From assembly GCF_000787775.1 (NCBI RefSeq), contig NZ_BBPM01000035.1:41997-80024 (forward strand): 38,028 nucleotides of DNA, given 5' to 3'. The notes under the pieces are model-generated. The model was not told where the DNA came from. It saw only the letters and a program-made list of their open reading frames with translations, and did no database searches. Position 1 is the first letter of the stretch; every line of letters begins with the position of its first letter. A program made the position numbers and the translations under genes. Positions 1 through 38,028 of the stretch are shown here, piece by piece. Origin of the DNA: Streptacidiphilus carbonis (GTDB taxonomy: Bacteria > Actinomycetota > Actinomycetes > Streptomycetales > Streptomycetaceae).

Positions 1-1632
1 GTCGACGGCGTCGGCCGCCACGTCGGTCGTGCTGCTGGTACTGGCGGTGGCGCTCCATCCGGTCGGGTCGAGTTGCTGCGGCCCACGTGCCGCCGAGCCG
101 TCGTCCTTCCAGACGAAGGTGGCCAGCGACCCGCCGGGCAGGGTGTAGCTGAAGTCGCGGTCGCCCTCGCGGACCGCGAAGGTCTGCGGGTTGTCGTTCT
201 CGTTGTGGGCGACCAGGACGGTGCTGCCGTCCGGGTTGCGGAAGGCGACGTCCTCGACCTGGCCGTTCCAGCCGGTGGTGCCGAACGAGGTGCTGGCGAT
301 CCGTACGGCGCCGGGCCGGACGAAGCGGGCCAGGTGGCCCAGGGTGTAGTACTCGGCGTTGCGGGTCACGGTGCCGTCCGCGCCGATGGTCAGCACACCG
401 GTGCAGCCGGTGCAGCCGCCGTTGTGCGGGCCGCCGGCGGGGTCCAGGGCGATGTTCCAGTTGATGACGGTCCTGGCCCAGTTGCGGGTGGCGCCGATGA
501 CCAGGTTGCGGGTGTGCCACTTCAGGGTGTCGGAGAAGGTGTTCGCCGGGTCGGCGGACCGGCTGCCCGAGCACTCGGTGAAGTAGACGTCCTTGGTGGG
601 GAACTGCTTGTGCAGGGCGGACATGGCACTGGGGTCGCCGTAGTAGCAGTGGTACGCGGTCCCTGAGATGTACGCCGCCGCGGGGGAGTTCAGCAGCTGC
701 TGCGGGTAGTCGCCGATGTCGGCGGTCTCGTCGGGCGGGGTCGCCGCGGCGTCGTTGGGGTGCTCGGTCCAGTTGTGGTCGTAGCCGAGGATCCTGGTGT
801 CCAGGTGGGCGGCGCGGAGCATCGGGCCGAGCTGCTCGATCACCTTGGCCTCCTGCCAGGACGGCATGTCGGTGCCCGGGTAGCCGGCCGGGGTGCGGTT
901 CTGCGGCTCGTTCTGGACGGTGACGGTGTCCACCCGCACCCCGGCGGCCCGGTAGGCCTGAATGAACTTCACCAGGTAGGCGGCGTAGGCACGGTAGACG
1001 CGCGGGTCGTCGATCAGACGGCCCCCGGTCAGCGAGCCGCCGGTCTTCATCCAGGCGGGCGGGCTCCATGGGGTCGCCAGGATCTGCAGGTGCGGATTGA
1101 GCTGCTCGGCCTGCCTCAGCAGCGGGAGGATACGGGCCCGGTCGTGGGCGATGCTGAAGTGGGCGAGCGAGTAGTCGGTCTGTCCGGCGGGCAGGTCGTC
1201 GTAGGTGTACGCGGGGCCGTCGGTGAAGTCCGATGCGCCGATCGGCTGGCGCAGGTAGTCCAGGCCGTCGCCGGAGGTCGGGCTGAAGAGCGAGCGCATC
1301 GCGGCGGTCCGGGCCTGCGGATCCAGTGCGGACAGCACCGAGGCGGAGGAGTCGGTGATCGCCGCGCCGAAACCGGCCATGGTCTGGAAGGTGCGGCTGG
1401 GGTCGACCACGACGGTCGGCGCGGTGCTGGGCGCGTCGGTGAAGTCGACGGTGCCGGCGTCGCTCAGGGTCCTGGTGCCGTCCGGGGTGGTGATCCAGAC
1501 TCGCGCCGAAGCGGGCCCGGGCGCCGGGCGGTGGGCGGTTGCCGCCTGGGCGGGGGCCAGCGCGGATCCGGTCAGGGCGGCAGCGGCGAGCGTGCAGGCG
1601 GCGGCGAGCAGGGCTTTGCGCGGTGGACGCAT
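1..1632 (-). CDS. Secreted GH30-family glycosidase, C-terminus cut by window edge
   Basis: The protein starts with a Sec signal peptide (positively charged MRPPRK, then an Ala-rich core to about residue 30). A (beta/alpha)8 glycosidase of the GH30 type follows. Visible landmarks are GFGAAITDSSA (about residue 90), the acid/base motif NEP with Glu242, and the nucleophile motif FTECSG with Glu353. These match known GH30 enzymes such as glucosylceramidase-like, beta-1,6-glucanase and xylanase members; the substrate cannot be told. After the C-terminal beta domain the tail WSATASTSSTTDVAADAVD looks like the first strand of a discoidin/CBM32 domain, so a carbohydrate-binding module probably continues beyond base 1. 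No stop codon is seen before the edge. The start ATG is followed directly by the signal peptide. The gene is divergent from a lacI gene and has a palindrome 28 bp upstream of its start. Confidence 0.9.
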   Translation of the reverse strand, partial: MRPPRKALLAAACTLAAAALTGSALAPAQAATAHRPAPGPASARVWITTPDGTRTLSDAGTVDFTDAPSTAPTVVVDPSRTFQTMAGFGAAITDSSASVLSALDPQARTAAMRSLFSPTSGDGLDYLRQPIGASDFTDGPAYTYDDLPAGQTDYSLAHFSIAHDRARILPLLRQAEQLNPHLQILATPWSPPAWMKTGGSLTGGRLIDDPRVYRAYAAYLVKFIQAYRAAGVRVDTVTVQNEPQNRTPAGYPGTDMPSWQEAKVIEQLGPMLRAAHLDTRILGYDHNWTEHPNDAAATPPDETADIGDYPQQLLNSPAAAYISGTAYHCYYGDPSAMSALHKQFPTKDVYFTECSGSRSADPANTFSDTLKWHTRNLVIGATRNWARTVINWNIALDPAGGPHNGGCTGCTGVLTIGADGTVTRNAEYYTLGHLARFVRPGAVRIASTSFGTTGWNGQVEDVAFRNPDGSTVLVAHNENDNPQTFAVREGDRDFSYTLPGGSLATFVWKDDGSAARGPQQLDPTGWSATASTSSTTDVAADAVD

Positions 1633-1659
1633 GGGGTCTCCCCGGAGTGTGAAACAACA

Positions 1660-1675
1660 TGAAACAAATGTCTCA
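1660..1675. promoter_or_regulatory. Probable operator for the GH30 gene
   Basis: TGAAACAAATGTCTCA is a 16-bp near-palindrome (arms TGAAACA and TGTCTCA, one mismatch). It lies just downstream of the GH30 -10 region. A further TGAAACA copy abuts it at 1650-1656, and a third is at 1774-1780 near the lacI start. The repressor is inferred to be the adjacent LacI. The centre is not the usual CG of LacI operators, so this assignment is tentative. Confidence 0.5.
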
Positions 1676-1687
1676 TCGGCGACTCAC

Positions 1688-1717
1688 AGGTAAGCGTCCG
1701 GCTTCCGGCGCTGTCAA
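1688..1717 (-). promoter_or_regulatory. Promoter of the GH30 gene
   Basis: On the minus strand a consensus -35 TTGACA (1712-1717) is followed after 18 bp by TTACCT (1688-1693). The predicted start site falls beside the palindrome at 1660-1675, a suitable place for repression by blocking. Confidence 0.45.
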
Positions 1718-1759
1718 GAGGTTCGCGGAGGTTCCGCAACTCCGGCATCGGTGGTGGGG

Positions 1760-1782
1760 TATGCTCCGGCGCATGAAACAAA
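1760..1782 (+). promoter_or_regulatory. Possible lacI -10 box and TGAAACA half-site
   Basis: TATGCT (1760-1765) is a reasonable -10 element, with no good -35. Transcription would begin close to TGAAACAAA (1774-1782), the same heptamer found twice near the GH30 start. This suggests autoregulation and a very short leader before the lacI ATG, which has no clear ribosome binding site. Confidence 0.3.
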
Positions 1783-1794
1783 ACCCGCCCGCGC

Positions 1795-2805
1795 ATGGCT
1801 AGGCCCCGGGCGAAGCACGTCACGGTGCGGGCCATCGCCGCTGAGGCCGGGGTGTCCATCGCCACGGTCTCGCGGGTGATCAACGGGCAGGTGACGGTTG
1901 CCCCGGAGACCCGGGAACTGGTCCGCCGGGCCATGGAGCGGCTCAAGCCGCCGCCGGCCGCGGCCCGCCCCGGGGCGGTCTATGTGCGCTGTCCGTATGT
2001 CCTCACGGACTACTTCGGCATCATCGTGACCTCGATCGCGGACACCCTCGCCCTGCACGGGCGCGACCTGGTCCTCGGCGCGGGGGAGTCCGCCCAGAGC
2101 GCCCATGTGCTCAACTCGCTGCCGCGCAACCCGGCCATCGCCGGAGCGGTGCTGATCCTGCCGCCCGAGCCCGACCAGGAGCTCCAGGACCTGCGGGCGA
2201 CCGGCTTCCCCTTCGTGGTCGTCGACCCCCGGACCGAACTGCCCCGCGAGGTCGCCTCCGTCTCGGCCGCCAACGCCGCCGGGGCCCGCAGCGTGACCGC
2301 CCACCTCACCGCGCTGGGGCACCGGCGGATCGGGGTGCTCGGCGGCCCCACCCAGTGGCTGGCCGGCCAGGCGCGGCTGCTCGGCCACACCTCGGCGATG
2401 GCCGAAGCCGGCACCCTGACCACGCCCGACCTGCTGCGCTGCTTCGAGCCGACCACCGAGAACGGCTATCGGGCGGCCAAGGAACTCCTGGACCTGGCCG
2501 ACCGGCCCACCGCGTTGATCGCCTTCAACGACAAGGTCGCCGTGGGCATCCTGCGCGCCGCCCATGAACGGGGCCTGCGCGTCCCGCAGGACCTGTCGGT
2601 CACCGGCTTCGACGACAGCGACCTGAGCCGCAGTACCCAGCCCGCGCTGACCACGGTGCGCCAGCCGCTGGAGGAGATGGGCCGTATCGCGGTCTCCCTG
2701 CTGAGCCGCCAGCTCGACGGCCACACCGTGGACACCCTGCACATCGAGCTGGCCACCCAGTTGGTCGTGCGCGACTCCACCGGCCCGGCCGCCGGGGGGA
2801 GTTGA
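1795..2805 (+). CDS. LacI-family transcriptional repressor
   Basis: The N-terminal helix-turn-helix (residues 10-31, VRAIAAEAGVSIATVSRVIN) is a textbook LacI/PurR DNA-binding helix pair. A periplasmic-binding-protein-like sensor domain follows, with the typical GARSVTAHLTALGHRRIG, ALIAFNDKVAVGILRAAHE, GFDDSDLS and PALTTVRQPLEEMG segments. The usual hinge pattern LGYxPN is replaced by MERLKPPPAAARPG, so hinge contacts may differ. An in-frame stop at 1774 rules out a longer protein; the ATG used here has no visible Shine-Dalgarno sequence and may be read from a near-leaderless mRNA. It is divergent from the GH30 gene and probably controls it in response to a released sugar. Its stop directly abuts the stop of the convergent SGNH gene. 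Confidence 0.93.
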   Translation: MARPRAKHVTVRAIAAEAGVSIATVSRVINGQVTVAPETRELVRRAMERLKPPPAAARPGAVYVRCPYVLTDYFGIIVTSIADTLALHGRDLVLGAGESAQSAHVLNSLPRNPAIAGAVLILPPEPDQELQDLRATGFPFVVVDPRTELPREVASVSAANAAGARSVTAHLTALGHRRIGVLGGPTQWLAGQARLLGHTSAMAEAGTLTTPDLLRCFEPTTENGYRAAKELLDLADRPTALIAFNDKVAVGILRAAHERGLRVPQDLSVTGFDDSDLSRSTQPALTTVRQPLEEMGRIAVSLLSRQLDGHTVDTLHIELATQLVVRDSTGPAAGGS

Positions 2806-3996
2806 TCAGGCGCGGAAACCGCTCGCGGCGAAGCCCAGAGCGCCGAAGCCCAGCGTGGCGAAGCGTTCGCCGATACGACGGTGGGTGGCTGCGTCCGGGT
2901 GGAGCTGGTCGGGCAGCGGCAGCTCGGCGAAGTCCGACTCGCCGTAGAGTTCCAGGCCGTCGAGGTAGTACAGGTTCGGGTCCTCGACGGCCCGTTGACG
3001 GACGATCCGGGACAGCTCCTCCCGGATCACAGTGAGGGTCAGCTTTCCGGCCGCCCGTTCGGCGGGGTCGCCGGTGGCCGTGAACCGCAGCTGTCCGGTG
3101 CTGAGCGCGCCCGGGTCGAAGGCGCTGGGGCCCGGGGTGTCCTCGTGGATGGCGCAGTAGATCGGCGAGATCACCAGCAGCGGTGTTTCGGGGTGGCCCT
3201 CGCGGATGGTGTCGAAGAAGCCGTGCACGGCGGGCGCGAACGCCCGCAGCCGCATCAGGTCGGTGTTGACCAGGTTGATGCCGATCTTGAGGCTCAGCAG
3301 GTCGGCGGGGGTGTCGCGGATGGCGCGGGCGGTGAAGGGGTCGAGCAGCGCGCTGCCGCCCAGGCCGAGGTTGATCAGCTCCAGCGCGTTGGCGGACGCG
3401 GCCAGAGCGGGCCAGGTGCTGCTCGGACCGGCGGCGTCGGAGCCGTGGCTGATCGAGCTGCCGTGGTGCAGCCAGACCTTGCGGCCGCGATCGGTCAGCG
3501 GCTCGACGGCGGCATCGGTGCGCAGTGCGACCAGTTCGGTGGTCTCGTTGTGCGGCAGCCAGATCTCGACGTCCTTGAGCGCGTCGGACAGACCGGTGAA
3601 GCCGATGGTGGCGACCGGGCCGGGTCGGCTCTCGGCGGTGCCGGTGGTCATGTCGATGGTGAGGGTGTTGCCGCCGACAGCTGCTGCCTGGGCCACCAAC
3701 TCGCCGTCGACCACCAGGTCGTAGACGCCGTCCGGGCGCGGCGGCGCGCCGACGTAGCGGCGCTTGGTCGGCAGTGTGTCGAGCTCGACGGCGGTGGCCC
3801 GGGTACGGAAGGCCAGCCGCACCCCCGAGGGCTGCGACTCGGCCATGGCCAGCTGCGGATCGGCGCACTGCGCGCGGGCCCGCGCGGGCAGCCGGTGCGG
3901 CAGCACGCCGCGTTCGGTCCGCTCCAGGTCGAGGGCGCCGCGCAGCAGGTCGGCGGTTATGGGCGTGTTGGTCCGAGGGGACTGAACAGTCGTCAT
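2806..3996 (-). CDS. SGNH/GDSL-type esterase with N-terminal beta domain
   Basis: This 396-residue hydrolase has two parts. Residues about 45-165 look like a beta-sandwich module (LAFRTRATAVELDT, YDLVVDGELVAQ). From about residue 172 an SGNH hydrolase follows. Block I is HHGSSISHG with probable nucleophile Ser181, block II is LGLGGSALLD around Gly213, block III is GINLVN with Asn241, and block V is DQLHPD with Asp363 and His366. Such two-domain SGNH proteins often remove acetyl or other acyl groups from sugars; the substrate here is unknown. No signal peptide is seen, so it should act in the cytoplasm. It starts 32 bp downstream of a tetR gene on the same strand and is probably co-transcribed with it. 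Confidence 0.82.
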   Translation of the reverse strand: MTTVQSPRTNTPITADLLRGALDLERTERGVLPHRLPARARAQCADPQLAMAESQPSGVRLAFRTRATAVELDTLPTKRRYVGAPPRPDGVYDLVVDGELVAQAAAVGGNTLTIDMTTGTAESRPGPVATIGFTGLSDALKDVEIWLPHNETTELVALRTDAAVEPLTDRGRKVWLHHGSSISHGSDAAGPSSTWPALAASANALELINLGLGGSALLDPFTARAIRDTPADLLSLKIGINLVNTDLMRLRAFAPAVHGFFDTIREGHPETPLLVISPIYCAIHEDTPGPSAFDPGALSTGQLRFTATGDPAERAAGKLTLTVIREELSRIVRQRAVEDPNLYYLDGLELYGESDFAELPLPDQLHPDAATHRRIGERFATLGFGALGFAASGFRA

Positions 3997-4028
3997 ATCG
4001 GGCTGTCTTTCCGGGAGTTCGATGAGTC

Positions 4029-4604
4029 TCAGCCGGTCGGTGCGGGCCAGTTGCGAAGCAGTGCGTCCAGCGCGTCCAGCGCCCGCGACCAGCTCTCCTG
4101 GCTGTCGGGGGAGCTGTGGCTGAACCCGCCGGCCGATTCCAGGGCCACATATCCGTGGAAGACGCTGCCCAGAAGTCGCACCGCGTGGGTCTGGTCGGGC
4201 TCGGCCAGGTCGTAGCCGCGCAGCACCGCGCGTGACATCTGGGCGTGCCTCCCCCCGGCACTGGCCGCTGCCGTCCGCGGGTCCAGCCTGAACTGGGCCG
4301 CCGCATAACGTCCTGGGTGCTCACGGGCGTAGTCGCGGTACGCGTTCCCGAGGGCGGCCAGTGCGTCCTTGCCGGCCCGTCCGGCCAGTGCGTCGGCGGC
4401 TCGGTCGGCGAGTTCCGCCAGTGCGAGCAGGGCGATGCCGGTTTTGAGGTCCTGCGAGTTCTTCAGGTGCGAGTACAGGCTGGCGACCTTGACGTCGAAC
4501 TGCCGCGCCAGCGCCGAGAGGGTCACCTGGTCGAAGCCGACCTGGTCGGCCAGTTCGGCACCTGCGGTGATGAGACGTTCGGCGGTGAGTCCTGCGCGTG
4601 CCAT
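4029..4604 (-). CDS. TetR-family regulator, WHG-domain type
   Basis: The 191-residue protein has an N-terminal TetR helix-turn-helix at about residues 25-48 (VTLSALARQFDVKVASLYSHLKN). The ligand domain resembles the C-terminal type called WHG/TetR_C_33 (REHPGRYAAAQ, LLGSVFHGYVALESAGGF). I chose the ATG at 4604 because a strong GAGGGAGGA ribosome site lies 6-7 bases upstream. A longer reading from 4661 would run through the operator at 4639-4663 and lacks such a site. The downstream SGNH esterase, 32 bp away, is the likely co-transcribed target. The ligand is unknown. Confidence 0.88.
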   Translation of the reverse strand: MARAGLTAERLITAGAELADQVGFDQVTLSALARQFDVKVASLYSHLKNSQDLKTGIALLALAELADRAADALAGRAGKDALAALGNAYRDYAREHPGRYAAAQFRLDPRTAAASAGGRHAQMSRAVLRGYDLAEPDQTHAVRLLGSVFHGYVALESAGGFSHSSPDSQESWSRALDALDALLRNWPAPTG

Positions 4605-4638
4605 GTCCGGTCCTCCCTCTCGCCTATGTCGACCATAC

Positions 4639-4663
4639 ATTTGCCTAAGGTATATAGGCAAAT
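4639..4663. promoter_or_regulatory. TetR operator, perfect 9-bp inverted repeat
   Basis: Arms ATTTGCCTA (4639-4647) and TAGGCAAAT (4655-4663) are exact reverse complements around a 7-bp spacer. The site is AT-rich against the surrounding sequence and lies 35-59 bp upstream of the tetR start, as expected for autoregulation of the tetR-SGNH pair. Confidence 0.75.
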
Positions 4664-4688
4664 CATTGGTGCTTGCAGGCTGGGTGGC

Positions 4689-5456
4689 TCAAGGCAGCGT
4701 GAGCACCCGGGGTCCTTCCTCGGTCACCGCGATGGTGTGCTCGAAGTGGGCGGCCCGGCTGCCGTCGACAGTGCGCAGGGTCCAGCCGTCGGGATCGGTG
4801 CGGTAGGCGTTGTGTCCTCCGGCCATCAGCATCGGCTCGATGGCGATGGTGAGGCCGTGGCGCAGCGGGAAGCCGCGTCCGGGTCGTCCGTGGTTGGGGA
4901 CGTGGGGGTCCTCGTGCATCCGGCGGCCGATGCCGTGACCGCCGAAGTCGGTCGGCATCCCGCACTTCGCGCGCCGGGCGACGGTGCTGATGGCATGGGA
5001 GATGTCGCCGATGCGGTGGCCGACGGTCGCGGCGGCGATACCGGCCTCCAGGGCCTGTCGGGTGGCCTCGATGAGTGCCAGATCGGCCGGGCGGGGTGTG
5101 CCGACCGCGAAGCTGACGGCGGCGTCGCCGGTCCAGCCGTCGAGCTCCGCCCCGCAGTCGACGCTGACCAGATCGCCGTCGCGGAGCCGGTAGTCGCCGG
5201 GGATGCCGTGGTCCACCGCGTCGTTGACGGAGGTGCAGATCACTGCGGGGAAGGGGGTGGGGGCGAACGGCGGCCGATACCCCAGGAAGGGCGAGCGCGC
5301 CCCGGCCGCGGCCAGCACCTCGCGGGCAGCCGCGTCCAACTCGTGCAGGCGGACGCCGACCGCCGCCGCCTTCTGCACGGCCGCGAGCGTGTTGGCCACC
5401 ACGCGTCCGGCCTCACGCATGGACTCGAGCGCGGTCTCGGTCTTGATCTCCACCAT
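4689..5456 (-). CDS. map: Type I methionine aminopeptidase
   Basis: This enzyme removes the initiator methionine from nascent proteins. All five metal ligands of the family are present: Asp100 (SVD), Asp111 (TGD), His174 (GGHGIG), Glu207 (IEP) and Glu239 (FEH). The substrate-binding His83 (DHGIP) and His181 (RRMHEDP) are also there. With the ATG at 5456 the protein is 255 residues, normal for the short type I form, and a GGGAGAA ribosome site lies about 9 bases upstream; a longer start at 5492 would run into the palindrome. The gene is not in the secY-adk-map neighbourhood where the housekeeping copy usually sits, so it is probably a second isoform. It is divergent from a small XRE regulator, with a palindrome between them. 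Confidence 0.93.
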   Translation of the reverse strand: MVEIKTETALESMREAGRVVANTLAAVQKAAAVGVRLHELDAAAREVLAAAGARSPFLGYRPPFAPTPFPAVICTSVNDAVDHGIPGDYRLRDGDLVSVDCGAELDGWTGDAAVSFAVGTPRPADLALIEATRQALEAGIAAATVGHRIGDISHAISTVARRAKCGMPTDFGGHGIGRRMHEDPHVPNHGRPGRGFPLRHGLTIAIEPMLMAGGHNAYRTDPDGWTLRTVDGSRAAHFEHTIAVTEEGPRVLTLP

Positions 5457-5483
5457 GTCTTCGGGTTCTCCCTGTGATGCGAC

Positions 5484-5513
5484 GTGACCCAATACTTATA
5501 CCGGTATTAGTAT
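5484..5513 (+). promoter_or_regulatory. Promoter of the XRE gene, probably leaderless
   Basis: A -10-like TAGTAT (5508-5513) ends 7 bp before the ATG at 5521, with GTGACC (5484-5489) 18 bp upstream as a weak -35. No ribosome site precedes the ATG. Together these suggest a transcript that starts at or next to the start codon. Confidence 0.4.
5492..5513. promoter_or_regulatory. Operator between map and the XRE gene
   Basis: This is a 22-bp inverted repeat with 20 of 22 matching positions: half-site ATACTTATACC against GGTATTAGTAT, centre CCGG. It covers the whole short gap between the two starts and overlaps the XRE -10 box, so one bound dimer could control both genes. Confidence 0.7.
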
Positions 5514-5520
5514 CACGGGT

Positions 5521-5796
5521 ATGGTTCGAACTCCGTTGACCCCAGAAGAGCGGCAGCGCGGCGAGCGCTTCGGCGCGCTGCTCCGCGAAGCCCGCGGCGA
5601 CCGCAGCATGGTGGACGTGGCGGCGGCGGCCGGCCTGTCCGCCGAGACCCTGCGCAAGATCGAGACCGGCCGCGCCCCGACCCCCGCCTTCTTCACCATC
5701 GCCGCCCTGGCCTATGCCCTGAACGTCTCCCTGGACGAGCTGGCCGCCGCCTGCGCCCCGGAGGTGGACAGCGACGGATCCGCCCTGTCTGCGTGA
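5521..5796 (+). CDS. Small XRE-family (Cro/C1-type) regulator
   Basis: The 91-residue protein is almost entirely one lambda-repressor-like helix-turn-helix domain (about residues 17-72: FGALLREARGDRSMVDVAAAAGLS, then ETLRKIETGRAPTP and LAYALNVSLDELAAAC). There is no sensor domain, so it is either a simple autoregulator or needs a partner. The divergent methionine aminopeptidase gene and the 22-bp palindrome between them make map the obvious target. The ATG lacks a ribosome site but follows a -10 box closely, which fits a leaderless mRNA. Confidence 0.9.
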   Translation: MVRTPLTPEERQRGERFGALLREARGDRSMVDVAAAAGLSAETLRKIETGRAPTPAFFTIAALAYALNVSLDELAAACAPEVDSDGSALSA

Positions 5797-5847
5797 GTGC
5801 CACGCCCTGCCGGTCAGCGAGTCGGCGGCCGCAGCCCGGCCGAGGTG

Positions 5848-6450
5848 CTACTGCTCGGCCCCGGAACCGGTCAGCTGCGCCAGGTGTCCCGTGACCACGT
5901 CCAGCATCAGGGACGGGGTGGCGCGGTCGGGGCGGACAATGCCGTGAAGTACCAGGCCGTCGATGAGTGCGTAGAGACGCTCGGCCTCCGCATCGAGATC
6001 GAGCGCCGCCGCCCGGGTCGGCCGCGGGAGGGCTGCGACCAGGCGGCGGCAGAGGTCCTGCAGGAGCTCGTAACTGGTGTCGCGCAATGCGCGCAGGGTC
6101 GGTTCGGTCTGGGCCCGGACGGTGAACGCCAGCCAGACCTCCGCCTCGGCCCTGCGGTCGTCGTCCAGGGGGAGCAGTTCCTCGACGGTCCGTAGAACCG
6201 TGGTCGTCGTGTCCGGCTGCGGATCGAGAGCCTGAACCCTGTCCCGGACCCGGTCGATCACCAGTTGCATGGCAAAAGTGAGCACATCCGCCTGGGTGGC
6301 GAAGTAGTACCGGAGCGACCCCATGGACAGGCCCGCTTCTGCGGCGACCGTGCGTACCGAGACCCCCTCGAGCCCGCGCCTGAGGATCAACCGCCATACG
6401 GCTTCCGCGACTGCGGCTCGCCGCGCCTGGGGATCAACGACTTTGGGCAC
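5848..6450 (-). CDS. TetR-family regulator of the adjacent membrane protein
   Basis: The 200-residue protein carries an N-terminal TetR helix-turn-helix (about residues 27-50, VSVRTVAAEAGLSMGSLRYYFATQ). Its ligand domain resembles TetR_C_6 or AcrR-like types (AEVWLAFTVRAQTEPTLRAL, LDAEAERLYALIDGLVLHGIV). It is divergent from a five-helix membrane protein gene. The 66-bp gap contains two copies of the same 16-bp palindrome, the clear binding sites for this repressor. The inducer is unknown. Confidence 0.92.
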   Translation of the reverse strand: MPKVVDPQARRAAVAEAVWRLILRRGLEGVSVRTVAAEAGLSMGSLRYYFATQADVLTFAMQLVIDRVRDRVQALDPQPDTTTTVLRTVEELLPLDDDRRAEAEVWLAFTVRAQTEPTLRALRDTSYELLQDLCRRLVAALPRPTRAAALDLDAEAERLYALIDGLVLHGIVRPDRATPSLMLDVVTGHLAQLTGSGAEQ

Positions 6451-6460
6451 GCCTTCTTTT

Positions 6461-6500
6461 TAGCACGGCCGTGCTAGTTTTATTTGGCACGACCGTGCTA
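6461..6500. promoter_or_regulatory. Tandem TetR operators
   Basis: TAGCACGGCCGTGCTA (6461-6476) is a perfect 16-bp palindrome. TGGCACGACCGTGCTA (6485-6500) is a second copy with slight decay. The copies are 24 bp apart start to start, a little over two helical turns. They fill the gap between the two divergent starts, so both genes should be repressed. Confidence 0.8.
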
Positions 6501-6516
6501 GAAAACCGGAGGTTCG

Positions 6517-7065
6517 GTGCTCTATCTGCTCATCGTCGGATGTGAGATCGCTTTCTGGGCAGTCCTGCTCGGCGCTCTCCTGTGCCGTTACGCATGGGGT
6601 CGGCGCCGGGTGAGCACAGCCCTGCTCCTGACCCTGCCAGCGATCGACCTGCTGCTCTTCGCGGCCTCCACGGTCGACCTGGCACGGGGGGCGGTGCCCA
6701 CCTCCGCGCACGGGCTGGCGGCGGTCTACCTGGGAGTGTCGATCGCCTTCGGCGGGCAGCTCGTGTCCTGGGCGGACGGCCGTCTCGCCCACAGATTCGG
6801 CGGCCCGCCGCCGAATCGCCCCCCGCGCACAGGACGCGAGCATGCTGCCCACGAACGCCGCATGTGGCTGCGCCACCTGCTCGCCTGGGGCCTCGGCAGC
6901 TGCCTGCTCCTTCTTGACACCGCGATCGCCCGCGGCCCCCGCCACGCGAGCCCCCTGGTCGGCGTCATCGCCTCCTGGGGCGTTGTTCTGGCGATCGACT
7001 TCATCTGGTCGTTCAGCTACACCCTGTTCCCCCGCGGAACGCGCCGGACGCACGGTCAGGGCTGA
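6517..7065 (+). CDS. Integral membrane protein, about five transmembrane helices
   Basis: I do not recognise the family. The 182-residue protein has hydrophobic segments at about residues 2-24, 34-56, 64-87, 118-138 and 145-172. A basic, Pro-rich cytoplasmic loop lies between the third and fourth (PPPNRPPRTGREHAAHERR). The GTG start has a GGAGG ribosome site 4 bases upstream. The gene is divergent from a tetR and sits directly behind two operators, so its expression is probably kept off until a ligand appears. Such TetR/membrane-protein pairs often deal with membrane-active or lipophilic compounds, but nothing in the sequence shows a transport mechanism. Confidence 0.82.
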   Translation: MLYLLIVGCEIAFWAVLLGALLCRYAWGRRRVSTALLLTLPAIDLLLFAASTVDLARGAVPTSAHGLAAVYLGVSIAFGGQLVSWADGRLAHRFGGPPPNRPPRTGREHAAHERRMWLRHLLAWGLGSCLLLLDTAIARGPRHASPLVGVIASWGVVLAIDFIWSFSYTLFPRGTRRTHGQG

Positions 7066-7137
7066 GCTGCCAACCGGCCGCACAGCCATGACCCCACCTG
7101 CGCCGGGGATCCTTCGAGATGATCGTGCCAGGCGGTG

Positions 7138-7896
7138 TCAGCCCGTCTCCAGGACGAAGAAGAGGAAGCTCGGGCTGTTGGAGAGGGAGCGGAACTCGTC
7201 GGGGAACAGCTCGCGGGCGGCCGGGTCGGGCAGCGGCTCGCCGATGCGGGAGATCCGGAATCCGGCTTCGGTGAAGGCGTCCGTCATGGCGTGCAGCGGC
7301 CGGTTCCAGAAGCTCATCGGGACGGTTCGGCCGCCCATGGTCCACTCTTCGGTCACGTTGTAGGTCTCGAAGTAGTTGGGCCTGCGCCCTTCCATGAGCT
7401 GGATGCCGTAGACGGCGAAGGGGTGGTCGACCGACACGATCAGCCGGCCGCCGGGCGCCAGCACCCGGCGGAACTCGGTCAGGGTCGGTCCCCAGTCCTC
7501 CAGGTAGTGCAGCACCAGGGACGCAACGACATCGTCGAACGCCCCGTCGGGGAACGGCAGCGGCTCGCGTAGGTCCGCCACGCGCAGCTCCGCCCCCGCT
7601 CCGAGCCGCTGCCGGGCCACCTCCAGCATTCCGGCGCTGGCATCGACACCGGTCACCACTGCACCCCGGTCGCGCAGCTTGGCGAACAGCGGCCCTGAGC
7701 CGCAGCCGGCGTCGAGAATCCGGCGGCCCGCGACATCTCCGGCGAGGGCCAGGATCGCGGGCCGTTCGTAGTAGGCGTTCTGGATGCCCGTCTCGTTCGC
7801 GGCGTCGTACGCCTCGGCGAGGCTGTCGTAGTCGTTCACCAGGACCGGGCGTGTGGGCTCGACGTGATCTTCAGGAACCGTATGCATGAGGAGCAT
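7138..7896 (-). CDS. Class I SAM-dependent methyltransferase
   Basis: This 252-residue enzyme has the Methyltransf_11-type fold. Motif I is ILDAGCGSG (residues 60-68), the acidic end of strand 2 is VTGVDAS, motif II is DLREPLPFPDGAFDDVVASLVLHYL, and motif III is RVLAPGGRLIVSVDHPF. The C-terminal half (GRRPNYFETYNVTEEWTMGG, then MSFWNRPLHAMTDAFTEAGF) is typical of small-molecule methyltransferases of unknown substrate in actinomycetes. The ATG is directly preceded by a 7-bp inverted repeat that overlaps its weak ribosome site. It is convergent with the membrane protein gene; no strong terminator is visible between them. Confidence 0.88.
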   Translation of the reverse strand: MLLMHTVPEDHVEPTRPVLVNDYDSLAEAYDAANETGIQNAYYERPAILALAGDVAGRRILDAGCGSGPLFAKLRDRGAVVTGVDASAGMLEVARQRLGAGAELRVADLREPLPFPDGAFDDVVASLVLHYLEDWGPTLTEFRRVLAPGGRLIVSVDHPFAVYGIQLMEGRRPNYFETYNVTEEWTMGGRTVPMSFWNRPLHAMTDAFTEAGFRISRIGEPLPDPAARELFPDEFRSLSNSPSFLFFVLETG

Positions 7897-7914
7897 CCTG
7901 ACCTACTGGTCAGG
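7897..7914. promoter_or_regulatory. Inverted repeat at the methyltransferase start
   Basis: CCTGACC and GGTCAGG are perfect 7-bp arms around TACT, touching the start codon. TGACC-N4-GGTCA is a form often bound by TetR-type repressors. As RNA it would fold into a hairpin that hides the ribosome site. Which of the two applies cannot be told. Confidence 0.5.
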
Positions 7915-7959
7915 GCGGCGCAGCCGATCCGGTGGACATGTTTCACCGTGCGGGCCGGC

Positions 7960-8208
7960 TCAGACGGTGAGCGGCACCGGATGGATCTCGTCGGCCTTGT
8001 GCCCCGCGCGCTCATGGACGCGCTGGACCGCGTCGACGGACGGAGCCTCGGACAGGCAGTACACGGTCCCGGAGCCCGGGTCCGCCCAGGCCTGCTTGAA
8101 GTGCACGTTCTCGCTCGCCTCGATCGCGAGGTCGGCCTGGTGGGCCGCCGCGAGCTGCTCCGCGGTGATCCCGTCCATGCCGTGGTGGACGTCCATAAAG
8201 GTCGCCAT
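7960..8208 (-). CDS. DUF4242 family protein, SCO4226-like
   Basis: The 82-residue protein starts MATFMDVHHGMDGIT. It closely resembles the DUF4242 family, which has a ferredoxin-like fold; SCO4226 of Streptomyces coelicolor is described as nickel-binding. Conserved His residues (HHG at 8-10, HFKQAW at 36, VHERAGH at 65-70) are candidate metal ligands. I chose the ATG at 8208 to match the family length. A GTG three codons upstream (8217) has GGAGAT only 2 bases before it, which is too close. The gene stands alone, and its role in the cell is unknown. Confidence 0.82.
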   Translation of the reverse strand: MATFMDVHHGMDGITAEQLAAAHQADLAIEASENVHFKQAWADPGSGTVYCLSEAPSVDAVQRVHERAGHKADEIHPVPLTV

Positions 8209-8428
8209 GGTCTTCACATCTCCATTCGGCTCGGATCCGCCCGCCCGGAGAGCCGCTGACCACCGCCCGTCCGGTCGGCTCCTTCCAGGATGGACCCGTC
8301 AGGAACGAGGCGCCGTCTCAGCCGTCGGAAGGAGCTCTCGATCCGAGCCGGCGCCGGTGCCGGCGGGGGACGTCTGCCGGGTTCCTGAGGGTCAGTCGCG
8401 TTTCCGATGTGGCCCCGGCCTCCTCACC
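8209..8428. other. Intergenic region, no gene seen
   Basis: This stretch must hold the promoter of the DUF4242 gene, but I find no convincing -35/-10 pair. It leads into the regulator remnant on the plus strand. Confidence 0.4.
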
Positions 8429-8620
8429 TGCGCCGACAGGGCGGATGCCCTTCTCGCTGCGGATGCGGCGCACTTGGAGCCGGCGATGGTGAACTGCGGG
8501 GCTGATTCCTCCAACGGCGTATGGCTGAGGTTCGACAACTCACGGTTGATGGAGGAGCGCGGAGCCCGCTACGTCGAGCTTGGCCACCTTGACCTCGCCG
8601 AGGCGCGCCATCAGGCATAG
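8429..8620 (+). pseudogene. Remnant of an XRE/TPR-type regulator
   Basis: A 63-codon plus-strand reading frame ends ADSSNGVWLRFDNSRLMEER, then GARYVELGHLDLAEARHQA, then a stop. This resembles the TPR-repeat C-terminal half of large Streptomyces XRE regulators, where a W-x-x-F-D-x-x-R-L-x-E-x-R-G-x-x-Y-V-x-L-G-x-x-D-L-A-E pattern continues into further repeats. No helix-turn-helix half is found upstream and the homologous part stops abruptly, so this is a broken fragment. The assignment is from memory of the family. Confidence 0.45.
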
Positions 8621-8670
8621 CAGGATTCTCTGTCTGTGCCTGATGGCGACGGCGTTACTGATCCGCGCTT

Positions 8671-9093
8671 CTAGTCACCGACCTGCGTGTCCTCGCTCGG
8701 AGCAGCTGAATCGTGGCTCGCCTTTGGGATGTAGTCGGACTTGCCGAGCTGGTGGATGTAGATGATGCAGTCTCCAGAACCTGGGAACTTCTCGTTGTGG
8801 TACTGCCAGGCCGGCTGGAAGACGTACGCTCCCGGGGTCAGTTCCGTCGGGGTGCTGCTGTCGCCTTCGACTGTGTGGATCCACGTCCCCTGCACCAGCA
8901 CCGCGTGGTAGTCCGACGCGTGGGTGTGCAGGCCCGCCTCGAACCCGGCGCCCGGCTGCTTCAGCAGCATGCCGAACGGACCCTCATCAGGGTCCCCCCA
9001 CAGGACCGAGAACTGCTGGGGCGAGCCGGGATGCATGTCCTCCCACTTCAGGTCGGCGACCGGCATGATGATCTCCTGCTTGTCGTTTCGCAT
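8671..9093 (-). CDS. Cupin-domain protein
   Basis: This 140-residue single-domain cupin shows the two cupin motifs: GLHTHASDYHAVLVQGTW (His56, His58 and acidic/His residues as metal ligands) and PGAYVFQPAWQYHN (His99). The spacing fits small DUF4437-like cupins. The ATG at 9093 is chosen because GAGGAG lies 9 bases upstream; in-frame ATGs further upstream lie within or before that site. It could be a metal-dependent dioxygenase, isomerase or sensor. The gene lies downstream of the MFS exporter on the same strand, separated by a FAD-oxidase remnant. Confidence 0.85.
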   Translation of the reverse strand: MRNDKQEIIMPVADLKWEDMHPGSPQQFSVLWGDPDEGPFGMLLKQPGAGFEAGLHTHASDYHAVLVQGTWIHTVEGDSSTPTELTPGAYVFQPAWQYHNEKFPGSGDCIIYIHQLGKSDYIPKASHDSAAPSEDTQVGD

Positions 9094-9109
9094 GTCCCTC
9101 ATCTCCTCA

Positions 9110-9244
9110 TCAATCGGATTCATCATCTTTTGAGCGCTCGCGGCCGGTGCGGACCAGTCGTCCGTCGGCGGTCACGAGCTCGATCGTGTGGACGCGCCTG
9201 GTGGCGGGTCCGTATGTGCGGCCCAACCGCATGAGGGCGCCGCC
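9110..9244 (-). pseudogene. Fragment of a FAD-linked (berberine-bridge-type) oxidase
   Basis: On the minus strand, in a different frame from the MFS tail, a short stretch reads GGALMRLGRTYGPATRRVH followed by TIELVTADGRLVRTGRERS. It matches the end of the FAD-binding PCMH domain of oxygen-dependent FAD-linked oxidases (usual pattern GGG-x-G-x-L-x-R-x-Y-G-L ... E-V-V-T-A-D-G-x-L-V-R). Both sides of the domain are missing. It overlaps the last 24 or so codons of the MFS gene, which suggests that a deletion joined the transporter to the remains of an oxidase gene. Confidence 0.55.
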
Positions 9245-10689
9245 GCGACCGAACGGACAGCGGCGTCGATGCGCGCGGTCCCGGTCGCGGTGCGGGGGCG
9301 TTGCAGCAGGCCGAGGCAGGTGAGGGCGGCGACGAGGGCGAAGCCCGCGGCGTACCACGAGGCATGGGTGAAGCGGTCCAGCGCACCAGCGGAGATCGTG
9401 GACGAGCCGATGACGACGACTAGTACGGCGACGCCGATGACGGAGCCGACCTGACGGCCCATCTGGACGACGGCGCTGCCGGTGGAGGCCTGGTGGGAGC
9501 CGAGCCCGTCGGTGGCGGCGCTGACGAGGGTGGGCATGGCGAGACCGACCCCGATTCCCTCGGCGATCCAGCCCGGAAGGAGCTCGCCGGCGTAGTGGGG
9601 GCGTGCGGTCAGCATGGCGCCGATGAACAGTCCGCCGCCGCCCAGCAGGAGCGAGCCGACTGCCGCCCGGATCCCGGCCGGGAACGTGTCGGTGTAGCGG
9701 CGCAACCCGATCGCGGTGACCGGCACCATGACCGGACCGGGCGCGATGGCCAGCCCGGTGTGGACCGCGGACCAGCCCCAGCCCTGCTGCATCCACAGAA
9801 CCAGGCCGAGCAGTTGCATGCCGAAGGCGATGTTGAAGGCGAAGTTGGCGATGTTGGCCCACATGAAGGCGCGATTGCGGAACAGGGCCAGGTCGATGAC
9901 CGGGAGTCTTGCCCGGGCCGAGCGTGCGACGCATGCCGCCAGCGCGAGGACGGCGACGGTTGAGGCGGTGAGGGTCGAGCCGCTGCCCCAGCCCCATGCG
10001 GGTCCCTGTACCAGCGCGAGGGCGAGCGACGCGATGGCGACCATGAGCAGCGCGCCGCCGAATAGGTCGGGCACGCCGGTCTCTGTGCTGTGCCGGGCGC
10101 CCGGTGCCAGCATGCCGGCCACGATGAGAGCGGCTGCGCCGATCGGAAGATTGATGATGAAGATCCACCGCCAGGATTCCTGAACCAGCAGACCGCCGAG
10201 GGCCGGTCCGGAGGCGGCGCCGAGCGACCCGCTGATGGCCCAGATCCGGATCGAGCGCTGCAGCCTCTCGCCCGAGAACGACGTCAGCACCAGGCCCAGG
10301 CTGGCCGGCACCAGCGCGGCGGCCCCCACGGCCTGCACGCAGCGGAGGCCGACGAGCAGCCACAGGTCACCGGACAGCGCGCACCCGAGGCTGCCTGCGC
10401 TGAACAGGGCGAGGCCGAGCAGGAACACGTGCTTCACGCCGTAGCGGTCGGCCATCCGGCCGGCCGGCACCAGCAGCGCGGCGAACACGATGGCATAGGC
10501 GTTCAGGATCCAGCTCAGGTCTGCCAGTGAGCGCCGGCCGAGGCCGTCGCCGATCGGGCGCAGCGCGACGTTGACGATGAACAGGTCCAAGCTGGTCATG
10601 AACATCGCCGCGCACAGCACCGTCAGCAGGATCGCGGGATGAGCGTTGCGGTGCTCAGCGCTGGTGGCTGTAGCCCAGTTGACCTTCAT
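9172..10689 (-). CDS. MFS drug exporter, DHA2 (EmrB/QacA) family
   Basis: The 505-residue protein has the usual length and pattern of a 14-helix proton antiporter. It has the TM1 motif DLFIVNVALRPI (about residues 35-46), motif A GRMADRYGVKH (about 77-87) and the antiporter motif C SGSLGAASGPALGG (about 153-166). Such proteins export drugs or secondary metabolites. The last 25 or so residues (AAAPSCGWAAHTDPPPGAST...) are not transporter-like; they are an out-of-frame reading of the FAD-oxidase remnant, so the natural C-terminus has probably been replaced. The gene is divergent from a LysR regulator with a dyad between them. Confidence 0.9.
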   Translation of the reverse strand: MKVNWATATSAEHRNAHPAILLTVLCAAMFMTSLDLFIVNVALRPIGDGLGRRSLADLSWILNAYAIVFAALLVPAGRMADRYGVKHVFLLGLALFSAGSLGCALSGDLWLLVGLRCVQAVGAAALVPASLGLVLTSFSGERLQRSIRIWAISGSLGAASGPALGGLLVQESWRWIFIINLPIGAAALIVAGMLAPGARHSTETGVPDLFGGALLMVAIASLALALVQGPAWGWGSGSTLTASTVAVLALAACVARSARARLPVIDLALFRNRAFMWANIANFAFNIAFGMQLLGLVLWMQQGWGWSAVHTGLAIAPGPVMVPVTAIGLRRYTDTFPAGIRAAVGSLLLGGGGLFIGAMLTARPHYAGELLPGWIAEGIGVGLAMPTLVSAATDGLGSHQASTGSAVVQMGRQVGSVIGVAVLVVVIGSSTISAGALDRFTHASWYAAGFALVAALTCLGLLQRPRTATGTARIDAAVRSVAAAPSCGWAAHTDPPPGASTRSSS

Positions 10690-10713
10690 GGGCCCAGGCT
10701 GTCACCCTGGTGA

Positions 10714-10740
10714 GGTAAGCACAACTTAGTTGTTCTTATC
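10714..10740. promoter_or_regulatory. LysR-type dyad between MFS and lysR
   Basis: A 27-bp dyad has 12-bp arms (GGTAAGCACAAC against GTTGTTCTTATC, 10 of 12 paired) around TTA, with ACAAC-TTA-GTTGT at its centre. It is the only AT-rich symmetric element in the 86-bp gap between the divergent starts. Confidence 0.5.
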
Positions 10741-10775
10741 CTATAGCTAAGCCTAATTTACTGAAGAGGTCACCC

Positions 10776-11708
10776 GTGATCGACGTTCGAAAGCTTCGGA
10801 TGCTCGCCGAACTTGAGCGGCTCGGCACGATCGCCGCCGTGGCCGACGAACTGCACCTGACCGCTCCCGGTGTCTCGATGCAGCTCGCCGCGTTCGAGAA
10901 GGAACTGGGCATCCAGCTCACGCAGCGCCAAGGGCGCCGCGTCGTGCTCACCCCGGCGGGCCGCGTCCTTGCCGCGCACGGGCACGGGATCCTCGACCGC
11001 ATCTCCATCGCCGAGCTCGAATTGGCCGCGCTGCGAGCCGGAGCCGTCGGGCACTACGCCGTGTCGGCCTTCCCCTCCGCCGCCCGGACCTTCGTCGCCG
11101 ACGCCTGCCGCCACATCGTCCACAGCGACGGCTCAGCCCTCGAACTGCACCTCACGACAGCAGAGCCCGAGGCCGCCCTCGACTCCCTGTCCTCCGGCGC
11201 CGTCGACCTCGCGGTGATCCACTCCTACTCGAACGTCCCCCGGGACATCCCGCACGACCTGGCGACTCACGCAATCGGAGTCGAACCTGTCTGGCTCGCC
11301 GTCAGAGACCCTGAGCAGCCGACCGGTACCGGCCCCTCCTCGCGCTTGGAGGACTACGGCGACGTCCCGTGGATCGTTCCGACCGACGGCTACACCTGCT
11401 TCGACATGGTCGAGCGCGCCTGCGGGCTCGCCGGGTTCCGGCCCCGGATCGTCGCACAGTCGATGGACTTCTCCGTTCAGCTCGAACTCGTCGCCGCCGG
11501 CCTCGGCGTCGCCCTGATCCCCGAACTGACCGTCGAGACCATCCCGGAAGGCGTGACACTTCTCAGACCCACCGACCCGATCGAACGAAACATCCTCCTC
11601 GCGGCCCGAGCACCCCGCTACTCCGACCCCGGCATCCAGAACCTCGCCGAGATCATCGAGAAGTCGGCGGCAGCACGGCTCGCGGAACGACGGCAACGGC
11701 TCCGATAG
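10776..11708 (+). CDS. LysR-family transcriptional regulator
   Basis: The 310-residue protein has a winged helix-turn-helix at residues 1-60 (MIDVRKLRMLAELERLGTIA, then HLTAPGVSMQLAAFEKELG, then LTPAGRVL). A type 2 periplasmic-binding-like effector domain follows (VDLAVIHSYSNVP, PWIVPTDGYTCFDMVERAC, LELVAAGLGVALIPEL). The GTG start has GAAGAGG six bases upstream. Divergent from the MFS exporter, it probably activates that gene on binding a small ligand, with the dyad at 10714-10740 as its site. Confidence 0.92.
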   Translation: MIDVRKLRMLAELERLGTIAAVADELHLTAPGVSMQLAAFEKELGIQLTQRQGRRVVLTPAGRVLAAHGHGILDRISIAELELAALRAGAVGHYAVSAFPSAARTFVADACRHIVHSDGSALELHLTTAEPEAALDSLSSGAVDLAVIHSYSNVPRDIPHDLATHAIGVEPVWLAVRDPEQPTGTGPSSRLEDYGDVPWIVPTDGYTCFDMVERACGLAGFRPRIVAQSMDFSVQLELVAAGLGVALIPELTVETIPEGVTLLRPTDPIERNILLAARAPRYSDPGIQNLAEIIEKSAAARLAERRQRLR

Positions 11709-11792
11709 CCCAACGAAACATACCCAGGTGCTCCGTCGTGCCGGGAGCCCAGTGGCGGCCGGGCGGCCGCAGCCCGGTCGAGCCGCGGGCGG

Positions 11793-13064
11793 TCACGCGG
11801 TGGCGCTGGGGTCCTGGTAGACGGAGTCGAGGGCGAGGTAGGCGCCGCCGCGGGCCGGGGCGGTGAAGCCGAGGGTGGAGGGGAGGACTTCGCAGCCGCC
11901 GCAGTCGGGGGCCATGACGCGGCGGGCGACGCCCTCGCGGACGCTGGGGAGCAGGTAGTCGGCGAAGACGGCGAAGTAGCCGCCGAGGACCACGGCGCGC
12001 GGGTTGAGCACGTCGACCAGGAGGGCGACGCCCAGGGCCAGGTCGTCGGCGATCAGGGCGAGCGCCTCCAGGATGCGCGGGTCGCCGTCGTCCGCGCGGC
12101 GGCGCAGGTCGGCGAGGCGGGACTCGACGTCCAGGGACGGGTCGTGGACCGGGTCGTCGTGGTCGGGGGCGGCGTGCCGCAGCAGCGCGCCGAGGCCGAC
12201 CATGGTCTCCCAGCAGCCGACCCGGCCGCAGGCGCAGGGGCGGCCGCCGGGGGCCAGCGGCATATGGCCGATCTCGCCGGCGAACCCCCGTGCGCCGCGC
12301 ATGAGTTGGCCGCCGCTGATGATGCCGCCGCCGACCCCGGTCTCGCCGGTGATGTAGATCAGGTCGTGGATGTCGGAGGCCGAGGCGACCAGGTACTCGG
12401 CGATGGCGCCGAGTTTGGCGTCGTTCTCCAGCCGCAGCGGCGGCGCCTCGCGGCCCAGCCGCCGGCGCAGCCCGTCCACCGCCGCGACGTCGCGCCAGTC
12501 GATGTTGCTGGCGAAAGCCACCCGCCCGGTGGTGATGTCGACGTTCCCAGGGGCCGCCAGTGCCGCGCCCACCACCCGCGCGCCCACCGCCTGCACCGCC
12601 GCGGCGGCCTCGCGGATCAGGGTCGCCGCGCTGTCCAGGACGGCCTCGGATCCTGCCGACCGCACGTCGACGGCGATCCGCCGGGTGAAGGTCACGTCGC
12701 CGCGCAGGTTCAGCGCGACGACGGCCAGGTAGTCGACGTTGATCTCCAGACCGATCCCGCAGATCGTCCGCCCGTCGATCTCCACGGCCTGGCTCGGTCT
12801 GCCGACCGAGCCGTCGCGCTCCGAGGCGCCCTCCCGCACCAGGCCGAGTTCGACCAGTTCGGAGATCAGGCCGGTGATGGTGGGACGGGGGAGTCCGGTG
12901 TCCGAGGCGATCCGGGCCCGCGAGCGCGGGCCCGAGTCGCGCAGCAGCCGCAGCACCAGGCCGAGGTTGGTGCGCCGGATCGAGGCCCGGTCGCTCGGCT
13001 TGGACGGGCCGGCCATCGCCACCCCGTGCGCCGCGCCACCACGCAGGTCTGCCTTCACGCTCAC
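11793..13064 (-). CDS. ROK-family transcriptional repressor
   Basis: Residues about 26-82 form a MarR-like winged helix (SIRRTNLGLVLRLLRDSG, ARIASDTGLPRPTITGLISEL). The remainder is a ROK sugar-kinase-like domain. It has the ROK zinc motif GEIGH (His267) and CACGRVGC (Cys277, Cys279, Cys284), and the catalytic-type Asp215 in ENDAKLGAIAE. The phosphate-binding DxGxT of kinases is replaced by GIGLEINVDY, so it should bind but not phosphorylate its sugar. The GTG start has GGAGGG six bases upstream. It is divergent from the sugar ABC operon and most likely represses it. Confidence 0.92.
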   Translation of the reverse strand: MSVKADLRGGAAHGVAMAGPSKPSDRASIRRTNLGLVLRLLRDSGPRSRARIASDTGLPRPTITGLISELVELGLVREGASERDGSVGRPSQAVEIDGRTICGIGLEINVDYLAVVALNLRGDVTFTRRIAVDVRSAGSEAVLDSAATLIREAAAAVQAVGARVVGAALAAPGNVDITTGRVAFASNIDWRDVAAVDGLRRRLGREAPPLRLENDAKLGAIAEYLVASASDIHDLIYITGETGVGGGIISGGQLMRGARGFAGEIGHMPLAPGGRPCACGRVGCWETMVGLGALLRHAAPDHDDPVHDPSLDVESRLADLRRRADDGDPRILEALALIADDLALGVALLVDVLNPRAVVLGGYFAVFADYLLPSVREGVARRVMAPDCGGCEVLPSTLGFTAPARGGAYLALDSVYQDPSATA

Positions 13065-13100
13065 TCCCTACCCTCCGGGACCGAAAGTTTCACCGGGGTG

Positions 13101-13140
13101 TTGACTTCGGCTCTCTTAGTTATGATCCTACTTTAATTAA
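13101..13140 (+). promoter_or_regulatory. Promoter/operator region of the sugar ABC operon
   Basis: TTGACT (13101-13106) and TATGAT (13121-13126) resemble -35 and -10 boxes, but the spacing of 14 bp is short, so an activator or different boxes may be used. The AT-rich stretch holds TTAGTTA (13116-13122) and the palindrome TTAATTAA (13133-13140), about 18 bp apart. These are likely half-sites for the ROK repressor. Confidence 0.4.
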
Positions 13141-13209
13141 TCGGGCTGTTCGCAAGTCCCGGGCCCCAGCAGGCCAAGATATTCGATCGCGACTCGTAGG
13201 AGACTCAAG

Positions 13210-14529
13210 ATGAGACGACGTCAGATACGTGCCGTGGCACTGTGCGCCGCCCTCGCTTCCATGGCGGTGGTGAGCGGTTGCAGCAGCTCCGGCGGGAGCG
13301 CGGGCAGCGCGCAGAGCCCGTCCGCCGGTGGCACGGTGAAGCTCGACTTCTGGGGCTGGGCGCCCGGGTACGAGCAGTCGGTCGCGCTGTTCAACAAGAG
13401 CCACCCGGGCATCCAGGTCACCTTCGACAAGACGCCGTCCGGCTCCAAGGGCGGTTACACCAAGATGCTGACGGCCGCCCAGGCCGGCAATGCGCCGTGC
13501 CTGGGCATGGTCGGCTACGAGACCATGCCGAGCTTCGCCGCCGCCGGCGCGATGATGGACGTCACCCAGTACCTGGCCCCGGCCAAGAGCCAGTTCGCAG
13601 ACTGGACCTGGAACCAGGTGACCATTGGCGGCAAGACCTACGGCGCCCCGGTCGACACCGCGCCGATGGGCCTGCTCTACCGCAAGGACCTGTTCGCCAA
13701 GTACGGCATCGCCAGACCCCCGGCCACCTGGGACGAGTACGCGGCCGACGCGGCCCGGGTGCACGCCGCCGACCCCAGCGTCTACCTGGGCGACTTCGGC
13801 AACGACGCCTACAACTACGCCGGCCTGGCCTGGCAGGCCGGCGCGCCGTGGTTCGGCACCAGCGGCGGCCAGTGGCAGGTGTCGGTGAACAGCGCCGCCA
13901 ACCAGAAGGTCGCGAACTACTGGCAGGGCCTGCTGGACAAGAAGCTGCTGAAGACCGACCCCAGCTACGACCCCACCCTCTACAAGGACATGGCCTCCGG
14001 CAAGATCCTTTCCGACGTCAACGCGGTCTGGGACACGCCGATCCTGGCCTCCAGCGTCAAGGGCACCTCCGGCAAGTGGGCGGTCGCGCCGATGCCGGTC
14101 TGGGACGCGGCCGATCCGGTCTACGGCAATGACGGCGGCTCGGCCACCGTGGTGCTGAAGGGCTGTGCTCACCCCAAGGAGGCCGCCGAGTTCGCCACCT
14201 GGATGAGCACCGACCCCTCCAGCGTCAGCAACCTGATCAAGGTCACCGGCATCTACCCGGCGGCCACCTCGGGCCTGGCCAACCCGGCCCTGTCCGCGCC
14301 CGACCCCTTCTACGGCGGCCAGGTCGTCTTCGACGTCTTCAAGGCCGAGACCCCGCACATCGACACCTCCTGGGTGTGGGGCCCGACCATGACCCAGGCC
14401 TCGACCGACCTCGGCGACGGCCTCGGTACCAGCGCCGCGGGCAGCACCCGGCTGCCGGACGTGCTCAACACGGTGCAGACCAAGACGATCGCACAGCTGA
14501 AGCAGCAGGGGATGAGCGTCTCCGGATGA
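13210..14529 (+). CDS. ABC sugar-binding lipoprotein (family 1 type)
   Basis: The signal peptide ends in the lipobox VSGC (Cys24), so the mature protein is anchored to the outer face of the membrane. The rest (LDFWGWAPGYEQSVALFNKSHPGIQVTFDK, TWDEYAADAARVH, EAAEFATWMSTDP) is a 439-residue extracellular solute-binding protein of the maltose/oligosaccharide group. The number of aromatic residues (many Trp and Tyr) fits an oligosaccharide ligand. AGGAG lies seven bases before the ATG. It is the first gene of an operon with two permeases and two carbohydrate-related proteins. The sugar cannot be named from sequence alone. Confidence 0.92.
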   Translation: MRRRQIRAVALCAALASMAVVSGCSSSGGSAGSAQSPSAGGTVKLDFWGWAPGYEQSVALFNKSHPGIQVTFDKTPSGSKGGYTKMLTAAQAGNAPCLGMVGYETMPSFAAAGAMMDVTQYLAPAKSQFADWTWNQVTIGGKTYGAPVDTAPMGLLYRKDLFAKYGIARPPATWDEYAADAARVHAADPSVYLGDFGNDAYNYAGLAWQAGAPWFGTSGGQWQVSVNSAANQKVANYWQGLLDKKLLKTDPSYDPTLYKDMASGKILSDVNAVWDTPILASSVKGTSGKWAVAPMPVWDAADPVYGNDGGSATVVLKGCAHPKEAAEFATWMSTDPSSVSNLIKVTGIYPAATSGLANPALSAPDPFYGGQVVFDVFKAETPHIDTSWVWGPTMTQASTDLGDGLGTSAAGSTRLPDVLNTVQTKTIAQLKQQGMSVSG

Positions 14530-15479
14530 GCGCCCCGGCCACCTCCGTCACGCCCGCTCGACCCCCGACCTCCGCGGGCCCCGCCACCTCGCCGCACAAG
14601 CGGCGGCAGGCCCGGACCGCCGCCGCGTTCCTGCTGCCCTTCGCCGCGCTGTTCGCCGTCGCCTACGCGGCCCCCATCGGCTACACGCTCTACCAGAGCC
14701 TGTTCAAGATGCACCGGGACGGGCTCGGCCTGTCCGCCCCGACCAAGGCTTTCGCGGGACTGGGCAACTACTCCGACGCGCTGCACGACCCGGTGTTCCG
14801 CGGCGCGCTGCTGCGGGTGCTGCTGATCGGGGCCGTGCAGGTTCCGGTGATGCTCGGCCTGGCCCTCGGGCTGGCCCTGCTGCTGGACGCCAAGGGGACG
14901 CTGTTCAAGCGCTTCTTCCGGCTGGCCTTCTTCCTGCCCTACGCGCTGCCCGGGGTGGTCGGCGCGCTGATGTGGTCCTACCTGGTGGCCCCCGGCCTCA
15001 GCCCGATCACCTCGGCCGCCCACGCCGTCGGCGTGCACCTGGACCTGACCTCGGGACCGATGCTCGCCCCGACCATCGGCAACATGCTCACCTGGGGCTG
15101 GACCGGCTACAACATGCTAATCATCTACTCCGCGCTGCAGGCCATCCCGCCCGAACTGGCCGAGGCGGCACGGATGGACGGCTGCTCCGCCTGGGGCATC
15201 GCCTGGCATGTGAAGATCCCGATCGTGCGCCCGGCGCTGGTGCTCACCACCGTCTTCTCCATCATCGGCACCGCGCAGCTCTACAACGAGCCGGCCGTGC
15301 TGCAGCACGTCGCCCCCAACCTCAGCAGCAACTACACGCCGATCTTCGCCGCCTACAACGCGGTCAACGACAACAACTTCGGCTACGCCGCCACCGAGTC
15401 GGTGGTGCTCGCGGCACTCGCCTTCGTGCTCTCCTTCGGCTTCCTGAAGCTGGTCCAGCGGCGGGGGGCGGCACTGTGA
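14526..15479 (+). CDS. ABC sugar permease, MalF/UgpA type
   Basis: The 317-residue protein has about six membrane helices. It carries the conserved cytoplasmic EAA loop (EAARMDGCSAWGIAWHVKIPI, from about residue 211), which contacts the ATPase. The basic N-terminus (HKRRQART) before the first helix is typical. The ATG overlaps the stop of the binding-protein gene (ATGA), indicating translational coupling; an upstream reading from 14376 would lie inside that gene. No ATPase gene is in the operon. Actinobacterial importers of this class commonly use a shared MsiK-type ATPase encoded elsewhere. Confidence 0.92.
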   Translation: MSAPATSVTPARPPTSAGPATSPHKRRQARTAAAFLLPFAALFAVAYAAPIGYTLYQSLFKMHRDGLGLSAPTKAFAGLGNYSDALHDPVFRGALLRVLLIGAVQVPVMLGLALGLALLLDAKGTLFKRFFRLAFFLPYALPGVVGALMWSYLVAPGLSPITSAAHAVGVHLDLTSGPMLAPTIGNMLTWGWTGYNMLIIYSALQAIPPELAEAARMDGCSAWGIAWHVKIPIVRPALVLTTVFSIIGTAQLYNEPAVLQHVAPNLSSNYTPIFAAYNAVNDNNFGYAATESVVLAALAFVLSFGFLKLVQRRGAAL

Positions 15480-16381
15480 CGACGCTTCAGACGACGAGGA
15501 CCGCACCGGCCCAGCCGGTCGTCCGGTCGCGCAGGCCGACCCCGGCTCACCCTTCGCGCTGGCTCACCCTCGGGGTGCTGGGCCTCGTCTCGGTCTACTT
15601 CCTGGCCCCGGTGTGGTGGCTGGTGGTGTCCAGCACCAAGAGCAACTCGGCGCTGTTCAACGGCAGCGGCTTCTGGTTCAGCGGCCGTTTCGCACTGCTG
15701 TCCAACCTGCAGGACGTGTTCACCCGGCAGGGCGCCATCTATCCGCGCTGGCTGCTCAACACCGCCCTGTACGCGGTCGGCGGCGCGGCGGTCAGCACCC
15801 TGGTCTCCGCGCTGGCCGGCTACGCCCTGGCCAAGTACGCGTTCCGGGGCCGGGAGACCGTCTTCAACATCGTGCTCGCGGCCGTCCTGGTCCCGCAGCC
15901 GCTGCTGGCCGTGCCGCTCTACCTGCTGTTCTCGCCGGTGCACCTGGTCAACACCTACTGGGGCGTGCTGATCCCCAGCATGGTCAGCCCGTTCGGGGTC
16001 TACCTGGCCAGGATCTACGCCGCCGCCTCCGTCCCGGACGAGCTGATCGAGGCCGGGCGGGTCGACGGCGCCGGCGAGGTCCGCATCTTCGCCACCATCG
16101 GCCTGCGGCTGATGTCCCCGGCGCTGGTCACCGTGTTCCTGTTCCAGTTCGTCGGGATCTGGTCCAACTACCTGCTGCCCGCGCTGATGCTGGCCGACGA
16201 CAAGCTGCAGCCGGTCACCGTCGGCCTGGTCGGCTGGCAGGCCCAGCGCGGGATCGGCGACGCGGTGCCGTTCAACATCGTGATCACCGCGGCGGCCGTG
16301 TCGGTGATCCCACTGATCATCATGTTCCTTTCGCTGCAACGGTTCTGGCGCTCCGGCCTGTCGGCCGGCAGCGTCAAATGA
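15476..16381 (+). CDS. ABC sugar permease, MalG/UgpE type
   Basis: The 301-residue partner permease has about six helices, the MalG-like LAGYALAKYAFRGRE segment after the second helix, and the EAA loop EAGRVDGAGEVRIFATIGL (about residue 192). The GTG start overlaps the preceding stop (GTGA). Earlier in-frame ATGs lie inside the first permease gene and add no membrane-protein sequence. With the binding protein and the first permease it forms the import channel. Confidence 0.92.
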   Translation: MTTLQTTRTAPAQPVVRSRRPTPAHPSRWLTLGVLGLVSVYFLAPVWWLVVSSTKSNSALFNGSGFWFSGRFALLSNLQDVFTRQGAIYPRWLLNTALYAVGGAAVSTLVSALAGYALAKYAFRGRETVFNIVLAAVLVPQPLLAVPLYLLFSPVHLVNTYWGVLIPSMVSPFGVYLARIYAAASVPDELIEAGRVDGAGEVRIFATIGLRLMSPALVTVFLFQFVGIWSNYLLPALMLADDKLQPVTVGLVGWQAQRGIGDAVPFNIVITAAAVSVIPLIIMFLSLQRFWRSGLSAGSVK

Positions 16382-16392
16382 AGGGGAGCTGG

Positions 16393-18396
16393 ATGCGCGC
16401 GCGCTACCACCTCAGATTCCAGATCCACCCCGACCCCGACCCGGCCCGCGTCGCCGCCGACGCCACCGAGCTGGCCAAGGCCTGCGCGCAGGCCCAGGTG
16501 GACGAAGTGGTGCTGCTCACCGGCGCCGAGGAGTCCTTCGCCGGACACCTCACCGACGCGGAGGAGAGCGTCTGGTTCGAGACGGCCCGACTGGCCAAGG
16601 ACACCCTGGAGGCGGCCGGCCTGGAGGTCAGCCTGAACCCCTGGGTCACCGTCGGCCACGCCGACCGGGGCCGGAACGGCGCGCTGGAGCGGCTCGGCTT
16701 CGCCCCCATGGTCTCCCCGGACGGCCAGGCCTCCACCGCGCAGGCCTCCTTCGCCTGCCCCCGCTGGCGCGCCTGGATCGTCGCCCACTACGGGCGGTTC
16801 GCCGAACTCGGCTTCCGGGTGCTGTGGTTGGAGGACGACTTCCGCTACCACAACCACGCCCCGCTGCACTGGGGCGGCGGCTTCGAGCCGCTGATGCTGG
16901 AGCGCTTCACCGCCCTGACGGGATGGAACGTCACCCCGCAGGAGCTGACGGAAGCGCTGACCGCCCCCGGCCGACCGCACCCCTGGCGCATCCTGCTGCA
17001 ACAGGTCTGGCGCGAGGCCCAGTTGGAGGTTGTCGCCGCCGTCGCCACCGAGGTCGAGCAGCGCTCGCGGGGACGCTCCCGGCTCGGGCTGATGAGCTCG
17101 GGCCTGGACGCGGCATCGGTCGAGGGACGCGACTGGCCGGCACTGTTCGGCGCACTCGCCATCGGCGGCCGGGCCGCGCAGCGACCGCACTTCGCCCCCT
17201 ACACCGACACCCCGGGGCGGGAGTTGAGCCGGCAGATCTGGTCCCTGGAACTGCAGCGCGCGCTGCGCCCCGACTTCGTGGACAGCGAACCGGAGATCGA
17301 GAACTGGCCGCACACCGCCTGGTCCAAGTCGGACACCCAGACCTGGTCCGAGATGGCCGCCGCGCAGCTGGCCGGTTCGGACGCGCTGCTGCTCAACGTG
17401 CACCCCATGCACGGCCGCCGGGCGGCCCGCTTCCCCCGGGTCACCGAACTGCTGGCCCGCTCCCGGCCCGCGCTGGACTGGCTGGCCGCCCGCTACCACC
17501 GGGACCAGTCGACCATCGGGGTGGGCCTGCCCTTCGCCCAGGACGCGGCGGCCCATGTCCGCACCCGGAGCGGCGGCGCACCGGCCCTGGCCGAACTGGC
17601 CGTCGACCCGGGGCCGGTGGCCGACCTGCTGCTGCGCTACGGCGTCCCGGTCACGGCCGACCCGCGGGCCCCGGTGCAGGCGCTGTTCGGTCAGTCGGCC
17701 TGGGCCCTCGCGGACGAGGAACTGCACCGCCTGCTCGGCGGCGGCCTGCTGCTGGACGGGACGGCGGCCGCGATCCTGGTCCAGCGCGGCTTCGGACCAC
17801 TGCTCGGCCTGGACGACGTCGAGCTGGTGCGGCGCGAGCAGCCGGACCCGCGCGGGCCCTACGCGGAGGAGTACGTCCCTGGCACCGGCGCGGTGCTCAG
17901 CGTCAATATGCAGCCCACCCTCGCCCGCCTTGCGCCAGGTCCGGACACGGAGACCTGGACGGAGATCCGCACACCGCAGGGCCTGCGCTGGGGCGCCGGC
18001 CGCACCGCCTTCCGCAACCGCCTCGGCGGCCGGGTGGCGGTCCTCGCGGCCACCGATCCGTCCCAGCTGCCCTACGACGACAGCGGCCAGCACCTGCTGC
18101 ACCGCGCGGTGCGCTTCCTGGAGGGCGACCGGCCGCGGCTCCCGCTGGTCACCGGCGGCCCCCACCTGATCCCGCACGCCTCGCGCCGCGACGGAACCAC
18201 CCGGCTCGCGATCGCCAACGGCAGCGCCGACTCCGTTCGGCCGCACATCGCGATGCCCGCAGCCCCCACCGACCCGCACGCGACCCTGCTGCGCCCGCTT
18301 GCGGAACCCGCGTCCGCCGGCACCTCGGCCCAGCCGGACGGCCTGCAGCTGGAGGCGGACCTGCCGCACCGCGGCTGGCTGGTCCTCGAATGGTGA
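16393..18396 (+). CDS. Unassigned glycosidase-like protein in the sugar ABC operon
   Basis: I do not recognise a named family. The 667-residue protein has no signal peptide and so should be cytoplasmic. Residues about 5-330 look like a (beta/alpha)8 barrel: strand-like LRFQIH, VDEVVLLTG, LEVSLNPWV, FRVLWLEDDFRYHNH (Glu147, Asp148, Asp149), and ALRPDFVDSEPEIENWPH (Glu299, Glu301, Glu303). Those two acidic groups are candidate catalytic residues. The C-terminal part (VPGTGAVLSVNMQPTL, GRTAFRNRLGGRVAVLA, GTTRLAIANGSADSVRP) resembles the beta-rich ends of GH42-like or related enzymes. The ATG at 16393 has AAGGGGAG just upstream; an alternative ATG at 16378 overlaps the permease stop. Its place right after the permeases suggests that it cuts the imported oligosaccharide. 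Confidence 0.7.
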   Translation: MRARYHLRFQIHPDPDPARVAADATELAKACAQAQVDEVVLLTGAEESFAGHLTDAEESVWFETARLAKDTLEAAGLEVSLNPWVTVGHADRGRNGALERLGFAPMVSPDGQASTAQASFACPRWRAWIVAHYGRFAELGFRVLWLEDDFRYHNHAPLHWGGGFEPLMLERFTALTGWNVTPQELTEALTAPGRPHPWRILLQQVWREAQLEVVAAVATEVEQRSRGRSRLGLMSSGLDAASVEGRDWPALFGALAIGGRAAQRPHFAPYTDTPGRELSRQIWSLELQRALRPDFVDSEPEIENWPHTAWSKSDTQTWSEMAAAQLAGSDALLLNVHPMHGRRAARFPRVTELLARSRPALDWLAARYHRDQSTIGVGLPFAQDAAAHVRTRSGGAPALAELAVDPGPVADLLLRYGVPVTADPRAPVQALFGQSAWALADEELHRLLGGGLLLDGTAAAILVQRGFGPLLGLDDVELVRREQPDPRGPYAEEYVPGTGAVLSVNMQPTLARLAPGPDTETWTEIRTPQGLRWGAGRTAFRNRLGGRVAVLAATDPSQLPYDDSGQHLLHRAVRFLEGDRPRLPLVTGGPHLIPHASRRDGTTRLAIANGSADSVRPHIAMPAAPTDPHATLLRPLAEPASAGTSAQPDGLQLEADLPHRGWLVLEW

Positions 18397-18437
18397 CACC
18401 CCCCCGTAACACCCCCTCACAACACGACGGAGGAACC

Positions 18438-20675
18438 ATGTCAGCCCCGCACCGGAAGCCCGTCCCCGCAACCGCCGCCATCGGCGCCGTCGCGCTGGCC
18501 CTGGCCGGCACCGGCCTGCTGGCCCCTCCCGCCTCGGCGACCCCGCCGACCAGCGGATACACCGTCACCATCGGGTCCACCGGCAGCTACGCCTACCCGA
18601 CCGACACCCCCGCCAGCCCGTACCTCGACAAGGACGGCACCTTCTACTTCCAGCAGTCCGCGTCGCTGTACGGCAGCACCGACCCGCGCTACTGGGATTT
18701 CTACACCGGCACCGACTTCGACAGCGCCACCCGGTCCAGCGCCATCAGCAACGCGGTGAACCCCGCCAACCACCTCGACAGGAACAACGACACCACCTAC
18801 CGCTGCAACAACAGCCCCACGGGGAGGACGGCGACCGCAGCCCCGGCCGGCTCCGGCTACTCCCAGAAGAACTTCTGCGACCTGCTCGGCGTGTGGGTCG
18901 ACCCCGACACCGGCAACTGGTACGGCCTGGTGCACAACGAGTTCACCCCGGAGCCGTTCGGCGCCAACTCCTTCTCGCACTACGACGCCATCGACTACGC
19001 CGTCTCCACCGACCAGGGCAAGGTGTGGACCATCACCGGCCACGCCATCACCAGCCCGTACAGCACCACCCGCGGCGACACCACGGCCTTCCCCAACGGC
19101 ACCTTCGACTACGGCGACGGCGACCCGCGACTGTACGTCGACAGCGCATCCGGCTACTTCTATGTCTACTACGGCTCGCGGATCGTCCCCAAGGCGGGCA
19201 CCAGCGGGAGCACCGGCGACCTGGCCCATGTCGCCCGGGCGCCCATCTCCGGGAAGATGGCCGGCGGCACCTGGCAGAAGTGGTACAACGGCTCCTGGTC
19301 CCAGCCCGGGGTGGGCGGCCTGGAGAGCAACATGGTGCCGGCCACCGCCGCCGCCCCCAGCGGCTACACCCCGGTCGCCAACGACTACAACCCGGCCAAC
19401 GCCGGCACCGTGGACCAGCAGATCGCGGCGAACGAACTGCCGGCCAAGTCCCCCCTCGTCGTCATGAACATCACCTACGACGCCTACCTGGGCCTCTACA
19501 TCGGCGAACCCGAGACGAAGCAGCAGTCGGGCACCGAGCCGCAGCAGTACTACGCCACCGACGACCTCTCCACCCAGAAGTGGTACCTGATCGGCGACTC
19601 CGGCAGCTACACCTCCGGCTCCTGGTACCGCTGGATCCTCGACAGCGCCAACCTGACCAGCTCCACCATCGTCGGCAGGACCTTCCGCTCCTACTGCGCG
19701 ATCGCCTGCGCCAGCTCCGACGGCGAGTACGCCAACACCACCATCGACTCGGCCACCCCGGCCAAGTCGCCGTTCGACCCGGCCAAGACGTACCGGATCA
19801 GCGGCGGCAACGGGCGCGTCCTGGCCCAGGTCTCCGGGAGCGCCCGCACCACCTCGGACGCGGCCGCGACCGGGTCGGGGCTGGAGAGCTGGCAGTTCAG
19901 CGCCAACGGCGACGGCTCCTACCGGATCACCAACGCCGCGACCGGGCAGGTGCTGGGCGTCGACTCCTCCTCCACCGCCGACCGGGCCTGGGGCACCAAG
20001 CCGACCGCCACCGCCCTCGGCGCGGGCAACGGCACCGTCGGCCAGCAGTGGTTCGTCGTCAAGAACGCCTCCCCGGCCGGGACCTACCGCCTCGTCAACC
20101 GCTACAGCGGCCTGGTGCTCGGACTGTCCTCGGACGCCTCCCGCACCGCCGAGACCACACCCACCCGCACCTGGACCGACACCACCGGCAGCGCCGTCGG
20201 CGGCAACCGCAGCGCCGCCGAGCAGACCCTGACGGTCACCCCCGTCGGCACCGCCGCCAACCTCGACGGCACCCATGTGCTGTCGGTCTCCGGCCACGCG
20301 CTGGACGACCCCGACTGGGCCACCGGCACCGACCCCACCGTCCAGCTGGACACCTGGACCAGCAACGGCGGCGCCAACCAGAACTGGGTGTTCACCCGGC
20401 AGCCGGACGGCGACTACACCCTCAAGAACGCCTACTCGGGCCTGTGCGCCGACGACTTCGGCGGCGGCACCGCCGCCGGGACCAAGGTGATCCAGTGGAC
20501 CTGCACCGGCGGCAGCAACCAGGAGTGGGCCCTGAACCGGCTGCCGTCCGGCGCCTGGACGGTCACCAACTCCCACACCGGGCTGCTGCTCACCACCTCG
20601 AAGTCCGCCGACGGCGGGCTGGTGACCCAGCAGCGGAGCAACGGTTCCGCACTCCAGCAGTGGACGATCAGCTGA
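18438..20675 (+). CDS. Secreted protein with propeller-like domain and ricin-type lectin repeats
   Basis: This 745-residue protein has a Sec signal peptide (residues 1-35, ending ASA). The N-terminal part (about 36-450) is rich in Tyr, Asp and Trp and has blade-like repeats (GVWVDPDTGNWYGLVHNEF, DYAVSTDQGKVWTITGH, GDPRLYVDSASGYFYVYYG). This looks like a beta-propeller of the GH43/DUF4185 sort; I cannot assign a family. The C-terminal part holds two ricin-B/CBM13 lectin modules with Q-x-W signatures (WQF about 484, QQW about 535, NQNW about 646, NQEW about 693, LQQW about 738). GGAGGA precedes the ATG. It lies 41 bp after the glycosidase-like gene, so it is the last gene of the operon and probably the extracellular enzyme feeding the importer. 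Confidence 0.8.
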   Translation: MSAPHRKPVPATAAIGAVALALAGTGLLAPPASATPPTSGYTVTIGSTGSYAYPTDTPASPYLDKDGTFYFQQSASLYGSTDPRYWDFYTGTDFDSATRSSAISNAVNPANHLDRNNDTTYRCNNSPTGRTATAAPAGSGYSQKNFCDLLGVWVDPDTGNWYGLVHNEFTPEPFGANSFSHYDAIDYAVSTDQGKVWTITGHAITSPYSTTRGDTTAFPNGTFDYGDGDPRLYVDSASGYFYVYYGSRIVPKAGTSGSTGDLAHVARAPISGKMAGGTWQKWYNGSWSQPGVGGLESNMVPATAAAPSGYTPVANDYNPANAGTVDQQIAANELPAKSPLVVMNITYDAYLGLYIGEPETKQQSGTEPQQYYATDDLSTQKWYLIGDSGSYTSGSWYRWILDSANLTSSTIVGRTFRSYCAIACASSDGEYANTTIDSATPAKSPFDPAKTYRISGGNGRVLAQVSGSARTTSDAAATGSGLESWQFSANGDGSYRITNAATGQVLGVDSSSTADRAWGTKPTATALGAGNGTVGQQWFVVKNASPAGTYRLVNRYSGLVLGLSSDASRTAETTPTRTWTDTTGSAVGGNRSAAEQTLTVTPVGTAANLDGTHVLSVSGHALDDPDWATGTDPTVQLDTWTSNGGANQNWVFTRQPDGDYTLKNAYSGLCADDFGGGTAAGTKVIQWTCTGGSNQEWALNRLPSGAWTVTNSHTGLLLTTSKSADGGLVTQQRSNGSALQQWTIS

Positions 20676-20793
20676 CGGTGAGGACCACCTTCCCGGTGAC
20701 CCGTCCGGTGTCACCGAGCTGATGGCCCTCCGCGGCCCGCTCCAGCGGGAACACCGCCTCCACCAGGGTCGGAGCCGGTCCCGAGGAGACCGT
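20668..20793 (-). pseudogene. C-terminal remnant of a quinone oxidoreductase
   Basis: On the minus strand the reading PTLVEAVFPLERAAEGHQLG, then DTGRVTGKVVLTVS and a stop, matches the last strand and tail of medium-chain NADPH:quinone oxidoreductases (compare FPLTEIAAAMKLAESHTVRGK in the gene at 27135-28199). Nothing of the catalytic or Rossmann parts is found upstream; instead there is a tandem repeat. The fragment overlaps the end of the ricin-lectin gene by 8 bp. Confidence 0.65.
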
Positions 20794-20845
20794 GGACTCG
20801 CCCGGATGGACCTCGCCCGGATGGACCTCGCCCGGATGGACCTCC
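20794..20845. repeat. 15-bp tandem repeat, three copies
   Basis: The unit GGACCTCGCCCGGAT occurs at 20808-20822 and 20823-20837. A 14-bp copy lacking one C precedes them (20794-20807), and a partial copy follows. On the minus strand it would encode HPGEV repeats ahead of the oxidoreductase remnant. It marks the broken end of that gene. Confidence 0.85.
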
Positions 20846-20904
20846 TGGGGCCGGCCTGTGCCACTGCCGCCGGCCGGCTCCAGGACCGTCGGCAACCGCG
20901 CTGG

Positions 20905-21312
20905 TCAGCGTGCCCAGACCGCGTCCGTGCCGGAGGTGCGGTCCACGACCCGGTGGTGGGCGTTGAAGACGGCCACGAGCTGTGAGCGGAACTGGATCTC
21001 GCCCCGGTGCGGCGCACGGACGTTCAGCCCGAGGCTGTACTTGTTGGTGCAGGCGAGCTGCTTCCACGCTCCGGTGCCGACCCGCTCGTCGATGCACAGC
21101 TGTATCGGCGTGGCGCCGAAGTCGTCGCTGCTGCCCGAGGCGGTGACCCGCACCGTGTGGCCGACCGCGACATGGTGGCTGCTGACCCCGACGGCGATGC
21201 TCGACTTGGCCCACGCGGACCCCGCGCCGACGGCGATGCCGCCGACGGCGAGGGCGGCGACGGCCGCGGCAGATCCGGCCCGGCGCACGACGAGCTTCTT
21301 GCCAGTGTTCAT
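20905..21312 (-). CDS. Small secreted protein of unknown function
   Basis: The 135-residue protein has a classical signal peptide (MNTGKKLVVRR, hydrophobic Ala/Val/Gly core, cleavage near AWA-KSS at about residue 36). The mature part of about 100 residues looks all-beta (IAVGVSSHHVAVGHTVRVTASGSSDD) with two cysteines (QLCID, LACTN) that may form a disulfide. I do not recognise the family. The ATG at 21312 has AGGAGGA five bases upstream; a longer start at 21339 lacks this. The leader carries three 11-bp direct repeats that look like a response-regulator site. Confidence 0.8.
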   Translation of the reverse strand: MNTGKKLVVRRAGSAAAVAALAVGGIAVGAGSAWAKSSIAVGVSSHHVAVGHTVRVTASGSSDDFGATPIQLCIDERVGTGAWKQLACTNKYSLGLNVRAPHRGEIQFRSQLVAVFNAHHRVVDRTSGTDAVWAR

Positions 21313-21408
21313 GACTTCCTCCTGGTAAGGGGGTGGCACGTATACCGATCATGTGTTCGTCGTAATGGACGTCGGCCGTTCTGCGCGGGTTGCACCCCGC
21401 AACGGCTC

Positions 21409-21441
21409 TTCCCAGACTCTTGCCAGGAAACTGCCAGCAAA
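21409..21441 (-). promoter_or_regulatory. Three 11-bp direct repeats upstream of the secreted-protein gene
   Basis: Read on the plus strand, TTCCCA, TTGCCA and CTGCCA begin at 21409, 21420 and 21431, an exact 11-bp period. Such phasing is the usual form of OmpR/PhoB-type response-regulator sites. About 100 bp separate them from the start codon. A small inverted repeat, GTTGC-N5-GCAAC (21389-21403), lies between. Confidence 0.45.
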
Positions 21442-21447
21442 CCTCCG

Positions 21448-21484
21448 CCGAACGGGGGTCTCGGGTTCCGCTACCCCCGTTCGG
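21448..21484 (-). terminator. Hairpin downstream of the DNA ligase gene
   Basis: Perfect 12-bp arms CCGAACGGGGGT (21448-21459) and ACCCCCGTTCGG (21473-21484) enclose a 13-base loop. There is no T-tract, as is common for streptomycete terminators. It lies about 210 bp past the ligase stop, the rest of that gap holding nothing I recognise. Confidence 0.55.
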
Positions 21485-21693
21485 TCGACATGGGCGCCGC
21501 AGAGCCCGGGTCAGGCCGGGTGGTGCGGGGCCCCCGGAATCGACGCGGAAGGCGCCGATGTTGCGGGCGAGCCTGCGCGCGATGGTCCAGGAGGGGCCTG
21601 GTCGGGCGGAAGGTGGAGCCGACGACGCCGCCTCGGGTCACCCACGGGCCGACCGGGTTCGGCCACGACGTCAGCGAGCCGCTGACGGACCTG

Positions 21694-22653
21694 TCAGTCG
21701 GCGTGCGCACCGCGCAGGCCGCGCCAGACCGGGTGGTGCAGCACGCCGGAATCGGTGACGTCGAGGTAGTCGACTTCGGCGGTGACGTCGGGGCGGACGA
21801 ACCGGAGCGGTTCGGAGCGGGGGAGGGCGGGGCCGGCGGTGAAGGGGGAGCGGTCGGTGCCGAGGTGGCTCAGCAGTCCGGCCAGGGCCTTGCGTTCGGC
21901 GTCGGAGAAGCCGGCCCCGACCCGGCCGACATAGCGCAGGTCGGCCCCGTCGCGGACGCCGAGCAGCAGCGCCCGGACGGTGGTGCCGGCCGGGATCCAC
22001 CCGCCGACGATGACGTCCAGGGACTTGGTGTGCTTGAACTTGATCCAGTCCCGGGACCGCACGCCGGGCTGGTAGGAGGAGTCCAGACGCTTGGCGATCA
22101 CGCCCTCCAGGCCCTTCTGCGCCGTCCACTCCAGCGCCGCGTCGGCTTCGCTCCCGGGCCAGGCCGGGGGGACGGCGATGCAGTGCCCGTCCAGGGGGAG
22201 GGACTCCAGGAGCTTGCGCCGGCCGCGGTAGTCCGTGCTGGTCAGCGGGTGGCCGTTCAGCCAGAGCAAGTCGAAGAGGATCACTGTGACCGGGAAGGTC
22301 CGCGCCCCGACCCGGATCGCCGCAGGGCGGCGCAGCGACATCCGCTCCTGGAGTCGGCCGAAGGAGGGCCGGCCGTCCGGGCCGGTGGCGATGATCTCGC
22401 AGTCGAACACCGCGTCGGTCCCGGGAAGGAGGTCCAGCAGTTCGGCGGCCTCGGGAAACCGCTCGGTGGCCGAGTGGGCATTGCGGGTCAGCAGCCGCAG
22501 CCCGGCGGCGCCGTCCAGGTAGGCGGCGATCCGGACCCCGTCCCATTTGACCTCCACCGCCCACTGGTCCGGCTCGGCGGGAAGCCGGGTGCCCGGCGTG
22601 GCGAGCATCGGCCGGATCAACGGCAGTTCGACGAGTGCAGGACCCAGGGCCAC
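21694..22653 (-). CDS. ATP-dependent DNA ligase, stand-alone
   Basis: The 319-residue protein carries the nucleotidyltransferase motifs in order. Motif I is EVKWDGVR with the adenylated Lys36, motif III is VFDCEII (about 82-88), motif IV is EGVIAK (183-188) and motif V is WIKFKH (203-208). A C-terminal OB fold (LDVIVGGWIPAG, LRYVGRVGAGFSDAE) follows. The sequence is closest to the ligase domain of LigD and the LigC group used in bacterial end joining, but no polymerase, nuclease or Ku gene is in the window. The start is GTG with only a weak GAAGG 11 bases upstream. It is likely to seal nicks or breaks in DNA, acting as an accessory to the essential NAD-dependent ligase. Confidence 0.9.
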   Translation of the reverse strand: MALGPALVELPLIRPMLATPGTRLPAEPDQWAVEVKWDGVRIAAYLDGAAGLRLLTRNAHSATERFPEAAELLDLLPGTDAVFDCEIIATGPDGRPSFGRLQERMSLRRPAAIRVGARTFPVTVILFDLLWLNGHPLTSTDYRGRRKLLESLPLDGHCIAVPPAWPGSEADAALEWTAQKGLEGVIAKRLDSSYQPGVRSRDWIKFKHTKSLDVIVGGWIPAGTTVRALLLGVRDGADLRYVGRVGAGFSDAERKALAGLLSHLGTDRSPFTAGPALPRSEPLRFVRPDVTAEVDYLDVTDSGVLHHPVWRGLRGAHAD

Positions 22654-22764
22654 GGTGATCAGCGCCTTCGGAGCAGCGGCGTGTGTGCAAGCACGCCGAC
22701 CGTCCCGGTCATCCGCTGCGATCGACGCCTGTCCACGCTACGACTGGACGGCCAACGCCGCAGC

Positions 22765-23535
22765 TCAGCGGGCGATGACCGCGACTGCGGTGCGTCCGCC
22801 GTCCACGTCCAGGACGGTGCCGTGGACGAAGCCGGCCTCGTCGGAGGCGAGGTAGACCGCCGCCTGGGCGATGGCCTCCGGGAGGCCGTGGGCGCCGGCC
22901 GGGGTGCCGTGCATCAGGACGTCGCCGGGGTGGACGTCGGCTCCGGGCGGGGTCGGGGAGTGGACCACGCCGGGGGAGACGGCGTTCACCCGGATGCCCT
23001 GCGGGCCGAACTCGGCCGCCCAACTGCGGGTGAGGGCCTCCATCGCGGCCTTGGACGAGCTGTAGACGGGGCTGCTGGCGACGGCGAGCCGGGCGATCCA
23101 GGAGCCGAGGTTGATCACCGTGCCGCCGCCTGCCTCGATCATCACCGGCGCCAGGGCCGCGGTGAGGAAGAACGGCGCCTTGACGTTGACGGCGTGGATC
23201 CGGTCGAAGGTGGCCTCGTCGATGTCGGCGGTGGAGTGGCTCGGATAGATGCCGGCGTTGTTGACCAGGATGTCCACGCGACCGCCCAGAGCCCGGACGG
23301 CCTCCGCGGCCAGCGTGCGGGACGCGTCCGCGCTGCCGTCGAGATCGGCGGCCAGGAAGTCCGCCTTTCCGCCCGCGGCGCGGATCCCGGCGACGACCTC
23401 CTCCCCGCGCTCGCGGCTGCGACCGGCCACCGCGACATGTGCTCCCTCGGCGGCCAGCGCGACCGCGATCGCGCGGCCGATGTTGCTGGTGGCACCGGTG
23501 ACCAGGGCGGTCTTGTGGTTCAGGCGGTTGCTCAT
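22765..23535 (-). CDS. Short-chain dehydrogenase/reductase
   Basis: This classical SDR of 256 residues has the cofactor motif TGATSNIG (13-20), the structural NNAG (92-95) and the catalytic Ser145, Tyr158 and Lys162. Arg39 in AGRSRER after strand 2 suggests a preference for NADPH. The C-terminal DVDGGRTAV is the usual FabG-like ending. The substrate is unknown. It is divergent from a TetR gene, and both promoters contain the same TGGAC-N6-GTCCA box, so it is probably induced by the compound that TetR senses. Confidence 0.92.
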   Translation of the reverse strand: MSNRLNHKTALVTGATSNIGRAIAVALAAEGAHVAVAGRSRERGEEVVAGIRAAGGKADFLAADLDGSADASRTLAAEAVRALGGRVDILVNNAGIYPSHSTADIDEATFDRIHAVNVKAPFFLTAALAPVMIEAGGGTVINLGSWIARLAVASSPVYSSSKAAMEALTRSWAAEFGPQGIRVNAVSPGVVHSPTPPGADVHPGDVLMHGTPAGAHGLPEAIAQAAVYLASDEAGFVHGTVLDVDGGRTAVAVIAR

Positions 23536-23582
23536 GACGATGCTGCTCCCATGTGTGCCGGGGTTGACGGTCGACGATGCCG

Positions 23583-23611
23583 ATAGTGCTCCGCGAAAAA
23601 TGGACCAGCAA
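23583..23611 (-). promoter_or_regulatory. Promoter of the SDR gene
   Basis: On the minus strand TTGCTG (23606-23611) and CACTAT (23583-23588) are separated by 17 bp. The -35 box lies inside the first TetR operator, consistent with repression. Confidence 0.45.
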
Positions 23612-23644
23612 GTCCAATCCGATTAGGGTGGACTCTGCAGTCCA
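23601..23644. promoter_or_regulatory. Two TetR operators between SDR and tetR
   Basis: TGGACCAGCAAGTCCA (23601-23616) and TGGACTCTGCAGTCCA (23629-23644) share the form TGGAC-N6-GTCCA. Their starts are 28 bp apart. The first covers the SDR -35; the second lies 17 bp before the tetR start. Confidence 0.7.
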
Positions 23645-23661
23645 GAAGCAGGAGGAGCGCG

Positions 23662-24264
23662 ATGGGCGGAGCACTCACGGCCAAGGGGCGGGCCACCCGG
23701 GACCGGATCGTCCACGGCGCCGCGGAGGTGCTGCGCGACCGGGGCGTGGCCTCGGCAACCCTGGACGACGTGCTGTCCCGCACCGGAACGAGCAAGAGCC
23801 AGCTGTTCCACTACTTCCCCGAGGGCAAGGACCAACTGCTACTCGCCGTGGCCCAGTTGGAGGCCGACCAGGTGCTCGCCGACCAGCAGCCGCATCTGGG
23901 CTGCCTGGACTCCTGGGACGCCTGGTCCCGCTGGCGCGACGCCGTCGTCGAACGCTACGAGGAGCAGGGGGACCACTGCCCGCTGGGCTCGATGTTCCTG
24001 CAGATCGGCCGGGACACCCCCGGCGCGCGGGCGATCGTGGTCGAGCTGCTGCGCCAGTGGCAGGAGCACCTGGCCACCGGCATCAGAGCCATGCAGGAAG
24101 CAGGACACGTGCCCGCCGGCCTCGACGTCGACCGCGCGGCGGCAGCCCTGCTCGCCGGGATCCAGGGCGGGGTGACGATCCTGCTCTCCACCGGCCGCTC
24201 CGACCACCTCCGCGCGGCTCTGGACCAGGGCATCGCCGGACTGCGCCCCATATCTGTGCCCTGA
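23662..24264 (+). CDS. TetR-family regulator of the SDR gene
   Basis: The 200-residue protein has an N-terminal TetR helix-turn-helix at about residues 31-54 (SATLDDVLSRTGTSKSQLFHYF). Its ligand domain resembles the TetR_C_16/YcdC-like group (DHCPLGSMFLQIG, LDVDRAAAALLAGIQGGVTI). GGAGGAG precedes the ATG. Divergent from the SDR with two matching operators, it is most probably its repressor and an autorepressor. A strong hairpin directly follows its stop. Confidence 0.92.
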   Translation: MGGALTAKGRATRDRIVHGAAEVLRDRGVASATLDDVLSRTGTSKSQLFHYFPEGKDQLLLAVAQLEADQVLADQQPHLGCLDSWDAWSRWRDAVVERYEEQGDHCPLGSMFLQIGRDTPGARAIVVELLRQWQEHLATGIRAMQEAGHVPAGLDVDRAAAALLAGIQGGVTILLSTGRSDHLRAALDQGIAGLRPISVP

Positions 24265-24309
24265 ACAGCGGTGTCCCGGACCAACCCCGTGGGTCCGGGA
24301 CACCGCTGT
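24265..24309. terminator. Bidirectional terminator, perfect 18-bp stem
   Basis: The arms at 24265-24282 (ACAGCGGTGTCCCGGACC) and 24292-24309 are exact reverse complements around a 9-base loop. The hairpin starts at the base after the tetR stop and ends 7 bp before the stop of the converging gene, so it serves both. Confidence 0.9.
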
Positions 24310-24316
24310 GGCTCTG

Positions 24317-25498
24317 TCAGGAGATGGAGAAGAACGGAGTGTCGCCCCGCACGCTGAAGCTCGGGACAGTGCTGACGGTGGTTGAGCCGCCGCCCGGCCC
24401 GTCGGTGCCGTTCGTGGCCGTTATCGACAACTGGCCGCGCGGGGCGGTGAGGCAGGCGTCGTGGGTGGGCGGGACGATCAACCGGAAGCGCAGGGTCACG
24501 CTCTGGCCGGCCGCGAGCGGGACCGTGTCGAACCGCGGCCACTGCTGGGCGAGCGAGATGTTCTGCCAGGACGCGCCGTTCCACCACTGGGCGGTGGTGA
24601 ACGGGGTGTAGCTGCAGTAGGCGGTGGACCCGTAGGCATCGAAGTAGAGACCCACCGCGCTGTAGTCGGCCGTGGTGCCGTTGGTCAGGGTGAAGTCGGA
24701 CTCGGCCGAGGTGGTGCCGTGTTTCACCGAGCTCGGTCCGGTCGCGGTTATCGTCGGTGCGGCCAGCGGGAGGGTCCGTGCCTGCGAGACCGGCGCCGTG
24801 GCGCCGTCGACCAGGCTGACCCGGAAGCTGACGGACTCGACGCCGACCGGTGTCACCCGGAGGTGCTCCTGCACGCTCGTCCCCGCCGGGAGGGACAGCC
24901 GGTACGTCGCGGTGTCGGCGCCCATTCCAGAAGCCGCCGCGGTGTAGCTGACCGGGACCGCGACCCACGCGCCGCCGGGACCGTCCTGGCGCTGCACGAT
25001 GCCGCGCTCCGAGGGCGTGGTCGACATGGGCGCTCCACCGGTCGGGGTGCCCAGGTTCACCGTGACCGTCTCGGTGCGGGCCGCGCCGGAGTTGGTGGCG
25101 GTGAAGCCGACCAGGTTGGCGGTGCCCTTGGCCAGGGCCGTGGGCAGTTGGAGGGACAGGGCGGGGGGTGCGTTGCCGGTGCCGCTCGACGTCGGGGCCG
25201 GTGGCGAGCTCGGACTCCTGCTGGGGCCCGCACTCGGGCTCGGACCGCCGGTGCTGGCGGAAACGCTCGGGCTGACGACGGGCACCACTGCGTCCGAGTC
25301 CCCGCCGGGCTGACCCCATGCCAGCGCGGCGCCGACGCCTCCGGCGAGGATCGCCGCTGACAGGGCGGAGACGGCGATCCGCCGGTGCACCGTGCGCTGT
25401 GCTCCGCGCCGGCGGGCGGCTTCGGGGCCGTGCGGCCGCGCGGCTGCTGCGGCCGAGGCGGCGATGGTCGACAGCTGGGTGTCGAGGTCCTCAGGCAC
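24317..25498 (-). CDS. Membrane-anchored protein paired with an ECF sigma factor
   Basis: The 393-residue protein has a short cytoplasmic N-terminus (residues 1-40, MPEDLDTQLSTIAASAAAAA, then a basic stretch), one membrane helix (41-61) and a Ser/Pro/Thr linker (about 65-110). The outside part looks like two beta-sandwich modules (about 112-240 and 255-390; FTATNSGAARTETVTVNLG, SDFTLTNGTTADYSAVGLYF). The GTG start lies 2 bp after the stop of the sigma factor and has AAGGAG nine bases upstream; earlier in-frame codons lie inside the sigma gene. The topology and coupling suggest an anti-sigma or sensor role, but the cytoplasmic part lacks the HxxxCxxC zinc motif of common anti-sigma factors. 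I do not recognise the family. Confidence 0.78.
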   Translation of the reverse strand: MPEDLDTQLSTIAASAAAAARPHGPEAARRRGAQRTVHRRIAVSALSAAILAGGVGAALAWGQPGGDSDAVVPVVSPSVSASTGGPSPSAGPSRSPSSPPAPTSSGTGNAPPALSLQLPTALAKGTANLVGFTATNSGAARTETVTVNLGTPTGGAPMSTTPSERGIVQRQDGPGGAWVAVPVSYTAAASGMGADTATYRLSLPAGTSVQEHLRVTPVGVESVSFRVSLVDGATAPVSQARTLPLAAPTITATGPSSVKHGTTSAESDFTLTNGTTADYSAVGLYFDAYGSTAYCSYTPFTTAQWWNGASWQNISLAQQWPRFDTVPLAAGQSVTLRFRLIVPPTHDACLTAPRGQLSITATNGTDGPGGGSTTVSTVPSFSVRGDTPFFSIS

Positions 25499-25500
25499 GG

Positions 25501-26052
25501 CTAGATCTCCTTCCCGGTGACGGGCCGTGGACCGGCGCCCCGGTCGCTGGTGCGGGGCGCCGCGATGTCGGTGTGCTCCGACAGGTGGGGGGCGAGGGCC
25601 TTGCGGCCGCGGGAGAGCCGGGCCTTGACCGTTCCGGCCGGCACGCCGCACTGGGCGGCTATCTCGTCCACCGACAGGCCGACCAGGTGGTGCAGCACGA
25701 TCGACTCGCGCTGGTCGGCTGAGATCTTCCGCAGCGCCGCCACCAGGGCGAGGTGATCCGGGTTCAGGCCCTGCACCATGGCAGGAGTGCGGTCCCGGCG
25801 GTGCGCCGAGAGCCGGTTCACGGCCTTGCGCCAGGACGAGACGCTGAGCCGGTAGGCGACGGTGCGCACCCAGACCTCGGGCGCGCCCAGCCTGCTGACC
25901 CTGGACCAGCGCTGCCAGGCCCGCGCATAGGCCTCCTGGACGCAGTCCTCGGCCTCGTTCATGCTGCCCGTCATGGCGTACACCTGGCCCACCGTCCGCC
26001 GGTACGTCGCGGCGTAGAACCCGTCGAAATCGACACTGGGCTCGTCGCTCAC
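25501..26052 (-). CDS. ECF RNA polymerase sigma factor, SigE-family type
   Basis: The 183-residue protein has sigma region 2 (about residues 8-75: DFDGFYAATYRRTVGQVYAM, EDCVQEAYARAWQRW) and region 4 (about 105-160: ALRKISADQRESIVLHHLVG, VDEIAAQCGVPAGTVKARLSRGR). It belongs to the short alternative sigma factors of actinomycetes that are linked to membrane partners. The GTG start has a GGAGG site closely upstream. A candidate ECF promoter of its own lies at 26111-26136, suggesting autoregulation. The following gene, 2 bp away, is its likely regulator. Confidence 0.92.
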   Translation of the reverse strand: MSDEPSVDFDGFYAATYRRTVGQVYAMTGSMNEAEDCVQEAYARAWQRWSRVSRLGAPEVWVRTVAYRLSVSSWRKAVNRLSAHRRDRTPAMVQGLNPDHLALVAALRKISADQRESIVLHHLVGLSVDEIAAQCGVPAGTVKARLSRGRKALAPHLSEHTDIAAPRTSDRGAGPRPVTGKEI

Positions 26053-26110
26053 CGCGCCTCCCCTCCCACTTGTCCTTCGGCAGCGTGCTCCCTGGCCCTG
26101 CCGCAGTGTT

Positions 26111-26136
26111 CACGTCTGGCGGGGCACCCCAGTTGC
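26111..26136 (-). promoter_or_regulatory. Candidate ECF-type promoter of the sigma operon
   Basis: On the minus strand GCAACT (26131-26136) and CGTG (26111-26114) are 16 bp apart, the AAC/CGT pattern and spacing of ECF promoters. A small hairpin, GGGG-CA-CCCC, lies in the spacer (26121-26130). Confidence 0.4.
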
Positions 26137-26262
26137 ATGCGGAGGCCAGGAAATATCGGGCCGGTCGGGCCTGGCAGGCGGGCAGCGGCGGCGCCTCGGT
26201 GCGAACGGCCCGGTGAACCCGGGGCCGGACAACGGCCTGAAGGACGTCAGGCCGCCAGACCG

Positions 26263-27027
26263 TCAGACAGCAGAAGGCCGCTGCCGTGCGACCTGGGCCT
26301 GCTCGATCAGGGTGCGCACCTCGGCTTCGAAGAGCAGGGCAGGGTCGATGCCGGTGGAGGCAAGGTGGTGGCCCAGTTCCAGGCTGATCACGCCGTGCAG
26401 CCTGGTCCAGCAGAACAGCCCCAGCGCTAGCACCGGCACCGGCAGGTCGGGCATGGAGGTGCGGGCCGCCCAGGCACGGAGCTGCTCGCCCAGCGCGGAT
26501 TCGTCGGGCTCAGAGGCCTCGCCGTCCGGATCCGAATCCAACCCCGAACCCGAGCCCGCGTCCGGCCCGGCCAACGGCAGCAGGGCGCCGAACACGGCGG
26601 CCATGGTCCGGGACGCCGCCGGGACGGTGCGCTCGGGGGCGAGGTCCTGGCCCGAGCCGCTGGTGGTCTGGAAGATCAGCCGGTAGGGGTTGGGGTGCTC
26701 CAGGGCCCAGCCGCGAAAGGCCTGCGCCAGGGCGGTGAGCTGCTGCGCCGGCCCGGCGCCGCTGCGTTCGACGGCGGCCTCGACCGTGTCCGCGAGCGAG
26801 TCGTAGAACTCGACGACCAGGTCGGCCAGCAGTGCGTCGCGGCCGTCGAAGTAGCGGTAGATCGCGGCGGGTGACATCGCCATGGTGCGGGCGATGCCGT
26901 TGAGCGAGACCGCCTCCGGACCGCCGACGGCGATCTGCTCCATCGCCAGTGCCTTGATCTCCTGCAGCGTCTGCTCGCGCCGCTGCTCGCGCCGGCTCGG
27001 CCGGACCGTGCCTGCCGCCATCTGCAT
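26263..27027 (-). CDS. TetR-family regulator of the adjacent oxidoreductase
   Basis: The 254-residue protein has a TetR helix-turn-helix at about residues 39-61 (VSLNGIARTMAMSPAAIYRYFDG). The C-terminal domain is of the WHG type (LEHPNPYRLIFQTTSGSG, LGLFCWTRLHGVISLELGHHL). An acidic Gly/Ser/Asp-rich insertion (GPDAGSGSGLDSDPDGEASE) lies between helices and looks disordered. An in-frame ATG at 27051 lies inside the operator dyad, so I prefer 27027 (or 27021); none has a strong ribosome site. It is divergent from the quinone oxidoreductase and presumably represses it. Confidence 0.88.
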   Translation of the reverse strand: MQMAAGTVRPSRREQRREQTLQEIKALAMEQIAVGGPEAVSLNGIARTMAMSPAAIYRYFDGRDALLADLVVEFYDSLADTVEAAVERSGAGPAQQLTALAQAFRGWALEHPNPYRLIFQTTSGSGQDLAPERTVPAASRTMAAVFGALLPLAGPDAGSGSGLDSDPDGEASEPDESALGEQLRAWAARTSMPDLPVPVLALGLFCWTRLHGVISLELGHHLASTGIDPALLFEAEVRTLIEQAQVARQRPSAV

Positions 27028-27046
27028 CACCCATTCACTTTGAGAC

Positions 27047-27079
27047 TGCATTGACAGAGTAGCAGTGCATCCATACTGT
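27047..27079 (+). promoter_or_regulatory. Promoter of the oxidoreductase with overlapping TetR dyad
   Basis: A consensus-like pair, TTGACA (27051-27056) and TACTGT (27074-27079), has 17-bp spacing. The dyad TGCATTG-N9-CAGTGCA (27047-27069, one mismatch) covers the -35 and most of the spacer, so a bound TetR would block the polymerase. Confidence 0.65.
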
Positions 27080-27134
27080 GATGGGTATTAACTTTGCAGC
27101 TGTAGGTAACCAACGAGAGCAAGGGACGTGGATC

Positions 27135-28199
27135 ATGAACAGCGGCCACCAGGAAGCCGGCACCGCCACCGCCACCGCCACCGAGGTCGTCCTGCCGGGA
27201 CTGGTCGAGCCGGACGGGCTGGTCGTCAGCAGCCGTCCGCTGCCGGTCGCCGGGGCGGGGCAGGCGCTGGTCCGGGTCGAGGCCAGCGGCATCTCCTTCG
27301 CCGAGCAGCAGATGCGCCGTGGCCGCTACCCCGGCCAGCCCGCGTTCCCCTTCGTGCCCGGCTACGACCTGATCGGTGAGGTCACCGCGGTCGGCCCCGG
27401 AGTCGAACATTCGCTCGTCGGGACCCGGGTCGCGGCGTTGACCAAGACCGGCGGCTGGGCCAGCCACGCGGTGCTGTCGGCCGACACCCTGGTCCCGGTC
27501 CCCGAAGGGCTGGGCGCGGTCGAGGCCGAGACGGTGGTCGTCAACGGCCTGACGGCCTGGGGCCTGCTGCACCGCAAGGCCAAGGTCCGGCGCGGCCAGA
27601 CCGTCCTGGTGCACGGGGCCAACGGCGGCGTCGGCACTGTCCTGGTCCAACTCGCCCGGCACGCCGGGGTGCGGGTGATCGGCGCCGCCTCGCCGCGGCA
27701 CCACGACGCGCTGCGGGCCCTGGGCGTCGAGCCGGTCGACTACGCGGACCTGGACGCCCTGGTCGCCCGGGTGCGGGAACTCGCCCCGGGCGGGGTCGAC
27801 GCCGTCTTCGACAACATCGGCGGCGCCACCCTGAAGGCCTCCTGGAAGCTGCTGGCCCCCAAGGGCACGCTGGTCAGCTACGCCATCGCCTCGGCAGCGA
27901 GCGGAACCGAAGCGCTGGTGCCGCAGTTCATCGCGCTGCTGGCCCGGCTCGCACTGTGGTCCGCGCTGTCCAACCGGGGCCGCAGCGCGAGCTTCTACGA
28001 CGTGTGGAGCGGCAAGCACCTGCGCCCGGCCCACTTCCGCGCCGTCCTGCACCAGGACCTGGGCACGGTCCTCGGTCTGCTCGCCGACGGCGTGCTCACC
28101 GCCGAGGTCGGCGCCCGCTTCCCGCTCACCGAGATCGCCGCGGCGATGAAGCTGGCCGAGTCGCACACGGTGCGCGGCAAGGTCGTGCTGATCCCTTGA
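27135..28199 (+). CDS. Medium-chain NADPH:quinone oxidoreductase-like protein
   Basis: The 354-residue protein belongs to the MDR superfamily. It has the GroES-like N-terminal domain (SGISFAEQQMRRGRYPGQ, PFVPGYDLIGEVTAVGPGV) and the Rossmann motif HGANGGVGTVLVQLARHAG (from residue 160). The zinc-ligand Cys/His residues of alcohol dehydrogenases are not seen, as in quinone oxidoreductases. The ATG at 27135 has AAGGGA eight bases upstream; earlier in-frame codons sit near the promoter. The N-terminus has a low-complexity TATATAT run from repeated ACC GCC codons. It is divergent from a TetR and lies behind a promoter that the repressor should block; its role may be to detoxify quinones or reactive enones. 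Confidence 0.9.
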   Translation: MNSGHQEAGTATATATEVVLPGLVEPDGLVVSSRPLPVAGAGQALVRVEASGISFAEQQMRRGRYPGQPAFPFVPGYDLIGEVTAVGPGVEHSLVGTRVAALTKTGGWASHAVLSADTLVPVPEGLGAVEAETVVVNGLTAWGLLHRKAKVRRGQTVLVHGANGGVGTVLVQLARHAGVRVIGAASPRHHDALRALGVEPVDYADLDALVARVRELAPGGVDAVFDNIGGATLKASWKLLAPKGTLVSYAIASAASGTEALVPQFIALLARLALWSALSNRGRSASFYDVWSGKHLRPAHFRAVLHQDLGTVLGLLADGVLTAEVGARFPLTEIAAAMKLAESHTVRGKVVLIP

Positions 28200-28219
28200 A
28201 CGGGGTCGGTCGGAGCGGG

Positions 28220-28262
28220 TTGTACCGAGTTGCGGAACAGCCGCTATTCTCACGTTGAAACG
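28220..28262 (+). promoter_or_regulatory. Promoter and LacI half-site of the second lacI
   Basis: TTGTAC (28220-28225) and TATTCT (28245-28250) are 19 bp apart. Directly after the -10 is ACGTTG (28252-28257), within CGTTGAAACG. This repeats the right half of the operators at 35435 and 35689 and suggests autoregulation by the same protein. Confidence 0.35.
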
Positions 28263-28313
28263 GCGTCATGGAGGGCTCGTGGGGCCCCCGCCGGAGGTGG
28301 ACGGGGTGGGTCC

Positions 28314-29348
28314 GTGGCGGCAAGGAGCGGCGGCTCGGCGGTGGCGCGGCTCAAGGACGTCGCGGAGGCCGCCGGGGTCTCGGTGAAGACGGTCTCCAAT
28401 GTCGTCAACGGATCCGTCCAGGTGGCCGAGGAGACCCGGGCCCGGGTCCAGCTGGCGATCGACGAGTTGGGCTACCAGCCGAACATGACGGCCCGTCGGC
28501 TGCGCACGGGACGCAGCGGGGTGATCGCCCTGGCCTTCCCCGAACTGCCTTCGCCGTACTTCGCCGAACTCGCGGTCGAGGTGATCGCGGCGGCCCGCCG
28601 GCACGGCTGCACGGTGCTGATGGACGACACCGGGGGAGACCCGGGGGCGGAGCTGCGGATCGCCTCGGGGCTCGGCGATCCGATGATCGACGGGGTGATC
28701 CTGAGCCCGCTGGGGCTGGACCAGGCCGAGCTGGTGGACCGGGAGCGCCCGATCCCGCTGGTGCTGCTCGGCGAGGCCGACCTGGGCCCGGTCGCGGACC
28801 GGGTGCACATCGACAATGTGTCGGCGGCCCGGGACGCCACCCGGCACCTGGTGGACCAGGGGTACCGCCGGATCGGCGCCATCGGCTGGCAGGACCCCTC
28901 GCCCCGGGCCACCGCGCAGCAGCGGCTGCAGGGCTACGCCGAGGCACTGCAGAGCGCCGGGCTGCAGCTGGACCCCGCGCTCCACCCGCCGGTGCGCTCC
29001 TACTTCCGGCCGGACGGGGCCGCGGCGATGCGGCGGCTGCTGAAGCTGCCGGAACGGCCCGACGCCGTCTTCTGCTTCAACGACCTGCTGGCGCTGGGTG
29101 CGATGCGCGCGGTGCACGAGGCGGGGCTGCGGACTCCGGAGGACATCGCGCTGGTCGGCTTCGACGACGTGGAGGAGGCCGAGTACGCGATCCCCTCGCT
29201 GACGACCATCGCCCCGGACAAGACCAAGATCGCGGAACTGGCGGTCAGCCTGCTGCTGCAGCGGATCGTCCACGGGGACGCGGCGCCCAGTCAGTTCCTG
29301 ACCCCTGGTTACCGGTTGGTGGTCCGGGAGAGCAGCCGCCGCCGCTGA
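28314..29348 (+). CDS. LacI-family repressor, paralogue of the lacI in the ABC operon
   Basis: The helix-turn-helix (RLKDVAEAAGVSVKTVSNVV, residues 12-31) and hinge (LAIDELGYQPNMTARRLRTG) are canonical. The sensor domain has IALAFPELPSPYFAELA, FCFNDLLALGAMRAVHE, VGFDDVEEAEYAIPSLTTIA and PDKTKIAELAV. Nearly the same signatures recur in the LacI at 29504-30535, so the two are paralogues. The GTG at 28314 is my choice because it gives the usual short lead before the helix-turn-helix; GGAGGTGG lies about 14 bases upstream, so the exact start is uncertain. It is convergent with the ABC operon across a long hairpin and is a candidate regulator of that operon. Confidence 0.9.
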   Translation: MAARSGGSAVARLKDVAEAAGVSVKTVSNVVNGSVQVAEETRARVQLAIDELGYQPNMTARRLRTGRSGVIALAFPELPSPYFAELAVEVIAAARRHGCTVLMDDTGGDPGAELRIASGLGDPMIDGVILSPLGLDQAELVDRERPIPLVLLGEADLGPVADRVHIDNVSAARDATRHLVDQGYRRIGAIGWQDPSPRATAQQRLQGYAEALQSAGLQLDPALHPPVRSYFRPDGAAAMRRLLKLPERPDAVFCFNDLLALGAMRAVHEAGLRTPEDIALVGFDDVEEAEYAIPSLTTIAPDKTKIAELAVSLLLQRIVHGDAAPSQFLTPGYRLVVRESSRRR

Positions 29349-29376
29349 GGGATCGTCCTCATCCGCGGACCGTAGG

Positions 29377-29479
29377 TGGTTGGTCGCGCAGTTCCCCGCG
29401 CCCCTGACGGGGCTGCAACTGAACCACGGTGAGTGAGTTGCACCCCCTCCAGGGGCGCGGGGAACTGCGCGACCAACCA
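29377..29479. terminator. Long two-part hairpin, repeated streptomycete-type element
   Basis: Perfect 30-bp arms (29377-29406 and 29450-29479, beginning TGGTTGGTCGCGCAGTTCCC) flank 43 bases. Within these is a second stem of 12-bp arms with one mismatch (GGGGCTGCAACT at 29409-29420, AGTTGCACCCCC at 29436-29447). I recall the GCGCAGTTCCCCGCGCCCCT core from many intergenic sites in Streptomyces genomes. It lies between two converging lacI genes and should stop transcription from both. Confidence 0.8.
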
Positions 29480-29503
29480 GGCACATGCGGCACCGAAAGG
29501 CCG

Positions 29504-30535
29504 TCAGAACCTCCGCCCGGCCCCCGCCGTGGACTCCCGCACGACGAGCCTGTGACCGGGACGGATCCGCCGTGGCGGGGGTGCCGCCTGCCGGCTGCCC
29601 GCGGCGATGCGTTCCAGGAGGCAGTCCACCGCGAGTCGGGCGATCTCATGCTTGTCCGGGGCGACCGTGGTCAGGGACACCGCTGCGTAGCGGCCTTCCT
29701 CGACGTCGTCGAATCCCACCACGGCCACGTCCTGCGGCACCCGCAGCCCGCGTTCCGACAGGGCGCGCATCGCCCCGAGGGCCACCACGTCGTTGTAGGC
29801 GAAGACGGCGTCGAGCCGCTCGCCGCGGTCCAGCAGGGCGGCCATCGCGACCGCGCCGTCGCGGCGGTCGTAGCCCTCGGTGGCGGCGACCAGCGCGTCC
29901 CGGGCGACTCCGCCGGACGCGGTGATCTCCTGCCGCCAGCCGCGCAGCCGCAGATGGGCCGGCTGCCGCGCGCTCTCCTGCCGGGCGCCCAGGAAGGCGA
30001 TGTGACGGCGGCCCAGGTCCAGCAGGTGCCGAACGGCGGCCCGGGCGGCGGCGACATTGTCGATGGCGATGTGGTCGTACGGCGCGTCGTACTCCCGCTC
30101 GCCGAGCAGCACCATCGGCGGTCCCCCGGTCCGCGCGAGCAGGTCCTCGGCCTCCAGCTGGATCGGGCTGAGGATGAGTCCGTCGATGAGGTGCGCGCGG
30201 AAGCCCTGGGAGACCAGGGCCTCCTTCTCACGCAGCCCTGCGGTGTGGTCGAGCAGCACGATCTGCTCATGCAGCGCGGCCGCGTCGATGACGGCTCCGG
30301 CGACCTCGGCGAAGTACGGGTTGCCGAGTTCGGGGACGGCCAGCGCGATGATGCCGGTACGGCCCTTGCGCAGGTGGCGCGCCGTCAGATTGGGCCGGTA
30401 GCCCAGTTCGTCGATGGCGCGCTGGACCCGGGCCCGCGTCTCCGGCGTCACATGGGGATAGGCGTTGACCACATTGGAGACGGTCTTGACGGACACGCCC
30501 GCGCGGAGCGCGACGTCCTTGAGGCTGACGCCCAC
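29504..30535 (-). CDS. LacI-family repressor, last gene of the ABC operon
   Basis: The 343-residue protein begins MGVSLKDVALRAGVSVKTVS, a canonical LacI helix-turn-helix, with the hinge ELGYRPNLTARHLRKG. Sensor-domain landmarks are GIIALAVPELGNPYFAEVAG, VFAYNDVVALGAMRALSE and GFDDVEEGRYAAVSLTTVAP. The GTG start has AGGAAAGAG upstream. It starts 36 bp after the second permease on the same strand, so it is co-transcribed with the importer that it probably controls. Its paralogue lies just beyond the hairpin, so which of the two binds the shared CG-centred operator is open. Confidence 0.92.
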   Translation of the reverse strand: MGVSLKDVALRAGVSVKTVSNVVNAYPHVTPETRARVQRAIDELGYRPNLTARHLRKGRTGIIALAVPELGNPYFAEVAGAVIDAAALHEQIVLLDHTAGLREKEALVSQGFRAHLIDGLILSPIQLEAEDLLARTGGPPMVLLGEREYDAPYDHIAIDNVAAARAAVRHLLDLGRRHIAFLGARQESARQPAHLRLRGWRQEITASGGVARDALVAATEGYDRRDGAVAMAALLDRGERLDAVFAYNDVVALGAMRALSERGLRVPQDVAVVGFDDVEEGRYAAVSLTTVAPDKHEIARLAVDCLLERIAAGSRQAAPPPRRIRPGHRLVVRESTAGAGRRF

Positions 30536-30571
30536 GGCACTCTTTCCTGGTGTTCGAAACGGGCGCTGCGG

Positions 30572-31594
30572 TCAGGACAGCTGCTGGGTTCTGCTGAGGA
30601 GTGTCTGCAGCAGCACCACCAGCGCCAGGAACGCGCCGTTGACGGTGTCGGTGAAGGCCGACCCGTACTGGGAGAAGTAGTGGTCGATCAGGTTGTGGAT
30701 CACCGCGAGCAGCAGTACCCCGCTGACGGTGCCGCCGATGGAGCCGCTGCCGCCGGTGAGCAGCGTGCCGCCGATGACGACGGCGGAGATGGCGGTGAGC
30801 TCGTAGCCGACGCCGATGGTGGTGACGCCCGATCCGAGGCGTGCGCTGCCCAGAGCGCCTGCTGCGGCGGCCAGGGTGCCGGAGAGCAGGTAGACCAGGA
30901 CCTTGGCGCGGGCGACCGGCAGACCCATCAGCACGGCGGCGTTCTCGTTGCCGCCCAGCGCGGTGAGGGCGGCGCCGAAACGGGTGCGGGTCAGCAGCAG
31001 CCCTCCGAGCGCGAACAGCACCGCTACCAGGACCACCGGCGTCCACACCCCGGCGCCGAGGTTGCGGAACCACGACCCGGCCGGAACCAGATAGGTGGTC
31101 GCCCCTTCACGGGTGACCGCCTGCAGCAGTCCGCGGGCGCCGAGCAGCCCGGCCAGGGTGACGATGAAGGGCGCCATGCCGGCCCGGGCGATCAGCAGTC
31201 CCTGGACGGTTCCCCAGGCAGCGCCGACCGCCAGCGGCAGCAGGATCGCGAGCCAGGTCCCGCCGGTCTGCGCGCCGTAGGCGCCCAGTACCCCGCCGAG
31301 CGCGTACATCGAGCCCACGGAGAGGTCGATTCCGCCGGTGATGATCACAAAGGTCATGCCGAGGGCGAGCAGCCAGACGAAGGCGTTGTTCCCCAGGATG
31401 CTGCTGATGTTGGACCAGGTGGGGAAGGTCGCGGAGGTGGCCGAGGCGATGGCGGCGACCAGCACCAGCACCGCGAGCGCGCCGCGGTGCTGGATCTGCC
31501 CGGCGAGCCGTTCGCGCAGCGGCAGCCGGGCGCCCTGGGCCGCCGGGCCGGTCCCGGCGGGCGTCGTGGTGGACGGGAGGACGGTGGGGCTCAT
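30572..31594 (-). CDS. ABC sugar permease, second subunit (YjfF/RbsC type)
   Basis: The 340-residue protein is of the BPD_transp_2 family with 8-10 helices. It has the conserved FVIITGGIDLSVGSMYALGG segment, then GMAPFIVTLAGLLGARGL, GNENAAVLMGLPVAR, and VVIGGTLLTGGSGSIGGTV. The ATG overlaps the stop of the first permease (TGA/ATG on the minus strand). Frames that extend further upstream are the shadow of that gene. It pairs with the first permease to form a ribose/galactofuranose-type channel. Confidence 0.93.
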   Translation of the reverse strand: MSPTVLPSTTTPAGTGPAAQGARLPLRERLAGQIQHRGALAVLVLVAAIASATSATFPTWSNISSILGNNAFVWLLALGMTFVIITGGIDLSVGSMYALGGVLGAYGAQTGGTWLAILLPLAVGAAWGTVQGLLIARAGMAPFIVTLAGLLGARGLLQAVTREGATTYLVPAGSWFRNLGAGVWTPVVLVAVLFALGGLLLTRTRFGAALTALGGNENAAVLMGLPVARAKVLVYLLSGTLAAAAGALGSARLGSGVTTIGVGYELTAISAVVIGGTLLTGGSGSIGGTVSGVLLLAVIHNLIDHYFSQYGSAFTDTVNGAFLALVVLLQTLLSRTQQLS

Positions 31595-32556
31595 CGGGTA
31601 CCACGCTCCTGCGAGGCGTACACGGCGCAGCAGATGATGGCCGCCTCGACGATCTGGGTGTACGAGTTGGGCACGTCGTGCTGGGTGAGCACGGCGGTGA
31701 TCAGCTGCATGAACAGCGCCCCGGCCACGGTGCCGAGCACCCGGACCCGGCCGCCGGTCAGCGGGGTGCCGCCGACCACCACCGCGGTGATCGCGTTGAG
31801 CTCCAGGTTCAGCCCCTGGTTGGCCGGGTCCGCCTCGGCGCCGTGGCCGACGATCATCACTCCGGCGAGGGCGGCCAGCACCCCGGAGACCACGTAGACG
31901 GTCAGCAGCACCCGCCGCACCGGCAGGCCCGCCAGCCGGCTCGCCTGCCGGTTGTCGCCGATGGCGACGAGGCGTCGGCCGAAGGTGGTGCGGCGCACCA
32001 CGAAGCCGACGACCAGCGCGCACAGCGCGGCGATCCAGGCCATCAGCGGGACGCCGCTGAAGCTGTCGGAGCCCAGCCCCAGCAGCGCGGCGTCGGTGAC
32101 CGGCTTGGCGGAGTTGCCGTTGACGATCTCGGCGAGCCCGCGCACTCCGATCATCAGCGACAGCGTCGCCACGATGGGCTGCACCCGGGCGAAGGCGACC
32201 ATCGCCCCGCCCACCGCCCCGGTGGCGGCGCCCAGGAGCAGGGCCAGCAGCAGCGCCGGGGCGAGCCCGTAGCCCAGGTAGAGCGGGACGACCGCGGCGG
32301 CGAGCGCGACCACGGCGCCGACGGAGAGGTCGATGCCCTCGGTGCCGATGACCAGGGCCATGCCGAGGGCGACCAGCAGGGTGGGGGCGACCTGGAACAG
32401 CTGGATGCGGACATTGCCGGAGGACACGAAGCTGCCGTCGAGGGCGACGGCGACCAGGAACAGGACGGCCAGCGCCGCGTACACGCCGTACTCCTGAAGC
32501 AGTCTCAGCAGCCGGTCGCGGTCGCGGATCGCGCCGGTCCAGGCGAGGGTGGTCAT
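31591..32556 (-). CDS. ABC sugar permease, first subunit (YtfT/RbsC type)
   Basis: The 321-residue BPD_transp_2 permease has LVIGTEGIDLSVGAVVALAA, VQPIVATLSLMIGVRGLAEI, VNGNSAKPVTD, GDNRQASRLAGLPVRR and VVVGGTPLTGGRVRVLGTV. The start overlaps the ATPase stop by 4 bp. The IVNGNSAKPV-like loop recalls YtfT more than RbsC, in line with the binding protein, but this is a weak guide. Two different permease genes in one operon is the layout of the E. coli ytfQRT-yjfF system. Confidence 0.93.
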   Translation of the reverse strand: MTTLAWTGAIRDRDRLLRLLQEYGVYAALAVLFLVAVALDGSFVSSGNVRIQLFQVAPTLLVALGMALVIGTEGIDLSVGAVVALAAAVVPLYLGYGLAPALLLALLLGAATGAVGGAMVAFARVQPIVATLSLMIGVRGLAEIVNGNSAKPVTDAALLGLGSDSFSGVPLMAWIAALCALVVGFVVRRTTFGRRLVAIGDNRQASRLAGLPVRRVLLTVYVVSGVLAALAGVMIVGHGAEADPANQGLNLELNAITAVVVGGTPLTGGRVRVLGTVAGALFMQLITAVLTQHDVPNSYTQIVEAAIICCAVYASQERGTR

Positions 32557-34181
32557 GACTGCGGCTCCTTGTCGTGGTCCTGCCTGTCCTGCCCGACCTG
32601 CCTGTCCTGCCCGACCTGCCCGACCTGACCGACCTGCCTGTCCTGTCCGTCCTGGGCCAGGGCTCCGAGCAGTGCGTCCTCGCTGACCTGGTCGCCTGCG
32701 AGCTCGCCGACGACCCGGCCGTCCTTGAGGACCACCACCCGGTCCGACCCCTCGATCAGCTCCTCCAGCTCGGAGGAGATCAGCAGCACGCCGAGTCCGT
32801 CGCCGGCCAGCTCGTTGATCAGTGCCTGCACCTCGGCCTTGGCGCCGACGTCGATCCCGCGGGTGGGCTCGTCCAGCAGCAGGACCTTGGGCTGCAGGCA
32901 TAGCCAGCGGGCCAGCAGCACCTTCTGCTGGTTGCCGCCGGACAGGTCGCCGACCCGCTGGTCCGGGCCGGAGGCCTTGATCCGCAGCCGGTCCATGAAG
33001 AACCGCACCAGTTCGTCCTGCTTGGCCTGGGAGACCAGGCCGGCCCGGGACAGCCGCGGCAGCGCGGCCAGCGCGATGTTCTCGCGCACCGACAGGCTGG
33101 GGATGATGCCCTCGGCCTTGCGGTCCTCGGCCAGCATGACCACCCCGGCCCGCATCGCGGCGGCGGGGCTGCGGCGGCGCAGGACAGTACCGTCGACCTC
33201 GACCGATCCGCCGTCGGCGGCCAGCGCGCCGATGATGGCCTTGGCGGTCTCGCTGCGGCCCGCGCCCAGCAGCCCGCCCAGGCCGACGACCTCGCCGGGG
33301 CGGATGTCCAGGGAGACCCCGTGCAGGCGGTGACGCACGTTCAGCTGCGTCGCCCGGAGGGCGGGCCGGCCCTCGGTCGCGGCGTCGCGGTCGGCGTCGA
33401 AGGCGGTGGCGCCCTCCTCCCGGACGGTGGCCGGCTCCCGGCCGAGCATCAGCGAGATCAGCTTCAGCCGCTCCAGTCCGGCGATCTCCCCGGTGTGCAC
33501 GACCGCGCCGTCGCGCATGACGGTGACCCGGTCGCAGACCGCGTAGAGCTCGTCCAGCCGGTGGCTGACGTAGACCACGGCGATGCCGTGGTCCTTCAAC
33601 CGGCGGATCACCTCGAACAGGGTGTCCACCTCGCGGGGCTCCAGGGACGAGGTCGGCTCGTCCATGATCACCACTCGGGCGTCCACCTGCACCGCGCGGG
33701 CCAGCGCCACCATCTGCTGCGCGCCGAGCCCCAGCGTCCGCAGCGGCCGGGTGACGTCGGTGTCCACGCCGAAGCGCCGCAGCTCCGCCGCCGCGTCGCG
33801 GTTCATCCGGCGTACGTCGACCAGGCCGAGGCGGCGCGGTTCGCGGCCCAGGTAGAGGTTGCGGGCCACCGACATCAGCGGCACCAGGTTGACCTCCTGG
33901 TAGATGGTCGAGATCCCGGCCGCCTGGGCCTCCAGCGGATTGCGGAACTCCCGGTCCCGGCCCGCGAACCGGATCCGGCCGGCGTCCGGGCGGTAGACCC
34001 CGGTCATCACCTTGATCAGGGTGGACTTGCCGGCGCCGTTCTCGCCGATCAGGGCGTGCACCTCGCCCTGGCGCAGGGTGAAGTGCACACCGATCAGGGC
34101 GTGCACGCCCGCGAAGCTCTTGTCGACCCCGGCGACCTCCAGGACGGAGTCGGGCACGGGGACCGGGGCCTGCTGGACCAA
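32553..34181 (-). CDS. Sugar ABC transporter ATPase, duplicated (YtfR/RbsA type)
   Basis: The 542-residue protein is two fused ATPase domains. The first has Walker A GENGAGKST (46-54), a variant signature LGLGAQQMVALARA and Walker B VVIMDEPTS. The second has a degenerate Walker A GGLLGAGRSE, signature LSGGNQQKVLLARW and Walker B LLLDEPTRGID. This is the normal pattern of RbsA/XylG/YtfR proteins. The start is TTG, fixed by GGAGG six bases upstream. The last 30 or so residues are a run of Q-D/V-R/G tripeptides encoded by a 9-bp tandem repeat, which is not part of the family fold. A strong hairpin separates it from the binding-protein gene. Confidence 0.95.
   Translation of the reverse strand: MVQQAPVPVPDSVLEVAGVDKSFAGVHALIGVHFTLRQGEVHALIGENGAGKSTLIKVMTGVYRPDAGRIRFAGRDREFRNPLEAQAAGISTIYQEVNLVPLMSVARNLYLGREPRRLGLVDVRRMNRDAAAELRRFGVDTDVTRPLRTLGLGAQQMVALARAVQVDARVVIMDEPTSSLEPREVDTLFEVIRRLKDHGIAVVYVSHRLDELYAVCDRVTVMRDGAVVHTGEIAGLERLKLISLMLGREPATVREEGATAFDADRDAATEGRPALRATQLNVRHRLHGVSLDIRPGEVVGLGGLLGAGRSETAKAIIGALAADGGSVEVDGTVLRRRSPAAAMRAGVVMLAEDRKAEGIIPSLSVRENIALAALPRLSRAGLVSQAKQDELVRFFMDRLRIKASGPDQRVGDLSGGNQQKVLLARWLCLQPKVLLLDEPTRGIDVGAKAEVQALINELAGDGLGVLLISSELEELIEGSDRVVVLKDGRVVGELAGDQVSEDALLGALAQDGQDRQVGQVGQVGQDRQVGQDRQDHDKEPQS
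32579..32659. repeat. 9-bp tandem repeat in the ATPase 3' end
   Basis: Nine units of the form CCTGCCYGW run without gaps, mostly CCTGCCTGT or CCTGCCCGA; the last two are degenerate. On the coding strand they give Gln-Asp-Arg/Gln-Val-Gly tripeptides. As the unit is a multiple of three, a change in copy number would keep the frame. Confidence 0.9.
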
Positions 34182-34198
34182 CGTTTACCTCCTCGGAC

Positions 34199-34242
34199 GG
34201 GGCCGCCGCCGGCCCCGGGGCCGTGTCCGCTGCGGCGGCCCC
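34199..34242 (-). terminator. Hairpin between binding-protein and ATPase genes
   Basis: Perfect 11-bp arms GGGGCCGCCGC (34199-34209) and GCGGCGGCCCC (34232-34242). This position is typical for a partial terminator or RNA-stabilising stem that gives more binding protein than ATPase and permease. Confidence 0.6.
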
Positions 34243-34264
34243 GGGTGCCCGCGACCGGGCCGGA

Positions 34265-35383
34265 TCAGTAGACGAGCCCCTGGGAGAGCGCCTGCTGGGC
34301 GTTGGCGCCGGTGAAGTGGCCGTCCTTGATGATGACCTTGGGCTGCACGCCGGTGCTGCCGAAGAAGTCCTTGAGCGACTGGAAGGCCAGCGGGCCGAAG
34401 CGGGGGTTGGTCTCGATGTCCGCGACCAGCTGTCCGGCGGCGACGTCCTGGACGACCTGCTGGATCCCGTCGATGGACACGATCTTGATGTCCTTGCCAG
34501 GGGTCTTCCCGGCGGACTTGATGGCCTGGATCGCACCCAGCGCCATGGCGTCGTTCTCGGCGTAGACGGCGTTGATGTCGGAGTGCGCCTGGAGCAGCTG
34601 CTCCATCACCTTCTGGCCGTCGGTCTGGTCGAAGTTGCCGGTCTGCGAGGCGACCACGCTCATGTTCGGGTACTTGGCGGTGAGTTGGTCGGTGAAGCCC
34701 TTGGTCCGGTCGGCCGACACGTTGTTGCCGGGGGTGCCCTGGAGGATCGCGACATGCGCCTTCGCACCGGTGGCGCCCGCCAGGTCGTCGGCGGCGATCT
34801 GCGCCTGGCCGTAGAAGTCGGAGCCGATGAAGGCGATGAAGTCGGAGCAGGCCGTGCCGGTGACGGTGCGGTCGATGGTGAGCACCGGGATCTTCTTGGC
34901 CTTGGCCTGGGCCAGTGCGGGCCCGAGGCCGTCGGAGTTCTCCGGGGCCACGACCAGGACCTTGGCGCCCTGCGCGATCATGTCCTCGATCTGCGAGTTC
35001 TGGGCGTTCACATCGGCGTTGGCGTTGCGCTCGATCAGTTTGACGCCGAGCCGCTTGGCCTCGGTCTCGATGCTCTTGGTCTCGGTGGCGCGGAACGGAT
35101 TGCTCGTGGACTCGGACTGCGAGAAGCCGACGACGGTCTTGCCGTCGGTGATGTCCAGCTGAGGAACGCCGCCGGCGTAGGACTGGTAGGTGCAGCCGGG
35201 GCCGGAGGGGGAGCCGGACGGCGAGACCACCTGCTGGGCGTCGGCGGTGTTGGCCGCAGTGGGTACGGCTGAGGTTGAAGTCGCGCTACTGGTACCGGAG
35301 TTGGTGCACGCGGTCACGGCCAGGAGCAGGCCGCCGGAGAGGAGTGCCGCGCTCACGGCTCTGGCCCGGGGGGAGGCGTTCAT
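34265..35383 (-). CDS. Sugar-binding lipoprotein, YtfQ-like
   Basis: The signal peptide ends with the lipobox VTAC (Cys26), followed by a Ser/Thr/Ala-rich linker. The remainder is a type I periplasmic-binding protein (Peripla_BP_4). Segments VVGFSQSESTSNPFRATETK, QIEDMIAQGAKVLVVAPENSDGL, PVLTIDRTVTGTACSDF and NAVYAENDAMALGAIQAI resemble the galactofuranose-binding protein YtfQ more than ribose-binding proteins. The ligand is inferred to be a monosaccharide, possibly a furanose. It is the first gene of the importer operon, with a promoter and CG-centred operator just upstream. Confidence 0.92.
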   Translation of the reverse strand: MNASPRARAVSAALLSGGLLLAVTACTNSGTSSATSTSAVPTAANTADAQQVVSPSGSPSGPGCTYQSYAGGVPQLDITDGKTVVGFSQSESTSNPFRATETKSIETEAKRLGVKLIERNANADVNAQNSQIEDMIAQGAKVLVVAPENSDGLGPALAQAKAKKIPVLTIDRTVTGTACSDFIAFIGSDFYGQAQIAADDLAGATGAKAHVAILQGTPGNNVSADRTKGFTDQLTAKYPNMSVVASQTGNFDQTDGQKVMEQLLQAHSDINAVYAENDAMALGAIQAIKSAGKTPGKDIKIVSIDGIQQVVQDVAAGQLVADIETNPRFGPLAFQSLKDFFGSTGVQPKVIIKDGHFTGANAQQALSQGLVY

Positions 35384-35434
35384 GCGCCGATCACATCCTT
35401 GGAAGAAGGGTGGGAGGGTGAGGGGTGCGCAATT

Positions 35435-35446
35435 TCCAACGTTGGA
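35435..35446. promoter_or_regulatory. LacI-type operator of the importer operon
   Basis: TCCAACGTTGGA is a perfect 12-bp palindrome with the central CG typical of LacI-family sites. It lies 5 bp downstream of the -10 box of the binding-protein gene and 52 bp before its start codon. The same TTTCCAACGTTG core occurs at 35687-35698. Confidence 0.75.
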
Positions 35447-35450
35447 GAGG

Positions 35451-35480
35451 ACAGTGGGCCATGAGCAGACAAGCTGTCAA
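35451..35480 (-). promoter_or_regulatory. Promoter of the importer operon
   Basis: On the minus strand a consensus TTGACA (35475-35480) is followed after 18 bp by CACTGT (35451-35456). The transcript would start inside or next to the operator at 35435-35446. Confidence 0.55.
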
Positions 35481-35688
35481 GAGTCTGTGCCGCAAACGAT
35501 TCAGACGACGTGTCAGACAGCGGCGGTAAAGGGTCCAGTCGCCCGCGATGTGGCCGGTCGAGGGGGTGAGTGGCAGTAAAGGTCCAGCTCAGGACAGACT
35601 CTGACGCTCCATCGGATGTTGCGGGAGTGGATGTCGAGGGGGTGGACACGACGCGATCACCGTGCTGTCATTCTTCCGGTCGCGTATT

Positions 35689-35700
35689 TCCAACGTTGTC
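35689..35700. promoter_or_regulatory. Second copy of the LacI-type operator
   Basis: TCCAACGTTGTC matches the operator at 35435-35446 in 10 of 12 positions, with TTT before it in both. It lies 57 bp before the start codon of the exported enzyme. A -10-like TATTTC (35685-35690) overlaps it. The 373-bp gap between the divergent genes also holds a direct repeat, GTAAAGGGTCCAG / GTAAAGGTCCAG (about 35526 and 35576), of unknown use. Confidence 0.65.
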
Positions 35701-35756
35701 ATCCAGATTTCCCCCTGCCACCACTGCTCTGCCGAGCAGCCCCTGGAGGAACACAC

Positions 35757-37952
35757 ATGACAGACCCCCAGTACACCCGCCGCGGGCTGATCCGCTGGTC
35801 CGGCGCCGCCGGGATCGGAGCCGCGGGACTGGCGCTGCTGCCGCCCGGCACGGCCCACGCCGCCGCGCCCGCGAACCAGGCCGAAGCGGCGGGCACGGCG
35901 GGTGTCGCCGGCGCCGACACCCTCGCCACGAGCCTGACCACCGACTTCGACCCGATCCGGCCCCCTGCGGTCCCGCTGGCCGTGCGTTCGCCCTACCTCA
36001 GCACCTGGCTCCCGGCCGACAACCCGGCCGGCACCTGGCCCACCTTCTGGACCGGGCGCACCACCGCGATGACCGGCATCGCCCAGATCGACGGCGTGCC
36101 CTTCCTCTTCCTGGGCGCTCCCAACATCGCCGGCCACGTGCTGCGCGGCATGGCCCAGCGCAGGCTCACCACGACCGCCACCGCGTCCCGGTTCCTCTTC
36201 GAGGCCGCCGGGGTGGAGCTGACCCTCACCTTCCGCTCCCCGGTCGAGCCCGGGGACCTGCGCCGCCAGTCCGTGCCGCTGTCCTACGTCACCGCCGACG
36301 TCCGCAGCACCGACGGGCGCACCCACCAGGTCCGGCTCTACTTCGACATCTCCGGGGAGTGGGTCCATGCCAACGCCGGCACGCCGATCCGCTGGTCGCA
36401 GGAGCAGGTCTCCGGCTCAGGCGCCGCGCTGACCGCGCTCAGCCTCACCCCCGACGCGCCGAAGGTACTGGCCGAGGACGGTGACATGGCGACCTGGGGC
36501 ACCATCGTCTGGAACGCCACCGACCGTCCGGGACTCACCTGGCAGATCGGCGCCGACACCGCGGTGCGCCCGGCCGCGCTGAGCGACGGAAAGCTGGGCA
36601 ACTCCTCGGACGGCGACCAGCCGCGCCCCATCAACGACAACTGGCCGGTCTTCGCCTTCCACTTCGACCTGGGCGGCGTGGGCGGGGCCCCACAGTCCGC
36701 GGTGCTCTCGGTGGGCCACGTCCGCGAGCCCGCCGTCAGCTACCTCGGTGCCCAGCTGCCGCCGCTGTGGAAGTCCTCCTGGTCCAGTTGGCAGCAGATG
36801 GCGGCCTGGTTCCACGCCGACGCCGCGGCCGCCCGCAAGCGCGGCGACGCCCTGGACGCCAGGATCCGGCAGCAGGCCACGGCCGCCGGCGGCGCCGAGT
36901 ACGCGGCCCTGTGCGCCCTCGCGCTGCGGCAGGCCTACGCCGGCATCGAGCTGGTCAGCCGGGACGGTCAGCCCTGGGCCTTCCTCAAGGAGATCTCCAG
37001 CGACGGCAATGTCTCGACGATCGACGTCACCTACCCGGCGATGCCGGTCTTCGCCTACGCCGACCCCGGGTACCTCGGGCTGCTGCTGGCGCCCATGCTG
37101 GACTACGCCGAGCACGGCGGCTGGCCCAAGGCCTTCGCCGAGCACGACCTGGGCTCCAGCTACCCCAACGCCTCCGGCCACAACGACGGCAACGAGGAGG
37201 ACATGCCGATCGAGGAGTCGGCCAACGTGCTCATCATGAGCGCCGCCTACGCCGCACGGACCGGTGGCGCCACGGCGCGCGCCTTCGCCACCACGCACTA
37301 CCCGGTCCTGAAGCAGTGGGCCGACTACCTCGTCGACAACACCCTCGACCCGGGCTTCCAGAACCAGACCGACGACTTCACCGGATTCATCGGCCACAGC
37401 GCCAACCTCGCCCTGAAGGGGATCATCGCGGTGGGCGCGATGGGCCGGATCGCCGAGCTGGCCGGGAGGACGGCCGACGCGGACCACTACCGCTCGGTCT
37501 CCCGTGACTACATCTCCCAGTGGGGCGTACTGGCCCAGGACGCCTCCGGGGACCACCTCAAGCTCGCCTACGACCAGCCCGGCACCTGGAGCCTGAAGTA
37601 CAACGGCTATCCGGACGCGCTGCTGGGCCTGGGCCTGGTCCCCGAGGCGGTCGCCGCCCAGGAGGCGGCCTGGTACCTCACCCAGGTCAACCAGTACGGC
37701 GTCCCGCTGGACGTCCGCCACTCCTACACCAAGGGCGACTGGGAGATGTGGACCGCCGCCTGGCTGCGGGACCACCCGGTCAGCCGGTACCTGGTCGACT
37801 CCCTCTACGCCTTCGTCCACACCTCGCCGTCCCGCGTCCCCTTCACCGACTGGTACGACACGGTGAACGACCGTCAGAACGGCTTCCAGGCCCGCCCGGT
37901 GGTCGGCGGAGTGTTCGCCCTGCTCAGCCTGGCCCGCCCTCAAGGCCTCTGA
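35757..37952 (+). CDS. Tat-exported glutaminase-A-like (DUF4965/DUF1793) protein
   Basis: The 731-residue protein begins with a Tat-type signal (TRRGLIRW, Arg8-Arg9, hydrophobic stretch, cleavage near AHA-AAP at about 36). The N-terminal half looks beta-rich (DUF5127-like; YLSTWLPADNPAGTWPTFWT, VELTLTFRSPVEPGDLRRQ). The C-terminal half looks like an (alpha/alpha)6 barrel, with the family hallmark YPNASGHNDGNEEDMPIEES (about residues 470-490) and SLKYNGYPDALLGLGLVP. Databases usually name this family after a fungal glutaminase A. The architecture is also close to glycosidases, and the link with a sugar importer favours a glycan substrate here. GGAGGA lies six bases before the ATG. A strong hairpin follows the stop. 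Confidence 0.85.
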   Translation: MTDPQYTRRGLIRWSGAAGIGAAGLALLPPGTAHAAAPANQAEAAGTAGVAGADTLATSLTTDFDPIRPPAVPLAVRSPYLSTWLPADNPAGTWPTFWTGRTTAMTGIAQIDGVPFLFLGAPNIAGHVLRGMAQRRLTTTATASRFLFEAAGVELTLTFRSPVEPGDLRRQSVPLSYVTADVRSTDGRTHQVRLYFDISGEWVHANAGTPIRWSQEQVSGSGAALTALSLTPDAPKVLAEDGDMATWGTIVWNATDRPGLTWQIGADTAVRPAALSDGKLGNSSDGDQPRPINDNWPVFAFHFDLGGVGGAPQSAVLSVGHVREPAVSYLGAQLPPLWKSSWSSWQQMAAWFHADAAAARKRGDALDARIRQQATAAGGAEYAALCALALRQAYAGIELVSRDGQPWAFLKEISSDGNVSTIDVTYPAMPVFAYADPGYLGLLLAPMLDYAEHGGWPKAFAEHDLGSSYPNASGHNDGNEEDMPIEESANVLIMSAAYAARTGGATARAFATTHYPVLKQWADYLVDNTLDPGFQNQTDDFTGFIGHSANLALKGIIAVGAMGRIAELAGRTADADHYRSVSRDYISQWGVLAQDASGDHLKLAYDQPGTWSLKYNGYPDALLGLGLVPEAVAAQEAAWYLTQVNQYGVPLDVRHSYTKGDWEMWTAAWLRDHPVSRYLVDSLYAFVHTSPSRVPFTDWYDTVNDRQNGFQARPVVGGVFALLSLARPQGL

Positions 37953-37955
37953 CCG

Positions 37956-38009
37956 GAACGGCCCGGCGCCTCCCCCGTCCCTGCTCGCGGGGGAGGCGCC
38001 GGACCGTTC
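37956..38009 (+). terminator. Terminator of the exported-enzyme gene
   Basis: Arms of 22 bp (37956-37977 and 37988-38009) pair with a single mismatch around a 10-base loop; the inner 15 bp (CCGGCGCCTCCCCCG) are perfect. It starts 4 bp after the stop codon. The remaining 19 bases hold nothing I can assign. Confidence 0.88.
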
Positions 38010-38028
38010 GTCGGGCTCAGGTCAGCGC

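Follow-up and report, generated by a model that had tools for sequence, protein, structure and literature searches.

A predicted cytoplasmic GH42-like glycosidase of a probably unlisted sequence family in a sugar importer operon of Streptacidiphilus carbonis

Streptacidiphilus carbonis encodes a 667-residue protein in a sugar ABC transporter operon, which we interpret as a cytoplasmic, three-domain GH42-like glycosidase of an unlisted family that would cleave imported galactosamine-containing oligosaccharides (probability of about 0.5 for this reading as a whole). Judging from its predicted structure and its invariant acidic residues, the enzyme is very likely an active GH42-like glycosidase. 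It probably represents a sequence family that is missing from Pfam, NCBIfam and the sequences of the PDB, and not a new fold. Whether its substrate contains galactosamine (GalN) or N-acetylgalactosamine (GalNAc) is an evenly balanced question, and we infer such a substrate from a combination of several weak signals.

The operon and its surroundings

The enzyme gene occupies positions 16393-18396 on the forward strand of the window (the whole stretch of 38,028 nucleotides analysed here) and translates to 667 amino acids plus a stop codon, in line with the original prediction. Its reading frame remains open farther upstream to a GTG at 15613, and the ATG at 16393 matches the starts of homologues. 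A signal peptide was not evident by eye, and the product was read as cytoplasmic. The host genome contains a single copy of the gene.

The operon further contains genes for a sugar ABC solute-binding protein (SBP; 13210-14529, forward strand; PF01547, E 8.2e-38) and two ABC permeases on the same strand. Permease 1 spans 14526-15479, with its start taken from a simple gene finder (PF00528, E 2.9e-13 on 14529-15479), and permease 2 spans 15479-16381, with its start at 15479 or later (PF00528, E 1.3e-12). The enzyme gene starts 11 bases past the end of permease 2 (16381) and is followed by a gene for a 745-residue protein with ricin-type lectin domains (18438-20675, forward strand; PF14200 and PF00652), which carries an apparent export signal by eye. 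A ROK-family transcriptional regulator with an N-terminal winged helix-turn-helix domain is encoded divergently (11793-13064, reverse strand; PF00480, E 6.8e-48, and HTH_IclR).

Elsewhere in the window, a GDSL/SGNH-type esterase with an SsfX3-like N-domain (2806-3996) adjoins a LacI-type regulator and is kept near the operon in one related locus (L007). By eye, the region 28341-35383 encodes two LacI-type regulators and a seemingly ribose-type ABC system consisting of two permeases, a double ATPase and a binding protein. A glutaminase A-type protein (35616-37952; GtaA_6_Hairpin, E 1.3e-140) has a twin-arginine-like leader, likewise by eye.

Sequence searches and distribution

The enzyme matched no Pfam family at E values up to 1, a three-member alignment matched none at E values up to 10, and searches of NCBIfam gave no match for the enzyme or for four relatives. 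Among four further relatives compared with Pfam, two were matchless and two had only matches to unrelated families that scored below the curated cut-offs. Searches of PDB sequences with the enzyme matched no glycosidase, and a family profile of 18 rows yielded six matches up to E 10 among all PDB sequences, none of which is a glycosidase. PDB matches to argonaute (E 0.49) and to septin and plectasin (E 0.075 to 1.7) were regarded as fortuitous.

Assignment to GH42 by sequence was rejected on the basis of a missing PF02449 match and a profile-profile probability of 0.5% against nine GH42 proteins from the host and its relatives; ten such loci had been retrieved, of which L049 was excluded because of its unsettled frame. 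GH164 was rejected by sequence, as the beta-mannosidase Bs164 is absent from the family-profile PDB matches up to E 10, and so was GH112, for which there was no PF09508 match. GH153, the family of PgaB, gave neither a Pfam nor a PDB sequence match, though its barrel fold is similar. The original prediction of a new glycosidase family is partly supported: no Pfam or NCBIfam family and no PDB glycosidase was matched by sequence, which makes an unlisted sequence family probable, but the fold follows the plan of GH42 and GH164.

Families can exist in CAZy that are represented neither by a Pfam or NCBIfam model nor by a solved structure, and the comparison made here was with Pfam, NCBIfam and the PDB. 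The enzyme could therefore be just a new member of such a family; we consider this rather unlikely, and against it stands that no description of the enzyme family was found in the open-access literature.

The enzyme is rare, being present in three of 394 genomes of the class, including that of the host. A scan of genome contigs recovered 34 loci, most of them matching over the whole length, because of which the gene is taken to be more than a chance open reading frame; as the scan used two short peptide patterns, this number is a lower bound. At 33 of the loci the protein shares 52-89% identity with the query, and these belong to the genera Streptacidiphilus, Kitasatospora, Streptomyces, Streptantibioticus, Nonomuraea, Streptosporangium and Actinokineospora; the remaining one, from a Microbacterium metagenome-assembled genome (MAG), shares 32%. 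A plasmid collection contained three more relatives, two of them from Streptomyces with 34-36% identity to the query. The relative on a Subdoligranulum variabile element is 28% identical to the query and 46% identical to the Microbacterium protein; its locus (L042) corresponds to OY725846.1, 31053-50885, part of a circular record of 386,527 bases labelled as a Subdoligranulum variabile plasmid. A profile search of the phylum (396 genomes, three candidates scored per genome) returned the host's own copy and one weak match over 55 positions (E 0.005), and a search of viral contigs returned no relative of the enzyme. In one Streptacidiphilus locus (L040:4617-9758), the enzyme, SBP and permease 2 genes are each broken across several frames, perhaps through sequencing error.

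Two alignments were used for conservation. Alignment A2 contains 33 rows, with L036 and L040 excluded for interrupted frames, and alignment A4 contains 18 rows, in which the query is joined by 14 genome loci (out of 34) and the three plasmid loci.

Predicted fold and relation to known glycosidases

An AlphaFold2 model computed from 33 rows (mean pLDDT 90.3, pTM 0.92) shows a predicted (beta/alpha)8 barrel at residues ~1-370, as the barrel-like strands of the original prediction had suggested, followed by middle and C-terminal domains at residues ~371-667. Over its whole length, the model presents a GH42-type barrel, a trimerization domain and a C-terminal beta domain. The best Foldseek match was a GH42 beta-galactosidase (E 6.3e-21, TM 0.63 by query length). 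VIA-align gave Z 23.7 against the Thermus GH42 enzyme 1kwg (rmsd 4.3 over 548 residues, 14% identity), Z 23.0 against a beta-1,2-glucosyltransferase and Z 21.7 against GH164, while the barrel alone matched PgaB with Z 23.4 over 318-323 residues. As VIA rows within 1 Z are treated as tied, no single nearest fold family is named. The fold is not new, since GH42 and GH164 enzymes have this three-domain plan in its entirety. Known folds carried by unrelated sequences have precedents in the GH5 mannosidase Op5Man5, as described in PMC8233224, and in GH164, as described in PMC7105311.

With GH42 (1kwg, 4uoq, 5e9a), the enzyme shares the full-length three-domain plan of the model and acidic residues at strands 4 and 7, but it is only 10-15% identical, has no PF02449 match and carries EDD instead of HNEY at strand 4. 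GH42 enzymes are homotrimers with beta-galactosidase or arabinopyranosidase activity; the enzyme is probably a homotrimer as well. The GH164 beta-mannosidase Bs164 (6t5o, 6t7g) resembles it in having a barrel, a trimerization domain and a beta domain, and the catalytic acids of Bs164 are reported to lie on strands 4 and 7 (PMC7105311), like the invariant acids of the enzyme; identity, however, is ~10%, with no sequence match. Op5Man5, with its GH42-type trimer, is a precedent for this architecture at insignificant sequence similarity, but it is reported to be without GH42's small C-terminal domain (PMC8233224), and the enzyme has no match to GH5 or any other Pfam family.

The C-terminal domain of PgaB (GH153; 4p7l, 4p7o) has the barrel in common with the enzyme and, according to PMC5933820, an Asp-based strand-4 site that acts on a glucosamine polymer; it shares the barrel only, at 10-11% identity, and GH153 has no assigned second catalytic carboxylate. 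The galactosaminidases of GH114, GH135, GH166 and GH191 have an acid pair on a barrel and act on galactosamine polymers, the substrate class proposed here, but according to PMC12054363 they consist of a single, modified barrel whose acid pair is Asp/Glu. These four families are not named among the 50 matches listed by Foldseek and VIA, which excludes nothing, and the enzyme has no Pfam match.

Invariant acidic residues and the putative active site

In the model, strand 4 of the barrel comprises residues 143-147 and strand 7 lies within residues 296-303. The two acidic motifs of the original prediction were found at the positions claimed, LEDDFRYHN at 146-154 (E147, D148, D149) and DSEPEIENW at 297-305 (E299, E301, E303). 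The check it proposed, whether these acids are invariant, came out positive for E147, D149, E301 and E303, and D148 is invariant as well: all five are conserved in 33/33 rows of A2 and 18/18 rows of A4, with E147, D148 and D149 following barrel strand 4 and E301 and E303 located on strand 7, near the strand ends in the model. E299, in contrast, is kept in 22 of the 33 rows of A2 and replaced in 11, and was rejected as a catalytic residue because of this variation.

Of the 62 invariant columns of A4, those in residues 1-370 concentrate at or just after strand ends (24/112 positions, vs 20/258 elsewhere), an enrichment whose Fisher p of 0.0004 is nominal because the face was self-defined and the rows are related. 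Just before the barrel strands, 3/104 positions are invariant in A4. Two loops at the active site, residues 86-93 and 152-154, are modelled with pLDDT under 50.

Barrel pseudoenzymes exist, and the barrel could in principle belong to a non-catalytic sugar-binding or regulatory protein. However, even with sequences as distant as 28% identity included, seven acidic residues of the barrel half are invariant, and strands 4 and 7 carry five of these at their ends; we regard a non-catalytic role as very improbable. A clan GH-A-type glycosidase outside the tested sequence families is probable, because a full-length fold match coincides with acidic residues that never vary at strands 4 and 7. By analogy with GH42, one of E147, D148 and D149 would replace the Glu of the HNEY motif present at strand 4 in the nine GH42 proteins, and a retaining mechanism would be expected. 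For PgaB, an Asp, D474, is given as the probable catalytic residue (PMC5933820).

The propeller-lectin partner

The N-domain of the 745-residue protein encoded downstream (18543-19793) is a predicted beta-propeller, which is followed by the C-terminal ricin-type lectin domains. Pfam searches with this N-domain gave nothing convincing, with BNR matched by one of 19 members (E 0.014) and SelR by one of 19 (E 0.36). Eighteen of 21 homologues were aligned (A5), excluding L040, L035 and L016 as incomplete. The model has a mean pLDDT of 76. The best VIA rows were an endo-alpha-D-arabinanase (Z 18.3) and exo-beta-1,3-galactanases (Z 17.2-18.0), and an N-acetylgalactosamine deacetylase was also among the rows (Z 16.6). 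Foldseek ranked GH117 and sialidases first, at TM values under 0.5. Given the moderate confidence of the model and fold rows spread over several families, these matches fix neither a family nor an activity for the partner.

Gene neighbourhoods and the putative substrate

Neighbouring genes were compared at 37 loci, not counting L005 and L006, which duplicate the contigs of L031 and L037. The resulting counts are lower bounds because some loci are cut by contig ends, and gene starts are approximate because they come from a simple gene finder trained on the genes of the window. In 18 of the 37 loci, of the Streptomycetaceae type, the enzyme gene comes immediately after permease 2, a recurrence that supports the place behind the permeases given in the original prediction. 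An SBP match is present in 20/37 loci and a ROK match in 28/37, and the importer operon recurs in Streptacidiphilus, Kitasatospora and Streptomyces. The propeller-lectin protein has a match in 21/37 loci; in 12 of these, its gene is the next one after the enzyme and has the same orientation. Six loci (L015, L026, L032, L036, L039 and L042) lack SBP, ROK and permease matches to the window genes at the threshold used; among these, L026 contains an importer that looks dipeptide-type and L039 has its own SBP. Gfo/Idh/MocA oxidoreductases are encoded near the enzyme in eight loci (Nonomuraea, Streptosporangium and two Streptomyces).

Genes of a tagatose-type pathway (SIS protein, kinase, aldolase) are located near the enzyme in four of the 37 loci (L034, L019, L018 and L011). 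In L034, the genes that come next on the enzyme's strand encode, in this order, a SIS protein, a ROK sugar kinase, a PfkB-type kinase and a class II ketose-bisphosphate aldolase. In L019, the enzyme gene is immediately succeeded by those for SIS, ROK kinase and aldolase, ordered as in L034, and a nagA-like fragment lies on the opposite strand at the end of the locus. A DeoR regulator (AgaR-like, below cut-off), a SIS protein and an aldolase are found near the enzyme in L018, and an aldolase in L011. The host itself encodes adjacent SIS, PfkB and class II aldolase genes that are 58-66% identical to those of L034, on a different contig (C70; L057:8839-11526) and thus unlinked to the enzyme operon. 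Judged by TIGR02815 (34.5 bits vs a cut-off of 529), the SIS protein is no canonical AgaS; likewise, the matches of the kinase, AgaR-like and NanA-like proteins fall short of the equivalog cut-offs.

GH20 genes lie beside relatives of the enzyme in four of the 37 loci, with Pfam tested in two. The Microbacterium and Subdoligranulum-element relatives adjoin sialic-acid-type enzymes; a sialate-acetylesterase-type protein, an aldo-keto reductase and, at a score below cut-off, a NanA-like protein are common to L039 and L042. In one Streptomyces locus (L044), genes for the enzyme, SBP, two permeases and a GH101 protein follow each other on one strand, the only one of the 37 loci with GH101. A search of the host genome for GH101 gave no match, but 14 control genomes were equally silent and absence is not shown; a search for GH112 in 98 genomes of the class likewise gave no match, with controls equally silent.

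GH112 has a GH42-like barrel and is an intracellular enzyme for GalN/GalNAc oligosaccharides. Built on a GH42-like scaffold, the enzyme could be a phosphorylase of glycosides or a transglycosidase, acting for example on Gal-beta-1,3-GalNAc with phosphate in the manner of GH112, which would agree with GH101 beside the Streptomyces relative, with the beta-1,2-glucosyltransferase among the best fold rows and with a strand-4 EDD unlike the HNEY of GH42. We nevertheless consider this improbable: neither PF09508 nor any other family was matched, and the strand-7 acid is conserved, as in retaining hydrolases.

A hydrolase acting on galactosaminides would agree with the published route of GalNAc breakdown, which is described as running via tagatose 6-phosphate with agaS as its signature gene (PMC5583593, PMC3668189); the former source also describes GnbG as an intracellular enzyme for GalN/GalNAc oligosaccharides. 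The Streptomyces SIS enzyme NagS, on the other hand, is reported not to have bound GalNAc-6P (PMC12680351), a result that calls for caution in reading SIS proteins as galactosamine enzymes.

The imported sugar might instead be neutral (a galactoside, xyloside, mannoside or arabinoside) and cleaved by the same GH42-like glycosidase, with amino-sugar neighbours being coincidental or reflecting a lineage-specific substrate. GH42 and GH164 enzymes are described as acting on neutral sugars (PMC7105311, PMC8233224), 33 of the 37 loci have no tagatose-type genes, and the fold comparison of the partner places an arabinanase and beta-1,3-galactanases at the top. Furthermore, xylose-isomerase-like and FGGY-kinase-like proteins are encoded in L016, L021 and L025 (by eye), a GH27-type alpha-galactosidase in L038 and a GH32 protein in L005. 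Amino-sugar-type neighbours recur, however, in separate settings (SIS/aldolase, GH20 and GH101), and a neutral substrate, while a serious alternative, appears less likely than one containing galactosamine.

Proposed pathway and implications

For a galactosaminide-cleaving enzyme, the following sequence of steps can be proposed. The propeller-lectin protein, if exported as its leader suggests, would bind and may trim a glycan outside the cell, and the SBP-permease importer, controlled by the ROK regulator, would bring in the oligosaccharide. The cytoplasmic enzyme would then catalyse its cleavage, with a carboxylate of the strand-4 EDD motif as putative general acid/base and, on strand 7, E301 in the putative role of nucleophile, and the freed galactosamine or GalNAc unit would enter a tagatose-6-phosphate-type pathway. 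More tentatively, the enzyme may define a clan GH-A family not described before, made up of cytoplasmic hydrolases of galactosaminides. With the putatively secreted propeller-lectin protein, it would form a dedicated system with which soil actinomycetes degrade a glycan containing galactosamine, for instance fungal galactosaminogalactan or an O-glycan of the mucin type.

Another sequence family on a known fold is an expected kind of finding. If the proposed reading is right, clan GH-A would gain a sequence family with the unusual strand-4 motif EDD[FI]RxHNH, and a recurrent transporter operon would obtain a testable substrate class. The enzyme would then join GnbG and GH112 among the intracellular enzymes that act on GalN/GalNAc oligosaccharides, and the putatively secreted partner together with the predicted substrate class makes the proposal directly testable.
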